Origin: Thermogemmatispora onikobensis
GTDB lineage: Bacteria > Chloroflexota > Ktedonobacteria > Ktedonobacterales > Ktedonobacteraceae
NCBI RefSeq assembly: GCF_001748285.1
Contig: NZ_BDGT01000029.1
Coordinates: 1 to 64,000, forward strand
Length of the DNA: 64,000 nt
Direction of reading: 5' to 3'
Shown: one piece after another, positions 1 through 64,000 of the stretch
Layout: every line of letters begins with the position of its first letter
Numbering within the stretch: position 1 is the first letter of the stretch
Made by a program: the position numbers and the translations under genes
Notes under the pieces: generated by a model
Seen by the model: the letters and a program-made list of their open reading frames with translations, nothing else
Databases searched by the model: none
Told to the model about the DNA's origin: nothing

Positions 1-1
1 C

Positions 2-283
2 AATCGCCAACGGGAGTATGAGGAGTACAGGCAGATGCGTGCGCGGAATGAGGAAGTGCTTCTGAAAATGCTGGAGATCCAGAGCCGCGGAGCTTTGGCA
101 GCCATGGAGCGGCAGGTGAGAGTAATTGAGAGCGAAGCGTTCCAGCAGCCGACGCTCCCACCGGCTCAGATGCAGCAGACCGAGACGGAGGAGGTACCGC
201 CGGTGAAAGCAGCGCCGTCCTGGCACCTGCTTACGAACCAGCAGGCCTGGAGAAGTCCGCATGGGCACCAGGCCCGCACCTAG
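2..283 (+). CDS. Hypothetical coiled-coil protein, 5'-truncated by window edge
   Basis: The reading frame is open from the first bases of the window to a TAG at 281-283, so the true start probably lies upstream. The visible part is charged and heptad-like at its beginning (many E, R, Q, L), predicted to form a helix or coiled coil, then becomes Pro/Gln-rich and ends in a basic tail. I recognise no domain. It lies in the mobile element just ahead of the 168-residue protein, with a 15-base gap that contains that gene's Shine-Dalgarno sequence, so the two are probably co-transcribed. Confidence 0.5.
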   Translation, partial: NRQREYEEYRQMRARNEEVLLKMLEIQSRGALAAMERQVRVIESEAFQQPTLPPAQMQQTETEEVPPVKAAPSWHLLTNQQAWRSPHGHQART

Positions 284-298
284 GAGGGAGGCGAGAGG

Positions 299-805
299 AT
301 GCAGGAGCGCACTCTTCGACGGCTGCTGGAGGCCCAGGAGCCGCGGCTCCCGTATACGCTCCTGGGGCAAGAGGAAATCCTCACCCCTCAGTGGGGACGT
401 CGTCTCCTGCTCTTTCTGGCCACCTCTACCGAGTACTGGACGCTTCGCGCACGTCCCAACCCTGCCAGCAGCCTGGTGGTCTGTTGGGAGCATAATTCCT
501 GCCTTCCCTGCCCGACCCTCTCTTTGCAAGAGGGGTACTGCTACGATGCCTATGAGCTTCCGAAGTGGTTTTCTCTGGAAGGGAAACTGACGCGCAAGAG
601 CGCGCCGGTCTTCCGCGGCGCGCTTCTCGCAGGTCTCCAAGAGGCCTATCAACGGTTATCCGCACTCCCTCGATCGACCCGCCGCCGCTATGAGCGTGAG
701 GTACAGACCATGCTCAGAGGGCGGGGCAGACCGCGGCGCTGCCCCAAGATGTGGCCAGAAGAGAGCCAAAAGTGGGCAGAAGTGGAGAGCCGCGGGCAGA
801 AGTGA
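299..805 (+). CDS. Hypothetical protein of the mobile element
   Basis: 168 residues. The ATG is preceded by a strong purine-rich site (AGGAGGGAGG, 282-291), which supports this start. The centre holds a short cysteine-containing stretch (CWEHNSCLPC, about residues 62-71) that could bind a metal; the C-terminus is very basic (Arg/Lys-rich) and could contact nucleic acid. No family is recognised. An overlapping frame at 261-590 is judged a shadow because it lacks a comparable ribosome site. Confidence 0.55.
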   Translation: MQERTLRRLLEAQEPRLPYTLLGQEEILTPQWGRRLLLFLATSTEYWTLRARPNPASSLVVCWEHNSCLPCPTLSLQEGYCYDAYELPKWFSLEGKLTRKSAPVFRGALLAGLQEAYQRLSALPRSTRRRYEREVQTMLRGRGRPRRCPKMWPEESQKWAEVESRGQK

Positions 806-897
806 GCCTGGCCGTTGCAGGTACGGCAGCGTTTTTGCCCCGTTTTCGCCCAGATCTGGGAGTTCTTTTTCATTGCGATGCGAACAGAGGTGAAACG

Positions 898-1227
898 ATG
901 GCACTGCACACCTCGAGCCATGCCCCCATGCAGGGAGATCTCCAAGACCCCTCGAGCGCCCTCCCGCGGTACCGGTGGAACCAAGAGATCAGCATCAGCG
1001 GGAGCTGGTGCGTGGGCCTGTGGATGCTGGGGCTGCTCCTCAACGGGCTGGTGCTGACCAGGGGCTGGCAGCCGCCCCCGTCGTGGCTGGCCTGGGGTCT
1101 GGATGAACTGGTCGCCGGTGCCTTGCTGGGAGGCTGGCTGCTGCTGACCTGGTGGCGGCAGCAGCGGCTCTGGCTGATCGGAGCGCTGCTGTTGGTCGGG
1201 GCGCTCTGGCTCGCCTCCTGGCTGTGA
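898..1227 (+). CDS. Small membrane protein, about three TM helices
   Basis: 109 residues from the ATG at 898, chosen because AGAGGTG lies directly upstream (886-892). A polar 35-residue N-terminus is followed by three hydrophobic stretches (about residues 39-56, 66-84 and 90-108) separated by short Trp/Arg-rich turns. No family is recognised. It sits directly before a secreted muralytic enzyme, the kind of pairing seen in transfer regions of integrative elements, so a role in a cell-envelope or transfer apparatus continuing to the left is possible but not shown. Confidence 0.6.
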   Translation: MALHTSSHAPMQGDLQDPSSALPRYRWNQEISISGSWCVGLWMLGLLLNGLVLTRGWQPPPSWLAWGLDELVAGALLGGWLLLTWWRQQRLWLIGALLLVGALWLASWL

Positions 1228-1267
1228 GCCGGCGAGGCTCCCTCCAGCCCAAGGAAGGAGGCGTCCG

Positions 1268-1867
1268 ATGAGACGTGTGATGCTGCTTTTGGGAAGCTTT
1301 GCCCTGCTGTGGGGGCTGCTGGCGCTGGCCATCTGTGCCGGGGCCAGCGTGCCGGCAGCGGGAACGCCATCGCCCGGGCCAGATCAGGTGCCGGGCCACC
1401 GAGCGCCCGCCGCCGGTGGCGGGCTGGATCGGGTCCAGGGGCCGCCCACCATCGACCGCGCACTGATCGATCGGCTGCTGTGTCAGGCGCACAGCCCGGC
1501 CTGCGGCACAGGGGAGGCCCTCTCTGCCGACATGGTACAGGCCGGCATCAATCCGGCCTTTGCCCTGGCGGTGTTCTGGCACGAGTCGCAGTTTGGCCGC
1601 CTGGGGGTGGCCCGCCTGACCCATTCTCTCGGCAATATTCGATGTACGCCAGGCTGGCAGCGTTGCCTGGGCGGGTACCGCTGGTATCCTGACTGGCCAG
1701 CCAGCTACGCGGATTTCGCCGCCTTACTGACGCGGGAGTATTTCCCGCGGGGGCTGCTGACCGTCGAGCAGATCCTGCCGGTGTATGCGCCGGCGGCAGA
1801 CGGCAACGACCCGGCGGCCTACATCCATGATGTCCTGTCCCATATGAGGCAATGGAGGCTCGTATGA
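1268..1867 (+). CDS. Secreted lysozyme/glucosaminidase-like peptidoglycan hydrolase
   Basis: 199 residues. A hydrophobic signal segment (about residues 4-27) is followed by a Pro/Gly-rich linker and a C-terminal domain resembling lysozyme-like/GH73 glucosaminidases: an Ala-rich helix ending FWHESQFG (about residues 99-106, with the likely catalytic Glu), then LGNIRC, a W/Y-rich loop, and the ending TVEQILPVYAP..DPAAYI typical of such enzymes. It probably cuts cell-wall glycan outside the membrane. SD AAGGAGG is at 1254-1260. In a mobile element such an enzyme usually opens the wall locally for a transfer channel. The assignment to a family is by motif only. Confidence 0.65.
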   Translation: MRRVMLLLGSFALLWGLLALAICAGASVPAAGTPSPGPDQVPGHRAPAAGGGLDRVQGPPTIDRALIDRLLCQAHSPACGTGEALSADMVQAGINPAFALAVFWHESQFGRLGVARLTHSLGNIRCTPGWQRCLGGYRWYPDWPASYADFAALLTREYFPRGLLTVEQILPVYAPAADGNDPAAYIHDVLSHMRQWRLV

Positions 1868-2283
1868 CCGCTCGACACGAGGCCCAGCGGCCTCAGCAGC
1901 AGCAGCCTGCCGCCGAGGTGGGCTGGACGGCCTACGTACAGATGCGTCTCGTCAGCTCGCAGGTGAGCACGCTCCTGGAGCGGGAAGGCTTTCGGCTCAC
2001 CTTCCGCCTGCCAGCCTGCCGGCGCCGCTGGGGATGGCTGCCGGCTCAGTATCATTACACGGACGCGGCAGGCACGGAAGTGATCTGGCTCTCGGGCCAG
2101 GACCCGGAGGCGCGCGAGCAGGACCCGACGGCCCCGGAGCACCGCAGTCGGTTCTGGGTGTATGCCGCCCGACGGGCGCCGGAGCGGGCTGAGCAGATCC
2201 GGGCGCGCCTGCGCCAGGTCTGGGGCCTGGACTGGTACCCCTTGCCGGCGCAGCAGGTCAATCCGCTGCGCCCCATCTTCTGA
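1864..2283 (+). CDS. Hypothetical protein of the mobile element
   Basis: 139 residues from the ATG at 1864, which overlaps the stop of the hydrolase gene (ATGA) and follows GGAGG at 1854-1858; an in-frame ATG at 1852 is possible but less well placed. The protein is rich in Arg, Gln and Trp, with no signal peptide or membrane segment, and contains a short YHYTDAAGTEVIWLSG beta-like stretch. No family is recognised. Tight overlap implies translational coupling to the muralytic enzyme. Confidence 0.6.
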   Translation: MTARHEAQRPQQQQPAAEVGWTAYVQMRLVSSQVSTLLEREGFRLTFRLPACRRRWGWLPAQYHYTDAAGTEVIWLSGQDPEAREQDPTAPEHRSRFWVYAARRAPERAEQIRARLRQVWGLDWYPLPAQQVNPLRPIF

Positions 2284-2364
2284 GGGCTTCCTCAGCCCAC
2301 ATCAAGTCACCCTTCTGCCACAGCGGACCATCGTGCCCATGCGATGGGTCGAGAAAGGAGCTCT

Positions 2365-3168
2365 ATGGACCACCTCCAACACCTCACGACACTCCTGCGC
2401 CAGATCGAGCAGCTGGGTGCGACCGTCATGGAACCGCTGCCTCACCCGCTCTCCCTCGCCGAGGTGGAGCGTCGTCTAGCGCAGCGGCGCCACTTGCAAA
2501 CCCTCCTGCAGACGCTCGAACAGACCATCAACGAGCTGCCGGCCTTGCCCGATCCCGAGCGCATGGCCTGGGCCCAGGCGCTGCTGGCTCTCCCCAGCAG
2601 CCGCATCTTGGAAGTAGACACGACGCGCCTGGGAAGCACCGCGGAGCTGCTCCGGCTGGTGCTGGTACGCCCCAGCGACGGACAGACGGTCTTCGACCAG
2701 CTGATCCGTCCCCAACAGGGGTACGACCAGGCGGCGCTGACCTACAATGGACTGACGCCCGCCCAGCTAGAGCAGGCCCCCGAGCTGGCAACGGTCTGGC
2801 CTGCCTTCGAGCAGCAGGTCCGGGGGCAGCTCCTGATCAGTTGGAACTGGGCATGGGATGAGGAGCAGCTGCGCCGGGCGAGCCGCCGGCTCGGGTTGGG
2901 GGTACCGGTCCTGTTGGGGATCGATCTGCAGGAACCGGCGCGGACCTTCTTCTCTCAGTCCTATGCGGGCTTGCCCACCCTCTGCCGGCTCATCGGTGCT
3001 CCCCTCCCGCAGCCAGCCACAGCCGTGGATCGCGCCCGGGGGCAGCGAGCCATCCTGCGCGCGATGGCGGAAGGGCGCCTCGGTCCCCTCCACGAGCGCG
3101 AGCAGGAGGAAGTAGACGAGGGCGACCTGGATGCGCTGGACGACCTGGACGATACCCAGCCGTTCTAG
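2365..3168 (+). CDS. DnaQ-like 3'-5' exonuclease fold protein, catalytic residues degraded
   Basis: 267 residues from the ATG at 2365, chosen for AAAGGAG at 2354-2360. The middle third follows the DnaQ/DEDD exonuclease layout: a strand ending in LEVDTTRLG where active enzymes have DxETTGL, then LVLVRP..GQTVFD, NGLTPAQLEQAPEL, and WNWAWDEEQL in place of HNAxFD. The first Asp and the second-motif Asp remain, but the motif I Glu is missing and the third motif (H/Y-x-D) is unclear. It may be an inactive, structural relative or use altered residues. The C-terminus is a long acidic tail (many Asp/Glu). It precedes the element's ATPase and primase-polymerase genes, suggesting a proofreading or accessory replication role. 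Confidence 0.55.
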   Translation: MDHLQHLTTLLRQIEQLGATVMEPLPHPLSLAEVERRLAQRRHLQTLLQTLEQTINELPALPDPERMAWAQALLALPSSRILEVDTTRLGSTAELLRLVLVRPSDGQTVFDQLIRPQQGYDQAALTYNGLTPAQLEQAPELATVWPAFEQQVRGQLLISWNWAWDEEQLRRASRRLGLGVPVLLGIDLQEPARTFFSQSYAGLPTLCRLIGAPLPQPATAVDRARGQRAILRAMAEGRLGPLHEREQEEVDEGDLDALDDLDDTQPF

Positions 3169-3251
3169 TCCTGGCCAGGTGAGGGGATGCGAAGAGCATC
3201 CCCTCGCTCTGGGGCACACGACGATCCTCATCAGCAGGAAAGGAGCATCCC

Positions 3252-4199
3252 ATGAACATGAATGAGGAGCTAGAGGCGCTGGCCCAACGTGCCAGCGAGG
3301 TCTACGAAGAAGAGCAGCGCTCCTTCCGCGCCAGGCAAGCCGCCCAGGCTGCTGAGGAAGAAGCGGAGCGCCGCCAGGCCGAGCACCAGGCCCAGGAGCG
3401 CTTCGAGCAGGCGCTCACCCTCTTGGAGCGCAGTGGTCTCCCGTCTGTGATGCGTCCCTGGATGCGCAGGCTTCGTACGTATCCAGACTCCCTGACCATC
3501 CAGCTGCGGCTGCCCGAGCCTTTTGGCTGCAGCCAGTGTGACTGGCAGATCACTCTTCGTGATGAAGGCTGGTATGGGATCGCTGGCTGCGAGCGGGTCA
3601 ATGCCGCCACTGCCCGCTCCGGCTGGCTCCCCCCCGAGTCTTTCGTCCGCTGGCTGCTCTTTGGACTCGAAGCGTCGCGCCGGGAACATGCCCGGTGGCA
3701 GGCACTGAAGGCCGAAGACGAGGTGGCCCGTGCCGAACTGGCAGAGCGGCAGGCAGAGGTCCTGGCGCGCGCCTGTCCCTGGCCCAAGGAGGCAACAGTC
3801 ACGCTCTACCAGGTCCACTATGTCCGGGGCATGGTGGCGACAGAGGAAGGGGAGCTGCGCTGGTTGGAAGAGACGGGCTGGAGCCGGAGCGATCAGCCGG
3901 ATGCGGAAGGGTACCTGACGTTGGAGCCGACGGCCACCTGTCCAGAGCGGCGCCTGCTCAAACTCGATCCCCTCCTGCATCGACCGCTCTTCCGCAAGCA
4001 CGTGCTCTCGCTCAAGGAGTTGCCCCGGGAATTGACCGAGGAGCGCGAGGAGCAGATCCGTGGGTTCCGGCGGCAGAGGTGGGAAGAGGGGGGCTGGCTA
4101 GTCCGTGACCCGTCGGGGTCTGTCTCCTTCTCCTTCCGCGTCCCGTCTTTCTGGCTCCAAGAGCTGCTGCGGAACATCTCCTATGAGTCACCATCCTGA
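3252..4199 (+). CDS. Hypothetical coiled-coil protein with a CxxC motif
   Basis: 315 residues, SD AGGAAAGGAG just upstream. Residues about 1-60 are an uninterrupted acidic/basic coiled coil (EEEAERRQAEHQAQERFEQA-type). A CSQC pair near residue 96 and a further Cys follow, then a second helical stretch and a basic C-terminal third. No family is recognised. Its last 17 bases overlap the ATPase gene that follows, so it belongs to the replication operon and may be a partner of that ATPase; this is inferred from position only. Confidence 0.6.
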   Translation: MNMNEELEALAQRASEVYEEEQRSFRARQAAQAAEEEAERRQAEHQAQERFEQALTLLERSGLPSVMRPWMRRLRTYPDSLTIQLRLPEPFGCSQCDWQITLRDEGWYGIAGCERVNAATARSGWLPPESFVRWLLFGLEASRREHARWQALKAEDEVARAELAERQAEVLARACPWPKEATVTLYQVHYVRGMVATEEGELRWLEETGWSRSDQPDAEGYLTLEPTATCPERRLLKLDPLLHRPLFRKHVLSLKELPRELTEEREEQIRGFRRQRWEEGGWLVRDPSGSVSFSFRVPSFWLQELLRNISYESPS

Positions 4200-5955
4200 G
4201 CTTCCGTCTGCGGACCAGGTCATGCAGCGCTTCGTCCAGCAGCTGTGGGAGGGCCGGCACCCTGCCCTCCCACCGGCAGACCAGCTAGGTTCCTGGCAGC
4301 CACTGGCCTCCCTGCTGGCAGAGCAGGCCGTCCGCTTCCGTCAGCACCCTACCGTCCTCCAAACCACCCTGCGAGCGCTGGCAGTCCGCGAGCCGGCTTT
4401 GCAGCGCTGGCTTGGTCTGTCTGCTGCACCTTTGTCAGAGCCAGGGGCCGCGCCGTCTTCCCTGGCGCCCGAAGCGGAAGAAGCGGAAGAAGAAGAAGGC
4501 ATGCCTCCGTTGCCGGAGGACCTCTCCTTTCCGCCAGAAGTGAGTGCAGGAGTCTGGCCCACGTTGGATGCGTATGTGGCCTACAGTCGGCAAGCCTCCC
4601 CCGAGGCATACGAGGACTTCCATGTGCTCGTCGGGCTGTGGGTCTTTTCCACCGTGGCCGCACGGCGGATCTATCTGCCGTTGCAGCACAAGCGGGTCTA
4701 TCCCACTCTCCTGCTGGTGTTGGTCGCACGCCCGTCATTGTTTGCCAAGACCACCACCGCGCAGGCAGGCCGTGCGCTGTTACAGGCGGCGGGCCTGGAC
4801 TGGTTGCTGCTCCCGGACCGGATCACGCCGCAGAAACTCCTGTCGGATCTGGCCCTGACGACCGTCCCCCCAGGCTATGATGAGCTCCCGCCCGAGCAAC
4901 AAGCGCGCCTGCAGCACCGGCTGGCCATGCCTGGGCAACGCGGCTGGTACCTGGATGAATTCGGCAAATTCGTCCGGGCGGCGCTGCAACCGCGCAGCAC
5001 GATGGCCGATTTTATTGAGCTGTTGCTGGTGCTCGAAAGCTGCCCGCCGTATTTCGAGCACGCGACCCTGTTGCGTGGGGGAGAGGTCATCGAGCGTCCT
5101 TCCCTGGCGGTGCTGGGGAGCATGACGCCGGCCAGTCTCCGACTCGTGGCCCAACCGGGGGCGGAGCTCTGGCATGATGGCTTTCTAGCGCGCTTCGCCT
5201 TCGCCGTAGCCCCCCTGCGTGAGGTTCAGCAACAGACCTTCACCCCAGGGGAGGCGGAGCCGCCGCGAGCACTGCTCGAGCGCCTGCGGTCCTGGCACGA
5301 GCGGCTGGGACTCCCAGAGCTGCGCCTGGAGCCGCAGGAAGGGGGCACCGGAGGAGGACCGAATCGCTACCGGCTCCAACGCGGGCCCCTGCCGGAGCGA
5401 GCCTGTCAGATCAGCCAGGAGGCGTATGTGGGCTATGACCGCTATCGCCGGGCGCTGCGGACCCTGTTGGCGAGCAGCCCCCTGGAAGATTTGGACGGGG
5501 CCTACGGGCGCCTGCCGGAGTTGGCGCTGAAACTAGCCCTGCTCAATGCCAGCCTCGAACAGCAGGATCGCCGGGAGCCGGCTCGCATCGAGCTGGCGCA
5601 CTGGGCCAAAGCCCAGGAGCTGGCGGAACGCTTTCGGCTCCATCTTCATCGCCTCCATGCCCAGATGCGAGCCACGAGCAGCGAAGAGAGTATTGAAGAT
5701 CACCTGGCCCGCTTCCTGCAGCGTCTCCCGCCAGGGGAGGCGGTGACCATTCGCGATATCCAGCGGAGAGCGCCGGCGATCCTGCGCCAGGTCCCCGCTG
5801 CCCGCTTGCGCGAGGCACTGCACCTGTTGCTGCAGGCTGGGGAAGTCGAGCAGCTGCAAAGTGGAAGCCGGCTGCTCTACCGCTTCCGTGGTCGGTCGGA
5901 AGAGGGCACGGGGCCGCTCACCAATTCATTCCAATCCCTAAGCGGGCTGACGTGA
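4183..5955 (+). CDS. DUF3987-type ATPase of the replication module
   Basis: 590 residues from the ATG at 4183, just inside the end of the preceding gene; a longer frame from 4105 would begin with low-complexity shadow sequence. The layout matches DUF3987 (primase-associated RecA-like ATPases of plasmids and elements): a helical N-terminus, YLPLQHKRVYPTLLLVLVA, a P-loop-like PSLFAKTTTA (degenerate Walker A with Lys-Thr-Thr), a Walker B-like GWYLDEFGKF, LAVLGSMTP and the GFLARFAFAVAP segment. The C-terminal 70 residues look like a winged helix (DIQRRAP..RLREALHLLLQAGEVEQL). Such proteins are commonly encoded beside primases and may unwind or load at the origin, which lies immediately downstream here. 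Confidence 0.7.
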   Translation: MSHHPELPSADQVMQRFVQQLWEGRHPALPPADQLGSWQPLASLLAEQAVRFRQHPTVLQTTLRALAVREPALQRWLGLSAAPLSEPGAAPSSLAPEAEEAEEEEGMPPLPEDLSFPPEVSAGVWPTLDAYVAYSRQASPEAYEDFHVLVGLWVFSTVAARRIYLPLQHKRVYPTLLLVLVARPSLFAKTTTAQAGRALLQAAGLDWLLLPDRITPQKLLSDLALTTVPPGYDELPPEQQARLQHRLAMPGQRGWYLDEFGKFVRAALQPRSTMADFIELLLVLESCPPYFEHATLLRGGEVIERPSLAVLGSMTPASLRLVAQPGAELWHDGFLARFAFAVAPLREVQQQTFTPGEAEPPRALLERLRSWHERLGLPELRLEPQEGGTGGGPNRYRLQRGPLPERACQISQEAYVGYDRYRRALRTLLASSPLEDLDGAYGRLPELALKLALLNASLEQQDRREPARIELAHWAKAQELAERFRLHLHRLHAQMRATSSEESIEDHLARFLQRLPPGEAVTIRDIQRRAPAILRQVPAARLREALHLLLQAGEVEQLQSGSRLLYRFRGRSEEGTGPLTNSFQSLSGLT

Positions 5956-6237
5956 CGTTTCGACGGCCCCCTCTCTAGAGGAGCATCAGGAGCGGCGTCC
6001 GTCAAGCGGGTTCGAGCATCCCAAAAACGCCTCGGGGTGAGCAGGTGTCACGAGTGTCGCATGACTGTCGCATCGATTTCGTGACACCTCTCAGTCCGCA
6101 TGGCAAGCCGGATCAAGGGCATTTTTTGAGGGGGTGTCGCATGTGTCACGAGTGTCATAGAAGAGAAGGGGGAATGCTTTCCTCCGAAGTGTCGCCAGTC
6201 ATACCCCCGTCTAAGTACCATAAGCTCAACAATATAT

Positions 6238-6263
6238 GATAAAAATAGAGTCCCCCTTTTATC
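6238..6263. other. Small palindrome in the AT-rich centre of the putative origin
   Basis: GATAAAA (6238-6244) is matched by TTTTATC (6257-6263) around a C-rich loop. It sits close to the middle of the large inverted repeat, in a region with ATATATA runs, where strand opening would be easiest. Confidence 0.5.
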
Positions 6264-6289
6264 AGTATAGAATATATATAGTCCTCTGT

Positions 6290-6306
6290 CAACCCTGAAG
6301 GGGTTG
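6290..6306. other. Hairpin CAACCC-TGAAG-GGGTTG in the putative origin
   Basis: A perfect 6-bp stem with a 5-base loop, on the right side of the AT-rich centre just before the right arm. Both strands could form it; it could be a primer or protein recognition site. No T-run follows on either strand, so it is not a convincing terminator. Confidence 0.5.
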
Positions 6307-6477
6307 AAGAGGGGATTGCTTCCCCCTCTCCTCTTATGACACTCGTGACACATGCGACACCCCCCCAAAAAAGGGCCTTCAGCCCGCTTCACAAGCCAGC
6401 GCAGGGGTGTCACGAACGTGATGCGACAGTCATGCGACACTCGTGACACCCTGCACAGGAGAGAGAAAGGAGACCCT

Positions 6478-9400
6478 ATGTCTGCATCACCTGCAACTTT
6501 TGTCAGATCGACCTTTATGCGCTCATTGGCGGAGATTGACCTGGTGCACCTGATCCAGCAGGAAACAGGACTGCAGTTCTCGCACCCGGTGGGCAAGGAT
6601 CGCGTCGCCAAGGGACCCTGTCCCTGGTGCGGGGGGCGTGATCGGTTCGGCATTGTGACGGCCACGCAGCCCCAGCGCTTCTACTGCGGCTGGCATGGGC
6701 AGGGATGCCTGCGCCACGGCGATGCCCTGACGTTTCTCGCTCTCTGGAAGGGCTGGAGTCGGGCAGAAGCGCGGGCCTGGCTGGGATGCTGGGAGGAAGA
6801 GAGAGGACTGCTGGCTGCTGCAGGGGCGGCGTCACAGGGGTCGGTAGCGGCGGACGCCCCCCCGCCCCAGCAGTGGCAGGAGGCAGGCCGGGCCTTGCTG
6901 GAGCAGGCGCAGCGATGGCTGTGGACAGAGCAGGGTGCCGTTGCACGGGCCTATCTGGCTCGACGCGGCTTGCGGGAGGAGACGGTGCGTCGACTCGGGT
7001 GGGGGTACCTTCCTGCCGGCGTGCCGCTTGGCCAGCTGGCACGTCCAGAGACCTGGGGGCTGACCGATCGCGAGCCAGATCGCCCACTGCGGCTGCCGGT
7101 GGGCCTGGTGATCCCGTGGGAAAGCGCGGGGGCGCTCTGGAAACTGGTCTTCCGCCGGGTGGAGCAAGGGCAGGTGGAGCACAGGCGGGTAGCCTCGGCC
7201 AGAGCTGGAAGATCCTGGCGCTACTGGACGCTGCCAGGGAGTCGACCCTGCCTGTATCGGCTGGACCGTCTGCAGGCAGGCCAGCCCGTGGTGCTGGTCG
7301 AGGGGGAGATAGATGTGGCGACGCTGGAGCAAGAGGTCGGGGAGCTAGTGGTCTGCGTGGGCACGGGAGGAGCGGCAGGGGCACGAAGCCCGACCTGGGT
7401 GGAGCGTCTGCACCAGGCCGCGTGCGTGCTGGTGGCCTTTGATCAGGACCCGCAGGGACAAGGCGCCATTGCAGCACGCTACTGGTTGGAAGCCCTGGGA
7501 GCGCGCGCCTGGCTGTGGCAGCCTATCAGCAAGGACGTCAATGAGATGCTTCAAGCGGGGCAGGATCTCCGCGCCTGGGTTCAGGCGGGTCTGGTACTCG
7601 CGCAGGCAGCGACAGCACTCCCAGCCGCTTCTGAACTGCAGCCATCGGAACAGGAGCCAGAGCAGGATCACCTGACCCGGGCGACTCGAGCGCCCGAAGA
7701 CATGCCGGCCCTCGCCGCAGACGAAGAGAGGTCCGGGTCGCCTGTGGACAGCATGCCGCCACCGTTGCCCGAGGAAGAGGGCTGCCAGTGCTGTGGGAAA
7801 CCGGCCCACTGGGTTGACCCTGATGATCGTCCCTGTTGTGAGGAGCATGTCCTCCCCTGGGATCTGACTCCGCTTGTGAGCAGGGGGCTGTTTGAGCGCC
7901 TCCGCAGCGCGGCATGGACCTGGGAACACCTGGTGCGTGCAGTCGCTCCTTCGGCTGCCCCCGAGGGGGCGGATGGGCACGGCCAGCCCGCCACGTCGCT
8001 GCCGGAGCAGGAGAGCAGCGCTGAGGACGCGGAGCAGTTGGAATACACCGCGCTGCTCCTCTACGAATTGGTGCTGCGTATCCGGTCAGGCTCGGCCTGG
8101 GTGGGCCTCGACTGTGAGACGACCGGGCTTTCCCCGCGACGCGACCGGTTGATCACCGTGACCTTTGGCCAGCCCGGCCTGGTCTTCCTGCTGGATCTGC
8201 GCTTGTTCTGGACCATCCCCGCCGAGGAGCAAGCGCGCTGGAAACGAGAGATCCAGGCGCTCTTTGCGCTGCTCGGGCAAGCGGCAGCGGAGGCGCAGAC
8301 AGTGCTCACCTGGGTTGGGCATCACCTGAAGTTTGACTGGCAATTTCTGGCCCAGCAGCTGGGGGTCTTCCTGGTCCCGCCCGGTCCTTCCGTCTCCACG
8401 CGCCTCTACGATACCATGCTGGTGGAGCAGGTTCTCCGGAATGGAGACGACTGCTCCTGGTCGCTGGAAGCGACCGCGCAGCGCTACGGGGTGGCAGTGA
8501 GCAAAGTCGAGCGGCCCTGGTTTGTGGGCCTGGATCACCGCATGGCCTGGCAGGAGTCATTGCCGGAGCCACAGCTGCGCTACCTGGTGCAGGATGTTCT
8601 GGTGCCGCTCGCGATTGCCGCGCAGCAACAGGAGCGCATCCGTCGGGTGGGCGTCGAACGCATCGTTCAGCTGGAACACGATGCCCTGCCGATAGTGGCC
8701 GAGATGGAACGGCATGGGGTGCTCATTGACCAGGTCTCCTGGCAGCGGCTTGCCAGGCGCCAGCAGGAGCGACTGGAACGCATCGAGGCAGACCTGACAG
8801 CCACGCTGGGAACCATCTGGGCCGAGTGGAAGGAGCGTCAGGAGCCTCTCAGACAGCTGCACCTGCTGGAGGGATCGGCAGCCTCTCCAGCAGCCGTGCG
8901 CTTCTCTCTGCATATCCTCCAGCAGGTGCGGGAAGCATTAGAGGTCGTCTGTGGCGCGCCGCTGTCGGGCCTCAGTGAGGAAGCGCTGGCCCCCTTTGCA
9001 GACCGGGCAGAGGTGCAAGCCTATCTGGAATGGCGCAAGCTGCAGCATTGGTGCACGACCTTTGGGGAGTCCTTCTTGCGCTATGTGGAAGAGGATGGCC
9101 GCATCCATGCCGACTTTCGGCAGGTGGGGGCCCGGTCGGGCCGCATCATTTGCCAGACCCCGAACCTCCAGCAGATCCCGCGCCGCTCTGTGGGGGAGCC
9201 AGGCGACGCCGGGCCAGAGGAGGAGGACGAGATCCTGGTCGCAGGAGCACTGCGCCGCTGCTTCGTCGCCCCGCCGGGAGCGAAGCTGCTGACAGTGGAT
9301 CTCGCCAATATTGAGTTACGCATCCTGGCCGAGTGCGCACACGATGAGCGCATGCTGACGGCCTTCGCTGCCGGTAAAGACCTGCATAGCGAAACGGCTC

Positions 9401-9987
9401 GCCTGGTATTTGGGCTGCCAGAGGAGGCTGATCCGCGGCGAGAGCGCTGGGGAATGCTCTCCATGCGCGAGGTGGCCAAGGCAGTCAACTTTGGCCTGCT
9501 CTATGGCATGGGACCGGCCAGCCTGGCGCGGCGGATCGGAGTCTCGCTAGAGGAAGCCCGACTGCTGATGGAACGCTTCTTTGCCGCCTACCCGCGGGTC
9601 AGCTCCTGGTTGCAGCGGGCCAGCCGGCAAGCCTTGCGGCGGGGAGAAGCGCGCACCCTGGGCGGGCGCGTGCGTTGGTTCAAACGGCAGCAGGCAGGAG
9701 CAGAGCCACCGGGCCTACTGGAGCGGGCAGCGCGTAATCATCCCATCCAGGGCACCAATGCCGATATCCTCAAGCAGGCGCTGGCCCTGCTCTGGCAACG
9801 GCTGCCCGTGGAGGTCCACGTGGTGCTGGTGGTCCATGACGAACTTGTGCTGGAATGCCCGAACGAGCGGGTGGAAGAGGCCATCTGTATGCTCCAGCAG
9901 TCCTTGATGGATGCGTGCCGGGAATGGTTACCGACAGTCGCCTTACCGGAGCCAGAGGTGTGCTGTGCTCCCTGGTGGAGGAAATGA
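6478..9987 (+). CDS. Primase-like (CHC2 + TOPRIM) / 3'-5' exonuclease / family A DNA polymerase fusion
   Basis: 1,169 residues. The start at 6478 follows AAAGGAG at 6466-6472; longer frames would read through the inverted repeat. Domains in order: CHC2-type zinc finger (C48, C51, C70 and H73 or C77, then GDALTFL); helical linker; TOPRIM (E275-G-E277, then D322-Q-D324); a small Cys cluster (CQCCGKP near residue 437); DEDDy exonuclease (D545-C-E547, D619, Y702/D706); polymerase A with HADFRQVGARSGRI, motif A (D941, E946), motif B (R997, K1001, NFGLLYG to 1010) and motif C (H1120-D1121-E1122). All key exonuclease and polymerase residues are present. It probably primes, proofreads and replicates the element. 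It resembles a bacterial counterpart of the apicoplast primase-polymerase polyprotein but lacks a helicase domain, which the upstream ATPase may supply. Confidence 0.9.
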   Translation: MSASPATFVRSTFMRSLAEIDLVHLIQQETGLQFSHPVGKDRVAKGPCPWCGGRDRFGIVTATQPQRFYCGWHGQGCLRHGDALTFLALWKGWSRAEARAWLGCWEEERGLLAAAGAASQGSVAADAPPPQQWQEAGRALLEQAQRWLWTEQGAVARAYLARRGLREETVRRLGWGYLPAGVPLGQLARPETWGLTDREPDRPLRLPVGLVIPWESAGALWKLVFRRVEQGQVEHRRVASARAGRSWRYWTLPGSRPCLYRLDRLQAGQPVVLVEGEIDVATLEQEVGELVVCVGTGGAAGARSPTWVERLHQAACVLVAFDQDPQGQGAIAARYWLEALGARAWLWQPISKDVNEMLQAGQDLRAWVQAGLVLAQAATALPAASELQPSEQEPEQDHLTRATRAPEDMPALAADEERSGSPVDSMPPPLPEEEGCQCCGKPAHWVDPDDRPCCEEHVLPWDLTPLVSRGLFERLRSAAWTWEHLVRAVAPSAAPEGADGHGQPATSLPEQESSAEDAEQLEYTALLLYELVLRIRSGSAWVGLDCETTGLSPRRDRLITVTFGQPGLVFLLDLRLFWTIPAEEQARWKREIQALFALLGQAAAEAQTVLTWVGHHLKFDWQFLAQQLGVFLVPPGPSVSTRLYDTMLVEQVLRNGDDCSWSLEATAQRYGVAVSKVERPWFVGLDHRMAWQESLPEPQLRYLVQDVLVPLAIAAQQQERIRRVGVERIVQLEHDALPIVAEMERHGVLIDQVSWQRLARRQQERLERIEADLTATLGTIWAEWKERQEPLRQLHLLEGSAASPAAVRFSLHILQQVREALEVVCGAPLSGLSEEALAPFADRAEVQAYLEWRKLQHWCTTFGESFLRYVEEDGRIHADFRQVGARSGRIICQTPNLQQIPRRSVGEPGDAGPEEEDEILVAGALRRCFVAPPGAKLLTVDLANIELRILAECAHDERMLTAFAAGKDLHSETARLVFGLPEEADPRRERWGMLSMREVAKAVNFGLLYGMGPASLARRIGVSLEEARLLMERFFAAYPRVSSWLQRASRQALRRGEARTLGGRVRWFKRQQAGAEPPGLLERAARNHPIQGTNADILKQALALLWQRLPVEVHVVLVVHDELVLECPNERVEEAICMLQQSLMDACREWLPTVALPEPEVCCAPWWRK

Positions 9988-10110
9988 GACCGGAGCCTCT
10001 CTGCGTCCATGCACCTTCCCAGCCGCTTCCCGCCTGCCTCCCATGCACTTCCCCCGTTCGTTCGTGCTGCGAAGCAAATGAAAGAGCCTATCAGGACGAA
10101 AGGAGCCAAC

Positions 10111-10386
10111 ATGCACGACGCTTTTTCCTTCACCATCCTTTGGGGACTGCTCGCGCTCTCCCTGGGCGTTTTCATCTGGTACGTGCTGGCCGCCTGGCGC
10201 CACTGGCGCCAGGTCGAGCAGGACTTTCAGGAAAGAGAGGAGCGGTATCGGCAGTGGGTGGAGGAGGACCGAGAAGCGGGGTTCCTTGATGATAACGATG
10301 CAGAGTTGCTCTTAGACAACTCTGCTCGGGCCTCTCGCTGGGTCGCGCGCCACTGGCGCCAGCGCCAGCAGGAGCAGCAGCCATGA
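10111..10386 (+). CDS. Small single-pass membrane protein
   Basis: 91 residues; SD AAAGGAG lies 5 to 11 bases ahead of the ATG at 10111. A hydrophobic segment at about residues 6-28 is followed by a long charged helix (WRQVEQDFQEREERYRQWV) and a basic Gln-rich tail, giving a membrane anchor with a cytoplasmic coiled coil. Its stop overlaps the start of the transglycosylase gene (ATGATG), so the two are translationally coupled. No family is recognised. Confidence 0.65.
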   Translation: MHDAFSFTILWGLLALSLGVFIWYVLAAWRHWRQVEQDFQEREERYRQWVEEDREAGFLDDNDAELLLDNSARASRWVARHWRQRQQEQQP

Positions 10387-12380
10387 TGGTTCCTCCGATG
10401 TTTACCAGGGGTGCCCGGGGAGGTGGGCAGATCCTGACTCGAGAGGGGGTGGAGATCTCCACCCCGGCGCTCTTTCCCGTTGCCTCCCTGATCACGGGAG
10501 GCACGCCACGCGGAGGTGGGATCTGGAAATGGGTGCTCCATGCCCATCCACAGGGGCTGCTGCGCCAGCAGAGGCCCATCATGACCCAGGTCCTCCACTT
10601 CCTGGATTTCCCCCTCAGTCCTGGCGAACTTGCCCGGTGGCGGCAGCGTCCCTTGCGCGAGCACTATCAGGCCGCCTTTCCTGAGCTGCACTATCGGGCG
10701 CCTCTCTTCTGTGACTCTGGAGGCTTCCGGCTGCTGTGGAATAGTCAGCTCGACCTTTCGCGCTATGGACTGGAAGCCACGCCGCAGACCATTCTGCGCT
10801 TACAGCAGGATTTCGGGGCCAGTCTCCTTGCCACCCTCGATTATCCGCTCCCATCCGGGCTGGTGCGCGCAGAGGCCGAGGCGCGTATGGCGCGCAGTCT
10901 GGCCAATGTGGGGATCACCCTGCGCCTGCTGGCGGAGCAGTCTGGCCCTCCCCCGTTCGTGTATGCGGCGGTCCATGGGCAGACCCCCGACGACCTGCGC
11001 CACGCGGTGCAGCGCGTCTTTGCGCTGCGCGAGGCCGAGGGGCTGCAGCGCATCCCGCTGGGGATTGCCATCGGTTCGCTGGTGCCGTTGCGCCTGCGGG
11101 GGGCCGAGAAGCTGCTGACCATCATCGACCTGGTGCAGGCCGCCATCGAGGGCATTCCGGCAGCCGAGCGGCCCACGACCCCGGTGCACCTGTTTGGGGT
11201 CACAGGCACGCTCATCCCGCTGCTCGCCTATCTTGGAGTGGATACCTTTGACTCCAGTACCTACGTGCAGATGGCGCGGAGCTTCCGCTATCTCGATCCA
11301 GTCAGGCACCGCTTTGTGCCGGTGCTCGAACTCCAAGAGCTGGCCTGTAACTGCCCGGTGTGTCAGACCAGCTCGCTCGCGGAGCTGCAGGCGGGGCTGA
11401 CGTCCCTCACCCCGGCGGGCCGCCCGTTAGAGACTGGCACCCAGAAGAGTCGGTATTATGCCGAGGTGGCGCTGCACAATCTCGAGCAAGATCTTCGCCT
11501 GGTGGAGGAGGTGCGCCAGGCGGTGGCAGCAGACGCCCTGGCGGACTTTCTGCTGCGCTGGGTGGAGGGGCATGAGCGCCTCCGAGAGGCTCTGGCCCGG
11601 CTTCAGCAGCGAGACGAGCGCTTGCGCCGGCTCGGCTCGAGGCGTTCGTTTGGTGGGACCAGTCAGCCCAGCTTGCCAGCGGGGACCGGTGGCCGTCGGG
11701 CCGTCTCCCTGGCCTACACCCCCGAGGCATTCAACATCGAAAGCCGGGGCTATGCTCCCCCGGCGGACAAGCGGGTGTTGCTGGTGTTGCCCTGCTCGGG
11801 AGAGAAACCCTATTCGCAGTCGCGCACGCACCGCTACGTCAGAGAGCGGCTGCAGGCGGCACTCGGTGACCGACTGCACAGCATTCACTGGGTGACGCTC
11901 TCGGGCCTGTATGGGCCGGTGCCCGAGGAGTGGGAGCAGGTCCCCGAGGTGCTGGGCTACGACTTCCGGTTGGAGGGAAGCAACCAGCAGCACATCGAGC
12001 TGGTGGCCGGGCGGCTGACCCGCTATCTGGAGCGCTGGGGAGAGCACTACGTGGCCTGCCTGGGGTATGCGACCAGTCGAGCCTACCGGCAGGCGATGGA
12101 GCTGGCGGCGCGCCGCACGGGCCGGCTGGAGGTGTTGCCCTGCAAACCGAAAGCCCGTCGACTGACCGCCTTCTTTCGCCAGGAGCATCTGGAGGAGCTG
12201 GTGGCACGTCTCCGACTTGAAACGAAAGGAAGGAAACAGGATGGCAGACCACGAGCGCCACATGGAGCCGCCGTCTCCCGAGCAGCTGGCGCGCGAGAGG
12301 ACCCTCTTTGCCTCCTTGAGCGCCATCGAGCGCGGCGACTTCGCCACGATGGACGAGATCTTGCAAGAGGCCATGAATGA
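10383..12380 (+). CDS. Guanine transglycosylase fused to archaeosine-synthase (ArcS/DUF5591) domain
   Basis: 665 residues. The N-terminal domain (about 1-430) is TGT/DpdA-like: an RGG..EISTPALFPVA opening as in archaeal TGT, the pocket Asp in CDSGGF (D111), the nucleophile in VDTFDSSTY (D290), and zinc ligands C322, C324, C327 and H365. The C-terminal domain (about 460-610) is DUF5591 and carries the complete ArcS signature PC-x3-KPY-x2-S-x2-H at P470-H483. ArcS attaches lysine to preQ0 on tRNA in archaeosine synthesis. There is no PUA RNA-binding domain. The protein could exchange guanine for preQ0 and then modify it, on DNA or tRNA. The last 45 residues overlap the methyltransferase gene and look like read-through. 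Start: ATG 10383, overlapping the previous stop; 10386 is equally possible. Confidence 0.85.
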   Translation: MMVPPMFTRGARGGGQILTREGVEISTPALFPVASLITGGTPRGGGIWKWVLHAHPQGLLRQQRPIMTQVLHFLDFPLSPGELARWRQRPLREHYQAAFPELHYRAPLFCDSGGFRLLWNSQLDLSRYGLEATPQTILRLQQDFGASLLATLDYPLPSGLVRAEAEARMARSLANVGITLRLLAEQSGPPPFVYAAVHGQTPDDLRHAVQRVFALREAEGLQRIPLGIAIGSLVPLRLRGAEKLLTIIDLVQAAIEGIPAAERPTTPVHLFGVTGTLIPLLAYLGVDTFDSSTYVQMARSFRYLDPVRHRFVPVLELQELACNCPVCQTSSLAELQAGLTSLTPAGRPLETGTQKSRYYAEVALHNLEQDLRLVEEVRQAVAADALADFLLRWVEGHERLREALARLQQRDERLRRLGSRRSFGGTSQPSLPAGTGGRRAVSLAYTPEAFNIESRGYAPPADKRVLLVLPCSGEKPYSQSRTHRYVRERLQAALGDRLHSIHWVTLSGLYGPVPEEWEQVPEVLGYDFRLEGSNQQHIELVAGRLTRYLERWGEHYVACLGYATSRAYRQAMELAARRTGRLEVLPCKPKARRLTAFFRQEHLEELVARLRLETKGRKQDGRPRAPHGAAVSRAAGAREDPLCLLERHRARRLRHDGRDLARGHE

Positions 12381-13233
12381 TGCGCTCTTGGAACAGATGA
12401 TTATTGATGCTCATGAATATTCCCTTGAAGAAGGGAACAAGTCCCCTTGCATGAGGCCGAGCTGGAGAGACTGCGCCAGCTCGTCTGGCAGGCGCTGGAA
12501 AAGGCCGGTCTGTCTCGATCTCTTTTGCGGAGCCGGGGGAGCCGCATGGGGCTATGCGCTGGCCGGGTTCGAGGTCATCGGGGTGGATTGCCGTCCGCAA
12601 CCGCGCTATCCGTTTCGCTTCCTCCTGGGAGATGCCTTGACCTGGCTAGAACAGGTGCAGGACCAGGTGGATTTGATCCATGCGTCCCCTCCCTGTCAAC
12701 GGTGGAGTCCACGGACCCCGGACCGGACCCGCCACCCGGATTGGGTCCATCCCACCCTGGCGCGACTGCAGGCGCTGGACAAGCCGTTCGTCCTGGAGAA
12801 TGTGCCGGGTGCACACCCGGTGCTTCGCTCCGCCCTCCTGCTCTGTGGCTCCATGTTCGGTCTTCCCCTTCGGCGTCATCGACTTTTCCAGAGTAATCTC
12901 CTCCTCTTTGCGCCAGGTCCCTGCCACCACGAGGTCTGCCGATATGGCGTCTATGGGCATTCAGTGTGGGTGCTGCAGCGGCAGCGGCAGCGAGAGGAAC
13001 GGGCCACCACCAGCGTGGCCCAGGGGCGGCGGGCGATGGGGCTTCCCTGGATGAGCCAGGCCGAGCTGGCGCAGGCCATTCCGCCGCACTACACCTGGTG
13101 GCTCGGCTGGCAGGTGCGCGCCGTGTTGGAAGGGGGTCGCTGCCCTAACCTGGCGCCTGACCTCGCTTCCCTGGTCACAGACAGGCCAGGGTTTCCAGAC
13201 CCTGGGAGAGCAGATCAGGGAGGAGCTTCATGA
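12241..13233 (+). CDS. DNA (cytosine-5-)methyltransferase, with odd N-terminal segment
   Basis: 330 residues from ATG 12241 (SD AAAGGAAGG, 12225-12233). The methyltransferase part begins near residue 90: SAM motif LDLFCGAGG (D93-G99), the catalytic SPPCQRWS (C152), FVLENVPG and the LPLRRHRLF (QRRxR-like) motif, and a short target-recognition region before a GLPWM..ELAQAIPP ending. It probably makes 5-methylcytosine in DNA. Residues 1-70 are an acidic helical segment. Between 12447 and about 12510 a different frame reads more naturally (HEAELERLRQLVWQALEK), so a frameshift or two overlapping genes are possible and the true start may be at 12451. The next gene overlaps its stop by ATGA. Confidence 0.8.
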   Translation: MADHERHMEPPSPEQLARERTLFASLSAIERGDFATMDEILQEAMNDALLEQMIIDAHEYSLEEGNKSPCMRPSWRDCASSSGRRWKRPVCLDLFCGAGGAAWGYALAGFEVIGVDCRPQPRYPFRFLLGDALTWLEQVQDQVDLIHASPPCQRWSPRTPDRTRHPDWVHPTLARLQALDKPFVLENVPGAHPVLRSALLLCGSMFGLPLRRHRLFQSNLLLFAPGPCHHEVCRYGVYGHSVWVLQRQRQREERATTSVAQGRRAMGLPWMSQAELAQAIPPHYTWWLGWQVRAVLEGGRCPNLAPDLASLVTDRPGFPDPGRADQGGAS

Positions 13234-13730
13234 AGCGAGAAACCCCACAGGAGAGCGTCCCCCTTCCCCTGGCACGGGTCCTGCTCCCCGTAGGCTATGG
13301 CGCCCCGCTGCATCGCACCTGCATCGACCAGGCGCTGGTATGCCTGCCCCGCGCGCTGCTGGTGGAGGTGCGCTGGTCATCGCGCTCGCGCCTCCCTGGG
13401 TGGGGAGGCGCGGCCCTCCGCCGGCGCTATGGAGCGCGCTATCTGGATGTGGGTCCCTTGCTGGGGAACAGCGCCTACCGGGAGCCGGGGCAGATCCGCA
13501 TCGCCGCCCTGCCCCAAGGGGTAGAGGTCCTGCTCCAGCTCATGGAGCAGGGCCACACGCCCTTGCTGCTCCTGTGCGGCTGCGCGGAGTATCTGCGCTG
13601 TCACCGCCGCCAGATCTGTGAGGCCGTGCAGGCAGCCGATCCGTCAGTGACCATCTGGCAGCCGGAGCAGGTGCTGCTCTGGCTGGCGAGCCTGCCTCGA
13701 CAGGAGGGACCTCACACATGTTCTGTGTGA
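13230..13730 (+). CDS. DUF488 family protein
   Basis: 166 residues, starting inside the methyltransferase stop (ATGA), hence translationally coupled. The C-terminal LLLLCGCAEYLRCHRRQI matches the DUF488 signature (LLC-x2-E-x3-CHR), and the mid region RYLDVGPLLGN resembles the conserved strand preceding it. DUF488 proteins are small, of uncertain biochemical role, and often accompany DNA-repair or modification genes. Being the last gene of the transglycosylase/methyltransferase operon, it may take part in base modification or its control; this is inference. Confidence 0.75.
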   Translation: MKRETPQESVPLPLARVLLPVGYGAPLHRTCIDQALVCLPRALLVEVRWSSRSRLPGWGGAALRRRYGARYLDVGPLLGNSAYREPGQIRIAALPQGVEVLLQLMEQGHTPLLLLCGCAEYLRCHRRQICEAVQAADPSVTIWQPEQVLLWLASLPRQEGPHTCSV

Positions 13731-13835
13731 GAAAGGAGCGCTGATACACCTGAGCATTCCTGGACCTGCAGGGAACAGCCTCCGTGTGTCCGGCAGGCCC
13801 CGTCAGCAGCAGGTAACCGAAAGGAGGAAGACAGG

Positions 13836-14270
13836 ATGGAGCCACGTGAGCATAAAGGACAGCCAGTCTCCTCTCTCCCGCTTGACCAGGAACGGTGGAT
13901 CGAGCGCGCCCGCACTGCCGGAGGCCCTCGCTTCGCCGAGCTGGTCGAGCGGCTCTGCGCCGTCGCTCCCGCAGCCTGGGTTGAGGAGCTGATCACCTGC
14001 GTGGAGGGGGTGCGCCAGGCTCTCCTGGAGGACCTCACCGCCGAGGAAGCCCTGCAGGCCCTGGCCAGGGCCACGGCACGGCTCCTGCAGGAACTGTCTC
14101 CAGCAGACCCGCGCATCGAGACCCTGCTGGCCTGGGTCGAGGGAGAGACGCCCCGATCCACCGGTTCCCGCCGGCCAGGGCACCTGCCCCGTGCGTCTGG
14201 CGCTGCGCGCGGAGGGCAGGGCCAGGTGGCCCCGGAGCAGCACGCGGCGGCTGCCACCCTCTGGGAGTGA
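13836..14270 (+). CDS. Hypothetical protein of the mobile element
   Basis: 144 residues, SD AAAGGAGGAAG just upstream of the ATG. Residues about 15-105 are an Ala/Leu/Glu-rich all-helical domain; the last 35 residues are Gly/Arg/Pro-rich and likely disordered. No family is recognised. It lies alone between the modification operon and a small CxxC protein. Confidence 0.6.
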   Translation: MEPREHKGQPVSSLPLDQERWIERARTAGGPRFAELVERLCAVAPAAWVEELITCVEGVRQALLEDLTAEEALQALARATARLLQELSPADPRIETLLAWVEGETPRSTGSRRPGHLPRASGAARGGQGQVAPEQHAAAATLWE

Positions 14271-14381
14271 CCCCAGAGCGGACCAGTGGCCGGCAGGCTC
14301 TAGCTCCTGGTCCGAGCGCCATCAGGAACCCGCCCATCAGCCAGGCAGGAAGGCAAGACGCAAGAAAGGAGAGCGGCTGAC

Positions 14382-14705
14382 ATGACAGGATCACCACCTG
14401 GACCCGCGGCAGGGGTCTGCCCCTTTTGCGGGACATCACGGGAGCAGCTCCACGTCTGGGAACAATGGCTCGAGCGCACGCTGGCCCGCGAGCGGGCGTA
14501 TCTCGACCGGCGCAAGCGTCGGGGCGTGCGCACGCCCACGGACGACGTCCTGGAAGAGGATCAACGGCAGCTGCAGACCCTCCTGCAGGTGATCCGCCGG
14601 GCGCGGGCGTGTGCCCCGCTGGCGGGAGCGTTCCCCCTGACACCAGCAGGGCAGCAGGAACCGCCCCTGCGCCCTTCCTGCTCCTCTCCCGAGGAAGGGG
14701 CCTGA
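14382..14705 (+). CDS. Small protein with an N-terminal CPFC knuckle
   Basis: 107 residues with [17 protein letters not shown] at about residues 13-18 is half of a zinc knuckle; no second CxxC follows, so metal binding would need a dimer or partner. A helical, Arg/Glu-rich middle and a Pro-rich tail follow. No family is recognised. Confidence 0.55.
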   Translation: MTGSPPGPAAGVCPFCGTSREQLHVWEQWLERTLARERAYLDRRKRRGVRTPTDDVLEEDQRQLQTLLQVIRRARACAPLAGAFPLTPAGQQEPPLRPSCSSPEEGA

Positions 14706-14764
14706 GCTGGTCCTCTGGTTGTTCCGCTCACCCCCGCTGCTTCCCGCCTGGTTCCCGTGCCGTT

Positions 14765-14793
14765 CCCAGGGATCACCGTGAGTGATCCCTGGG
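14765..14793 (+). terminator. Perfect 12-bp hairpin, terminator-like
   Basis: CCCAGGGATCAC (14765-14776) pairs exactly with GTGATCCCTGGG (14782-14793) across a 5-base loop. It is followed by a weakly T/C-rich stretch rather than a clean T-run. It separates the CxxC gene from the small gene before the recombinase and so probably ends the upstream transcript; a protein-binding palindrome is the alternative. Confidence 0.55.
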
Positions 14794-14884
14794 TGTTCCT
14801 CTGCCTTCCCACTCCTTTCCGCCTATCATGGACTATTGTTGCTCTGAGACAAGGAATGATCGCTTCTTCTGAAGGAGAAGATGT

Positions 14885-15079
14885 ATGGACCATCCGACGC
14901 ATGAGCAGTATAATTCCCAAGAAGAACCTCTTCCCCCAGAGGTCCTCGCCTTTTGTCGACTGGTCGCTCGGATTATTCGACGTGCTTTACAGGATCAATT
15001 ACTCGACGCAGAAAGAGGGTGCCCCGCAGGACTGTCGGTCTCCTCTCTGCAGGGAGAGAAGCCGGGGCAGAAGAAGTGA
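14885..15079 (+). CDS. Small protein ahead of the recombinase; candidate directionality factor
   Basis: 64 residues; AAGGAG lies 7 bases before the ATG. It is acidic at the start and basic at the end, with a central helix (CRLVARIIRRALQDQLLDA). It ends 16 bases before the serine recombinase start, so both are likely made from one transcript. Position and size would suit an excision (directionality) factor or a small regulator, but no sequence motif proves this. Confidence 0.55.
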   Translation: MDHPTHEQYNSQEEPLPPEVLAFCRLVARIIRRALQDQLLDAERGCPAGLSVSSLQGEKPGQKK

Positions 15080-15095
15080 GCGCAGGGGGTGAACG

Positions 15096-16694
15096 GTGAC
15101 TTCACCAGAGTCAGGTCTTGTCGCCGGCTACGTGCGCCGTTCCAGCGAAATGCAGAAAGACAACTATAGTCTCGAGGCCCAGAAGCGTGCCATTCGCGAG
15201 GCGGCGAAGCTGCACGGATTACCAGAGCCGGTCTTCTATGAGGACGACGAGCGTAGTGCGCGGGGAGAACACATTGCGAAACGTCCAGCTTTTAAGCGGC
15301 TCCTCGAGGACGTCCAGGCAAAGCGTATCCGGGTCGTGATCGTCCATACCCTGGACCGATGGTCCAGGAACGTGATGGTGACCTTGCAGAGCTTTCGCAT
15401 TCTCTCCCAGGCAGGCACTGCGTTCCTTTCCCTTTCGGAGCACATCGATTATTCCTCTCCAGAAGGACAATTGCAGCTGACGATTCTCGCGGCCTTTGCG
15501 GCTTACTTTTCGGACAGCCTGGCAAGGCACACGAGCAAAGGGAAAAGGGAGCGGGCTGTCCAGGGACTGCATAACGGCGATATCCCTTTTGGATATCGCT
15601 CGGGAGGGCCAAAATCGCCGCTAGAGATTGACCCAGACAAATATCCAGGCGTCCGCTTGATAGGCGAGTTGCGCATGCAGGGAAAGACTGCCGAGGAAAT
15701 TGCTACTGCCTTGAACGCGGCTGGCTACCGTACCAGCAGCAAGCGGTTTGGAGATCGACTCTTCACGAAGGATACGATTAATGCTATGTTACGGAACGAA
15801 TTCTATGCGGCCTTTGCCCCCGGCGATGATCGGGGGACCATCCGCTACAAGGGGCAGCGGTTTCGAGGCCAGCATCCGGCGATCTTCACGTATGATGAGT
15901 GGCAACACATCCGTGCTCTCTCAAAATCCTTGTGCCACGTCCAAACCCGCACGGTTGTCGTCCGGAAGATCTACCCATTTGCGGGATACATTGCTTGCAT
16001 TCATTGCGGCCTGACGCTGCGCTGTGATACGGGAAACACGCCTGCCAATCGGCGAAATTACTACCGGGACGCAGCCAAAACGCGCCGTATTCCTTGCTCC
16101 ACCAGCGGCAACTTGATGGTGCGCACCAACCTGGTAGAGGAGCAGTTTGGCCACCTGCTCAAGCGTCTCCAGTTGCCTGAACACTGGCGTGAGCACATCC
16201 GCCAGGAAATGATGGCCCAGGCGGCATCAGGAACCACGTCTGAGGCAGTCGAGCGGGAGAAGGAGCGACTGCTGCTCAAGAAGGCGCGTACGCTCAAGGT
16301 GTATTGCGAGGGGTTTATTGATGAGAAGGAATTTCAGGCCGAAATGGCCGCAACAGAGCTGGCACTCAGGAAACTGGAGGTCCCCGAGGTCAACGGGGTG
16401 ACGCTCGCAGAAGTGACCCAGGCGGGTGAACATCTGCCCGAGATGGCAGCCCTGTGGGAGATGGCCACGCCCGAGGAGAAACGGGAGATGGTGACGATGT
16501 TGCTGGAGCCAGGGGGACTGTACTACGATCTGGAGAATAAGATGATTGCGGCGCTGAAACCCCGTCCAGCCTTTCTGCCCATCTTGCGCATGCTGGACGG
16601 GGTAACTGAGTACGAGGAAACCAGAGGGCTGCTGTTGACAGCCCACTGGTGCGAGCGGAACCGACGGGATTCGAACCCGCGATCTCCTGCGTGA
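15096..16694 (+). CDS. Large serine recombinase (element integrase)
   Basis: 532 residues from GTG 15096, preceded by GCAGGGGG. The N-terminal resolvase domain contains GYVRRSSEMQKDNYSLEAQ (catalytic Ser in RRSS, about residue 12), VHTLDRWSRN and the long helix that ends in ARHTSKGKRERA. The middle is the recombinase domain (PFGYR..IATALNAAGYRT...TINAMLRNEFY), followed by a zinc ribbon (CIHCG, then a later Cys) and a C-terminal coiled coil. It would integrate and excise the element. Uniquely, its last 13 codons (RNRRDSNPRSPA and stop) lie inside the tRNA-Asp gene, so the protein's C-terminus is donated by the host site and should change when the element excises. Confidence 0.93.
   Translation: MTSPESGLVAGYVRRSSEMQKDNYSLEAQKRAIREAAKLHGLPEPVFYEDDERSARGEHIAKRPAFKRLLEDVQAKRIRVVIVHTLDRWSRNVMVTLQSFRILSQAGTAFLSLSEHIDYSSPEGQLQLTILAAFAAYFSDSLARHTSKGKRERAVQGLHNGDIPFGYRSGGPKSPLEIDPDKYPGVRLIGELRMQGKTAEEIATALNAAGYRTSSKRFGDRLFTKDTINAMLRNEFYAAFAPGDDRGTIRYKGQRFRGQHPAIFTYDEWQHIRALSKSLCHVQTRTVVVRKIYPFAGYIACIHCGLTLRCDTGNTPANRRNYYRDAAKTRRIPCSTSGNLMVRTNLVEEQFGHLLKRLQLPEHWREHIRQEMMAQAASGTTSEAVEREKERLLLKKARTLKVYCEGFIDEKEFQAEMAATELALRKLEVPEVNGVTLAEVTQAGEHLPEMAALWEMATPEEKREMVTMLLEPGGLYYDLENKMIAALKPRPAFLPILRMLDGVTEYEETRGLLLTAHWCERNRRDSNPRSPA
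16653..16694. other. Right attachment junction of the element (inside tRNA-Asp)
   Basis: The recombinase coding sequence crosses into the tRNA 3' half here, which is where the element/chromosome junction should lie. The exact crossover dinucleotide cannot be fixed without the left end, which is outside the window. Confidence 0.6.
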
Positions 16695-16729
16695 CAGGCA
16701 GGCGTGTTAGGCCACTACACTACGGCTCC
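16656..16729 (-). tRNA. tRNA-Asp (GTC)
   Basis: Read on the minus strand from 16729. The acceptor stem GGAGCCG pairs with CGGTTCC, with a G discriminator; D arm GTGT/ACAC; anticodon stem CCTGC/GCAGG around loop CTGTCAC with anticodon GTC; T arm GCGGG-TTCGAAT-CCCGT. The CCA end is not encoded. The 3' half is shared with the recombinase reading frame, so the element inserted at the tRNA 3' end and kept the gene whole. Confidence 0.95.
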
Positions 16730-16736
16730 CCAACCA

Positions 16737-16762
16737 GCGAGGCTGAGTCTCTTCAGCCTCGC
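16737..16762 (-). other. Hairpin in the tRNA-Asp leader
   Basis: GCGAGGCTGA (16737-16746) and TCAGCCTCGC (16753-16762) form a perfect 10-bp stem with a 6-base loop between the promoter and the tRNA 5' end. It would sit in the 5' leader of the tRNA precursor. Confidence 0.6.
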
Positions 16763-16776
16763 TCGTGGCAGTTGCT

Positions 16777-16806
16777 ATCATACCAGAAGAGAGGGCAGTC
16801 TGTCAA
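16777..16806 (-). promoter_or_regulatory. Sigma-70 promoter for tRNA-Asp
   Basis: On the minus strand TTGACA (16806-16801) and TATGAT (16782-16777) are separated by 18 bases: a consensus -35 and a near-consensus -10. Transcription would begin near 16770, about 40 bases before the tRNA. Confidence 0.8.
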
Positions 16807-16829
16807 GCATCTCTTTTGCGCTTCCTAAC

Positions 16830-17316
16830 CCGCTGGCTTCACGAAGCAACACTCCCGCCAACATGGCAAGGACCAGTAACGCCAAACAACGAGGCCAGAG
16901 AAGGATTTTTACTACCCTAGTCGATGGAGGTCACAACAGTCAGGCATGCGCTGCTATCCTATCCTGCCTGGAACGCATTTGTATGCTAGATATCTCCAAA
17001 AACATGATAACAGCAGAGCAAAAGAACAGACGCCGAATCTTGCTTACCTCACCTCGTCTCGGCGTGTCACGCAGCAGTCTGTGAAGAACGGTGGCGAGAG
17101 CGGAACCGACGGGCATCGGTCTCTCCCACCACTGAGTGTGCCGGCCCAGCAGAGCTACCGACAGGCCTCGCTTTCCCTGCAAGGATCAAGTGCACGCCCT
17201 CTCCGCCCTCTCATACCCCCCCACGACCAGTCAGGGCCAGCCTCGGGCCTCGGGGACGCTCAATGTGAGCAGCAGGCAGAGCTGGATTGCTCTCTTCCCC
17301 CTCCCTCTCTTCCACC
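16830..17316. other. Intergenic region between tRNA-Asp and panB; no gene seen
   Basis: No reading frame here has a credible start, composition or family match. The only notable item is a 16-base copy of the tRNA 3' end at 17098-17113. The rest is ordinary C/T-rich spacer leading to the end of panB, which is transcribed towards it. Confidence 0.6.
17098..17113. repeat. Copy of the tRNA-Asp 3' end (att-like remnant)
   Basis: GAGCGGAACCGACGGG is identical to 16653-16668, the tRNA 3' acceptor/T-arm region, and flanking bases are also similar on both sides (GGTG-CGAG before; ATCG after, with small gaps). It may be a decayed attachment site from another integration event. Confidence 0.5.
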
Positions 17317-18177
17317 TCAACCGCCCTCCAGCTCGTTGAGCAGAGCCTCAAAGGCGCGCTCCTCCTCTTCCTCCATCCGATAACTTTCCCCCTCGCCCGG
17401 GAAAGCCCCAGAGCGCACATCAGTAAAGAAGCGCTGGAGCGCCGTCACGGCCTCCTCACCCAGACAGGCATACTGACGGACAAACCTGGGCGTGCGCTTG
17501 TTGAGATGCCAGCCTAACACATCATGAAAGACAAGAACCTGACCATCGCAGTGCGGTCCCGCCCCAATGCCAATGGTGGGCACAGGCACCAGCGCCGTAA
17601 TGGCCCGGGCCACGATGGCTGGCACCCCCTCTAACACAAGAGCAAAGACACCAGCCCCCGCCAGCGCCCGCGCCTCCTCAACCAGGGCCCGCGCCGCTTC
17701 AAGACGTCGACCCTGCACCCGATACCCCCCCATGACACGCACCGACTGCGGCGTGAGACCTAGATGCCCCATCACCGGGATCTCCGCCGCCAACAAAGCC
17801 TCAACCACCGGCAGGCGCTTGCGCCCTCCCTCCAACTTGACAGCCTCAGCCCGCCCCTCGCGGATGAGGCGGCCCGCATTACGCACGCTCTCCTCCAGAG
17901 AGATATGGTAGCTCAACCAGGGCATGTCACCAACGATCAAAGCTCGTGGCCGGGCCCGCGCCACAGCAGCAGTGTGATGGATCATGATCTCCATCGTGGC
18001 AGCCAGCGTATCGGGCAAGCCAAGCACATTGTCCGCCACCGAGTCGCCAACGAGGATCAGGTCCGCCCCAGCCCGATCGGCTATAGTGGCCATAACAGTA
18101 TCATAAGCAGTGACCATCGTCAGAGGCGGCCCACCCTTGCGAGCCTGTACAGTGGCAACGGTAATTTTGTCTCCCAT
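17317..18177 (-). CDS. panB: 3-methyl-2-oxobutanoate hydroxymethyltransferase PanB
   Basis: 286 residues, the usual length (about 270-290). PanB transfers a hydroxymethyl group from methylene-tetrahydrofolate to 2-oxoisovalerate, the first committed step of pantothenate (coenzyme A) synthesis, in the cytoplasm. Visible family motifs: MVTAYD, the Mg-binding LVGDSVADNVLG and VGDMPWLSY, VKLEGG, PVMGHLGLTPQ with the catalytic Glu region LVLEGVP, and GIGAGPHCDGQVLVFHD. The C-terminus has an acidic extension. It lies 52 bases downstream of panC on the same strand, forming a two-gene operon. Confidence 0.95.
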   Translation of the reverse strand: MGDKITVATVQARKGGPPLTMVTAYDTVMATIADRAGADLILVGDSVADNVLGLPDTLAATMEIMIHHTAAVARARPRALIVGDMPWLSYHISLEESVRNAGRLIREGRAEAVKLEGGRKRLPVVEALLAAEIPVMGHLGLTPQSVRVMGGYRVQGRRLEAARALVEEARALAGAGVFALVLEGVPAIVARAITALVPVPTIGIGAGPHCDGQVLVFHDVLGWHLNKRTPRFVRQYACLGEEAVTALQRFFTDVRSGAFPGEGESYRMEEEEERAFEALLNELEGG

Positions 18178-18229
18178 CTTCCTCGCTCACTGCTCATTCG
18201 TGTCTGATGGACCCAACTCTCCGCCAGGA

Positions 18230-19123
18230 TCAGGAGGCCAAAGGCGGAACAATGAGACCAGTCTCCCAACTGCCGTCAGCACGCAAAAGAACGTTGTCAA
18301 TGAGGCGCGCCGCCTCAACAAAGGCCGCAATCAGTAAGAGCGCAGGCGCACGCAACGTCTCTAGCGGCTGGAAGGTCTCAGGGTCTCGCACGTCAGCATA
18401 CTCCAGACGCGCTAAAGGCTCGCTGGCAACAATCTCCCGCATCACCCGTATCACGCCAGCAGGGCCATCGCTCTCTCCTCGCTCGTAGGCGGCCTTGCCC
18501 GCCAACAAGGCCCTGTAAAGAACGGTCGCCGCCCGCCGCCCCTCCGGCGAGAGATAGCTGTTGCGGCTACTCATGGCCAGCCCGTCTGGCTCACGTACTG
18601 TCGGCATGATGACCAGCTCAACCGGCAGATTGAGATCTGCCACCAGCGCTTTGATAACAGCAACCTGCTGGGCATCTTTCTGCCCAAAATAGGCCCGCTG
18701 CGGCTGCACAATATTGAAGAGCTTGAGGACAACAGTCGCCACGCCGCGAAAGTGCCCCGGACGACTGGCACCCTCCGCTTCGCTGGCCAACGGCCCAGTC
18801 GGCTCTACATAAGTGATGAAGGTCACAGGATACATCTCGCTCGCCGCCGGCACCAGAACCGCATCAACACCACTCTCTTCGAGGAGATGGAGATCTCGGG
18901 ACAGATCACGAGGATAGCGCTCAAGATCCTCATGCGCTCCAAATTGAATCGGATTAACGAAGATACTGACGACTACTTTGTCGTTCTCGGCACGCGCGCG
19001 ACGCACCAGCGAAAGATGCCCCTCGTGCAGATAACCCATTGTCGGTACAAGCCCAACGCTCGCCAGCGCCGGCCAGCCGCTACGCAGACGCCGCATCTCT
19101 CGCACTGTAGTGATGACGTCCAT
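18230..19123 (-). CDS. panC: Pantoate-beta-alanine ligase PanC
   Basis: 297 residues from the ATG at 19123 (MDVITTVREM), chosen because GGGGGAGG lies directly upstream and family members start here; the frame extends to 19204 without a good ribosome site. PanC joins pantoate and beta-alanine with ATP in the cytoplasm. The nucleotidyltransferase signatures are intact: PTMGYLHEGHLSLV (HIGH-like), FVNPIQFG..EDLERYPRD, FGQKDAQQ, and MSSRNSYLSPE (KMSKS-equivalent). It is the first gene of the panC-panB pair. Confidence 0.95.
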   Translation of the reverse strand: MDVITTVREMRRLRSGWPALASVGLVPTMGYLHEGHLSLVRRARAENDKVVVSIFVNPIQFGAHEDLERYPRDLSRDLHLLEESGVDAVLVPAASEMYPVTFITYVEPTGPLASEAEGASRPGHFRGVATVVLKLFNIVQPQRAYFGQKDAQQVAVIKALVADLNLPVELVIMPTVREPDGLAMSSRNSYLSPEGRRAATVLYRALLAGKAAYERGESDGPAGVIRVMREIVASEPLARLEYADVRDPETFQPLETLRAPALLLIAAFVEAARLIDNVLLRADGSWETGLIVPPLAS

Positions 19124-19388
19124 TGCCTCCCCCACCAGTGGTTTCTTTGCAACTACTGCAGCCTTCCGTAACACAAAGGCAGTGGAAGGTATTGATCGCT
19201 CCAAAAGCTACCAGGCGGTTTTTCGGTAGTATACCAGAGACTGGCTGTCAGCATCAAGCACGACCTACCGCTCTGACCTGACTCAGAGGGTCAGGCCAGA
19301 GCGGCAAGCCGTGGTTTGTCTGTCCACCACGCCAGGGCAGCATCCAGGTCGGTCGTCCTGCTGCCTGGCGCAGCAGCACTGTCCTCTC

Positions 19389-20375
19389 CTACCAGCGGTC
19401 ATGGACCAGCGGCTTGATATGCCGCTCGTATAGCTCGCGCACGCGCTGCATGGTCTCGTCACTGAGCGGCGGCAGATCGGCAGCGCGGCTGTTCTCTTCG
19501 GCCTGCTCTGGATTCTTAGCACCGGGGATGACGGTGGATACCTGGGAGAACATCAGTATCCAGCGCAGGGCGAACTGGGTCATGGTCATCCCCGGAGGGA
19601 CCAGGGGACGCAGCTCCTCAACCGCCTGCAGGCCAGTCTCATAGTCGACTCCCGCGAAGGTCTCGCCCTGATCGAACGCCTCTCCATGACGGTTGTAGTT
19701 CCGATGATCGTTGGGGGAGAACTGGCTATCGCGGCGCAATTTGCCAGTCAGCAGCCCACTGGCCAGGGGCACACGCACAATGATGCCTACTTGACGCTCC
19801 TGGGCCGCCGCAAAGAATTGTTCCGCAGGCTTGTGGCGAAAGAGATTGAAGATGATCTGGACGCTCTGCACATTGGGATAGCGAATGGCCTTGAGGGCCT
19901 CCTCAACCTTTTCGACGCTGACGCCATAGGAGCGGATCTTGCCCTGCTGCACGAGATCATCCAGAATGCCAAAGACTTCGGGCCGGTCGTAGACCTCAGT
20001 GGGGGGACAATGGAGCTGTAGCAGATCGATGGCCTCGGTCTCCAGATTGCGCAGGCTGCGCTCGACGAAGGCTGTCAGATTTTGACGGTTGTAGCCATCG
20101 GCAGTGTGGGGATTCAGACGCCGCCCGGCCTTGGTGGCAACGTAAAGTGGCTCACGTCGCTCTTTGCGCACACGGGCAATGAGCTGCTCGGAGTGCCCGT
20201 CGCCGTAGACGTCGGCAGTATCGATAAAGTTGACGCCCAGGTCAATGGCCCGATGGAGGGCCGCCAGCGCTTCACGATCATCGGTCGGCCCCCAGGCGTC
20301 TCCTCCAATAGCCCAGGCTCCAAAGCCTATGGCTGATACCCGCCAGCCAGTTCGTCCCAGCGGTCGATACTCCAT
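19389..20375 (-). CDS. Aldo/keto reductase
   Basis: 328 residues from ATG 20375 (MEYRPLGRTG), the standard start of this family; the frame is open to 20477. NADPH-dependent reductase with a TIM-barrel fold. The tetrad residues are seen in NFIDTADVYG (Asp, Tyr), YVATKAGRR (Lys) and LQLHCPP (His); WILMFSQVSTVIPGAKNPEQ is the cofactor-binding end. The substrate cannot be predicted. Stands alone between panC and the channel gene. Confidence 0.9.
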   Translation of the reverse strand: MEYRPLGRTGWRVSAIGFGAWAIGGDAWGPTDDREALAALHRAIDLGVNFIDTADVYGDGHSEQLIARVRKERREPLYVATKAGRRLNPHTADGYNRQNLTAFVERSLRNLETEAIDLLQLHCPPTEVYDRPEVFGILDDLVQQGKIRSYGVSVEKVEEALKAIRYPNVQSVQIIFNLFRHKPAEQFFAAAQERQVGIIVRVPLASGLLTGKLRRDSQFSPNDHRNYNRHGEAFDQGETFAGVDYETGLQAVEELRPLVPPGMTMTQFALRWILMFSQVSTVIPGAKNPEQAEENSRAADLPPLSDETMQRVRELYERHIKPLVHDRW

Positions 20376-20744
20376 CTTTCTCGCCTTACTCTCCTTCCTG
20401 ATGAGGTCTCCTATGCCAAAAGTGTGTCGGTGGCACTGGCCTTTTGATTGTATCGCATGGACCGGGCCAGGCGCCATTGAAACGATGGCACTCAGCCTGG
20501 CCTCAATAGCGCTGAAGCCTTCGGCCTGCTGTTCGGCCTGCTGCTCACAAAGATCGGCTCAGCAGCCTGCGGAAGAGGGTGTGACTTTTTTGAACCCTTG
20601 CCGTCTAAGGGGACGTGTAGAGCAGTAGCCAACACCAGCCGGCGGCTAGTCCCCGCTGAAGCCAGGTGCGAGCTGCCCGCTGGTTAGATAGCCAAGCACA
20701 ACACTCTGTCAGTCAGTCGCTGTCTGTGAAGGAGGGTATAACCT

Positions 20745-21521
20745 ATGCCGGTTGTCAACAACATTGGTCAGGCTTTTCTGACCTCACTTGCCAATGCCCT
20801 GAATCTGGTGCTGACCTTCATTCCCAAGTTCCTCGGTTTTCTGGTCATCCTGCTCATTGGCTGGCTGATTGCCAGCGTGCTGAGGCGCACCGTGGTTTTC
20901 ATCCTGCGGCGCATCGGCTTCGAACGCCTGGGAGCACGCATCGGCCTGGCGCGCCTGGAGCAGAATACGGGGATGCGCTTCGATGTGGTGGCCATCCTGG
21001 GCACGATCGTCTATTGGTTCATCTTCTTGATTTTCCTGGTGCCCGCCGTCGACGCTCTGGGACTGAGCACTGTCAGCAATATCCTCAATGAGCTGATCGC
21101 CTATATTCCGAATGTCTTCGTGGCGGTGCTGGTGCTCTTCCTGGGCCTGCTGGCCGCGAGCGTGGTCGGCGATATTGTGCGCGGTCTGATGGCTACGACA
21201 CGTGTGGGCAATCCGGCCCTCTTCGCCTCGATAGCACGCTATGCCCTCATCGGCTTCGCCGGGCTGATCGCCCTTGAACAGCTGCAGATCGCTCCCTCGC
21301 TGCTCAATATTCTCTTTACGGCAGTGGTTGGTGGCACCGCTCTGGCCTTCGGTCTGGCCTTCGGCCTCGGCGGCCAGGAGGCAGCCCGCCGCCTGCTTAA
21401 CCGCAGCGGCATGCTGGCGGTCCCGGCAAGCGAGAGCAGCCAGCCGCTCCCTGCCGGCGAGAGCGGTCAGGCTCCTCAGCCAACTCCGCCAACACAGCCA
21501 CACCCTGAAGCCAGCAGGTAG
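20745..21521 (+). CDS. CmpX-like mechanosensitive-channel family membrane protein
   Basis: 258 residues, SD GAAGGAGGG. Four or five hydrophobic helices (about residues 25-47, 84-108, 121-145, 163-180, 188-208) contain the repeated small-residue pattern of the MscS TM-helix/CmpX family (FIPKFLGFLVILLIGWLIA; VGGTALAFGLAFGLGG). The MscS beta domain is absent; the Pro/Gln-rich tail is probably disordered. It likely sits in the cytoplasmic membrane and influences osmotic or envelope stress. A longer relative with a beta domain is encoded at 27657-28622. Confidence 0.8.
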   Translation: MPVVNNIGQAFLTSLANALNLVLTFIPKFLGFLVILLIGWLIASVLRRTVVFILRRIGFERLGARIGLARLEQNTGMRFDVVAILGTIVYWFIFLIFLVPAVDALGLSTVSNILNELIAYIPNVFVAVLVLFLGLLAASVVGDIVRGLMATTRVGNPALFASIARYALIGFAGLIALEQLQIAPSLLNILFTAVVGGTALAFGLAFGLGGQEAARRLLNRSGMLAVPASESSQPLPAGESGQAPQPTPPTQPHPEASR

Positions 21522-21839
21522 CTCTGGATTGTGACCAGCAGGCCCGCTGACCTGGCAGAGGAGGGAAGACTTCAGCTCCCCCCCTCCTGGCCAGTGGGCC
21601 TGCTGGCTCTACTACGGTTTCGGCTCAAACGCTCGCTCTCTCCGCCGGCTCCTCCCTCACCCACACACACCCCTGCTCAGCTTGCACCTGACTCTCCCGG
21701 TCACCTCCACGATGGCAACCAGGTCACAACCACCGGCTACACGCCACTACCACAAAGCAATGATATAGTTGCATTGATTTCACTGAGAGAGAAACAGAGA
21801 CTGATCCTAATCAGGGGAACACCGCAGAGAGGCAAGTGC
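21522..21839. other. Intergenic leader of the lipoprotein gene
   Basis: C/T-rich spacer. The downstream frame is open through most of it, but the signal peptide and lipobox only fit a start at 21840. No clear promoter or hairpin was found. Confidence 0.5.
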
Positions 21840-24005
21840 ATGACAAGGCACGCTGTCCCAGATCGTCGTCAGACAACTTCCCAAGCTCAATCGGTCCCGA
21901 GCCTCATCCTCTTCTTGCTCGTCCTCTTGCTGACTACACTCGCAGCCTGCACTCCTCCCCGGAGCACGACCACACCGTCTAATCCCGCTGTCCAGCCAAC
22001 AACGCCTTCGTCGCCAACTCAACTGCCAGGCCAGCAGCGCTGGAAAGACGGGGTCTCGTCGCTGCTCTTTGGCACGAACGATACACAGGAGTGGAGCGAG
22101 AATAATATCGAGACGAATCCTACGTTTCAGGCAGCCCTGAAAACCGCCCACTTTACGCTCATGCGTACCTTTTTCTTTGACCGCAGCCTGGCCGATAACC
22201 ATGCTACCAGCGATGCTGAGCTTGAGCAGCGCCTGCGCACGGTGGAGCAGAGTGGAATGACCTGCCTGGGGGTGCTGTTCAATATTTTCGATGTGGCTTT
22301 CCTGAAACATGTGGTGAGCTACGCCGGCTCTCGCTGCCTGCTCTATGAGTTCGGCAATGAGCCGGATTACAATGGGATCTCTAGCGCCAGCTATCTGAAA
22401 CAATGGAATAGTGTGATCCCTCAGCTGCGCCAGCTAAATCCACGCGCCCGCTTCATTGGGCCGGTGATCAGCCAGCCCAGCGCCACGGACTTCTTGCGCG
22501 CCTTCCTGCAGGGAGCGCGCTCGTCGGGCGTGCTTCCCGACGCGATCAGTTTCCACTGGTATCCGTGCTGGCAGGATAGCGAGAGCAACTGTCTCAAGCT
22601 GGCCGACAGCGCAGCCGAGGCGGTCCAGAGCATGCGCTCCTTGACGCGCCAGCTGCTGGGACGCGACCTTCCCGTGGGGATTACGGAATGGAATTTCGAT
22701 CCTGGCAATCCTCCCCCAGCCTACGGCGAGAAGAGCGACTTTATCTCGGCTTTTACGACCCGCGCCCTGCAGGCCATGATTCGCGCTGGCCTGACCTTCG
22801 CCTGCCAGTTCGACGCCGCCAGCTACGCAGGCTACGGCCACCTGGATTTGTTCGATGTGGATACCAACGCCCCGCGACCACAATACTACGCAATGAAGAG
22901 TTTCATTGCTCAGTATTATCCCGGCTCCTTGGGGTCACAACCAACACTTTCCCCGGCGCGCGCCAGTCCGCTGATCTCGCCCGGCAAGCCAGTCTTCTGC
23001 TCGGCCAACAACGATGGCCCAGGCGGACCAGCAGCCATTGTCGATGGCCACTACGGAAACTGGGCCTTTTGGCACGGAACACAGCGCTCCCTCCCTTCCT
23101 GGTGCGCAATCCATGTGGGCAGTGGCCCCTCGCGCTTGCTGCTCGTCTGGGCCAGCGATTACGTCTTCGACTACCTCAGCGATAACGGCTCCGCTCCTCG
23201 CTCCTATACCCTCGCCGTCTCTGCCAATAGCACCAACGGCTCCGACGGTTCCTGGAAAACACTGGTAACCGTCAGCGCTAATCGGGCTCGCAACCGCGAG
23301 CACTTGCTCCCTTTTACCGGGATGTCGTGGGTCAAGATGACGGTGACTGGCGTTCAGCCGGGCAATAGCGAGCACGAGTTTCTGGTCGATGAGATCGATC
23401 TCTTCGATGCCTCCAGCCAGGCCACTCTCAACGATACCTTCTTCTGTATGGGAACATCGATCACAGCCCTGGCCTTCAATCGCTTCAATGAGAATCGGCC
23501 TGCTCTCCCCGATCTGGTCCACGCTGCTTATCCTGACGATTTCCCCGCCCTGGTCAACGGGGGCATCGGCGGACAGACAAGCGATGGGATGCTTCAGCAA
23601 CTGGATACATTGCTGGCGCTCAATCCCGACATGCACTATTGGCTCATCGAAGTAGGGACCAACGATGCCTTCGGTCAGGTTGATCCGGCCACCTATCGCC
23701 TGACGCTGCAGCGCCTGGTGGCACGCATTCAACAGGCCGGCCATGTGCCGATTCTGGCGCTGGCCCCGGCCAGCAACAGGCCCAGTGATGGCGACGCTCT
23801 GAATGCAGAGATCCAGCGGTTGAATAGCATTGTTCTGGAGATTACGCAGAGCGCTGGACTGATGAGGGGGCCAGACCTTTACACCCTTTTCCGCACCCAT
23901 CCGGCCTATTTCAGCGAGGACGGCGTTCACCCCAACGCCGCCGGCATCGTCGCCATCAATCGCGCCTGGTTCGAGGCCCTGCGTTCCGACGGCCTCTGGC
24001 GCTAG
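21840..24005 (+). CDS. Lipoprotein: glycoside-hydrolase-like domain plus SGNH hydrolase domain
   Basis: 721 residues from ATG 21840. N-terminal lipoprotein signal peptide with lipobox LAAC (Cys near residue 39), then a Ser/Thr/Pro linker. The first domain (about 60-360) looks like a clan-A TIM barrel: YEFGNEPDYNG gives the acid/base Glu after Asn, and GITEWNFDPGNPP the candidate nucleophile Glu. A beta-rich middle (about 370-530) may bind carbohydrate. The last domain (about 535-720) is SGNH/GDSL-type: MGTSITA (Ser block), VNGGIGG, EVGTNDAFG, and DGVHPNAAG with the Asp-His pair. It likely cleaves a polysaccharide backbone and removes ester groups at the cell surface. Confidence 0.82.
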   Translation: MTRHAVPDRRQTTSQAQSVPSLILFLLVLLLTTLAACTPPRSTTTPSNPAVQPTTPSSPTQLPGQQRWKDGVSSLLFGTNDTQEWSENNIETNPTFQAALKTAHFTLMRTFFFDRSLADNHATSDAELEQRLRTVEQSGMTCLGVLFNIFDVAFLKHVVSYAGSRCLLYEFGNEPDYNGISSASYLKQWNSVIPQLRQLNPRARFIGPVISQPSATDFLRAFLQGARSSGVLPDAISFHWYPCWQDSESNCLKLADSAAEAVQSMRSLTRQLLGRDLPVGITEWNFDPGNPPPAYGEKSDFISAFTTRALQAMIRAGLTFACQFDAASYAGYGHLDLFDVDTNAPRPQYYAMKSFIAQYYPGSLGSQPTLSPARASPLISPGKPVFCSANNDGPGGPAAIVDGHYGNWAFWHGTQRSLPSWCAIHVGSGPSRLLLVWASDYVFDYLSDNGSAPRSYTLAVSANSTNGSDGSWKTLVTVSANRARNREHLLPFTGMSWVKMTVTGVQPGNSEHEFLVDEIDLFDASSQATLNDTFFCMGTSITALAFNRFNENRPALPDLVHAAYPDDFPALVNGGIGGQTSDGMLQQLDTLLALNPDMHYWLIEVGTNDAFGQVDPATYRLTLQRLVARIQQAGHVPILALAPASNRPSDGDALNAEIQRLNSIVLEITQSAGLMRGPDLYTLFRTHPAYFSEDGVHPNAAGIVAINRAWFEALRSDGLWR

Positions 24006-24239
24006 TCGCGGCTTTGGCGCACCCGCTCCAGGCTCCCCTTCGTCCTGCACTCTTTTGCTTTGCAGGGAAGGGAAAAGAGCTGACCGGGGCCAGTCGGGCT
24101 GGCAGACCCAGGAGAGACGGCAGGGCCAGAGGGCAAGCGCCCCCCTCGCTCACCCTCTACCAGGATGCCGCGCCTCGTCCCGTTCGCCTCCTTCCTTAGC
24201 GCAGGCTGTTCTTGCTCGCTCGTAGTCAGGTCACCTGGT

Positions 24240-26060
24240 TCAGCTCAGCAGATTCAGCGAAGCCTGGCCGGCCTCCGCTCCCTTCGCCAGGCGCCGAACC
24301 ACGGGCAGTCGATCCGTCTCTTCATCATCCTGGGCCGGAACCACGGCCTCGCTGGCACCGGCCACTGCCTCACCCTGATTCTGCCGTTCACTCTCGGCCT
24401 CTACCACAGCCTTCAGCGAAGCCTGGCCGGCCTCCGCTCCCTTCGCCAGGCGCCGGCGCCGAACCACGGGCAGTCGATCCGTCTCTTCATCATCCTGGGC
24501 CGGAACCACGGCCTCGCCGGCGCCGGCCACTGCCTCACTCTGATTCTGCCGTTCACTCTCGGCCCCTACCACAGCCTCTGGAGCCAGCAGCGCCTCCGCC
24601 GCCGGCTCGTCCCCACTCCTACCGCGGCGACGGAGCACCGCGTCAACCAGGCTCCTCAGATCGGAGCGAGGAATTGTGCGCAGCACGGTTGCCGCCGCCA
24701 GATAGACAACGATCGCCACGGGCACAAGCGCCAGAATCGACCAGGAGCGCAAGAGCCAGACCACCAGAGCCATGATCAGGCTGGCCCCCAGAGCTTTCAG
24801 AGCCACGGCCAGGCTCGCCCGCGGCCACAAGGTGCGGGGGATAAAGCCAAGGAAGGGACCGATAAAGAGCAGCTCCGTCAGCGAGGTCACCAGGGCCGCC
24901 CCATTCTGTTGGTAGAGAGGGATCAGCACCAGATTCAGGGAGAGATTAAAGACCAGGGCCACTCCGGCCATCAGCGTCATCTTGCGCTCCTGATGGATGC
25001 TCACCAGGACCGTGCTGAGAACCATATTCACGTAGAGGAAGACCAGACCGGGGGCCAGCAGCTGGAGGACAGCAAACGAGTGGATAAACTCAGGGCGATG
25101 ATAGAGAAAGCCAATAATGTTAGGAGCCGCCACCACCATCAGCACCGCGGTCGGAATACTACAGAAGAGGAGAAAATTCAGCGACTTCTCGATCGCCAGG
25201 CGCAGAGCATCCTGCGCCTGCACAGCCAGCTTCGAAAAAACGGGGTACATAATGGCGGCAATTACCAGACTGGGCAGGAAATTCAAGGTATCGAAGAGGC
25301 GATAGCCAGCCCCATACCAGCCGACCATAGCGTCGTTGCCCAGGAGCGAGAGCAGGACCACGTCGAGGCGATAGTAGAGCACCCCCAGCACGCCGTAGAT
25401 CAGGAAAGGCAGGCTAGAGCGCAACAGCAGGCGAATCGTTGCCCCATCCCAGAGCGGACGGAAGCCAACCCAGCGAAAGAAGCAGAGGGCCTGCCAGAGC
25501 ATATTCAAGAGCGCGCCGCCGCAGAGAACCCAGGCCATCGCTATCACCCCGGCCCCATGCTTCAGGAGGAGGTAGCCCAGGAAGGCCGAAGAAGCCTTCT
25601 CCAAAATCGTGCCCACCACCGGCGCCACATTGCGCTCAAAGGCATAGTGCGCAGCAGCAAAAGCCGTCCCCACGCCCGTCCAGAGCAACGTCAGTCCGCT
25701 GATCATGACCAGTAGACGTACCTCACCATCATAGTGCAGTAGCCAGGGGATCAGCAGGAGCAAAGCATAGAGCAAGCCCCAGACAACCACCTTGATGAGC
25801 AGAGTATTCGCCAGATAGCGTATAGCCCGCCCCGGTTCCTGAGCAACATCGCGCGTCAACTGCTGGTTAAAGCCCTGCTCCATAGGGAAACCAACCAGAA
25901 GGGCGAGCGTCGTTGCAAAATAGAGTTCCCCAAACTTCACATCGCCCAGGAAGCGCCCATAGGCAATCGTCAACAGCAAGGTTGAGGTCCAGGTAATAGC
26001 CTGGCCCCCCAGGGAGATCAGGGTATTATAGACCACACGGCGCAAGCGCTGCATACCCAA
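24240..26060 (-). CDS. Polysaccharide flippase (Wzx/MATE-like) with duplicated hydrophilic tail
   Basis: 606 residues. The first about 470 residues form 12-14 hydrophobic helices in the pattern of oligosaccharide flippases (opening MQRLRRVVYNTLISLGGQAI; GFPMEQGFNQQLTRDVA). It would move lipid-linked sugar units across the membrane. The last 120 residues are hydrophilic and contain two nearly identical copies of a segment with AVVPAQDDEETDRLPVVRR and LAKGAEAGQASL; these come from a tandem DNA duplication at 24253-24576. The tail is not part of the known fold and may be disordered. Confidence 0.88.
   Translation of the reverse strand: MGMQRLRRVVYNTLISLGGQAITWTSTLLLTIAYGRFLGDVKFGELYFATTLALLVGFPMEQGFNQQLTRDVAQEPGRAIRYLANTLLIKVVVWGLLYALLLLIPWLLHYDGEVRLLVMISGLTLLWTGVGTAFAAAHYAFERNVAPVVGTILEKASSAFLGYLLLKHGAGVIAMAWVLCGGALLNMLWQALCFFRWVGFRPLWDGATIRLLLRSSLPFLIYGVLGVLYYRLDVVLLSLLGNDAMVGWYGAGYRLFDTLNFLPSLVIAAIMYPVFSKLAVQAQDALRLAIEKSLNFLLFCSIPTAVLMVVAAPNIIGFLYHRPEFIHSFAVLQLLAPGLVFLYVNMVLSTVLVSIHQERKMTLMAGVALVFNLSLNLVLIPLYQQNGAALVTSLTELLFIGPFLGFIPRTLWPRASLAVALKALGASLIMALVVWLLRSWSILALVPVAIVVYLAAATVLRTIPRSDLRSLVDAVLRRRGRSGDEPAAEALLAPEAVVGAESERQNQSEAVAGAGEAVVPAQDDEETDRLPVVRRRRLAKGAEAGQASLKAVVEAESERQNQGEAVAGASEAVVPAQDDEETDRLPVVRRLAKGAEAGQASLNLLS
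24253..24576 (-). repeat. Tandem 159/165-bp duplication inside the flippase gene
   Basis: Unit 1 (24253-24411) and unit 2 (24412-24576) are nearly identical; unit 2 has six extra bases (GGCGCC, two Arg codons) and a few substitutions. Length differences are multiples of three, so the reading frame is kept and the protein tail is doubled. Confidence 0.9.
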
Positions 26061-26564
26061 GCACCTTTCAACGCCTGTCTTCAGATAGAGACTCTGACCT
26101 GACCACGCGAGCGGCGCGCTCTCGGCACGGCCCTCTTAAGGTATAGCAGCCCAGGGTGATGATGAGATAACGATGAGGGTAGAGAAGGAGTGATCTTCGG
26201 CCTCCTGCTCCTGAACGGCGAACCAGGCAACAAGCGGCAGCAGAACCAGGCTGCGTCGAGCCGGGCTGGTCAGGGTCAGCCTCGCCCAAGCGCATTACTG
26301 GACAGGAGCGCAGCAGCTCTCTATAATGAAGCACGCCCGGTAGAAGAGCAGCCGGCCAGAGCAGGGGCTGCCGAGCACCAGGATAGCCAGGGAGAGAAGG
26401 ACTGACCGGCCCAATTGCCTGGCGTCGATAAGAGAGCAGTACGGGAGATGAAACTGCCAGCAGCCCTACTGCACGCCAGAAGTGACAGGGGCTGCTCTGT
26501 CACCGTGGTGAATGACCTCGCCTGGAGTGCCTTTGCTAGTCTGCTTTTGCTTGAGTGCCAAACG
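26061..26564. other. Divergent intergenic region between flippase and sigma factor
   Basis: The two flanking genes point away from each other, so promoters for both should be here. I could not single out a convincing -35/-10 pair. The sigma factor frame is open from 26415 but without a ribosome site before 26565. Confidence 0.5.
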
Positions 26565-27257
26565 ATGCCTATCGATGTTTTGGAGCGAGAGACAACGCTC
26601 TCGGATGAGGCGCTGGTGCGGCGCTGCAAGGAGGAACTTCCCCAGATCACCAGCAGCTTTGAGCTGCTGGTCGCTCGTCATATGCAGCGCGTCTATACGC
26701 TTGTCTATAAGATCATCAACAACAATGAGGAAGCCGAGGACCTGACGCAGGAGGTCTTTCTCAAGGTCTATCGCGCGCTGCCGCGCTTCGACATGCAATG
26801 CGCCTTTACAACCTGGCTCTACCGCATCGCTACCAATACGGCGCTGGATGCCCTGGAGCGTACTCAGCGGCAGCGGCAGCAGACGATCCAGATCAGTCGC
26901 GCTCGCACTCGCTCGCAAGCCCCTGGCGAGCCAGGCGAGTTGAACCTCAGCGAGCTACCAGCGCCAGGGCCAGCGCCCGAGGAGCTGGTGCTGCGGCGCG
27001 AGCTGCGCGACTGTATCAACCGTGTGCTGCGCCGCCTGGATCGCGAGCAGGTGCGGGTTCTGCTGCTGCGCGATCTGGAGGATATGAGCTATGAGGAGCT
27101 GTCTCAGGTTCTACAGGCCAGGTTGAGCGCAGTGAAGATGCGCGTCCACCGCGCGCGTCTGGCTTTTAAGGAACTCTTCGGCGAATTCTGTGGAAAGATC
27201 TATCAGGTTCTATCTTCTTCATCTCAGAAGAATCGTCACCAAAAGCGAGAGGAGTAA
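26565..27257 (+). CDS. ECF-type RNA polymerase sigma factor
   Basis: 230 residues from ATG 26565 (MPIDVLERE), taken because family similarity begins here; an earlier ATG at 26415 would add 50 unmatched residues. Region 2 is FELLVARHMQRVYTLVYKI with NNEEAEDLTQEVFLKVYRAL and FTTWLYRIATNTALD; region 4 is RRLDREQVRVLLLRDLEDMS and YEELSQVLQ..LSAVKMRVHRAR. A Ser/Pro-rich linker separates them. It is followed after 8 bases by a zinc-finger anti-sigma candidate and then by a channel gene, a likely three-gene envelope-stress operon. Confidence 0.92.
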   Translation: MPIDVLERETTLSDEALVRRCKEELPQITSSFELLVARHMQRVYTLVYKIINNNEEAEDLTQEVFLKVYRALPRFDMQCAFTTWLYRIATNTALDALERTQRQRQQTIQISRARTRSQAPGEPGELNLSELPAPGPAPEELVLRRELRDCINRVLRRLDREQVRVLLLRDLEDMSYEELSQVLQARLSAVKMRVHRARLAFKELFGEFCGKIYQVLSSSSQKNRHQKREE

Positions 27258-27265
27258 CGCCTGTC

Positions 27266-27628
27266 ATGAATTGTGAAGAGCTGTCGCGGTTGCTGCCGGA
27301 CCTCGTGGAGGGGACCCTACCGCCAGCGTTGCAGGCTGAGGCTGAGGCAGCATTGCCTGGCTGCCCAGAATGCCAGCGAGAGCTAGAGCTGGCGCGTCAG
27401 GTGCGAACCTTGCTGAACGAGCTGCAGGCACAATACGCTGGCCTGCGCCTTCCTCCAGACTTCGAGCGGCGCCTGCTGGCTCGCATCCACACCGAGCAGA
27501 GCAGCCTGGAGTTGCTCGATCTCTCTTCTCAGACGCTGCTGCAGTGGCTGATCGATTTACTCAACTTGATTGGGGCCTTGCTCGATCCAACCACGGGCGC
27601 CCTGCGCCTGCAGACTCAACCCGTCTGA
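27266..27628 (+). CDS. Probable anti-sigma factor (zf-HC2-like)
   Basis: 120 residues, 8 bases after the sigma gene. The opening MNCEELSRLLPDLVEGTL and the later GCPECQREL match anti-sigma zinc-binding domains, but the usual His four residues before the first Cys of the CxxC is Ala here, so zinc binding would have to use the Cys at position 3 or be lost. A moderately hydrophobic stretch (LLQWLIDLLNLIGALL, about residues 92-107) could be a membrane anchor or an amphipathic helix. It probably holds the partner sigma factor inactive until a signal arrives. Confidence 0.75.
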   Translation: MNCEELSRLLPDLVEGTLPPALQAEAEAALPGCPECQRELELARQVRTLLNELQAQYAGLRLPPDFERRLLARIHTEQSSLELLDLSSQTLLQWLIDLLNLIGALLDPTTGALRLQTQPV

Positions 27629-27656
27629 TGGTGCACAGTAGAGGTGGTGGTCTTCT

Positions 27657-28622
27657 ATGAGCTTGCAACCGTTACTGCAGTCGCTGCTGAGTGTAGGCAC
27701 CAGCCTGCTGGCCTTCGTTCCTCGCCTGGTGAACGGTCTCATTGTTTTGTTGGTCGGCTACCTGCTGAGCTGGCTGGTGCGCTGGCTCCTGCGCTTCCTG
27801 TTCCGCCAGATGCGCCTGGAATTGCTCTTTGAACGTATCGGGCTGAGGCGCTCGCTGGCAGCACTTGGCATCCGCATTCCTCTGAGCGAGCTGCTGGCCC
27901 AGCTGGTCTTTTTCTTTTTGTTGCTGAGCTTCTCGATCCAGGCCGTGGAGCTGATGGGGCTGACCCCGGTGGCGGCCCTCCTCCAGGCCGTTCTGCTCTT
28001 CTTGCCCCGGGCTATCAGCGCCGCCCTCTTGCTCTTGCTCGGCTCGCTCCTGGCTCGCTTGCTGGGGAATACAGTAACCGCGGTGGCCCGCAATGTGAAT
28101 ATCGCTTACGCTGGCGCGCTGGGCAGGTTGATCGAGTATACGGTGGTGGCCTTCCTGTGCGTGCTGGCTCTGGCGACTCTCGGTGTTGAGACGACGCTGC
28201 TGACGACGAGCCTGACCATCATTGTGGCCGCGGCGGGCCTGGCCATTGCACTGACCTTCGCCTTTGGAACGCGCGAGGTAGCTCGCCATGTGATCGCCGG
28301 CTACTATGTGCGCCAGCAGTTCCGACGCGGTCAGCGGCTGACACTGGGCGATTATAGCGGTACGCTGCAGACGACGAGCGGGGCCTATACGACGCTAGAG
28401 ATCCAGGCCGAGGATGGCAGCCGTCGCCTGCTCGCTTTGCCCAATGCCTTGCTGCTGCAGGGAGTGACCATCAGCGAGGAGCCTCCTCCTGCCCGCACCA
28501 CTACAGCGGAGACGCCAGGCCCGGGCGAGGCTCCGGCTGCAGGTCAGGCACCCTCTGCTCCCGCGGGTGAACAAGGCACCGAGCCAGCATCTGGGCCAGG
28601 GCCTGGCCCTGGCCAGAGCTGA
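27657..28622 (+). CDS. MscS/CmpX-type mechanosensitive channel
   Basis: 321 residues. Helices at about 15-45, 80-105, 112-140 and 158-205 include the pore-lining Gly/Ala-rich segment (IIVAAAGLAIALTFAFGTR), followed by a beta domain (FRRGQRLTLGDYSGTLQ; LLALPNALLL) typical of MscS. A Pro/Ala/Gly-rich disordered tail ends the protein. The gene starts 28 bases after the anti-sigma gene, so channel and sigma control are probably expressed together, consistent with an osmotic or envelope-stress response. Confidence 0.85.
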   Translation: MSLQPLLQSLLSVGTSLLAFVPRLVNGLIVLLVGYLLSWLVRWLLRFLFRQMRLELLFERIGLRRSLAALGIRIPLSELLAQLVFFFLLLSFSIQAVELMGLTPVAALLQAVLLFLPRAISAALLLLLGSLLARLLGNTVTAVARNVNIAYAGALGRLIEYTVVAFLCVLALATLGVETTLLTTSLTIIVAAAGLAIALTFAFGTREVARHVIAGYYVRQQFRRGQRLTLGDYSGTLQTTSGAYTTLEIQAEDGSRRLLALPNALLLQGVTISEEPPPARTTTAETPGPGEAPAAGQAPSAPAGEQGTEPASGPGPGPGQS

Positions 28623-28632
28623 GCGGAGCGGA

Positions 28633-28690
28633 CCGGACCGCTCGACAGGCTCGGCCTTCGCGTGCGCAGCGGAGCTGTCGAGCGCGCGGT
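28633..28690 (+). other. Inverted repeat after the channel gene, terminator-like
   Basis: CCGCTCGACAG and CTGTCGAGCG form a long GC-rich stem around about 25 bases, directly after the channel stop. No T-run follows, so termination is only a guess. Confidence 0.4.
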
Positions 28691-28736
28691 CATCGTGAGC
28701 GTCCCATGAAAGGAAGAAAGGAGAGACAAGCAAACT

Positions 28737-29687
28737 ATGCACTTCGGGGTAATTGTCCCACAGGGTTGGCGCCTGGACCTGGTGGCTGTCCCTGATCCCG
28801 TGGAGGCCTATGAGGCGATGACCCGCGTCGCTCGTGAGGCGGAAACCCTCGGTTTTCGCTCGGTCTGGCTCTACGACCACTTTCATACAGTACCTGTTCC
28901 CACGCAAGAGGTGACCTTCGAAGCGTGGATGTCTACCGCCGCCCTGGCACGCGATACACAGCGCGTGCGTATCGGGCAGATCGTGACGTGCAATAGCTAT
29001 CGCCATCCAGCCGTACTGGCCAAGATGGCCAGTACGGTCGATGTGCTGAGCCACGGTCGCTTGATCCTGGGGATCGGCGCCGGCTGGTATGAGCAGGAGT
29101 ATCGCGCTTACGGTTACGAGTTCCCTTCCACTGCGGAGCGCCTGGCACGCCTGGGCGAGGCGCTCCAGGTATTGCTGGCTATGTGGACCCAGGAGGAGGC
29201 CTATTTCGAGGGCCGCTATTATCAGGTGCGCGGGGCCATTAATCAGCCCAAGGGCCTGCAGCGTCCGCATATCCCGATCTTGATCGGCGGCAGCGGCGAG
29301 AAGGTGACGCTGCGCCTGGTGGCCCTCTATGGCGATGCCTGCAATTTGGGCGGCGACGTCGAAACAGTTCGCCATAAGCTGGCGGTGCTGCGTCAACACT
29401 GCGAGGCCGTGGGCCGCGATTATGAGAGTATCTGGCGCACGGTGATTATCGATGAGTGCGCCATCGCTGAGAGTGAGGCGGAGGCGGTGGCCAAGTTGCG
29501 CCCCGAGCAGCGCGCTAATTTGGAGCACCTGCGCCGTACCCAACTGATCGGTACTCCGGAGACCATCCGCTCCCGTATCGCTGAATATGAGGCTTTGGGT
29601 ATCCAGGAGTTGATTATTCATTTTGTTGATGCCGCCACCAATCTCGAAGGGCTGCGGCTCTTTGCCCGTACTTGCCTGTCCGTCTGA
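28737..29687 (+). CDS. LLM-class flavin/F420-dependent oxidoreductase
   Basis: 316 residues; GAAAGGAGAG lies just upstream. Bacterial luciferase-like TIM barrel: MHFGVIVPQG, EAETLGFRSVWLYDHF, RVRIGQIVTCNSYRHPAVLAK, LSHGRLILGIGAGWYEQEY, and PILIGGSGEKVTLRLVA. The DHF and GAGWY motifs are typical of F420-dependent members. The substrate is unknown. It stands alone and tells little about a pathway, but F420 use is common in Actinobacteria and Chloroflexota. Confidence 0.9.
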   Translation: MHFGVIVPQGWRLDLVAVPDPVEAYEAMTRVAREAETLGFRSVWLYDHFHTVPVPTQEVTFEAWMSTAALARDTQRVRIGQIVTCNSYRHPAVLAKMASTVDVLSHGRLILGIGAGWYEQEYRAYGYEFPSTAERLARLGEALQVLLAMWTQEEAYFEGRYYQVRGAINQPKGLQRPHIPILIGGSGEKVTLRLVALYGDACNLGGDVETVRHKLAVLRQHCEAVGRDYESIWRTVIIDECAIAESEAEAVAKLRPEQRANLEHLRRTQLIGTPETIRSRIAEYEALGIQELIIHFVDAATNLEGLRLFARTCLSV

Positions 29688-29794
29688 TCAGATATTAGAT
29701 CTGATCGACTTATTCCGCTTCCCGAAAGCTACCCACCGACTCTTTGGGAGCATATCTATGTCGCCGAGTCTTCTTGCTTCCACACGGAACATAG

Positions 29795-30088
29795 GTGGAT
29801 TCGGCCTTCTACTGGGATGCCTGGTCCGATCAATGGGACGGGTGGTATCAGGCCCAGCATAGCAATGGATACTATTGGGGTTCTAACTACACCAGTATAA
29901 CCGCCTGGACTGATGCGGTCCACGAGAACGATGTGTTCTGCGCGCTCCAAAGCACATACGTGACCTACAGCGATAACAATTTGGTCGCGCACGGGCCAGG
30001 AAGCGTCGGCGGGTATGTGTCAACGTGGGACAGCGGAGGCTGCTCTTCCTGGCTACACTACGACTCATTCGTTAGTGGCGGCGCGTAG
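29795..30088 (+). pseudogene. Fragment of a secreted, aromatic-rich protein
   Basis: 97 codons from a GTG directly after an in-frame TAG at 29792. The peptide is rich in Trp, Tyr, Ser, Asn and Gly (WDAWSDQWDGWYQAQHSNGY; GGYVSTWDSGGCSSWLHYD), as in secreted or surface proteins, but has no signal peptide and no ribosome site. It looks like the C-terminal remnant of a larger gene. The preceding 100 bases (29688-29794) hold no gene. Confidence 0.45.
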
Positions 30089-30138
30089 GTGCAGGCGCAG
30101 ACACTGCCTCACTCTGGCTTGGGAAAGGGAACACTCTT

Positions 30139-30651
30139 ATGTACAGGCAAAGTATCATGCGGGCATGTGGGGCCGCGCTCGCGCTCATGGCCCTTGTTCT
30201 TGGCGCAGGAGTCGCCCAGGCAGCCCCAGCTACTCCTACGTGTGGCATGACTCGCAGCGTCCCAATGATCGTCGGTCCAGTTCACTGCATCACGTCTCCG
30301 CAGGTCTATCGGACACCGAATGCCCAGTTCTTCGATCTCACGCGCTTGCCGCTCCACCTTCTCGCACCGGGCTACTACGTTGTAGACGGCCAGGCCGTCG
30401 GCAGCCACTACGAATACGCTTATGACTTGCACGCATCCCACGGGTCAGCGGTCGCAGCCATCGAAGTGGCAATTGATCCTGTTGCGCATACCGAGCTGAT
30501 CGAGGTTGGCGTACCGGCGGCAGACTCATCAACCGCTCCACAAGCGCCCGCGACAGGCGGATCTGCGCGGAATGAGAAACAGGTGCAACCATCGAATCTC
30601 ATCTGGTACAGCTCTGAAAGGCGCTGTTTCATCAGGAGGTCTGCAACATGA
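30139..30651 (+). CDS. Secreted hypothetical protein
   Basis: 170 residues; GGGAAAGGGA precedes the ATG. A clear signal peptide (hydrophobic residues 9-27, cleavage after AQA) is followed by a small domain with two Cys (PTCGM and VHCIT) that could form a disulfide and a strand-rich FDLTRLPLHLLAPGYYVVDG segment. The tail is Ala/Ser/Thr-rich. No family is recognised. Its stop overlaps the next start (ATGA), so the two are coupled. Confidence 0.7.
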   Translation: MYRQSIMRACGAALALMALVLGAGVAQAAPATPTCGMTRSVPMIVGPVHCITSPQVYRTPNAQFFDLTRLPLHLLAPGYYVVDGQAVGSHYEYAYDLHASHGSAVAAIEVAIDPVAHTELIEVGVPAADSSTAPQAPATGGSARNEKQVQPSNLIWYSSERRCFIRRSAT

Positions 30652-31091
30652 GAACACTCCAGCGGATCGAGGGTCTGAGCGGTGCATTTGCCAGCCTCCT
30701 GGGGCTGGCGGGCCTCCTCGTCGTGATCTTTGCACCACTTGGCACGTATGGCCGCACCAGCACCATAGTGGTCACCCCTGGATCGGGACCAGGCACGGCT
30801 GGCCCGACGACCACTCGGTCGGTCAGTCTGGTAGCAACAGGCATCTCGGCAACGGCGGCATACTTCCTTGCCTTCATCGCGCTCGTGATCCTTGGCATTG
30901 GCATCAGCGCAATCGTGCACAGCCAGACCCATTCTAACGCATGGCGGGCGATCCTGTGGCTCACCACTGCTTTGCTCCTGGCTGGTGTCGTCGTCGCGAT
31001 ACTGAGTGTCGGCCCCTTCCTCTTGCCAAGTCTGCTCCTGGCTTTAGTAGCGTCGGTGCTGGCCGGCCTCAATCGGCCCACGGCAGCCTAG
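30648..31091 (+). CDS. Integral membrane protein, four TM helices
   Basis: 147 residues starting inside the previous stop. Hydrophobic segments at about 12-32, 64-88, 101-120 and 122-140; the loop between the first two (Ser/Thr/Gly/Pro-rich) would face outside. No family is recognised. Probably works with the secreted protein encoded just before it. Confidence 0.7.
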   Translation: MRTLQRIEGLSGAFASLLGLAGLLVVIFAPLGTYGRTSTIVVTPGSGPGTAGPTTTRSVSLVATGISATAAYFLAFIALVILGIGISAIVHSQTHSNAWRAILWLTTALLLAGVVVAILSVGPFLLPSLLLALVASVLAGLNRPTAA

Positions 31092-31198
31092 CAGGGGGGA
31101 GACTGCTCCTCTGCCGAGTTTTTCTAGCTTTTCCTTCCTCAGCTGACAAGTTGCAGGAATAGAGAGATGCAGACAATGCTTACCAGGGAAGTGTGATC

Positions 31199-32059
31199 AT
31201 GTTCTGTACTCACTGTGGCGCCGTTAATGTCGAGGAAGCCTCTTGCTGTCAGCAGTGTGGTCAGCCCTTGCCTGCCGCCACGCCAGCTTCAACCACTACT
31301 CCCCCCCTCGCTGTGGCCAGCGAGAGTGAGCAGACCTCATCATCGTCCGCCGGCCAGGAGGCAGCGAATCAGGCAGATCGGAAACTGGCCTCAGAGGCGA
31401 CGCTCTCTCATCAGTTGCAGCCCCCTGCTTCGCACACGAGTGGCATTGGCATTTCCAAGCCGCCAGCCGGGTCTGCGACTACCGCCAGGAGCCAGATGGT
31501 CTCTGGTCCCGCTCGTACACAGCCGGAGTGGCCACTCAGGACTCTGGTTGCCCACGGCATCATGCCTTTGCGGCGAGATCAGGCGAGTATGGTGATGCTG
31601 ATCGGCTGCGCTGCCGGCGTGGTGGGCTTCTTTTTGCCGTGGATTCAGCTGGATGGCTTTGATCCTCTCCTGCCAGCGCATTTCTCTATCAGCGGCCCCA
31701 ATTTCGGGTTGATGACCTGGCTGCTGCTGCTGGCGCTGGTGTTGCAGGCTGCTCTGGCAGCAGGAGAGTCCTGGTTTCTGAAGAATAATCCGCGGCTGGT
31801 GGTCTGGCTACCGGCCCTTCCCTTGATCATTGGCTCATTCGTTCTGGCAATCGCAGTCTATACGCTCGGCATTGGCTTCCGCTTAGAGGGTTTGCTGGAC
31901 CTGGTCAGGCCTCCTGCAGGGTCGATGCCAACTGAGGCGGGACCCAATATCGGAATCGGGCCAGGCACTTACCTGACGTTGCTCGGGAGCCTTATTGTGC
32001 TGGGGAGTGGCGCCTATCGCCTGGCTCGCTTACTGCTGCAGGCCCGTTTCCCGCAATAA
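31199..32059 (+). CDS. Zinc-ribbon membrane protein
   Basis: 286 residues from ATG 31199 (MFCTHCG), the usual opening of this class; GTG 31193 is an alternative. An N-terminal zinc ribbon (CTHCG and CQQCGQ, residues 3-24) is followed by about 100 residues of Ser/Ala/Pro-rich linker, then four membrane helices (about 128-150, 170-190, 205-225, 258-280). The ribbon should be cytoplasmic. The function is unknown; similar proteins are often envelope-associated. Confidence 0.75.
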   Translation: MFCTHCGAVNVEEASCCQQCGQPLPAATPASTTTPPLAVASESEQTSSSSAGQEAANQADRKLASEATLSHQLQPPASHTSGIGISKPPAGSATTARSQMVSGPARTQPEWPLRTLVAHGIMPLRRDQASMVMLIGCAAGVVGFFLPWIQLDGFDPLLPAHFSISGPNFGLMTWLLLLALVLQAALAAGESWFLKNNPRLVVWLPALPLIIGSFVLAIAVYTLGIGFRLEGLLDLVRPPAGSMPTEAGPNIGIGPGTYLTLLGSLIVLGSGAYRLARLLLQARFPQ

Positions 32060-32121
32060 TGGTCCCCGACCGGGACAGGACCAGGCTACAGAATCTGCCT
32101 GAAGCGGGCCGGGTCGCCTGG

Positions 32122-33243
32122 TCAGGGAGGCTTCAGGATCTCTACCTCAGCCCGCTCAGCCTCAGCTTCAGGGGAGAGAAAGGTCAGCAGGCGCTCCCCT
32201 TCGGCGAGGAGTTCATCGCACTGGTCCGCCGATAGCGTGGCGAAGGGCGTGATGAGGAGCTTGCTGTGCCCGTGCTGTCGCTGGATGGTCCAGGTGCCGG
32301 CAACGAAGCCGTCGACAAGAATGGTTGACAGCACGCGCCCAGGTGGCAGCAGGACAGCTTGACGGTAGCTGGCTGGTAGGATACGCTCGCGCCTGGCATA
32401 GGCAAGGAGCACGTTGTCGAAGTCGGGGAGAAAGCGCACCGGCGCAGGCATGTCTGCCGGTGGCAAAGGTTGATCAGGGAGATCAAATAGCTCTTGACCT
32501 TGCTCATCGCGATAGAGGTGCAGCTCAGCGCGCATTGAGCGCAGAACCGGCTTCAGGTTGCCCAGGCCCGACCAGGTCTGCAGGTCCTTGAGGCTGGCTG
32601 GTCCAAAGGCCGCCAGGTAGCGCCGTACCAGCAGGCGTAGACCCTCCTCGGGCGGCCACGGCTCTCCTTCTTCACGAAGCCAATCGAAGGCAGTAGCATA
32701 GTGCGGGTTGTGGCTGAAGCCCCAGGCACCTTGATCGGGGACCTGGACCAGAGGAAGCTGCATGCGCACGAGATAGGCGATGTGGGCCGGCTCCAGCTCA
32801 GGAAAACGCTCGGCCAGACGCTGACGGAGGACTGCGAAGGTAGCAGGACCTTCCCGCAGCAGGCTTCGCGCCTCCTCCACGACAGCAGCCTGGATGGCAG
32901 GATCTCCTCCGCGACGAAAGAAGGACTGGAGCGAGCGAGTGAGAGCCGGCTGTAGAGCCAGACGGAAGCGCAAATAGTCGGCAGCGCTCACCAGATGCAG
33001 AGTGGCGCGCATCAGGGTGGCGCGGACGATCTTCCGCTGCTGAAGAAGATGAAGCAGCTCCTGATGATGAAAATGGCGCAGACGTGTCCAGAGTCCTATA
33101 AACGGCGGTGCAGGCAACTGAGCCTGCAGGCCAACCAGGTGCTCACTGGCCTCCAACGGAGACACCTCAACCCGCTCCAGGAGCCACTGGCGGGCCAGCG
33201 TGGCGCGATTGAGCTGACGCCGATTCAGGACAGGCTTGGTCAT
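32122..33243 (-). CDS. Winged-helix (HTH_42, AlkZ/YcaQ-like) protein, possible DNA glycosylase
   Basis: 373 residues. The opening LNRRQLNRATLARQWLLER, GLQAQLPAPPFIGLW, RATLMRATLHLVSAADY and the Asp/Asn-rich RFLPDFDNVLLAY match the HTH_42/AlkZ family, whose studied members unhook interstrand crosslinks or remove alkylated bases. The QAQ-like active-site motif (GLQAQ) of AlkZ is present. Many family members remain uncharacterised, so glycosylase activity is plausible rather than shown. It is convergent with the zinc-ribbon gene and divergent from the DUF190/CBS gene. Confidence 0.85.
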   Translation of the reverse strand: MTKPVLNRRQLNRATLARQWLLERVEVSPLEASEHLVGLQAQLPAPPFIGLWTRLRHFHHQELLHLLQQRKIVRATLMRATLHLVSAADYLRFRLALQPALTRSLQSFFRRGGDPAIQAAVVEEARSLLREGPATFAVLRQRLAERFPELEPAHIAYLVRMQLPLVQVPDQGAWGFSHNPHYATAFDWLREEGEPWPPEEGLRLLVRRYLAAFGPASLKDLQTWSGLGNLKPVLRSMRAELHLYRDEQGQELFDLPDQPLPPADMPAPVRFLPDFDNVLLAYARRERILPASYRQAVLLPPGRVLSTILVDGFVAGTWTIQRQHGHSKLLITPFATLSADQCDELLAEGERLLTFLSPEAEAERAEVEILKPP

Positions 33244-33522
33244 TGACCGACAAGATCCTCCCCTTTTCCTTCTTTCTTCCTGAGATTATTCTTTCTCATT
33301 CTCTTCCAGGTGGAAAGCGTGCATCAGGCCAGGCCGGCTCTTGAGGCCCGCTGGGAGAGCATTGCCTCCGACCTTCGCTCTATGCTATCCTGCAAACAAG
33401 ACCTGGCATGCGGGGCGACGAGTGCTGATGCATTCCTCACCCCGCTCAGGCTAGCAAGTAACACAACGATTAGAGAGAGGATACGCAGGCAGCAGAGAGA
33501 GCGAGGCCGGAGAGGGAAAACT
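33244..33522. other. Leader region of the DUF190/CBS-CrcB operon
   Basis: The downstream frame is open from 33310, but the DUF190 similarity starts near 33535 and a GTG with GAGAGGGAAA lies at 33523. The segment 33400-33475 contains GCTGATG and CTCACC pieces loosely like the fluoride riboswitch 3' half, but the full motif is not present. It probably holds the operon promoter. Confidence 0.4.
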
Positions 33523-34890
33523 GTGCGTCCTGAAAAAGCCCACGTTCTTACCATTTACCTCGGCGAATCGGATCAATGGCACGGGCAGCCGCTCTACGTC
33601 GCCATGCTGCAGTTGCTACGCGAGGAGGGCTGCGCTGGGGCCACAGCCATGCGGGCGATAGCTGGCTACGGTGCAAGCGCGCGACTGCATGCGAGTCAGG
33701 GACTACGCTGGTCTTCGGATGCGAGCATCGTCATCCAGGTCATCGATCAACCAGCGCGCATCGAGCGTCTGCTCCCGCGCCTGAGCGCCATGCTGCGCGG
33801 CGGTCTGATCACCCTGCACGAGACCGAGGTGGTTCATGTAACACCTCCCCTGCTCGCGGGCTTGCCGGCTCGTCGTCCGGTGCGTCAGGCGATGGTCACC
33901 GGTCTGATTACCGTCGAACCGGAAACGCCATTGGCCCAGGTGCTCGCGCTCTTATTGAGGGCGCCTTTCCGCGCTCTGCCAGTAGTCGACCGGGAGCGGC
34001 ATCTCCTCGGCCTCATTACCACCGGCGACCTGATCAGGTCGGGTGCTCTGCCGCTGCGTCGCGGTTTGGTGCGCACGGCGCTCGCCCTCGACGAGGCAAC
34101 TGCCCAGCAGATGCGTACCCCTTTGACGCAGGCCGAGCAGAGTGCGCGTACTGCAGCAGACGTCATGAATCGGCAGGTGCGTACGGTGCGCCCTGAGCAA
34201 TCGCTGCGTGAGGCGGCTCGGCTCATGGTGGAGACAGGCTTGCGTCGCTTGCCGGTCGTAGACCGCGATCAGCACCTGGTTGGCATGCTTTCACGCACAG
34301 ACCTGCTGCGCGCAGCGGCCACCAGTCCCCTGGCAAGCGAAGCCGAGGAGAGGGAGTCAGCGCCAACGGGCGGCGTTACGAGGCAGGCCAACAGCTCCGC
34401 CGCCTCGGCGCCGGTCAGGGACTATCTGCGCTCCGAGGTAGCTACCGTGCACGAGGATGCGCCGCTGACGGAGGTGTTTGAGGCCCTCCTGCAGTCGCCG
34501 CTGAAGCGCGTGGTGGTCATTGACGATGGGCAGCATGTTCGGGGGATCATCAGCGATGTCGATCTGCTGGCGAGCTTGCAGGAGGAGCTGCGTCCCCGTC
34601 TCTTGTCCTGGTTGAGCGGACTGGCACGGGGTCGGGAGCAGCACGTCTCTGGAGCCAGCACCTCTTTAGGCCCTCAGCTGCATCGCGCCGGGCGCGCGGG
34701 CGAAGTTATGAACCGCACAGTGGTGACCGTGCCTGCCACAGCGACGGTCTCAGAAGCGATTGCCCTGATGATGAGAACGGGCCGGAAGGTGTTGCCAGTG
34801 GTGGACGATGATGGGCACCTCGCTGGGATCGTTGGACGCTCTGATCTGTTGCGTGTCCTTCTGGAAGATGGTGATGATGCTTCATACTAA
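33523..34890 (+). CDS. DUF190 domain protein with four CBS domains
   Basis: 455 residues from GTG 33523. The N-terminal DUF190 domain (LTIYLGESDQWHG, then AIAGYGASARLHAS) is PII-like. Four CBS modules follow, in two tandem pairs (about 130-185, 220-275, 297-350, 398-452), each with the LPVVDRDxHLxGxxxxxDLL pattern; CBS pairs bind adenosine nucleotides. The operon continues with a second DUF190 gene and two CrcB fluoride-channel genes, so this protein probably senses cell state and tunes fluoride or ion export. The family itself has no established activity. Confidence 0.85.
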   Translation: MRPEKAHVLTIYLGESDQWHGQPLYVAMLQLLREEGCAGATAMRAIAGYGASARLHASQGLRWSSDASIVIQVIDQPARIERLLPRLSAMLRGGLITLHETEVVHVTPPLLAGLPARRPVRQAMVTGLITVEPETPLAQVLALLLRAPFRALPVVDRERHLLGLITTGDLIRSGALPLRRGLVRTALALDEATAQQMRTPLTQAEQSARTAADVMNRQVRTVRPEQSLREAARLMVETGLRRLPVVDRDQHLVGMLSRTDLLRAAATSPLASEAEERESAPTGGVTRQANSSAASAPVRDYLRSEVATVHEDAPLTEVFEALLQSPLKRVVVIDDGQHVRGIISDVDLLASLQEELRPRLLSWLSGLARGREQHVSGASTSLGPQLHRAGRAGEVMNRTVVTVPATATVSEAIALMMRTGRKVLPVVDDDGHLAGIVGRSDLLRVLLEDGDDASY

Positions 34891-35266
34891 CGGTTCTGGT
34901 CACGGAATAACTCAGCAGCAGCCGCTTTCCCGCCCTGGGAAACGGCTGCGGATCTTTGTGGGTGAGGCTGAGGAGTGGCAGGGCCGGTCTCTCTATCGAG
35001 CCATCCTGGAAGCAGCCCAGCGCCACCAGATAGCTGGGGCTACGGTCTTGCGCGGGATTGAGGGCTTCGGTCCAGATCTTCACCTGGCCAGCGAGCGCTT
35101 GCCCGATATTGCCGATAACCTGCCTTTGTTAATAGAGCTGGTTGACAGTGAGGAGCAGATAGGGCGCTTCCTGCCCGTGGTGCAGAGGATGGTGAGTCAC
35201 GGTCTGATTACCGTGACGCCGGTGACGATGGTGTCCCTGTCAACCTGGCAGGAGTGGCCACGATGA
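34874..35266 (+). CDS. DUF190 (PII-like) protein
   Basis: 130 residues; several ATGs (34868, 34874, 34877) are possible, all overlapping the end of the CBS gene. RLRIFVGEAEEWQGRSLYRA and ATVLRGIEGFGPDLHL are the DUF190 hallmarks also seen in the preceding protein. DUF190 genes are often next to crcB, as here; the gene overlaps the first crcB start. Confidence 0.85.
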   Translation: MMLHTNGSGHGITQQQPLSRPGKRLRIFVGEAEEWQGRSLYRAILEAAQRHQIAGATVLRGIEGFGPDLHLASERLPDIADNLPLLIELVDSEEQIGRFLPVVQRMVSHGLITVTPVTMVSLSTWQEWPR

Positions 35267-35649
35267 CGCTGCTGGCATTCGGGCAGTTGCTGGCCACAGG
35301 ACTGGCGGGAGCTTTCGGCGCGTTGAGCCGTTATGTGCTCGGGCGCTTTATTGCGGAGCGGGTGACGACGGCCTTTCCGCTGGGAACGCTGGTGATCAAT
35401 CTGACCGGGGCTTTCGCTATTGGGCTGGTGTTCGGGCTGACGACGGAACATGTGCTTAATGCGGCGCTCCAGGGCGTGCTGGCCACCGGCTTTCTGGGAG
35501 GCTACACGACCTTCAGTACGATGAGCTGGGAAGGGGTTGAGCTGCTGCGCGGTGGCAGTAGCTGGTTGGGCCTGCTCTACCTGGCCGGCAGTGTGCTGCT
35601 GGGCTTGCTGGCCGCGGCCTGTGGTCTGGCCCTGGGGAGGTGGCTCTAG
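35263..35649 (+). CDS. crcB: Fluoride ion channel subunit CrcB/FluC (first copy)
   Basis: 128 residues from ATG 35263, with AGGAG at 35250-35254; GTG 35254 is an alternative. Four membrane helices. FluC motifs: GLAGAFGALSRYVLG, GTLVINLTGAFAIG and GFLGGYTTFSTMSWE, the last with the Thr/Phe/Ser fluoride-track residues. FluC works as an antiparallel dimer exporting toxic fluoride across the membrane. A second, diverged copy follows immediately, suggesting a heterodimer of oppositely oriented subunits. Confidence 0.93.
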   Translation: MTLLAFGQLLATGLAGAFGALSRYVLGRFIAERVTTAFPLGTLVINLTGAFAIGLVFGLTTEHVLNAALQGVLATGFLGGYTTFSTMSWEGVELLRGGSSWLGLLYLAGSVLLGLLAAACGLALGRWL

Positions 35650-36233
35650 TGGCTCAGGGACTTTCGGCACGGCGGCGTCTGGGGGCGGTCGCCCTGGGCG
35701 GCTTCTGCGGGACGCTGGCGCGGGCTTCGCTCAGTCCCCTCTTGCAAGCCTGGTTTGGCAAGAGTTGGCCGTACGATATTTTGCTGATCAATCTCAGCGG
35801 TGCTTTTGCTCTGGCACTGGTCACGGTCCTGGCGGAGGCCACTTTTCTGATTGGGCCTACCCGCCGCCTGTTGATGGCGGTTGGCTTTTTGGGGGCTTAT
35901 ACGACTTTCAGCAGCCTGGCTCTGGGGGATGTCTTGCTTTTGGCCGCCGGGCGCTGGCTGGCGGCGGTGCTTTACCTGCTCCTGAGCCTGGGTGGTGGCA
36001 TAGCGGCGGTGCTGCTCGGCACCTGGCTGGGAGAGCGCTGTCTGGCCCTGCGGCGTTGGTGGCACGGGCGCCGTGCGCGCCAATCACGGCCCCGGACCAG
36101 GTCCTCGCCGGGCCGGCTGTCGGTGGCCGGTCAGACGCAGGCTGGGCGGGCGACAGCCAGGACCTCAGCCGGTCCGGCTGCGCCGCCGTCAACGATCCAG
36201 TCCAACCCCGGCCCGCGGGACGAGCCTTCGTAA
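35649..36233 (+). CDS. crcB: Fluoride ion channel subunit CrcB/FluC (second copy) with basic tail
   Basis: 194 residues from GTG 35649, which overlaps the previous TAG and follows GGGGAGG at 35633-35639; GTG 35640 is possible. The channel part (about 1-130) has GGFCGTLARASL, YDILLINLSGAFALA and GFLGAYTTFSSLALG. After the fourth helix come about 60 Arg/Ser/Pro-rich residues, unusual for the family, probably a disordered cytoplasmic tail. Pairs with the first copy. Confidence 0.9.
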   Translation: MAQGLSARRRLGAVALGGFCGTLARASLSPLLQAWFGKSWPYDILLINLSGAFALALVTVLAEATFLIGPTRRLLMAVGFLGAYTTFSSLALGDVLLLAAGRWLAAVLYLLLSLGGGIAAVLLGTWLGERCLALRRWWHGRRARQSRPRTRSSPGRLSVAGQTQAGRATARTSAGPAAPPSTIQSNPGPRDEPS

Positions 36234-36244
36234 GCGGGGCCAGC

Positions 36245-38152
36245 TCAGGATCTTCCTGGGGCCGCGATGGTCAGATTGAAGGTAGCGCTAACGTCGTCGA
36301 AGCCGAGGCGTCTGACAATCAGCGTGAGCTGCCAGTGGCCACTCATGCTGATGACGCTGGCGACAGCGCGGTAGCGGCCCGGTTGGCCCGCGATCGGACG
36401 AAGAGGGATCTCCTGGATGCCCATCGTCATATCGGTCATGGTGCAACGCAGAATGAGGCTGTCGTTCGGTCCGAGCCTGAGCGGGCGACCTGTGCTATCA
36501 CGCAGGTCGACGGCGAACGTGTTGGTACCCACCTGGCCAGGATTGATGATGAAGCTGTAGTTGAGGTCGCCCATGTGCCCCTGATAGAGTGCAGGCCCCT
36601 GGCTGGAGCCAGAGCCAGCGGTCACGCTGGCCACAGGCGGGCTGAGGCTGGTCAGGACGCCTACGACGATTAGGAGTAGCACGGCCAGTGTGCCTTCCCA
36701 GCGTAGGGCGCGTACAAAGAGGCGCTGCAGACGCCCGGCAGCCAGCGAGGCGGCCCCACGTTCACGGTCGGGCTGACGAGCCAGACGCCGCAGGCGAGGC
36801 CCGATGAAGAGACCATTGAGTCCCCCCAACAGGAGAAGCAAGGCGAAAGCCAGCGTCTTGCCCAGCAAAGCCCGCCCGTAGTCGCTGCCGAAGAGGGCCG
36901 CCGGCGAGGGCAGGAGCAAGAGAGCCTCCAGTCCGCTAGCCAGAGCCAGCAACAGCACCGCTGGTATCGCCAGCCGGGTAAAGCGACCGATCAGACCAGC
37001 CAGCAGGCGTGTGCGGTCTCCGGTGCCTGGTCTGAGCTTGCCCAGGGCCGGGGGCAGCAGGATCATCAGCCCCAGTAGCGGGCCGATCCAGATGGCACTT
37101 GCCGCCAGATGGAGCAGGTTGAGCGGCAACAAGAGCAGCGCCTGGCGGCTGGCAGCAGCGTGTGAGTTGAGGATCTCGGTGAGCATGAGCAGACCGGCCA
37201 GCGGTAGCAGTCCTTTGAGTGGCCAGCTGCGCCACCAGCCATACCGACGGCGCAGCAGCACGATCCAACAGCCCCAGACGAGCAGCAGCGGCCCCAGACG
37301 GGCGAGCCAGAGGGTGCCGAAACGACTGCGGACGATCTCGCCGAGCATGCCCCCATTGCTGAGCAGTTGCCAGGGAGGCAGGCCGCTGAAGATCCAGCCT
37401 TGATAGCACCAGAAAGCCAGCCAGCCGAGGCTGAGGGCGAGCAGGATCGCCAGCAGGTAGATCTTGCTGAGGCGCTGCATCAGCTGCTCAGCTGCCGCCA
37501 GTTCTGGCCCGACCTCTTTCCTGATTCGGATAACGGTAGGGCGCCAGATGAGGAGCAGCGAGAGAGGAAGACCGGCCAGGGCACAGAGGCCGAGGATATT
37601 GAGCCAGCGGATGCCCACGCTCCAGAGAGTAAGGTTGGCACTGGTGGGAGCGAACTGGTTGAGCAGGGCATCGGTATTGGGAGACAGCGGGCCAGCCCCG
37701 ACAACGAAGCTGAAGCTGCCTGTGACCTCGTGACCGTCTTCGGCAGAGACGTTATGGAAGAGGACGGTATAGGCCCCGTCGGATAGATGTGGAGGGAGGT
37801 CAACGACCAGAGCGTAAGGATCACCAGGTACTGCCCGGCTGTCGCGGAGGTCGACACGCTGCCGCTGCTGGTTCCAGACCTGCAGCTCGCTGAAGGCAGG
37901 TTCGATACGCTCCGTAAACCAGACCCTGATCTGGCGTGGGGCCTGCCCACTGGGTAGGCGGGCATTGGCGGCTGGAATGCTGTGATCATACTGGGCATGC
38001 AGAGGGCGCAGGGCATGTGCCTGGGCGTTACCCGGCCCAAAGGCCAGGCCCAGGACCAGTACGCAGAGCGCTCCCCACCACAAGAGCAAGCGCTGTACCC
38101 TTGTTCGCCAGGAGTAGAGCCTCCTGCCTGAGTGACGTCCTCGCTGGTGCAT
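36245..38152 (-). CDS. CopC-CopD copper-resistance fusion with C-terminal YtkA-like domain
   Basis: 635 residues. A signal/anchor (about 20-46, ending AQAHA) leads into a CopC domain (about 47-150: FTERIEPAFSELQVWN, LSDGAYTVLFHNVSAEDGHEVTGSF). CopD follows, with eight or nine membrane helices (about 175-515). The last 120 residues form an extracellular beta domain (SLILRCTMTDMTMGIQEIPL; GQPGRYRAVASVISMSGHWQL) of the YtkA/FixH type. The mature N-terminal His typical of copper-binding CopC is approximated by HA after cleavage. It likely takes part in copper uptake or handling. The gene lies downstream of another predicted metal-related envelope protein with a structured spacer between them. Confidence 0.88.
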   Translation of the reverse strand: MHQRGRHSGRRLYSWRTRVQRLLLWWGALCVLVLGLAFGPGNAQAHALRPLHAQYDHSIPAANARLPSGQAPRQIRVWFTERIEPAFSELQVWNQQRQRVDLRDSRAVPGDPYALVVDLPPHLSDGAYTVLFHNVSAEDGHEVTGSFSFVVGAGPLSPNTDALLNQFAPTSANLTLWSVGIRWLNILGLCALAGLPLSLLLIWRPTVIRIRKEVGPELAAAEQLMQRLSKIYLLAILLALSLGWLAFWCYQGWIFSGLPPWQLLSNGGMLGEIVRSRFGTLWLARLGPLLLVWGCWIVLLRRRYGWWRSWPLKGLLPLAGLLMLTEILNSHAAASRQALLLLPLNLLHLAASAIWIGPLLGLMILLPPALGKLRPGTGDRTRLLAGLIGRFTRLAIPAVLLLALASGLEALLLLPSPAALFGSDYGRALLGKTLAFALLLLLGGLNGLFIGPRLRRLARQPDRERGAASLAAGRLQRLFVRALRWEGTLAVLLLIVVGVLTSLSPPVASVTAGSGSSQGPALYQGHMGDLNYSFIINPGQVGTNTFAVDLRDSTGRPLRLGPNDSLILRCTMTDMTMGIQEIPLRPIAGQPGRYRAVASVISMSGHWQLTLIVRRLGFDDVSATFNLTIAAPGRS

Positions 38153-38172
38153 CGTATTTGCTCACCCAAGAG

Positions 38173-38240
38173 GGCTCAGGCGCTCCAGACCTTGGCTCAG
38201 CGGGGGAGCCGTAGTCAAGCAAGACTGGAGCGCCTGAGCC
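38173..38240 (-). other. Nested hairpin between the two copper-operon genes
   Basis: GGCTCAGGCGCTCCAG (38173-38188) and CTGGAGCGCCTGAGCC (38225-38240) are a perfect 16-bp inverted repeat. Inside the loop a second stem, GGCTC (38194-38198) with GAGCC (38206-38210), is possible. On the minus-strand transcript it sits just before the CopCD ribosome site. No T-run is present, so a processing, attenuation or protein-binding element is more likely than a plain terminator. Confidence 0.7.
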
Positions 38241-38310
38241 ATACGACAACGTCAGAGAGAGGGAAAGGGGATATGTGGGTCGTGCGTCAGAGATCAGAGA
38301 GCGGCCTGGC

Positions 38311-39057
38311 TTAGCCGCGCAGGCGTTCCTCTAGCGCTGGGGACGCCTCGCTGCTGCAACCCGTGACCGCAGAGGGCACAGTGCGGCGCCAGGCAATGAG
38401 TGCGAACAGGAGTCCCCCCAACCCCAAGAGCGTCCCGGCCACTCCCAGGCCAGTGGCCAGCGTGGCGCGGCTCTCCGCCGCCTGGAGCTGGTTGGGGCCA
38501 CGCTCTGTAGAGGTGGCTGCACTGCTGCTGGCCTGCTCCGGATAGGCTGGAATGACCTTCACGTCGCTAAAGGTGTTGGGGCCACTGGTGAAGGTTTCGT
38601 CTATCTTGAGGCCCTCCAAAGTGCCAAAGATATGGAATGTATAGGTGCCGGGCTGGCTGGGCATGAAATAGGCAACGTATTTGCCTGGCTGGCCCCAGCG
38701 CGCTTGAATGGGAACACTGAGCGGGCTGGAGGAGCCAAAGCGCACCTCGAATTTAAGGGTCTTCTCGGCCCCAACGACAGGATTGGCCAACGTTGGGCCA
38801 GTGCTCATGCTCATGTTTCCCATGCCGTTCTGCTGGTTGGTAGTGTAGGTGCATTCGTTGCCCTTACAGATGGTGAGATCCAGGCTATTCTGCTGCTGTG
38901 CATAGGCCGGCTCGTTGAGGAAGCCGACAATGAAGGTATAAGGGCCAACGTGGCGGCGCTCGTGGGCCGCCGCCACGCTTGTAGTCAAGAGCAAGCAGAC
39001 AAGGGCCAGACTGAGAGCCAGCGCTCCTATGCGTAGCAGTCTCCTAATGAAAGCCAT
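38311..39057 (-). CDS. Membrane-anchored envelope protein, copper-operon associated
   Basis: 248 residues. A signal peptide (about 8-31, ending AAAHE) is followed by a His/Met-containing beta domain (HERRHVGPYTFIVGFLNEP; NGMGNMSMSTGPT) and, near the C-terminus, one membrane helix (about 202-222) with a short cytoplasmic tail. The overall plan (His right after the signal peptide, beta-sandwich, C-terminal anchor) resembles YcnI/CopC-like copper proteins, but I cannot name the family. It is the first gene of the pair with CopCD. Confidence 0.7.
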   Translation of the reverse strand: MAFIRRLLRIGALALSLALVCLLLTTSVAAAHERRHVGPYTFIVGFLNEPAYAQQQNSLDLTICKGNECTYTTNQQNGMGNMSMSTGPTLANPVVGAEKTLKFEVRFGSSSPLSVPIQARWGQPGKYVAYFMPSQPGTYTFHIFGTLEGLKIDETFTSGPNTFSDVKVIPAYPEQASSSAATSTERGPNQLQAAESRATLATGLGVAGTLLGLGGLLFALIAWRRTVPSAVTGCSSEASPALEERLRG

Positions 39058-39666
39058 GAGACGATACTCCTTCCTTCCCTGCCGGGCTGATGATCTTCCG
39101 CTGGCTGAGCACGCACTTAAAGAGACACCGGCACTGATACGCTCATGGTGCCCGTGTTCTTCAGTTCAGCAGGTAAGAGAGAAGCGGCTGGCAGCAGAAC
39201 GACGCTACCATCCCTGCCCTCTGAGCGATCTCCCTGGCCTATGGCCGCTGGCCAGAGAGATCGCCAGACCGCCTCAGTTTTTGGTTGGAGGGTCGCCGCC
39301 AGGCCAGGGGTCAACCTGTGGGGATCGCGCTTACCTGCCATCTCTATCTGTTGACAGAGAAGAGCATAGGGCAAAGGCAGAGATTTGTGTATTGGGAGTA
39401 TGCCCTATTCTGGCCAGCAGCAGGCCCTACGGCTTTTTCCCAGGGAGTAAGCGCTTTGAGGGGATGCCCTCGGCCCTTCTTCGGCATTCTACCGGAAGGA
39501 AGGCAACCGAGGCGGTCTTTGCCAGGCCGAAGATGGCAAAAATGACAGCAGAAAAGCAGGGCGAGCAGGTGACAACTCAGGCTCAGTCACGCTTTAGAGG
39601 ACCTGGCCCAGCCTTCCACAGGCGGCCATCTTCCGGTTATACTGAGAAAGCAAGGAAGGAGGTTCC
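39058..39666. other. Intergenic region upstream of both the copper and the CoA operon
   Basis: A reading frame covers most of it (39029-39670, plus strand) but has no ribosome site, no recognisable domain and composition unlike a protein. It should contain divergent promoters. No clear pair was identified. Confidence 0.5.
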
Positions 39667-40140
39667 ATGAAGATGGCCGACAGCAGCCGCTCTAGCTCAG
39701 AGCACCCCTTTCCCCCCCCGAAGCCCGTTCCCACCCCTGACGAGGCCTCGCGCCCCTTCTTCGCCGGGGCCAGAGAGCGACAGCTGATGCTGCAGCGCTG
39801 CAGCGCCTGTGGTCGCTGGCTCTGGCCGGTCAAGGCGCGCTGCCCCGAGTGCTGGAGTCCGGCCCTGAACTGGACGCCAGCCAGCGGCAAAGGCACCCTC
39901 TACAGCTTCGCCCTCATGCACCAGCTCTATCATCCCGCCTTCGCCAGCGAGCTGCCCTACATCATCGCCGCCATCGACCTGGCCGAGGGCGTGCGCATCA
40001 CCAGCACCATCGTCGGCTGCTCGCCAGACGAGCTGCGCATCGGCATGCCTCTGGAGGTTACCTTTGAACAGCTCAGTGAGGAGATCACGCTTCCCAAGTT
40101 CCGGCCCGCTGCCAGACCGGGCGGGGACAGCGACCAGTGA
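39667..40140 (+). CDS. DUF35 zinc-ribbon/OB-fold protein
   Basis: 157 residues with SD AAGGAGG. The rubredoxin-like zinc ribbon (CSACG and CPEC, about residues 45-62) is followed by an OB-fold (GTLYSFALMHQLYHPAF, PYIIAAIDLAEGVRI). DUF35 proteins form complexes with thiolase-fold enzymes, for instance the steroid side-chain aldolase Ltp2/ChsH2 and archaeal HMG-CoA synthase complexes. The nearby thiolase-fold gene at 41091 is the obvious partner. Confidence 0.88.
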   Translation: MKMADSSRSSSEHPFPPPKPVPTPDEASRPFFAGARERQLMLQRCSACGRWLWPVKARCPECWSPALNWTPASGKGTLYSFALMHQLYHPAFASELPYIIAAIDLAEGVRITSTIVGCSPDELRIGMPLEVTFEQLSEEITLPKFRPAARPGGDSDQ

Positions 40141-40204
40141 AGTGAGCAGGGTAGTCCGGTCGGTCGATAGGTCCGTCAACTGTTTTTGATGCGAGGAGGC
40201 ACCA

Positions 40205-41011
40205 GTGACGAACTATCAATATGTGCTCTACGAGAAGAAAGATCATGTCGCCTATGTAACCATCAATCGCCCCGAGGTGATGAACGCCCTCCACGCCGCG
40301 GCCAACCAGGAGCTGACGGCGGTCTTCCGCGACTTTGTGGCCGATGAAGCGGCCTGGGTGGCCATCCTGACCGGAGCGGGCGAGCGCGCTTTCTGCGCCG
40401 GCAACGACCTGAAGGCAACGGCAGAGGCGACCGCCCGTGGCGAGGCACCCCTGACGAGTCGCCAGCAGCAGGATGGGGAGCCGGTCTATTTCGGCGGACT
40501 GATCGGGCTGCACTGCCCGAAGCCGATCATTGCCGCCGTCAATGGCGTCGCCGCCGGCGGCGGTTTCGAGCTGGCCCTGGCTTGCGACCTGATCATCGCT
40601 GCCGAGCAGGCCCGCTTTGCCTTGCCGGAGCCGCGCGTTGGCCTGATCGCCGCCGCCGGTGGCATGCACCGCCTGCCGCAGCAGCTTCCGCTCAAGATCG
40701 CGATGGGCCTGCTTCTGACGGGCAAGTGGCTCTCCGCCCAGGAGGCCGCTCACTACGGCCTGGTGAATGAGGTGGTGCCGCTGGAACGCCTGCGCGAAAC
40801 GGCGGAGCGCTGGGCCGCTGAGATCCTGGAGTGCTCTCCTTTGAGCGTGCGCCTGACCAAAGAGTCGGTGCTGGCCGGCCTGGGACGCCCAATCGAGGAG
40901 GCGATGGCTGCCGACCAGGAACGGCTGCGCCTCCTGCTGGCCTCCGAGGACTTCCGCGAGGGGCCGCGCGCCTTCGTCGAGAAGCGGAAGCCTCAATGGA
41001 AGGGACGCTAG
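40205..41011 (+). CDS. Enoyl-CoA hydratase/isomerase (crotonase) family protein
   Basis: 268 residues from GTG 40205 with GAGGAGG upstream. Crotonase motifs: VTINRPEVMNAL, AFCAGNDLKA (oxyanion hole), AAVNGVAAGGGFELALACDLI and EPRVGLIAAAGG. The two catalytic acids of true hydratases should sit in the AGGGFELAL and PRVGLIAAAGG regions: the first Glu is present, the second position is not clearly acidic, so another crotonase reaction is possible. It lies between DUF35 and the thiolase-fold gene in one operon. Confidence 0.9.
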   Translation: MTNYQYVLYEKKDHVAYVTINRPEVMNALHAAANQELTAVFRDFVADEAAWVAILTGAGERAFCAGNDLKATAEATARGEAPLTSRQQQDGEPVYFGGLIGLHCPKPIIAAVNGVAAGGGFELALACDLIIAAEQARFALPEPRVGLIAAAGGMHRLPQQLPLKIAMGLLLTGKWLSAQEAAHYGLVNEVVPLERLRETAERWAAEILECSPLSVRLTKESVLAGLGRPIEEAMAADQERLRLLLASEDFREGPRAFVEKRKPQWKGR

Positions 41012-41090
41012 GAGCCAGCCAGTGACCAGAACTGGCTGAGAGCAACGCTTCTGACCACGCAAGCAGAAAGAGGCTGGAGCATATCCCCTG

Positions 41091-42257
41091 ATGAGCATCA
41101 AAGGCAAATGTGCCATTGCCGGCCTGGGCATGACGGCAATGGGCAAAATCTACGGGCGCAGCGCCAGCGACTTCGCCATTGAGGCCGTTGAGCTGGCCCT
41201 GCAGGATGCCGGTCTGACGAAGGCCGAGGTCGATGGCCTTCTGATCAACGCCAATCTCTCACGCGAGATGCAGCTCGGACTACAGACGGCGCTGGGCCTG
41301 GAGAATCTGCGCCTGCTCAACGTTATGAGCGCCTACGGAGCCACCGCGGGTACGCTGATCCAGTATGCGACGATGGCCATCATCCACGGCCTGGCCAATG
41401 TTGTGGTGCTGGTTTTTGCCGACGCCCCTCTCAAGCCAACGCGGGGCGCTGGCGCCGCCTACGGGGCCGATCTGCTCTCGTTGCAGGGCATGGAGGGTCT
41501 GCTGGCGGCCTACGGCATCTTCGGTCCCATTCCTGGCTACGCCCTGGCCGCGCGGCGCCACATGCACCTCTTTGGCACTACCAGCGAACAGCTTGGCGCG
41601 ATCGCCATTGCTCAACGGCGTTGGGCCCAGATGAATCCTGCCGCCCAGATGCGAACGCCGCTGACAATGGAGGAGTATCTGGCCTCGCGCTATGTCGTCG
41701 AGCCATTGCGCCTCTACGACTGCTGTCTGGTCTCTAACGGCGGCATCGCCGTGGTGATCACCTCTGCCGAACGCGCCCGCCAGCTGCGCCAGCCGCCGGT
41801 CTACATTCTCGGTCTGGGGCAGGCCGCCCCCGGCGGCGATGAGCGCACCGACCGGGAGCCTGGCATCTATACGGGAGCAAAGCAGTCGGGCGAGATAGCC
41901 CTGCGCATGGCCGGTATCGAGCTGAAGGATATCGATATCTGCGAGATCTACGATTGCTACACCTATACGGTGCTGGTGACGCTGGAGGACTACGGCTTCT
42001 GCGCCAAAGGCGAGGGCGGGGCCTTTGTGGCCGACGGCAAGCTGGGGCCTGGCGGATCGCTGCCGACCAATACGGGCGGCGGCCAGCTCTCGGCGTACTA
42101 TATGTGGGGCTTTACGCCGCTCTCAGAGGCGATCATCCAGGCGCGGGGCCAGGCTGGCGAGCGCCAGGTACCCAAACACGACCTGATCCTGGTGAGCGGC
42201 AACGGCGGCATCTTGCAATATCACTCGACGACGATCCTGGGAACGCAGCCCGGCTGA
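41091..42257 (+). CDS. Thiolase-fold protein of the Ltp2 (SCP-x/lipid-transfer) type, probable aldolase
   Basis: 388 residues. Thiolase superfamily fold: AIAGLGMTAMGK, VELALQDAGLTKAEVDGLLI, IYDCYTYTVLVTLEDYGFC, GGSLPTNTGGGQLSAYYMWG. The thiolase nucleophile Cys is absent: the equivalent position in NVMSAYGATAG is Tyr; the C-terminal HP/GH motif His is also replaced by Tyr (LSAYYMWG). Loss of both makes Claisen thiolysis unlikely and matches Ltp2, which with a DUF35 partner cleaves beta-hydroxyacyl-CoAs by a retro-aldol reaction. With the hydratase and DUF35 genes beside it, an aldolytic side-chain or branched-acid degradation route is suggested. Confidence 0.85.
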   Translation: MSIKGKCAIAGLGMTAMGKIYGRSASDFAIEAVELALQDAGLTKAEVDGLLINANLSREMQLGLQTALGLENLRLLNVMSAYGATAGTLIQYATMAIIHGLANVVVLVFADAPLKPTRGAGAAYGADLLSLQGMEGLLAAYGIFGPIPGYALAARRHMHLFGTTSEQLGAIAIAQRRWAQMNPAAQMRTPLTMEEYLASRYVVEPLRLYDCCLVSNGGIAVVITSAERARQLRQPPVYILGLGQAAPGGDERTDREPGIYTGAKQSGEIALRMAGIELKDIDICEIYDCYTYTVLVTLEDYGFCAKGEGGAFVADGKLGPGGSLPTNTGGGQLSAYYMWGFTPLSEAIIQARGQAGERQVPKHDLILVSGNGGILQYHSTTILGTQPG

Positions 42258-42503
42258 GTGGAACGGCTGCGTGAGCCGGTCCAGACGCCGGTGTACCAGT
42301 GAGACGACCCCCTGATCGTCCAGCGCTGTGCGGGGTAGAGCGCACTCTTTCCTTTAGCTCATGCCCGCCCAGAGACGACTTCCGGCCAGTCAGTGGTGAT
42401 TGGCCAGCTTTTCCTTGATCTCAGTCAGGGCCCGCCCTGCGTCAAGCCAGCGCGGGGCCAATCACTCCCTCAGCGAGGATCGCTAGAAAGAGGAGAGCCG
42501 AAG

Positions 42504-43493
42504 ATGGATCTGACCCGTGTCTACGACCCTGAATTGCTGCCTCCCCTGGAGATCTTCCTCTCTCAGCCGCAACTGAACTGGGAGAACCTGCCGGCCTCGC
42601 GCGCGCTGCTGCAGGAGGCGATGCAGCAGGTTAAGGCCAGCTTCCCCGATTCGCCCAATATTCTGAAAGAAGACCACCAGGTCCCAGGCCCAGAGGGGGC
42701 GCCCGCGGTACCCGTGCGCCTCTACCGCCCCAAGGGCGAGCCGGCTCCTCTGCCTGGCCTGCTCTGGATTCATGGCGGTGGCTACGTGATCGGCAGCGTC
42801 GAGCAGGATGACTTGCTGGCCCAGCACCTGGCCGAGAGCGTCGGCTGCCTGGTGGCTTCGGTCGACTATCGCCTGGCCCCCGAGCGTCCTTTCCCGGCAG
42901 GAGTAGAGGACTGCTATGCGGCGCTGAAATGGCTGGCCACGCACGCCGATGAGCTGGCGGTCGATCGCACGCGCCTGGCCATCGCTGGCGCCAGCGCCGG
43001 CGGCGGCCTGACCGCGGCCCTGGCTCTGCTCACCCGTGATCGCGGCGAGGTGCCGCTGGTCTTCCAACTGCTGATTTACCCGATGCTCGACGATCGCGAT
43101 GCGACGCGCTCGACGGAGCTGTTCGCGGAGGCCCCGATCTGGAACCGCGAGGATAACCGCCGCGGCTGGAGGGCCTACCTGGGCGAGGCAGCAGGCGGTC
43201 CCACAGTCTCACCCTACGCGGCGGCGGCCCGGGCCCAGGATCTGCGCGGTCTGCCTCCGGCGTTTATGGCCGTCGGCGCGGCAGAGATCTTCCTCGACGA
43301 GGACGTCGACTACGCGCTGCGTCTGGCGCACGCCGGCGTGCCCGTCGAGCTGCAGGTCTACCCACGCGCTTATCACGCCTGGGATGGTATCGCCCCCGCT
43401 TCGCGCCTGGCCCAGCAGTTCGTGGCCAACCGCGATCGGGCCTTGCGCGAGGCCCTGCATCCACGCAACCAGGCCCGCGCTCAGCAAGGTTAA
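42504..43493 (+). CDS. Alpha/beta hydrolase (HSL-type esterase)
   Basis: 329 residues from ATG 42504, with AGAGGAGAG upstream; the frame opens earlier at 42393 without a ribosome site. Hormone-sensitive-lipase family: HGGGYVIGS (oxyanion hole), GASAGGGLT (nucleophile Ser), the Asp in EIFLDEDVDYA and the His in YPRAYHAWDG. It hydrolyses short acyl esters. It may belong with the upstream CoA genes, but a 246-base gap leaves that open. Confidence 0.92.
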   Translation: MDLTRVYDPELLPPLEIFLSQPQLNWENLPASRALLQEAMQQVKASFPDSPNILKEDHQVPGPEGAPAVPVRLYRPKGEPAPLPGLLWIHGGGYVIGSVEQDDLLAQHLAESVGCLVASVDYRLAPERPFPAGVEDCYAALKWLATHADELAVDRTRLAIAGASAGGGLTAALALLTRDRGEVPLVFQLLIYPMLDDRDATRSTELFAEAPIWNREDNRRGWRAYLGEAAGGPTVSPYAAAARAQDLRGLPPAFMAVGAAEIFLDEDVDYALRLAHAGVPVELQVYPRAYHAWDGIAPASRLAQQFVANRDRALREALHPRNQARAQQG

Positions 43494-43514
43494 GCAGGCA
43501 GCGCACAGCGCTCT

Positions 43515-44696
43515 TTAGCTGTTGAGCTGGAGCTGGCAGGTACCATCAGCGGCCACTTCGAGCGTGTAGTCCTCCAGAGAGGGCTCGCCGGCGGCCAGCC
43601 ACTGCTCGCGCAGTCGCAGGACCTGCGACCAGAGAGGGTGCGCCCCGTAGACTTCGACGCGCCAGTGTACAGGTCGCGGTCCCTCGGCGGCAGGCACCAG
43701 AAGCAGGAGGCTCTCTTGCCAGTGCAGGCCCGTTCCGAGACCTCGCCCGGGCACCGGGTAGAGACGGCGCTCAACGCCCGGTAGATGGCGCTCCAGCCAG
43801 AGGGCGAAGGCCGACTCGTAGAGCAGCTCGTAGCTCTCTAGATCGGTCTCAGCCTCCTCCCGGCGCGGCTGTTCGCGCCAGGAGGCTAGCTCTCTGATGC
43901 GGTGGACCGTGGTGGGCGCTGCTGGCTCTTCTTCTCGCAGCTGCATAAAGAAGGCTGGCGTTCGCAGCAGGCGGCCCTCCAGGCGATCCGGCGCCACTTT
44001 CACCAGGCGGAAGAGCGGCGTCGTTAGTGGACGAAGCAGGTCGCCCACGATGATCCCTTGCGGGGCCAGTTGCTCGCGCCAGGCCGGCGGGATGCGCGGA
44101 TAGCTGCCGGTCGCGATGATGCGATCATAGGGGGCCGCCGGGCCGTAGCCCTGAAGCCCGTCAGCGGTTACCACCTGGACGCGCTCGCCGTAGCCGGCCA
44201 GCCGCAGGCGCTCGGCAGCCAGGGCCGTGATCTCCTCATCAATATCGAGCGTCACCACCTGGCCGCCGGGGGCCACCAGCTCGGCCAGCAGGGCAGCGTT
44301 GTAGCCGGTGCCGGTCCCAATCTCCAGGACGCGCATACCCGGCTGTAGCGCCAGGGCTTCCAGCATGGCGGCCATAATCGATGGCATGCTGGAGGAGGAG
44401 ATCGGGCGTCCCAGCTCGTCGACCTTGGTCACCAGGGCCTGATCACGGTAGACAAGAGACCGCGCCTCCTGCCGCGTCCAAACGCCGGGCTGCTCTTGCC
44501 GACAGTAGAGCGGCACAAAGTGGGCCCGCGAGACCTTGAGGAGCGCGCGGCGCACGGCTGGCGCCAGAGGATAGCCGCGCGTCTCCTCAATGCTGTTCAC
44601 TAGCTCTCGACGCTCCTCGTCTTCAGTCGTTGCCGCCATAAGATCATCCACCAGAAAACTCCTTCCATCCGTATCTGCTACGACGGGTCTGCTCAT
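43515..44696 (-). CDS. Protein-L-isoaspartate methyltransferase homologue of a graspetide cluster
   Basis: 393 residues from ATG 44696, overlapping the ATP-grasp stop (ATGA); upstream extension to 44813 would lie inside that gene. PIMT hallmarks: GRPISSSSMPSIMAAMLEAL in place of GQTISQPYMVA, then VLEIGTGTGYNAALLAEL and VTLDIDEEI. A C-terminal extension of about 150 residues is found in RiPP-associated members rather than in housekeeping PIMT. In graspetides such enzymes methylate an Asp of the macrocyclic peptide, leading to an aspartimide. Its coupling to the ATP-grasp gene supports that role here. Confidence 0.85.
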   Translation of the reverse strand: MSRPVVADTDGRSFLVDDLMAATTEDEERRELVNSIEETRGYPLAPAVRRALLKVSRAHFVPLYCRQEQPGVWTRQEARSLVYRDQALVTKVDELGRPISSSSMPSIMAAMLEALALQPGMRVLEIGTGTGYNAALLAELVAPGGQVVTLDIDEEITALAAERLRLAGYGERVQVVTADGLQGYGPAAPYDRIIATGSYPRIPPAWREQLAPQGIIVGDLLRPLTTPLFRLVKVAPDRLEGRLLRTPAFFMQLREEEPAAPTTVHRIRELASWREQPRREEAETDLESYELLYESAFALWLERHLPGVERRLYPVPGRGLGTGLHWQESLLLLVPAAEGPRPVHWRVEVYGAHPLWSQVLRLREQWLAAGEPSLEDYTLEVAADGTCQLQLNS

Positions 44697-45709
44697 TGTA
44701 ACTGCACCAGTGGCCCCTCGCAGGGAAGGGCAAGGCCCTCCTTGCCAGAGCTGAGCACCTGGGCAATGGTTGCCGCAAAAGGCAGGCCCGTCTCCACCTC
44801 CAGCCATTCCCACTGCCCACCCGGATTACACTCCAGAAAGACGTAGTCGCCCTCGGGGGTCACGATCAGGTCGAGCGCCCCAAAGACCAGGCCCAGCCGC
44901 TGCACGAGCGCGACACAGCGCCTGGCCACGGCCTCGGGCAGGCTATAAGGCCGATAGCGTACCTGATAGCAGGCTGCTCGCCAGTCAAGGCGTGCCGCCT
45001 CCAGCTCTTGCGAGTCAATGCGGACAGCCAGCAGCGCCTGGCCGATAACAGTGGCGCGCACCTCGTAGGCTTTCTCGATGAGCGGCTGGAAGAGATGGGC
45101 CGTCAGGCGCACCTGCTCCAGTTCGGCCAGCCGCTCGCGCCCGACCCGACTGGTAAAAATCAGATGATAGCGGTCGCCGCCGCCGGGCAGAAAGTTGCCA
45201 TGCAGGGTCTTGTAGATCATCTGCTCATGGCAGACCTCGAAGAAGAAGCTGCGCACGGCGCCGGGGTCGTTGGTAATGAGGGTTGCCGGTACGCGCAGGC
45301 CGACCTCCTGGGCGAGCTTGAGCTGAAGGGGTTTGAAACTGGCGCGCCGCTGGGCGTCCAGGGAGTTGACCCACAGGCAGTCAAGGCTGCGTAGCACGCC
45401 TCCGAAGCCACGATAGGCTTCATTCTCAAGGAAGAGCTGGATCAGCTCAGGAAAGTCCTCACGCACCTGATAGTGATGGGGGCGACGCACATAGATGCTA
45501 CGAATGGCCTCCAGGTCATAGCGCTTGCCCTGGTAGCAAAAGGAGCCGCTCCAGCTGGCATCACGCAAGAGGGCAGCCAGGGTGACCGCCTGGGGGAAGG
45601 CCGCCGTATCGAGCACAAGGGCCGCGCAGCCGCAGCGCTGTAAAGCATGTTGGACGCGCCGGGCAGTGCTGTCGCCTGGGTAGCTAAGGATAAGGACGTA
45701 TGGTTCCAT
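44693..45709 (-). CDS. ATP-grasp peptide ligase (graspetide synthetase)
   Basis: 338 residues. The gene begins on the base after the precursor's stop codon (TAG-ATG). TgmB/MvdD-like: N-terminal VLILSYPGDSTARRVQ, SIYVRRPHHYQV, the VNSLDAQRRASFKPLQLKLA segment, MIYKTLHGN (ATP-binding Lys), and the C-terminal Mg/ATP motif VFLECNPGGQWEWLEVETG. Such enzymes use ATP to join Ser/Thr or Lys side chains of a precursor peptide to Asp/Glu side chains, making macrolactones or macrolactams. Confidence 0.92.
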   Translation of the reverse strand: MEPYVLILSYPGDSTARRVQHALQRCGCAALVLDTAAFPQAVTLAALLRDASWSGSFCYQGKRYDLEAIRSIYVRRPHHYQVREDFPELIQLFLENEAYRGFGGVLRSLDCLWVNSLDAQRRASFKPLQLKLAQEVGLRVPATLITNDPGAVRSFFFEVCHEQMIYKTLHGNFLPGGGDRYHLIFTSRVGRERLAELEQVRLTAHLFQPLIEKAYEVRATVIGQALLAVRIDSQELEAARLDWRAACYQVRYRPYSLPEAVARRCVALVQRLGLVFGALDLIVTPEGDYVFLECNPGGQWEWLEVETGLPFAATIAQVLSSGKEGLALPCEGPLVQLQ

Positions 45710-45973
45710 CTAGTCGTCGTACTCCATGTCGAACTCCTCGTTGTGTAAGGGATTGGGCGACGAGGAGTCATGACCGGTCGTGTGGTAGAAGGTGATCGAT
45801 GGCTCGGGCTTTCCCCCTTTGCCACCTTCATCCTCCTCGCCCCCGCCGTTGCCGACGAGGGGAATGCGACGCTCCTGGGCAAAGAAGAAGGCAAAGGGGC
45901 CGTTGGCTGGCAGGGCCAGCGCTTCAGCAGGAAGGGGCAGCTGTCTGGAGGCTTCAAGTGGTCGTTTCAGCAT
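45710..45973 (-). CDS. Graspetide precursor peptide
   Basis: 87 residues. The leader (about 1-55) contains GPFAFFFAQERRIPLV, comparable to the PFxxxF recognition helix of microviridin-type leaders, followed by a Gly/Glu/Lys linker. The core (about 59-87) has hydroxyl donors S59, T61, T65, T66, S70-S72, then acceptors E79, E80, D82, E84, D86, D87, with D69 in the loop between. Donors before acceptors is the usual order in graspetides, and the loop Asp is a candidate for aspartimide formation. It is the first gene of a tight three-gene operon. Confidence 0.85.
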   Translation of the reverse strand: MLKRPLEASRQLPLPAEALALPANGPFAFFFAQERRIPLVGNGGGEEDEGGKGGKPEPSITFYHTTGHDSSSPNPLHNEEFDMEYDD

Positions 45974-46507
45974 CCTGGATTTGCCTGCCTTTCGTCTCGT
46001 TGCCGCTCCGGCACGAGTACACGAATGCCTACGCAGTACCCAGTACCAGTCAGCCGGTGCATTCTGACCAGCCAGCCGACTGCCCCGTCCCGGTGGAACA
46101 GGGCAAGGATGGCCTGGCTCGCTCCGCGAGGTACCGGGCTGGTCAACTTACTATGTTTCCTGCATTCTATTGTAGCATAACGGCAGGGACGTTCTTTCGC
46201 ACCCGAAGCCTGATATAGAGCCACATTATGAAGCAAGCTCTATTTCCGAGATTGGATAAGAAGTGTGCCAGAAATTCACACTGGACAGGCAGAGAGCTAG
46301 GGATGAGGCGTACGCAGGACGACCCGCTCAGGGGAGGCACATTGACAGCAGAGGAGTGTGATCCAACTATAATCAAGGTCACAACCACGCGCAGGCCTGG
46401 TTTTCTCTTCGAGACTGTGCACATCACCCGGAGTCCAAGGGCCGGCTCAGAAGAGAGAAAGAGAGATCCGCCCGATAGCAATACCAACTATCAAAGGCAC
46501 TGAGGAT
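45974..46507. other. Divergent intergenic region, graspetide operon / DNA methyltransferase
   Basis: No supported gene. Both flanking units start here in opposite directions. On the minus strand a TACAAT (46173-46178) about 200 bases before the precursor could be a -10 box, but no good -35 is seen. Plus-strand frames across it are low in confidence. Confidence 0.45.
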
Positions 46508-48844
46508 ATGGCAGCGATTGAACAGCAGTTTCCCTCGGAGCAGCTGAGTCTCCTGGCCGAACTGGAGAGTTGGCGCAAGGAGATCAACCGCCCGACTTAC
46601 CACATGCACAAATGGTGGGCCACACGGTTGGGATCGGTTTTCCGCGCCATCTTGATCGGCGCTTTGAGCGAGGACGAACAAGATATCTGGGAAAGCTTCT
46701 ATCAAGCGCTGCGTTTCCCCGGCAAGGTGGTCTTTGACCCTTTCATGGGAGCGGGAACGATCGTCGGCGAAGCGCTCAAGCTTGGCTGCTACGCCATTGG
46801 GGCTGACATCAATCCTGTCAGTGTTTTCCAGGTGCGCAAAGCTCTTGAGCCAGTCTCTCATGAGGAGCTGCTCGCCGCCTTCGAGCGGGTAGCAGCCAAA
46901 GTAGTGCAGCCGATCGGCCAGCTCTACCAAACCAGAGATCCAGAGAGCAAGCTTCCTCTTCCTCTCCTCTACGCCTTCTGGGTTATGAGCGTCCCCTGTC
47001 CTGCCTGTGGCACTCCGGTGCACCTCTTCGATACCACGATTTTCGCCAGGCACGCCTACCCGCAGCGCGTTCCCACCTGCCAATCTGTTTGTCTGGACTG
47101 CGGAACGATCAATGAGATCCGTTACGATGCCAGCCTTGTCCGCTGTCGTGGTTGCCAAACAAACTATGATCCTCACCGAGGGCCGGCGCGACATAGCCAG
47201 GCCACGTGCCCCTCTTGCCAGCACACCTTTGTGATTGTGCAGGCCCTGGCGCAAGAAGGTCGCCCTCCAGGTTACTACCTCTATGCCCTGCTGGCCCTGC
47301 GCCCAGATGGCAGCAAGGTCTATCTGCCCGCCACTGAGGACGATCGGCGACAGGTCGCGCTCGCAGGGGAACGACTGCGCTCACACTCAGGCCCCCTTCC
47401 AGCAACGCCTATTTTGGCGGGCCACAATACTGATCAGATCCGACGCTATCAGTTCACCTCATGGCGACAGCTCTTCAATGAGCGACAGCTGTACTGCCTC
47501 TCGCTGCTCCTTGAGGCGATCCTCGCAGAGCCTGATGAGGCTTGCCGTGAACTGCTGCTGTTGCTGTTCTCCGGCACCCTTGAATTCAACAATATGCTGT
47601 GCTCCTATAAGGGGGAGGGCACAGGAGCGGTGCGCCATCTGTTCTACCATCATATTCTGAAGCCAGAACGGATGGCCCTTGAAAATTCGGTGTGGGGCAC
47701 ACCGAAAAGCTCTGGCTGCTTCTCTACGCTGTTCCACTCGCGGCTGCTTCCCGCCCTGCGCTACCGCCAGCGCCCCTTCGAGCTGGCGCTGACTGAGGAA
47801 AAAGGGCGGCTGACAGGAAAAAAGATCTATGGTTTGAGCGCCTCGCCCGTAACCCCTCTTGCTTCCCACTTCACTGAGCTGAGCGAGCAGCGGCGCGCCC
47901 TCCTGCTGTGCACCGACTCCGCTCAGGTTCCTTTGCCCGATGGCTCCGTGGATGCCATCATTACCGACCCCCCTTATTTCGACTTCGTCCACTACTCCGA
48001 GCTGGCGGATTTTTTCTACGCCTGGCTGCGTCCAGCTCTGCGAGAGCGCTATCCCGAGTTCGCTCCCGAGACCACACGCTCGCCATACGAGGTGCAGCAG
48101 CGGCAAGCCGAGGCGTTTTCCGCAGCGCTCTGCCGCGTGTTTCGCGAATGTCGGCGCGTGCTCAAAGCAGAGGGTTTGCTCGTCTTTAGCTTCCACCACT
48201 CGCGTACGGAGGGCTGGGCTGCCGTCGGCGAGGCCCTCCTGCAAGCCGGTCTGGCTATCGCGGCAGTTCACCCAATCAAGGCCGAGCTGGCTCTGGCAAC
48301 CCCGAAAAGTCAGACACGCTCTCCCATCAACTACGATGCCATCCTGGTCTGTAAGCATCAGGCCGCCAGGAGAGAGCCGCTCTCTTGCGCAGAGGCCCTG
48401 GCCACGGTGGTGCAAGAGACAGTCGCGCGCCTGCGTTCCTTGCAGATGGCCGCCGGTCAGCAGCTGCCCGCCCTCTCACGCAACGATTGCTTTGTCCTGG
48501 CTCAAGCCCAGGCGCTGCGCCTCTTTTCGCGCTTTCGCTGCCTGCTGAGAACAACCCCAGCCCCGGCAGAGCCGGAGGTTTCGCTAGAGGTGAGCCTGGC
48601 GACTTTCCTTGAGTTGGTGGCCCAAGAGGTCGAGTCAATCTGGCAGCAGGTCAGCGCCAGCGGGCCAGCCACCGCCACAGCCTGCACGCCCTCTCTTACC
48701 CCCGCTACAGCAAATTCATCTGCGGCTGGTCAACCTTGCTCGTCCCGCTCCTCCCTTCTACGGACGGGTGCCCAGCCGCAGCCACTTCCCTGGTCTCTCC
48801 AGGAGATTTTCGACAGTCTGGACGGTAAAGCGGGAAATTCCTGA
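46508..48844 (+). CDS. DPPY-type DNA methyltransferase with zinc ribbons (DUF1156-like)
   Basis: 778 residues. Opening SWRKEINRPTYHMHKWWATR is the typical start of DUF1156-like methyltransferases. SAM motif VFDPFMGAGTIVGEA (D77), a central Cys-rich region (CPAC; CLDC; CRGC; CPSC, about residues 160-240, four knuckles) and the catalytic TDPPYFDFVHYSELADFFY (D487-Y490), followed by VLKAEGLLVFSFHHS. It should methylate an amino group in DNA (adenine N6 or cytosine N4). No restriction enzyme is adjacent, so it may be a solitary modification enzyme. It resembles the DUF1156 protein at the right edge of the window in motif order. Confidence 0.88.
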   Translation: MAAIEQQFPSEQLSLLAELESWRKEINRPTYHMHKWWATRLGSVFRAILIGALSEDEQDIWESFYQALRFPGKVVFDPFMGAGTIVGEALKLGCYAIGADINPVSVFQVRKALEPVSHEELLAAFERVAAKVVQPIGQLYQTRDPESKLPLPLLYAFWVMSVPCPACGTPVHLFDTTIFARHAYPQRVPTCQSVCLDCGTINEIRYDASLVRCRGCQTNYDPHRGPARHSQATCPSCQHTFVIVQALAQEGRPPGYYLYALLALRPDGSKVYLPATEDDRRQVALAGERLRSHSGPLPATPILAGHNTDQIRRYQFTSWRQLFNERQLYCLSLLLEAILAEPDEACRELLLLLFSGTLEFNNMLCSYKGEGTGAVRHLFYHHILKPERMALENSVWGTPKSSGCFSTLFHSRLLPALRYRQRPFELALTEEKGRLTGKKIYGLSASPVTPLASHFTELSEQRRALLLCTDSAQVPLPDGSVDAIITDPPYFDFVHYSELADFFYAWLRPALRERYPEFAPETTRSPYEVQQRQAEAFSAALCRVFRECRRVLKAEGLLVFSFHHSRTEGWAAVGEALLQAGLAIAAVHPIKAELALATPKSQTRSPINYDAILVCKHQAARREPLSCAEALATVVQETVARLRSLQMAAGQQLPALSRNDCFVLAQAQALRLFSRFRCLLRTTPAPAEPEVSLEVSLATFLELVAQEVESIWQQVSASGPATATACTPSLTPATANSSAAGQPCSSRSSLLRTGAQPQPLPWSLQEIFDSLDGKAGNS

Positions 48845-49443
48845 CCCCGAACTGATATCAAACGGGGTTCTCGTTCGTTCTATATATAGACCCGAAAGGA
48901 AGCGGGGGTGGCCGCGAGCAAGCAGATCCACCTCGACGAGCAGCTTGTAGCGCTACCCGTTTCCTGTGCAGCCTTCTCCCCATGAGGTTGCACCCGCCCT
49001 TTCAGGGATCTCCCGGTAGCAGAAGCTCCTGGGTAATAAGGGGGAGACGAGCTGGCACCCCGTCTTCCCCTTATTCTTTTGCCCGGCCCTGGCTTTCCCT
49101 CCCCTGTCGACCACCAGGCACCAGACACGCCGCCTCGCCACCATCATCCTCCCCCTCTCTACCCTCCTGGTTTTACCGCTCTAAAAGTTCACTTTTCACA
49201 AAACAAAAGAGCAATTGTGCAAGAAGTATCAGGTGCCAGCCATGCGCGATCTCTTCCCTTCAATGACGCCGTACGCTATACTCTCTGCGAGGCGATGAGC
49301 CGCAGCCTTTCTCGATCGCTCCCTTCATCGAGAGAGAAACCAGGTCTCGATTCACTGATGCAGCAGTGAGCGAGCAAACGAGCGAGACAGCACAGCGACT
49401 CATCCGCAACAACTCATGACCCGATCGAACAAAGGAGGCCATG
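48845..49443. other. Intergenic region with a terminator; no gene
   Basis: Apart from the hairpin at 49035-49075 and a TATATATAG stretch near 48883 the segment holds no coding frame with a start and composition to match its neighbours. The last 20 bases contain the ribosome site of the next gene. Confidence 0.55.
49035..49075 (+). terminator. Intrinsic terminator
   Basis: AATAAGGGGGAGAC (49035-49048) pairs with GTCTTCCCCTTATT (49062-49075) with one G-T pair, followed by CTTTTG. It lies about 190 bases after the methyltransferase gene; being nearly symmetrical it could act on both strands. Confidence 0.75.
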
Positions 49444-50367
49444 ATGCCATTTTGGGGTCTATTGCGTCGCAAGCAGCGTACGACGGCGGCCCATGCTCCC
49501 CTCTCTCCGGCGCAGGCGCAGTCTGAGCCGCCGTCGGAGCAGGAGCGCGTCGCCCGGCTCCAGCGCCGCTATCTAGAAGACGTCCCCTACCTGCTGCCTA
49601 AGGATGAGGCAGAGATCGATCGTCTCAACTTTCAGCACTATGCCCTGATGAGCGTCCAGAAGGTCCACATCGTCGTACCCCTGGAAAACTATCCCCAGGC
49701 CATCCTCGATGTCGGCTGCGGCACCGGCCTCTGGGCGCGCGAAGTCGGCCATCGCTTTCCCAGTTGCCGCGTCGTGGGGGTGGATGTAGAGCCACCGGAG
49801 CGACTGCCCACCACGCCAGTCAACGTGCAGTTTCTCTACAGCGATGTGCTCAAGGGGCTGCCCTTTGACGACAACTCGTTCGATCTGGTGCATCAGCGCT
49901 TGCTGATCTCGGCCATCCCCGTGCGCTCGTGGCCGGCGGTGGTGCGCGAGCTGGTGCGCGTGACCAGACCGGGCGGCTGGCTACAGCTCACCGAGACCGG
50001 CGGCTACTATCATCGTCCAGGCCCGCTCTCGCTGCGGGTTAGCGCTCTCCTGGACCGCGCCTTTGAGCGCTGGGGCTTTGATCCCTATATTGCCGAGCAT
50101 TTGCCGATGTACCTGCAACAGGCCGGGGTGGTCGAAGTAGAGAAGTATGTCTACAGCGTTGTCTTGGGCGAAGGAGGTGGCCAGGGTGGGCGCCTCCTGC
50201 AGAAGGACCTGCTGGCGCTGCTCCATGCGTTGAGTGAGCGTATGGCCTCTCTCATCGCGCGCGAGGAGTGGCAACGGATGCTTGAGGCTCTTCCGGCTGA
50301 GTGGGCCGCCTCTCAGACCGCTTTCCAGTTCCATGTGACCGTCGGTCGCAAGCCGCCGGCTTTTTAA
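49444..50367 (+). CDS. Class I SAM-dependent methyltransferase
   Basis: 307 residues; ATG 49444 is favoured over 49441 by spacing to AAGGAGG (49432-49438). UbiE/Methyltransf_25-like: ILDVGCGTGLWAREVGH (motif I), VVGVDVEPPE, LPFDDNSFDLVHQR and LVRVTRPGGWLQLTETGG. The N-terminal 70 residues are charged and helical. Substrate unknown. It stands alone. Confidence 0.9.
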   Translation: MPFWGLLRRKQRTTAAHAPLSPAQAQSEPPSEQERVARLQRRYLEDVPYLLPKDEAEIDRLNFQHYALMSVQKVHIVVPLENYPQAILDVGCGTGLWAREVGHRFPSCRVVGVDVEPPERLPTTPVNVQFLYSDVLKGLPFDDNSFDLVHQRLLISAIPVRSWPAVVRELVRVTRPGGWLQLTETGGYYHRPGPLSLRVSALLDRAFERWGFDPYIAEHLPMYLQQAGVVEVEKYVYSVVLGEGGGQGGRLLQKDLLALLHALSERMASLIAREEWQRMLEALPAEWAASQTAFQFHVTVGRKPPAF

Positions 50368-50905
50368 CAGCGGCTGCTGCGCAATGCCCTGGTCCAGTCC
50401 GAGGGGAAAGAACTGGGGGCACACGCCTGGCCTGGTCTGGCTCCGCTTCACCCTCTTTCCCCTCCCACACAGCTTCATGCATCCTGCACAAAACCCTCGT
50501 CTCCTTATGCGTTAAATTGGCCATAGATTCCCCTGTGCTTGGGCATTATACTGATCTGCAGAGGCCGCAAAGAGGCGACTTCTGTGCACTTTATATGAAG
50601 CCACGCGAAGCGCTTCCCCTCCGGTGGCTCGCGGTAACCAGGGATGGTGCGAGCTGGTGCGGCGTCGCGTCGAGACTCCACTCATAGGCGAGGTCGCTGC
50701 TTCTGTCCGCTGCCGCTCTGACGGCGCGGCACCTGCGAGGCTGCGGGCCGTGCGCTGCACCGCGCGCGCAGCGCTCTCCGGGCGCCCAGGTCGTTAGCCA
50801 GTTGGTCGATTGGTCAGATTACCCAGCCATCGCTCTGGCTTGTTGATCGCGCGCCCGCTGTCGACCCGTTATGTCAGCTGCCAGCAGATGAGGAGGCTTC
50901 TGCGC
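50368..50905. other. Intergenic region ahead of the permease/urease cluster; no gene
   Basis: GC-rich in its second half with several self-complementary stretches around 50700-50780, suggesting a structured leader. A TATACT near 50550 could be a -10 box but its -35 is poor. None of the known guanidine, T-box or nickel riboswitch motifs could be recognised. Confidence 0.45.
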
Positions 50906-52570
50906 ATGCTTGAAGAAACGGAAGCAACACCAGTCGCCGCTACCGCTCTCTCCACCACTGATCAACCGAAGCGTCGCTTCAATTTGTTAGTGAACAATCC
51001 AGTCCTGGAGGACTATTCGCTGCGCTATGCACCACGCTCCTTCCGTAAGTGGGGAACGCTGGCGGTGGCGAGCGCTGCACTGGGAGGGATCGCTTACCTG
51101 GCCGACTTTGCCATCGGGGCCGACATTATTATCGCCCACGGCTTCAGTAACGCGGTGGCCGCTATCTTGCTGGCCGCTGTGGTGATTTTCTTGACGGGCA
51201 TCCCGATCGCTTATTATTCGGCTCGCTATAACATCGATATGGATCTGCTGACGCGCGGGGCCGGTTTCGGCTATCTTGGCTCAACCCTGACGTCGCTGAT
51301 CTATGCGAGCTTTACCTTTATCTTTTTCGCCCTGGAAGGCTCGATTATGGCCCAGGCCCTCCATCTCTACACGGGCCTGCCGCTGCCGTGGGCCTACCTG
51401 GTGTGCGCGCTGCTGATTATTCCGCTGGTGGTCTTCGGCATGACTTTGCTGGCGAAGCTGCAGACCTGGACGCAGCCGCTGTGGCTGGTGCTCTATGTGC
51501 TGCCCTTCCTGGCGATCCTATGGAAGGACCCCGGCGCCTTTGCAAGCTGGACGCACTTCGGCGGACTCTCCCCAACGGGGGCGAGCCTGGTGCCGCTGGA
51601 AGTGGGAGCTGGCGCCGGCGTGGCGCTCTCGTTGATTGCCCAGATCGGGGAGCAGGCCGATTATCTGCGCTTTATGCCCGACAAGACGCGCGAGAATAGT
51701 GGTCGTTGGTGGCTGGCCGTGTTGAGCGCTGGCCCGGGCTGGGTGATCCTGGGGGCGTTGAAGCAGCTGGCCGGGGCCTTTCTGGCCTTCTATATCTTCG
51801 CCGAGGTGGGGGCCCAACTGGCCGATCAGCCGATTCAGCAGCTGCTGAAGGGCTTCAGTGTGCTGATCCCCAATCCGTGGCTGGCGCTGACGGTGGCGAC
51901 CTTCTTCGTGCTGCTCTCCCAGGTGAAGATCAACGTGACGAATGCTTATTCCGGCTCGCTCTCGTGGTCGAATTTCTTTTCGCGAATGCTGCACCGCCAT
52001 CCTGGGCGCGTGGTCTGGCTCTTTCTCAATGTGGGCATCGCCCTCTTGCTGATGGAGCTGAATATGTTCGCGTTCTTGAATACGATCCTGGGCTTCTATT
52101 CGAATGTGGCCATCGCCTGGATCGGGGCCGTGGTGGCGGACCTGGTGATTAATAAGCCGCTGCTGAAGCTGAGTCCTCCCTATATCGAGTTTAAGCGCGC
52201 GCACCTGTATACGATTAATCCGGTGGGCTTCGGGTCGACGCTGGTGGCTTCGGTGCTGTCGGTGCTGGCCTTCTTCGGGCTGTTCGGGCCGGTGGCGCAG
52301 GCATTCTCGCCGTTCCTGGCTCTGGTGATCGCTTTCGTGCTCTCGCCGCTGCTGGCGGTGCTGACGCGCGGGAAGTACTATATCGCGCGCGAGAATGTCG
52401 TGGCCCATACGAGCGGTCAAGGGGAGCTGCCGCTGCTGCAGTGCTCGGTCTGCGCCGATGCCTATGAGGCTCCCGATACGACGTTCTGTCCGTTCCATGA
52501 GGGGACGATCTGTTCGCTGTGTTGCACTTTGGAGAAGGATTGTCACGATCTGTGTAAGGCGACGGCCTAG
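50906..52570 (+). CDS. NCS1-type permease (cytosine/purine family) with Cys-rich C-terminal tail
   Basis: 554 residues from ATG 50906, with GAGGAGG at 50890-50896. Twelve hydrophobic helices of the nucleobase:cation symporter-1 family follow a cytoplasmic N-terminus (opening NPVLEDYSLRYAPRSFRKW; TRGAGFGYLGSTLTSLIYA). The last 45 residues are hydrophilic with nine Cys and two His (CSVCADAY; FCPFHEGTICSLCC; CHDLC), a likely metal-binding tail that is not part of the usual fold. Directly upstream of the urease genes, it may import a nitrogen source that feeds urea formation, such as a purine, allantoin or hydantoin. Confidence 0.85.
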   Translation: MLEETEATPVAATALSTTDQPKRRFNLLVNNPVLEDYSLRYAPRSFRKWGTLAVASAALGGIAYLADFAIGADIIIAHGFSNAVAAILLAAVVIFLTGIPIAYYSARYNIDMDLLTRGAGFGYLGSTLTSLIYASFTFIFFALEGSIMAQALHLYTGLPLPWAYLVCALLIIPLVVFGMTLLAKLQTWTQPLWLVLYVLPFLAILWKDPGAFASWTHFGGLSPTGASLVPLEVGAGAGVALSLIAQIGEQADYLRFMPDKTRENSGRWWLAVLSAGPGWVILGALKQLAGAFLAFYIFAEVGAQLADQPIQQLLKGFSVLIPNPWLALTVATFFVLLSQVKINVTNAYSGSLSWSNFFSRMLHRHPGRVVWLFLNVGIALLLMELNMFAFLNTILGFYSNVAIAWIGAVVADLVINKPLLKLSPPYIEFKRAHLYTINPVGFGSTLVASVLSVLAFFGLFGPVAQAFSPFLALVIAFVLSPLLAVLTRGKYYIARENVVAHTSGQGELPLLQCSVCADAYEAPDTTFCPFHEGTICSLCCTLEKDCHDLCKATA

Positions 52571-52613
52571 CTTCGCTATTCCGCGGGAGGGAAAGCAAAG
52601 GGCTGGTACGACG

Positions 52614-52641
52614 GTCAGTCAGTCGGTCGGTCAGTCGGTCA
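52614..52641 (+). repeat. Tetranucleotide repeat (GTCA/GTCG)7
   Basis: Seven consecutive GTCR units lie in the permease-ureF spacer, and looser GTCGGT-like repeats continue to about 52670. The 341-base spacer otherwise holds no gene. Such runs can vary in length by slippage. Confidence 0.7.
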
Positions 52642-52911
52642 TCTGGTTGGTCTTTCGGTCGTTGCGTTGGCTGCCAGGACTGCCAGGCCGACTGGACTGG
52701 CTGACCGCCTGCCAGTGGGTCGGTTTTTGGGGGACTGGCGTAGCATAGAAGAGAGGTGGGATGTGCTTGCTGTGAGGCCGCGTGGTGAACCGCGCTGAAC
52801 TGACCTGCCCACTCCTCCCCAATGGCATGCTCCGACCGCATCCCGCCTCTCTTTTTGTTAGCCCGCTCTGCGTTGTGGTCCTGATATGAGGAAACGAAAG
52901 GAGGTGTGTCA

Positions 52912-53676
52912 ATGGCCGCTTTGCTGGGTGAGCCGCCGCTAGCGGGGCCGCCCCGCGATGGGTTGTGCCTGGACCTGGAGCCGTTGCAGGTCTTGCAGTT
53001 GCTGCAGCTGTGCGATAGCGCGCTGCCTGTGGGGGGCAGCGCGCACTCGTTTGGTCTGGAGACCCTGGTGGCTGAGGAGCTGCTGACGGTGGAGACGCTG
53101 GAGGAGTTTTTGCGTGCCTATTTGACGGAGGCGGGCCTGCTGGAAGGGGTCTTTTTTGGCCGTGGCTGGCGTCTGGCCGCGCTATCCTCTCCGGAGGAGC
53201 TAGTGCTGCGCTGGCGGGCGCTGAACGCGGAGCTGAGCGCGCTCAAGCTGGCTCGCGAGAGCCGTCAGGCCAGCATCATGATGGGGCGCCGCCTGCTGCA
53301 TTTGGTGCAGGGCTGGTTCAGCGACGAGCGTCTGACCTCGGTGCAGCAGGTGGCCCTGCGCGAGGACGGGGCCAGCCATTATGCACTGGCCGCCGGCCTG
53401 CTCTGCGGCCTGCTGGGGATCGAGGAACGCGCGGCGCTGGCGGCCTTTCTGCATCAGCAGTTAGCGGCTGTGCTGGCGGCCTGCCAGCGCCTGTTACCGC
53501 TGGGCCAGCGGCGGGCGATGCTCTTGCTCTGGCAGTTGAAACCGGTCCTTCTCGCGGTGACAGAGCAGGCGCGGGACTGCCTGGAGCGCGGTGAGGAGCC
53601 GTGGCAGTGGACTCCGCTGGTGGAGCTGGGTAGTCTGCGTCATCCGTATTTGGAGACGCGCCTCTTTATCAGCTAG
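52912..53676 (+). CDS. ureF: Urease accessory protein UreF
   Basis: 254 residues from ATG 52912, with AAAGGAGGT at 52897-52905; GTG 52906 is a poorer choice. UreF motifs: LLQLCDSALPVGGSAHSFGLE, LVAEELLTVETLEEFLRAYL, ARESRQASIMMGRRLL and a C-terminal TPLVELGSLRHPYLETRLFIS. In the cytoplasm UreF joins UreD and UreG in the complex that loads nickel into urease, gating GTP hydrolysis by UreG. It opens the urease gene run, an unusual position. Confidence 0.93.
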   Translation: MAALLGEPPLAGPPRDGLCLDLEPLQVLQLLQLCDSALPVGGSAHSFGLETLVAEELLTVETLEEFLRAYLTEAGLLEGVFFGRGWRLAALSSPEELVLRWRALNAELSALKLARESRQASIMMGRRLLHLVQGWFSDERLTSVQQVALREDGASHYALAAGLLCGLLGIEERAALAAFLHQQLAAVLAACQRLLPLGQRRAMLLLWQLKPVLLAVTEQARDCLERGEEPWQWTPLVELGSLRHPYLETRLFIS

Positions 53677-53726
53677 GGGCGTCATCCCGCCTGGCCGGCG
53701 CGTGCAGCCGGACCGGGCATTGAGCG

Positions 53727-54758
53727 ATGCAGCGGGTTGAGGAGGGAGAGGTTGGCAGGCACGGCAATGGTCAAGGCCAGGAAGGAGCGAGTATCTGGAT
53801 GCAGGCGCTGGGAAGTGAGCCGCGCGAGGAGACGACTGAGGAGGAGACGGCAGCAGGATCTGATGAGCGAGAGCGCCAGGAGCAGCCTGACGCGCCAGGC
53901 TCTCGCCCGACGGTGGCTGGCTGGCTGCGGCTGGGGTTCGGCTATGAGAGGGCGACGGGCCGGACGCGGCTGCTTGTTCAGGAGCAGCGGCCCCCGCTGC
54001 AGGTGGTGCGCGCTTTCTCGACAGACGAGGGTGGGGCACTGGTACATGTGCACAATCTTTCGGGCGGTGTGTTGGGCGGCGATCGCTGCGAGCTGGTGAT
54101 CGAGGTCGGGGCTGGGGCGCGGGCAATGCTCACCTCGACGGGAGCGACGCGCCTCTATCGTCCGCGCGCCGAGGATCGCCCGGCTCTGCAGCGCTGGCAG
54201 GTGCACGTCGGCGCCGGGGCTTTATTGGAGCATCTGCCCGATACGTTGATCCCCTTTGCGGGGGCGCGCTACCGCCAGGAGGTGCTGATCTCTTTGGAGG
54301 AGGATGCCGGCCTGTTCTGGTGGGAGATCGTGGCACCGGGTCGGGCGGCGCGCGGCGAGTGCTTTGCTTATGAGTGGCTTGAGCTGCTGCTGACAATCAC
54401 GAGCGCCGGGTGTCCGCTGGCGATCGAGCGTTTCCGTCTGGAGCCGCATGGGCGGTCTCCGTTCTCGCTGGCACGCCTGGGACCATATCGCTACTGCGCC
54501 AGCTTGTACGTTTGTCGCACGGGCCTGCCACGGCAGCGCTGGGCCGACCTGGAAGCAGAGCTGGCGGGGCTGGCACAGGAGCTGAGCCGGCCCGACGGCT
54601 GTGTCTGGGGCGTGGGCCGCTTGCCGGCGGACGGGCTGGTGGTGCGCGGCCTGGCTCAGGAGGGGCTGCCGCTCAGTGCTGGCTTGCCGGAGTTCTGGCG
54701 CCGGGCGCGGCTGCGCCTCTATGGGCGGATGCTGCCGCTGCCGCGCAAGATCAATTGA
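53727..54758 (+). CDS. ureD: Urease accessory protein UreD (UreH)
   Basis: 343 residues from ATG 53727; ATG 53799, preceded at some distance by AAGGAG, may be the true start since UreD similarity begins at GWLRLGFGYERATGRTRL (about residue 66). Motifs: VHNLSGGVLGGDRCELVIEV, TSTGATRLYR, LEHLPDTLIPFAGARYRQEV and WWEIVAPGRAARGECF. UreD binds the urease apoprotein and guides nickel insertion together with UreF and UreG. The acidic N-terminal extension is not conserved. Confidence 0.92.
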   Translation: MQRVEEGEVGRHGNGQGQEGASIWMQALGSEPREETTEEETAAGSDERERQEQPDAPGSRPTVAGWLRLGFGYERATGRTRLLVQEQRPPLQVVRAFSTDEGGALVHVHNLSGGVLGGDRCELVIEVGAGARAMLTSTGATRLYRPRAEDRPALQRWQVHVGAGALLEHLPDTLIPFAGARYRQEVLISLEEDAGLFWWEIVAPGRAARGECFAYEWLELLLTITSAGCPLAIERFRLEPHGRSPFSLARLGPYRYCASLYVCRTGLPRQRWADLEAELAGLAQELSRPDGCVWGVGRLPADGLVVRGLAQEGLPLSAGLPEFWRRARLRLYGRMLPLPRKIN

Positions 54759-54847
54759 TCGATCTTGCTGGATGCGCTTTTTGAGGCAACGATGCACTGC
54801 TGTCTGACTGAGCTGAGCAAGGAGGAAGAAAGGAGGTTTATCGGGCG

Positions 54848-55150
54848 ATGTATTTGACGCTGCGTGAACAGGAGAAGCTCTTGATTGTGGTGGCGGCTGA
54901 GCTGGCGCGCAAGCGGCGGGCGCGGGGCCTGAAGCTCAACTATCCCGAGGCGGTGGCTCTGTTGGCCGCCGAGATGATGGAGGCGGCGCGCGATGGGCGC
55001 AGCGTGGCCGAGATTATGACCCTGGGGACGACGCTGCTGACGCGCGAGGATGTGATGGAGGGCGTGCCCGAGATGATCCAGGAGGTGCAGATCGAGGCCA
55101 CTTTTCCCGACGGCACCAAGCTGGTGACCGTCCACGATCCGATTCGCTAG
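54848..55150 (+). CDS. ureA: Urease gamma subunit UreA
   Basis: 100 residues, the normal length. [40 protein letters not shown] and [20 protein letters not shown] are fully typical. Preceded by AAAGGAGG. With UreB and UreC it forms the trimeric structural urease. Confidence 0.97.
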
Positions 55151-55185
55151 CGTTCGCTGCCTGCCAGGAGAAAGGAGGTCTTGTC

Positions 55186-55611
55186 ATGGGAGCTGCAGAG
55201 GAAGGCGAGGTTTCGTCAGGGCTGGAGGAGCTGCCTCCTGGGGCCTATCTGTTGGCCGAGGGGGAGATCGTGCTCAACGCTGGTCGACGGACGGCGCGCC
55301 TGCGGGTGCGCAATCGGGGCGATCGTCCGGTGCAGGTTGGCAGCCACTATCACTTTTTCGAGGTTAATCCGGCGTTGCAGTTTGAGCGGGCCGCCGCCTA
55401 TGGCATGCGCCTCAACATCGCCGCGGGGACGGCGGTGCGCTTCGAGCCGGGCGAGGAGAAAGAGGTGACGCTGGTGGCCTTCGGCGGCAGGCAGGCGATC
55501 TATGGCCACCGCGGCCAGGTCAACGGGCCGCTGCAGGCGAGGCCGCCGGAGCCGGCGGGGGAGGCCGCCGACGCTGAGAGCGAGCGGTCTGGCGAGGAGG
55601 GCAAGCTATGA
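55186..55611 (+). CDS. ureB: Urease beta subunit UreB
   Basis: 141 residues, with AAAGGAGG upstream. The core (about 15-115) is typical: [56 protein letters not shown]. Both ends are extended by a dozen or more acidic residues. The stop overlaps the start of ureC by 4 bases, so translation is coupled. Confidence 0.97.
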
Positions 55612-57341
55612 GCTTCTCGTTGCCACGTCGTACCTATGCCGATCTCTATGGACCGACGGTCGGCGACCGCGTACGCCTGGCCGATACGGCCCTGCTGATC
55701 GAGATCGAGCATGATTACACGGTCTATGGCGATGAGGTGACCTTTGGCGGCGGGAAGGTGATCCGCGATGGGATGGGGCAGAACAGCCAGGCGCTGCGCG
55801 AGGGGAAGGCAGGCGAGCTGCGAGCTTTGGATCTGGTGATCACCAATGCCATTGTGCTCGACCATTGGGGGATCGTCAAGGGCGATATTGGCATCAGAAA
55901 TGGGCGCATTGTGAAGGTGGGGAAGGCGGGCAATCCCGATACGATGGAGGGGGTCGATCCCGAGCTGGTGATCGGGGCCAGTACCGAGGTGATCGCCGGC
56001 GAGCATTTGATTGTGACGCCGGGCGGCATCGATAGCCATATTCATTTCATTTCGCCGCAGCAGGTCTATGAGGCGCTGGCCAATGGGATTACGACGATGA
56101 TCGGCGGCGGAACGGGACCGGCGACGGGGACGAATGCGACGACCTGTACGCCCGGGGCCTGGTATCTGGCGCGCATGCTGCAGGCGGCGGAGCATTGGCC
56201 GCTGAACTTTGGTTTTCTGGGCAAGGGGAACGCCGCCGCGGAGGAGCCGCTGCTGGAGCAGATTCAGGCCGGAGCCTGCGGGATGAAGCTGCATGAGGAT
56301 TGGGGCAGTACGCCGGCGGCCATCGATGCTTGTCTGCGGGTGGCTGAGATCTGCGATGTGCAGGTGGCGATCCATACGGATACGATGAATGAGAGCGGCT
56401 TTGTAGAAGAGACGATCGCGGCCATCGCCGGGCGGACCATCCATACCTACCATACGGAAGGGGCTGGCGGCGGCCATGCGCCCGATATTATTCGCGTGGC
56501 CGGGCTGCCCAATGTGCTGCCCTCGTCAACGAACCCGACGCGGCCCTATACGGTCAATACGCTGGCTGAGCATCTGGATATGTTGATGGTCTGCCATCAT
56601 CTCAATCCGCAGGTGCCGGAGGATGTGGCCTTTGCGGAGAGCCGCATCCGCCCGGAGACGATTGCAGCGGAGGATATTCTGCACGATCTGGGCGTGATCA
56701 GTATGATGTCGAGCGATTCGCAGGCGATGGGGCGCATCGGTGAGGTGGTTCTGCGCACCTGGCAGACGGCCCATAAGATGAAGGTGCAGCGCGGCCCGCT
56801 GCCCGAGGATTCGGGGCGCAACGATAATGTTCGGGTCAAGCGTTATCTGGCCAAGTATACGATCAATCCGGCGATTACGCACGGGGTGGCGCATGAGATC
56901 GGGTCGATCGAGCCGGGGAAGCTGGCCGATCTGGTGCTGTGGAAGCCGGCCTTCTTCGGGGTGCGGCCCGAGATGGTCATCAAGGGGGGCTTCATCGCCT
57001 GGAGTGTGATGGGCGATCCCAACGCTTCGATTCCGACGCCGCAGCCGGCGCTCTATCGCCCGATGTTCGGTTCGTTCGGGGCGGCGGTGGCGGAGACCAG
57101 TCTGACCTTTGTGTCGCGGGCGGCGCTGGAGGCCGAGGTGCCGCAGCGCCTGGGCCTGCGCAAGCGGGCGGTGGCCGTCGAGAACTGCCGCACGATTGGC
57201 AAGCGGGATCTGGTGCATAATACGGCGACGCCGCTGATCGAGGTCGATCCTGAGACCTATGAGGTGCGTGCCGATGGGGTGCTGTTGACCTGCGAGCCGG
57301 CGCGGGTGTTGCCCCTGGCCCAGCGTTACTTTTTGTTCTGA
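55608..57341 (+). CDS. ureC: Urease alpha (catalytic) subunit UreC
   Basis: 577 residues. It hydrolyses urea to ammonia and carbamate at a di-nickel centre. All active-site residues are visible: H144 and H146 (GIDSHIHF), the carbamylated K227 (CGMKLHED), H256 (HTDTMNES), H282 ([12 protein letters not shown]), flap C329 and H330 (VCHHLNP), and D370 (MSSDSQAMG). The opening [23 protein letters not shown] is typical. The numbering is 10 higher than the Klebsiella enzyme throughout, showing an intact core. Confidence 0.98.
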
Positions 57342-57442
57342 TTGTATCGATTATTGTGCTATGTGTTACTTTTTGTATCTCTACTCCATTACAAGTGCGG
57401 GAGAGTTCAGGATGGCTCTCCTGCCTGAAGGAGGGCGAGGCT

Positions 57443-58108
57443 ATGTCTGAGGTGTATCAGCAGCAACAGCAGCAGGAGCGGCGAGCTTTTCGGGTGGGCA
57501 TTGCGGGGCCGGTGGGCAGTGGCAAGACGGCGCTGGTGGATTGTCTGAGTCGGCGTCTACGCGATCGCTATAATCTGGCGGTGGTGACGAACGATATTTA
57601 TACGCGCGAGGATGCGGAGTTTTTGCTGCGGCAGGGGACGCTGCCGGCGGAGCGGGTGCGGGGGGTGGAGACGGGGTGTTGTCCGCATACGGCGATCCGT
57701 GATGATGTCTCGATGAACGAGGAGGCGATCGCCGATCTGGAGGCGAGTCTGCCGGGGTTGGAGCTGGTGCTGATTGAGAGTGGTGGGGATAATCTGGCGG
57801 CGTCGTTCAGCCCGGATCTGGTGGATGTCTGGATTTATGTGATTGATGTGGCGGAGGGGGAGAAGATGCCGCGCAAGGGGGGACCGGGGATTCTGCGTTC
57901 GGATTTGCTCTTGATTAATAAGATTGATCTGGCGCCGTATGTGGGGGCGTCGCTGGAGGTGATGGAGCGGGATACGCGCCGCCAGCGTGGGGAGCGTCCT
58001 TTTGTCTTTACTAATTTGCGCAGTGGCGAGGGGTTGGAGGTGGTGGTGGGCTGGCTGGAGGAGCAGCTGGCGCGGGCGCGCGGGTCGCAGATTCATCTTC
58101 CTTCGTAA
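57443..58108 (+). CDS. ureG: Urease accessory GTPase UreG
   Basis: 221 residues from ATG 57443, with GAAGGAGGG upstream. P-loop [12 protein letters not shown], switch-like [13 protein letters not shown], the nickel-binding CPH in [33 protein letters not shown], and [11 protein letters not shown]. UreG hydrolyses GTP to deliver nickel via UreF/UreD. The N-terminus has a Gln run rather than the His-rich segment found in some species, and no ureE gene follows, so nickel supply to UreG must come from elsewhere. Confidence 0.97.
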
Positions 58109-58681
58109 CCGTAGCCTTTCTTCTGTCAGCTCGGTTGGTCTGCTGGAATTGGGGCCAGAATGGGGCCGCCGCCGGTGCCACGGCGTTCCTGTTCTGGCCC
58201 TCCTCTGGGTTTGGTGGCTGGGGTTGAGAAAGCTCTCCTCTCTATTGCCGAATTTCCTCCTTGCCGTCGTGCGCTCTATGCCGTATCATCTGGAGTGCTC
58301 GATGGTGAGCAAATTCGCCCGCATTTTTGCACACCTGGCTTCGTTCTTTTGTATGCAATGGCCATCCAATCGCTAGATAGGATCGCGTGTTGATGTGATG
58401 GAGGCTCTCCCCCAGGTGCAGCTTGCTTTCCCAGGAAGCGGTGTTTCGGTCTCTGGCTGGTTGTCAGTCTGTGGGTTTTGGGCTGGCCCGGCTTGGGGCC
58501 TGGGTCGGCTGGCTGGTGCCGTCTGTGCTGCCTGGCCCCCGGTGGCTTCAGGCTCGCTTGTGAGACAAGGGGCGCTCGAGTGCTCGGTCGACAGGGGAGG
58601 AGAGGAAAGGCAGGCATGGGTGATGGCCTATGATTTTCGCTCCTCTTGTTCGCTGTCAGGTTGGAGAGAGGTGTGTCTCCG
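58109..58681. other. Intergenic region between urease and helicase genes; no gene
   Basis: T/G-rich spacer with no supported frame. It marks the border between the urease cluster and the defence-type genes. No clear terminator or promoter was identified. Confidence 0.5.
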
Positions 58682-61600
58682 ATGGCTGCCGTGAATGAGC
58701 TTTATCCCAATGTGCGCGTGCGGGGGCTGCGTCCCCATGAGGTGGTGACCCTGCTTGCGGTTCAGCCGCATGGCCCGGATGAGGTTGAGGTGGTTTATCG
58801 CGATGCTAACGGCCAGCTTGGTTCCGAGCTGCTCTACGCCGATCGGCTGGCTCAGTTGACGGTGGTGCCCGCTGAGGAGCGCTGGTCGTTCAAGGCCGAT
58901 GGGGAGCGCTTCCGCCTGGTTTCGGAGGCCTTTCGCATTCGGTTGGCCTACCTCTTCGATCCGTTGCTGGCGGTCCATACGTCGCTGATTGAGCCGCTGC
59001 CGCACCAGATTACGGCGGTCTATGAGACGCTGCTGACGCGCCAGCCGCTGCGCTATGTGCTGGCGGATGATCCCGGCGCTGGGAAGACGATTATGACGGG
59101 CCTGCTGATTAAGGAGCTGCAGCTACGTGGCGCCCTGCAGCGCTGCTTGATTGTGGCGCCGGGCAATCTGGTGGAGCAGTGGCAGGATGAGCTGAAGAGT
59201 AAGTTTCAGTTGCCGTTTGAGATTTGGACGAAGGAGCGGGCAGCGGCCTCTTTAGCGGCTAATCCCTTTCTTGAGATGCCGCTGTTGATTGCGCGCCTGG
59301 ATGCGCTGGCGCGCAATGAGGCTTTGCGGGCCTGGCTGGAAGAGACGTCCTGGGATCTGGTGGTCTTCGATGAGGCGCATAAGCTGTCGGCGACGTTCGT
59401 GGGCGATGAGGTGAAGTATACGAAACGCTATCACTTGGGTGAGTTGCTGGGGACGCGCACGTCGCATTTGTTGCTGTTGACGGCTACTCCGCATAATGGC
59501 AAGGATGAGGATTTTCAGCTCTTTCTGCGCTTGCTCGATCCCGATCGTTTCGCGGGTCGTATCCGTTTTGGGGTGAAGCCGGCGGCGGTTGGCGATTTGA
59601 TGCGTCATTTGTTAAAGGAGCAGCTCTATACCTTCGAGGGGAAGCCGCTTTTTCCGGAGCGCTATGCGTCGACGCTGGCGTACAAGCTCTCGCCTCTGGA
59701 GCAGCGGCTCTATCGGGAGGTGACGGAGTATGTGCGTCTGGAGTTTAATCGCGCCGATGCTTTGCAGGGGGGCCGCAAGGGAACGGTGGGCTTTGCGCTG
59801 ACGATTCTGCAGCGCCGGCTGGCTTCGTCGCCGGAGGCCATTTATCAGTCGTTGCATCGGCGTCGCTCGCGTCTGGAGAGGCGCCTTGCGGAGCTGCACC
59901 AGCAGCGGGTCATGGCTTCGGTGGAGCTGCCCGAGGAGGTGCCGCTGTTGGATGAGGAGGAGCTGGCGGAGTTGGAGGAGGATGCTCCAGATGCTGAGCG
60001 CGAGCAGGTGGAGGAGAGGGTGGTGGATCTGGCGACGGCGGCGCGGACAATGGCCGAGTTGGAGCAGGAGATTCAGCGCTTGCGGGAGTTGGAGCAACTG
60101 GCTGAGGAGGTGCGTCGCAGTGGCCGTGATCGTAAGTGGGAGCAGTTGTCGGATTTGCTTCAGCATGAGCAGGCGATGTTTGATGCTGAGGGCCGGCGCT
60201 GTAAGCTGGTGATTTTTACGGAGCATCGCGATACGTTGCTTTATTTGCAGCGGCGTATTACGGGTCTGCTGGGCCGCGCTGAGGCGGTGGTGGTGATCCA
60301 CGGCGGGATGGATCGGGCGGAGCGTCGGCAGGTCCAGGAGGCTTTTACGCAGGACCCAGAGGTGTTGATTCTGGTGGCGACGGATGCGGCGGGCGAGGGC
60401 ATCAATTTGCAGCGGGCCCATTTGATGGTGAACTACGATCTGCCGTGGAATCCTAATCGCCTGGAGCAGCGCTTTGGACGCATCCATCGTATCGGGCAGA
60501 CGTATCCCTGCCATTTGTGGAATCTGGTGGCCCTGAATACGCGCGAGGGCGAGGTATACTATCATTTGCTGGAAAAGCTGGATAAGGAGCGGAAGGCGCT
60601 GGGTGGGCAGGTGTTCGATGTGCTGGGTCGCTTGCAGTTTGGTGAGCGCTCGCTGCGCGATTTGATTGTGGAGGCCATCCGCTATGGGGATCGCCCCGAG
60701 GTGCGGGTCCGCCTGGAGCAGACGGTGGAGACGGCCCTGGATCGTTCTCATTTGCAGCGCTTGCTTGAGGAGCGGGCGCTGACGCATGAGGTCTGGGATG
60801 TGGTGCGGGTGCGTCAGGTGCGCGAGGAGATGGAGCGGGCCCAGGCGCGGCGCTTGCAGCCGCATTTTGTGGCCTCCTTTTTCTTGACGGCCTTTCAGCG
60901 CTTCGGGGGCCGCTTTTATCGCCGTGAGCCGGGCCGCTATGAGCTGACGCATGTGCCGCAGCGTATCCGTGAGCGCTCGCCGATGGGTCTGCGACGGGCG
61001 CTGTTGCCGCGCTATGAGCGGGTGACGTTTGAGAAGGAGCTGATGACGCTGCCGGGGAAGCCGCCGGCGGAGTTGCTGTGTCCGGGCCATCCGTTGTTGG
61101 AGGCGGTGCTGAATCTGGTGCTGGAGGAGGATCGGGAGCTGTTGCAGCAGGGGGCGATCTTGCTGGATGAGCAGGATGGGGACCGGGAGCCGCGGGTGCT
61201 CTTTTATCTGGAGATGACGATTCAGGATGGCCACGTCGATGCCTCGGGCACGCGCCATGTGGCGGCGCGTCAGTTGCTGTTTGTGGAGTGCACTGCCCGG
61301 GGGGAGATGCAGCCGGCAGGCTATGCGCCTTTCCTGGATTACCGCGCGCTGAAAGAAGATGAGCAAGGGGTGCTGGCCGATGTGCTGGCGGCTCGCTGGC
61401 TGCAGGAGGATCTGGAGGAGCGGGCGCGCTCGTATGCGATCCGCGAGCTGGTGCCGCGCTATCTGGAGGAGGTGCGCCGCCAACGGCTGGAGCAGGTGGA
61501 GCGGGTGCGGCAGGCGGTGCACGAGCGCTTGATGCAGGAGATCATTTATTGGGATAAGCGGGCGGCTGAGCTGGCGGAGGCGGAGCGGCAGGGGAAGGTG

Positions 61601-62221
61601 AATGCGCGCTTGAATGCGGAACAGGCTCGTCAGCGCTGTCGGGAGCTTGAGGGGCGCCTGAATTCGCGTATGGAGGAGTTGGAGCGGGAGCGGACGCTGA
61701 CGCCGCTGCCGCCGCGGGTGCTGGGGGCGGCGCTGGTGGTGCCGGCGGGTCTGCTGGCGGAGCGTCGGCGGGCGCTGGTGGAAGAGACGGCGGCTGGCTC
61801 CGAGCGGGCGGTCGCGGATGCGGAGGATGAGGTTGGGCTGGAGCGCAATCCCGAGGTGGAGCGGCTGGCGATGGCGGCGGTGATGGAGGTGGAGCGGGCG
61901 CTGGGCTATGAGCCGCGCGATGTGAGTCGCGAGAATCGGGGCTATGATATTGAGTCGCGTGTGCCGGAGACGGGGGCGCTGCGCTTTCTTGAGGTGAAGG
62001 GTCGGACGCAAGGGGCGGCGACGGTGTTTGTGACGCGCAATGAGATTCTGACGGCGCTGAATCAGCCGGAGCGCTTTGTGTTGGCGCTGGTGCTGGTGGA
62101 GGGCTCGCAGTGCGCGGTCTGGTATGTGCGCCAGCCTTTTGAGCAGCCTCCTGATCGGCTGGCCTGCGGGGTTTTTTATAAGATCGCTGATCTTTTGGCA
62201 AAAGGAGAGCGTCTGCGATGA
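58682..62221 (+). CDS. SNF2-like helicase with C-terminal DUF3883 domain (DrmD-like)
   Basis: 1,179 residues from ATG 58682, with GAGAGGTG upstream. Helicase motifs: PHQITAVYETLL (Q motif), DDPGAGKT (K135), VVFDEAHKL (D230), LLLTATPHNGKDEDF, then after a coiled-coil insert of about 200 residues VIFTEHRDTLLYLQ, VATDAAGEGINLQ and QRFGRIHRIGQ. The last about 100 residues are DUF3883 (RENRGYDIESR, RFLEVKGR), a restriction-nuclease-like fold that often lacks cleavage activity. This architecture is that of DrmD in class 1 DISARM and of related defence helicases. The stop overlaps the DNA methyltransferase start (ATGA). Confidence 0.9.
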   Translation: MAAVNELYPNVRVRGLRPHEVVTLLAVQPHGPDEVEVVYRDANGQLGSELLYADRLAQLTVVPAEERWSFKADGERFRLVSEAFRIRLAYLFDPLLAVHTSLIEPLPHQITAVYETLLTRQPLRYVLADDPGAGKTIMTGLLIKELQLRGALQRCLIVAPGNLVEQWQDELKSKFQLPFEIWTKERAAASLAANPFLEMPLLIARLDALARNEALRAWLEETSWDLVVFDEAHKLSATFVGDEVKYTKRYHLGELLGTRTSHLLLLTATPHNGKDEDFQLFLRLLDPDRFAGRIRFGVKPAAVGDLMRHLLKEQLYTFEGKPLFPERYASTLAYKLSPLEQRLYREVTEYVRLEFNRADALQGGRKGTVGFALTILQRRLASSPEAIYQSLHRRRSRLERRLAELHQQRVMASVELPEEVPLLDEEELAELEEDAPDAEREQVEERVVDLATAARTMAELEQEIQRLRELEQLAEEVRRSGRDRKWEQLSDLLQHEQAMFDAEGRRCKLVIFTEHRDTLLYLQRRITGLLGRAEAVVVIHGGMDRAERRQVQEAFTQDPEVLILVATDAAGEGINLQRAHLMVNYDLPWNPNRLEQRFGRIHRIGQTYPCHLWNLVALNTREGEVYYHLLEKLDKERKALGGQVFDVLGRLQFGERSLRDLIVEAIRYGDRPEVRVRLEQTVETALDRSHLQRLLEERALTHEVWDVVRVRQVREEMERAQARRLQPHFVASFFLTAFQRFGGRFYRREPGRYELTHVPQRIRERSPMGLRRALLPRYERVTFEKELMTLPGKPPAELLCPGHPLLEAVLNLVLEEDRELLQQGAILLDEQDGDREPRVLFYLEMTIQDGHVDASGTRHVAARQLLFVECTARGEMQPAGYAPFLDYRALKEDEQGVLADVLAARWLQEDLEERARSYAIRELVPRYLEEVRRQRLEQVERVRQAVHERLMQEIIYWDKRAAELAEAERQGKVNARLNAEQARQRCRELEGRLNSRMEELERERTLTPLPPRVLGAALVVPAGLLAERRRALVEETAAGSERAVADAEDEVGLERNPEVERLAMAAVMEVERALGYEPRDVSRENRGYDIESRVPETGALRFLEVKGRTQGAATVFVTRNEILTALNQPERFVLALVLVEGSQCAVWYVRQPFEQPPDRLACGVFYKIADLLAKGERLR

Positions 62222-64000
62222 GTGATTCGCTGAAGAAGAAGTTGATTGAGGTGGCGCTGCCGCTGAAGGCTATTAATGAGGCTTCCTCTAAGGAGAAGTC
62301 GCTGCGTCATGGTCATCCTTCGACGCTGCATCTGTGGTGGTCGCGTAAGCCGTTGGCGACGGCGCGCGCCGTGCTGTTTGCCTCGCTGGTGGACGATCCG
62401 TCGGCCCACCCGGAGCGTTTTCCCAATGAGGCCAGCCAGGAGCAGGAGCGCGAGCGGCTTCTCGAACTGATCCGCCAGTTGGTCATCTGGGAGAATACAA
62501 CCAATGAGCAGGTGCTGGCGCAGGCCCGCGAGGAGATCCGCCGCGCGACGAACGGGGCGCCTCCTCCCGTGCTCGATCCTTTTGCCGGTGGCGGCTCGAT
62601 TCCGCTGGAGGCGCTGCGCCTGGGGCTGGAGGCTCAGGCCGGCGATCTCAATCCGGTGGCTGTGCTCATCAATAAGGCGCTGATCGAGATCCCGCCGCGC
62701 TTCGCCGGGCGCCCGCCGGTTCATCCGCAGGCGCGTCAGGCCCTGCTCGCGGGTCAGTGGGAGGGGGCGCGCGGGCTGGCCGCCGATATTCGCGCCTATG
62801 GGCGTTGGCTGCGCGATGAGGCCGAGCGGCGCATCGGCCACCTCTATCCGCGCGTGCCTCTGCCGACGCCAGCGCTGGAAGAGCGGCCCGCCACCGACAG
62901 GAAGCGAAAGCCCAGTCAGGCCAATGGGGCCAGCCACAGCAACGGCGAGGCGACGGTCATCGCCTGGCTGTGGGCGCGCACGGTGACCTGTCCAAATCCG
63001 GCCTGCGGGGCTCAGATGCCGCTCGTGAGCAAATGGTGGCTCTCGAAGAAGCGGGGGCATGAGGCCTGGGTGGAGCCACTGGTGGAGCGCGAGAGCAGGC
63101 CGCCGCGGGTGCGCTTTGTGGTGCACACAGGACGCACAGGCCAGGGTGAGCCGCCGGCATCTTCAAAACATTCCCGGGGAGCCCATTTCAGCTGCTTGTG
63201 CTGCAATAATGCCGCGACCGAGGAATACATCAAAGCCGAAGGCCAAGCTGGTCGCATGGGCGCTTGTTTAATCGCCATCGTAGCAGAAGGGCCACGTGGA
63301 CGCATTTACCTCTCTCCTGAACCTCACCATGAGGAGATTGCAGCGCTTGCTCATCCTGAGTGGCTTCCCAACCAGCCTTTGGCTAATGATATGCGCAATC
63401 TCTGGTGCCAGGGCTACGGTTTAACCACCTTCGGCGACCTCTTCACCCCGCGCCAGCTTGCGGCCCTGACCACCTTCAGCGACCTGATCGCCGAGGCGCG
63501 CGAACGGGTGCTGGCCGTGGCACGCGCCGCCTGGGGCGAGCTGGACCCCGCCAGCGCCGGCGATGAGCGCCCCCTGCGCGAGGGCGGCAGCGGCCCCGTC
63601 GCCTATGCCGACGCCCTGGCCACCTACCTGGCGCTGGCCGTGGATCGCTGTGCCGATTACTGGTCTGCCCTCTGCTCGTGGCATACTGGGCGTGATATAA
63701 TTCGGAACACCTTCGCCCGCCAGGCGCTGCCCATGATCTGGGACTTCGCTGAGGCCAACCCCTTCAGCACGAGCAGCGGCAATTTCATGGGCGCCATCGA
63801 CTGGGTGGCCGCTGTCATCGAGGCCGTTCCCTGCAGCGCCAGTGGTGCGGCCAGGCAGTGCGAGGCCAGCGCGGCGGTCAATGGCGTCGCCCGGCCCCTT
63901 ATTTCCACCGACCCGCCCTACTACGACAACGTCGGCTACGCCGACCTCTCAGACTTCTTCTACGTCTGGCTGCGGCGCAGCCTGGCCCCCATCTATCCCG
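62218..64000 (+). CDS. DUF1156 DNA methyltransferase, 3'-truncated by window edge
   Basis: At least 594 residues, open to the last base. The opening KKLIEVALPLKAINEASSKE and HGHPSTLHLWWSRKPLATAR is the DUF1156 signature. The SAM motif is LDPFAGGGSIPLEALRLG (about residue 118), a zinc-knuckle pair CPNPACG and CLCC lies in between, and the catalytic TDPPYYDNVGYADLSDFFY (D565-Y568) is at the edge. It should methylate adenine N6 or cytosine N4 in DNA, marking self DNA in a helicase-containing anti-phage locus continuing to the right. Confidence 0.92.
   Translation, partial: MSDSLKKKLIEVALPLKAINEASSKEKSLRHGHPSTLHLWWSRKPLATARAVLFASLVDDPSAHPERFPNEASQEQERERLLELIRQLVIWENTTNEQVLAQAREEIRRATNGAPPPVLDPFAGGGSIPLEALRLGLEAQAGDLNPVAVLINKALIEIPPRFAGRPPVHPQARQALLAGQWEGARGLAADIRAYGRWLRDEAERRIGHLYPRVPLPTPALEERPATDRKRKPSQANGASHSNGEATVIAWLWARTVTCPNPACGAQMPLVSKWWLSKKRGHEAWVEPLVERESRPPRVRFVVHTGRTGQGEPPASSKHSRGAHFSCLCCNNAATEEYIKAEGQAGRMGACLIAIVAEGPRGRIYLSPEPHHEEIAALAHPEWLPNQPLANDMRNLWCQGYGLTTFGDLFTPRQLAALTTFSDLIAEARERVLAVARAAWGELDPASAGDERPLREGGSGPVAYADALATYLALAVDRCADYWSALCSWHTGRDIIRNTFARQALPMIWDFAEANPFSTSSGNFMGAIDWVAAVIEAVPCSASGAARQCEASAAVNGVARPLISTDPPYYDNVGYADLSDFFYVWLRRSLAPIYP

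Follow-up and report, generated by a model that had tools for sequence, protein, structure and literature searches.

A single open reading frame of an integrative element in Thermogemmatispora onikobensis joins a DnaG-type primase to a proofreading family A DNA polymerase. The combination of a DnaG-type primase and an exonuclease-polymerase (exo-PolA) in one bacterial chain appears to be new, with none found in the part of the literature searched, while related fusions, namely the PREX protein and a DUF927-PolA viral polyprotein, were known already. With a probability of about 0.68, we take this gene for a real in-frame fusion of two replication genes from mobile elements that gives the element a compact replicase. 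Together with the adjoining DUF3987 gene and origin-like DNA, the fusion resembles a compact private replication machine, whereas its relatives keep both jobs in separate proteins. The window analyzed here is a stretch of 64,000 nucleotides, to which all coordinates refer unless another locus is named.

Domain architecture of the fusion protein

The gene and its parts are arranged as follows.
6478-9987, + strand: primase-exonuclease-family A polymerase fusion (1,169 aa, ATG start, AAGGAG at 6467-6472)
6520-6792, + strand: DnaG-type zinc-binding domain (residues about 15-105; C48, C51 and C77 invariant in 29 homologues)
6865-7617, + strand: RNA-polymerase domain of DnaG type, including TOPRIM (residues about 130-380; E275, D322, D324, D353)
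7618-8067, + strand: linker, in which residues 436-457 (7783-7848) form a small zinc-knuckle-like motif, CxxC...CxxxH
8083-8622, + strand: DEDDy 3'-5' exonuclease (D545, E547, D620, Y702, D706)
8623-9984, + strand: family A polymerase (D941; R997/K1001/F1005/Y1009; H1120-D1121-E1122)

The frame runs to the stop codon at 9985-9987 with no internal stops, and the AAGGAG lying 5 nt before ATG 6478 constitutes a good ribosome site; an alternative longer frame from ATG 6352 adds 42 aa without any Pfam domain. The first-pass annotation had described a zinc finger, a TOPRIM, a DEDDy exonuclease and the polymerase A motifs within this one 1,169-residue frame, and Pfam, alignments and fold confirm these parts, with the motif residues present. 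Pfam detected neither a 5'-nuclease domain nor DUF927 in the chain, and neither Pfam nor NCBIfam detected a helicase domain. At the junction of the two halves, GC and GC3 show no step, the frame stays unbroken across about 155 linker codons, and no convincing internal start preceded by a Shine-Dalgarno sequence was seen in the linker, whose zinc-knuckle-like motif is similar to one near the N-terminus of stand-alone exo-PolA relatives.

The polymerase half is clear from the proposed domain search, as Pfam assigned DNA_pol_A to residues 833-1144 (E = 3.4e-73) and DNA_pol_A_exo1 to residues 536-715 (1.2e-5). Motifs A, B and C of family A polymerases and the DEDDy exonuclease residues are all present, the roles of these residues being set by known Pol I motifs. 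The best NCBIfam model was the bifunctional exonuclease/polymerase of the PRK14975 type, at 374.7 bits and under its cut-off of 640. In phmmer comparisons, the half matched Taq/Klenow-type Pol I at about 1e-47 and the PREX polymerase, more weakly, at about 5e-26, and PREX was accordingly rejected as closest kin.

Since the primase claim carries the finding, it was checked by separate routes. Pfam returned Toprim_2 (4.3e-4) and Toprim_3 (9.8e-4) over residues 271-360, both under curated cut-offs, as well as Zn_Ribbon_Prim (0.007). Aligning the primase family profile with the host's own DnaG by hhalign gave a probability of 99, and hmmsearch of PDB sequences retrieved the DNA primase 2au3 (E = 9e-19). 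In the fold comparison, made with an AlphaFold model of pLDDT 83.7, the best Foldseek match of the primase half was again 2au3, the Aquifex DnaG, across its zinc-binding and RNA-polymerase domains (E = 1.3e-13), followed by other DnaG domains and then by Twinkle and T7 gp4. The fusion holds the TOPRIM residues E275, E277, D322, D324 and D353, including the EGE and DxD motifs read earlier, and the zinc ligands C48, C51 and C77. The three cysteines, E275, D322 and D353 are kept in all of the 29 relatives of the primase alignment, and the acidic TOPRIM set (Glu, DxD and a further Asp) is conserved as E275, D322, D324 and D353 in that alignment. As modelled, the N-terminal half has a primase fold, and the Foldseek match to DnaG bears out the TOPRIM/CHC2 fold on which the original reading depended.

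The integrative element and its exchanged cassette

Around the fusion gene, the element comprises the following features.
2344-3168, + strand: DnaQ-like exonuclease that belongs to the element but not to the exchanged cassette
4105-5955, + strand: P-loop ATPase of the DUF3987 family, presumed to be the replicative helicase (invariant K215 and E285)
6044-6174, unstranded: origin-like 131-nt inverted repeat, left arm, holding two GTGTCACGAGTGTC boxes
6175-6319, unstranded: AT-rich centre separating both arms (GC about 36-47%, against about 55-65% in the flanks)
6320-6450, unstranded: right arm of the inverted repeat, two boxes reversed
15096-16694, + strand: integrase of the element, a large serine recombinase whose gene ends within tRNA-Asp
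16655-16729, - strand: tRNA-Asp, presumed attachment site at the right end

The fusion had been called helicase-free, which is true of the polypeptide alone: the DUF3987 P-loop gene lies directly upstream, with no likely gene between the two, and occupies the same place beside the primase-half homologues of Ktedonobacteria. Its product scores 44.5 bits against the Pfam DUF3987 cut-off of 27 and carries a Walker A of the form AKT/S, not GKT/S. The structural model is poor (pLDDT 63.5) and gave only weak MCM matches (E about 0.01); the protein is a presumed helicase.

Between the two genes, the arms of the 131-nt inverted repeat match each other at 82% and hold four exact, iteron-like GTGTCACGAGTGTC boxes, for which 0.28 occurrences would be expected in the window at up to two mismatches. 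Elsewhere in the genome, the extended box recurs once, with 2 mismatches, which is within the control level. The inverted repeat was not found in relatives, whose repeats between helicase and primase genes differ from those of the window, and leftward promoter-like sites occur within the AT-rich centre. The natural reading of this arrangement is a putative replication origin; a double operator is possible.

That the fusion belongs to an integrative element is upheld by the serine recombinase ending in tRNA-Asp and by a sister species (G005) carrying the same element at the same tRNA-Asp, with 97-99% DNA identity to window positions 1158-4144, 11845-13357 and 13765-17118; the left end of the element, however, was not found. 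No second copy of the tRNA-Asp attachment region was found, other matches with 2-3 mismatches resembling other tRNA genes, and no SSB or initiator was identified.

In the part of the sister element matching window 4145-10026, a CRISPR array, two unassigned ORFs and an IstB/DnaC-like ATPase are found instead, and homology resumes 40 nt past the stop codon of the fusion gene. This segment is swapped whole, and thus the DUF3987 gene, the origin-like DNA and the primase-polymerase gene travel as one cassette of about 5.9 kb. The exchange is the best evidence that the three would form one functional unit.

In the replacement segment (L251, 6624-10118 on G005:C4), the CRISPR array has at least 6 repeats; the segment also includes ORFs encoding 145 and 369 aa, along with the IstB/DnaC-like ATPase. 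Window 5929-6027, covering the end of the DUF3987 ORF and DNA beyond it, matches a CRISPR leader that carries just one repeat, a degenerate one; identity to L251:9147-9225 is 95% over 79 nt. Comparable leader-repeat copies occur here and there in this region of sister genomes (L253, L262), with a real array in L251, and module exchange may run through such copies.

Further along, window 10383-12380 encodes a TGT/archaeosine-synthase-like protein (PF01702 and DUF5591) adjoining a C5 methylase and a DUF488 gene, and these may constitute a 7-deazaguanine DNA modification set. The sister element lacks window 10077-11844. On the right-hand side of tRNA-Asp, two insertions, one of about 18 kb (G003:C1 3958454-3976262) and one of about 48 kb (G005:C4 517082-565447), have flanks that overlap near window 17087-17118, which suggests a second insertion site.

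Distribution and ancestry of the two halves

A tally of 280 partly overlapping loci yielded at least 124 primase and at least 141 polymerase ORFs, and both occur together only in the window's own frame, which is itself present in two of the 280. Among the matches listed, no second fused copy appeared in 400 Chloroflexota genomes with each half as query, in phages (5,000 records) and plasmids, or in GTDB contigs; the 47 genomes of the class held none either, and a scan of viral contigs with the single protein gave no match. The annotation's view that the fusion is unusual therefore stands for the close relatives sampled, where no other fused copy was seen, and the search for fused homologues that it proposed returned none among the close homologues listed. 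Known from one genome only, the fusion appears to be rare among its close relatives.

Three candidates for a comparable fusion were rejected. A 1,155-aa frame in G057 has a primase N-terminus and no PolA by profile or Pfam. On one viral contig (L321, 4945-7572), a uracil-DNA glycosylase is joined to exo-PolA, and on another (L303, 3070-7584), a 1,504-aa ORF holds an AEP Prim-Pol, an exonuclease and PolA in one chain; neither is a fusion of the same kind. Distant or independent fusions may exist elsewhere, the AEP-containing chain being one.

In relatives of the host within Ktedonobacteria, including Thermosporothrix and Dictyobacter among those named, the primase half is a stand-alone gene of about 410-577 aa directly after the DUF3987 gene, and several viral homologues are also preceded by a DUF3987 gene. 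The exo-PolA half is likewise a stand-alone gene in its relatives, several of which lie beside AEP primases. In four loci examined, exo-PolA follows an AEP Prim-Pol gene, with a 4-nt overlap in two, and all four of these AEP-linked relatives (L025, L026, L027, L030) bear a TubC_N docking domain at the N-terminus. This domain, familiar from peptide and polyketide synthases, is absent from the fusion, where covalent linkage may stand in for docking.

Phylogenies placed the window's primase half in a mobile-element clade of 13 rows (SH-aLRT 96) and its polymerase half in one of 12 rows (SH-aLRT 100), apart from chromosomal PolI. Both trees were quick and the window's rows sit on long branches, such that placement is by clade and exact sisters are uncertain; the suggested phylogeny of the polymerase part thus separates it from chromosomal PolI without fixing its nearest relative. 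Judged from these trees, the halves belong to two different mobile-element clades, and the host's PolI and DnaG are encoded elsewhere in the genome. One viral contig (L065) encodes in succession, and unfused, an AAA-ATPase, a primase and an exo-polymerase, which offers a possible picture of the ancestral arrangement. The ten viral contigs nearest in the primase half, among the matches listed, have no such polymerase, and these contigs may be fragments.

Proposed replicase, rival readings and known systems

In the reading we favor, a DnaG-type primase that normally follows a DUF3987 gene was joined to a normally stand-alone proofreading family A polymerase. Replication of the element would be set up at the inverted repeat between the DUF3987 and fusion genes, where the DUF3987 protein would unwind DNA as a helicase in trans and the primase half would make short RNA primers. 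The linked exo-polymerase would then take the primer over in cis and extend it with proofreading, the whole working like a reduced T7 or PREX replisome with its helicase supplied in trans. As the fusion has no 5'-nuclease, primer removal would fall to host enzymes. In its fullest form, the proposal is that one bacterial polypeptide serves as the autonomous replicase of an integrative element: its DnaG-type primase would initiate DNA synthesis on bare ssDNA and pass the primer intramolecularly to its proofreading family A polymerase, with a DUF3987 helicase encoded separately and an origin belonging to the system. This has in our estimate an even chance of being right.

Loss of priming is unlikely, yet it has some grounds. 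The primase half would then be a DNA-binding or helicase-docking arm tethering the polymerase to the DUF3987 ATPase, as its TOPRIM Pfam scores under cut-off and the docking domain found in its place in stand-alone polymerase relatives might suggest; animal Twinkle has lost primase activity (PMC3610141). The fusion's acidic TOPRIM residues and zinc ligands are nevertheless those conserved in the 29 homologues. A role of the cassette in repair or defense instead of element replication seems highly unlikely to us. It would accord with the neighboring genes of modification type (TGT-like, C5 methylase) and with weak PADLOC matches to RT-associated PolA and DnaG-like models, and the option has been raised for the PolA-SSB primases of other elements (PMC10061031), but the sister element has a DnaC/IstB-like module in place of the whole unit, an exchange that fits replication modules.

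The prospect that primase and exo-polymerase are two genes whose joining is a mistake in the assembly or the sequence, or the result of a very recent functionless stop loss, is very remote. The fusion does come from one draft genome of 112 contigs, and in the viral contig with the same gene order the two genes are separate, 0.8 kb apart. Separate genes, however, need an intergenic region or a start, both absent here: the roughly 155 linker codons are open, there is no good internal start with a ribosome site and no GC step, and the linker has retained its zinc knuckle.

As a genuine fusion, the gene would exemplify how mobile elements build replicases from interchangeable modules. If active, the protein would be a primer-independent proofreading polymerase that could serve DNA amplification, possibly thermostable if the host is as thermophilic as it appears.

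In apicoplast PREX of Plasmodium and Toxoplasma, a single chain, which is processed, comprises primase, helicase, 3'-5' exonuclease and family A polymerase (PMC8113025). The first-pass annotation had named it as the closest plan, which holds for the layout of primase, exonuclease and family A polymerase in one chain and fails for the sequence (about 5e-26 against about 1e-47 for Taq/Klenow); moreover, the PREX chain includes the helicase, whereas here a helicase-type gene of the DUF3987 type is separate. In the OS3173 polyprotein of a Thermocrinis Octopus Spring virus, DUF927 and exo-PolA form one chain, as they do in some relatives, while in other relatives they are separate (PMC7689252). Both proteins join exo-PolA to a replication partner, which is DUF927 primase/helicase-like there and a DnaG-type primase without helicase here. 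The 1,504-aa viral ORF also places primase, exonuclease and PolA in one frame, but its AEP primase (PF09250) has no kinship with TOPRIM primases.

In CcPol-MP and related PolA-SSB primases of SCC-like elements, PolA itself primes with an SSB partner, an OB-fold protein whose gene lies between those of polymerase and helicase, whereas here no SSB was found and a TOPRIM primase is attached; the integrative element, large serine recombinase, helicase (a presumed one here) and family A polymerase are common to both (PMC10061031). Model replisomes need contacts between separate proteins for the hand-off from primase to polymerase, for which the fusion, if active, would offer a one-protein system. 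In T7, gp4 is a primase-helicase in one protein and the gp5 polymerase is separate. T7 gp4 with gp5 and the system described here are both small replisomes, presumed in our case, in which a TOPRIM primase acts with a helicase and a family A polymerase; the primase is joined to the helicase in T7 and to the polymerase here.
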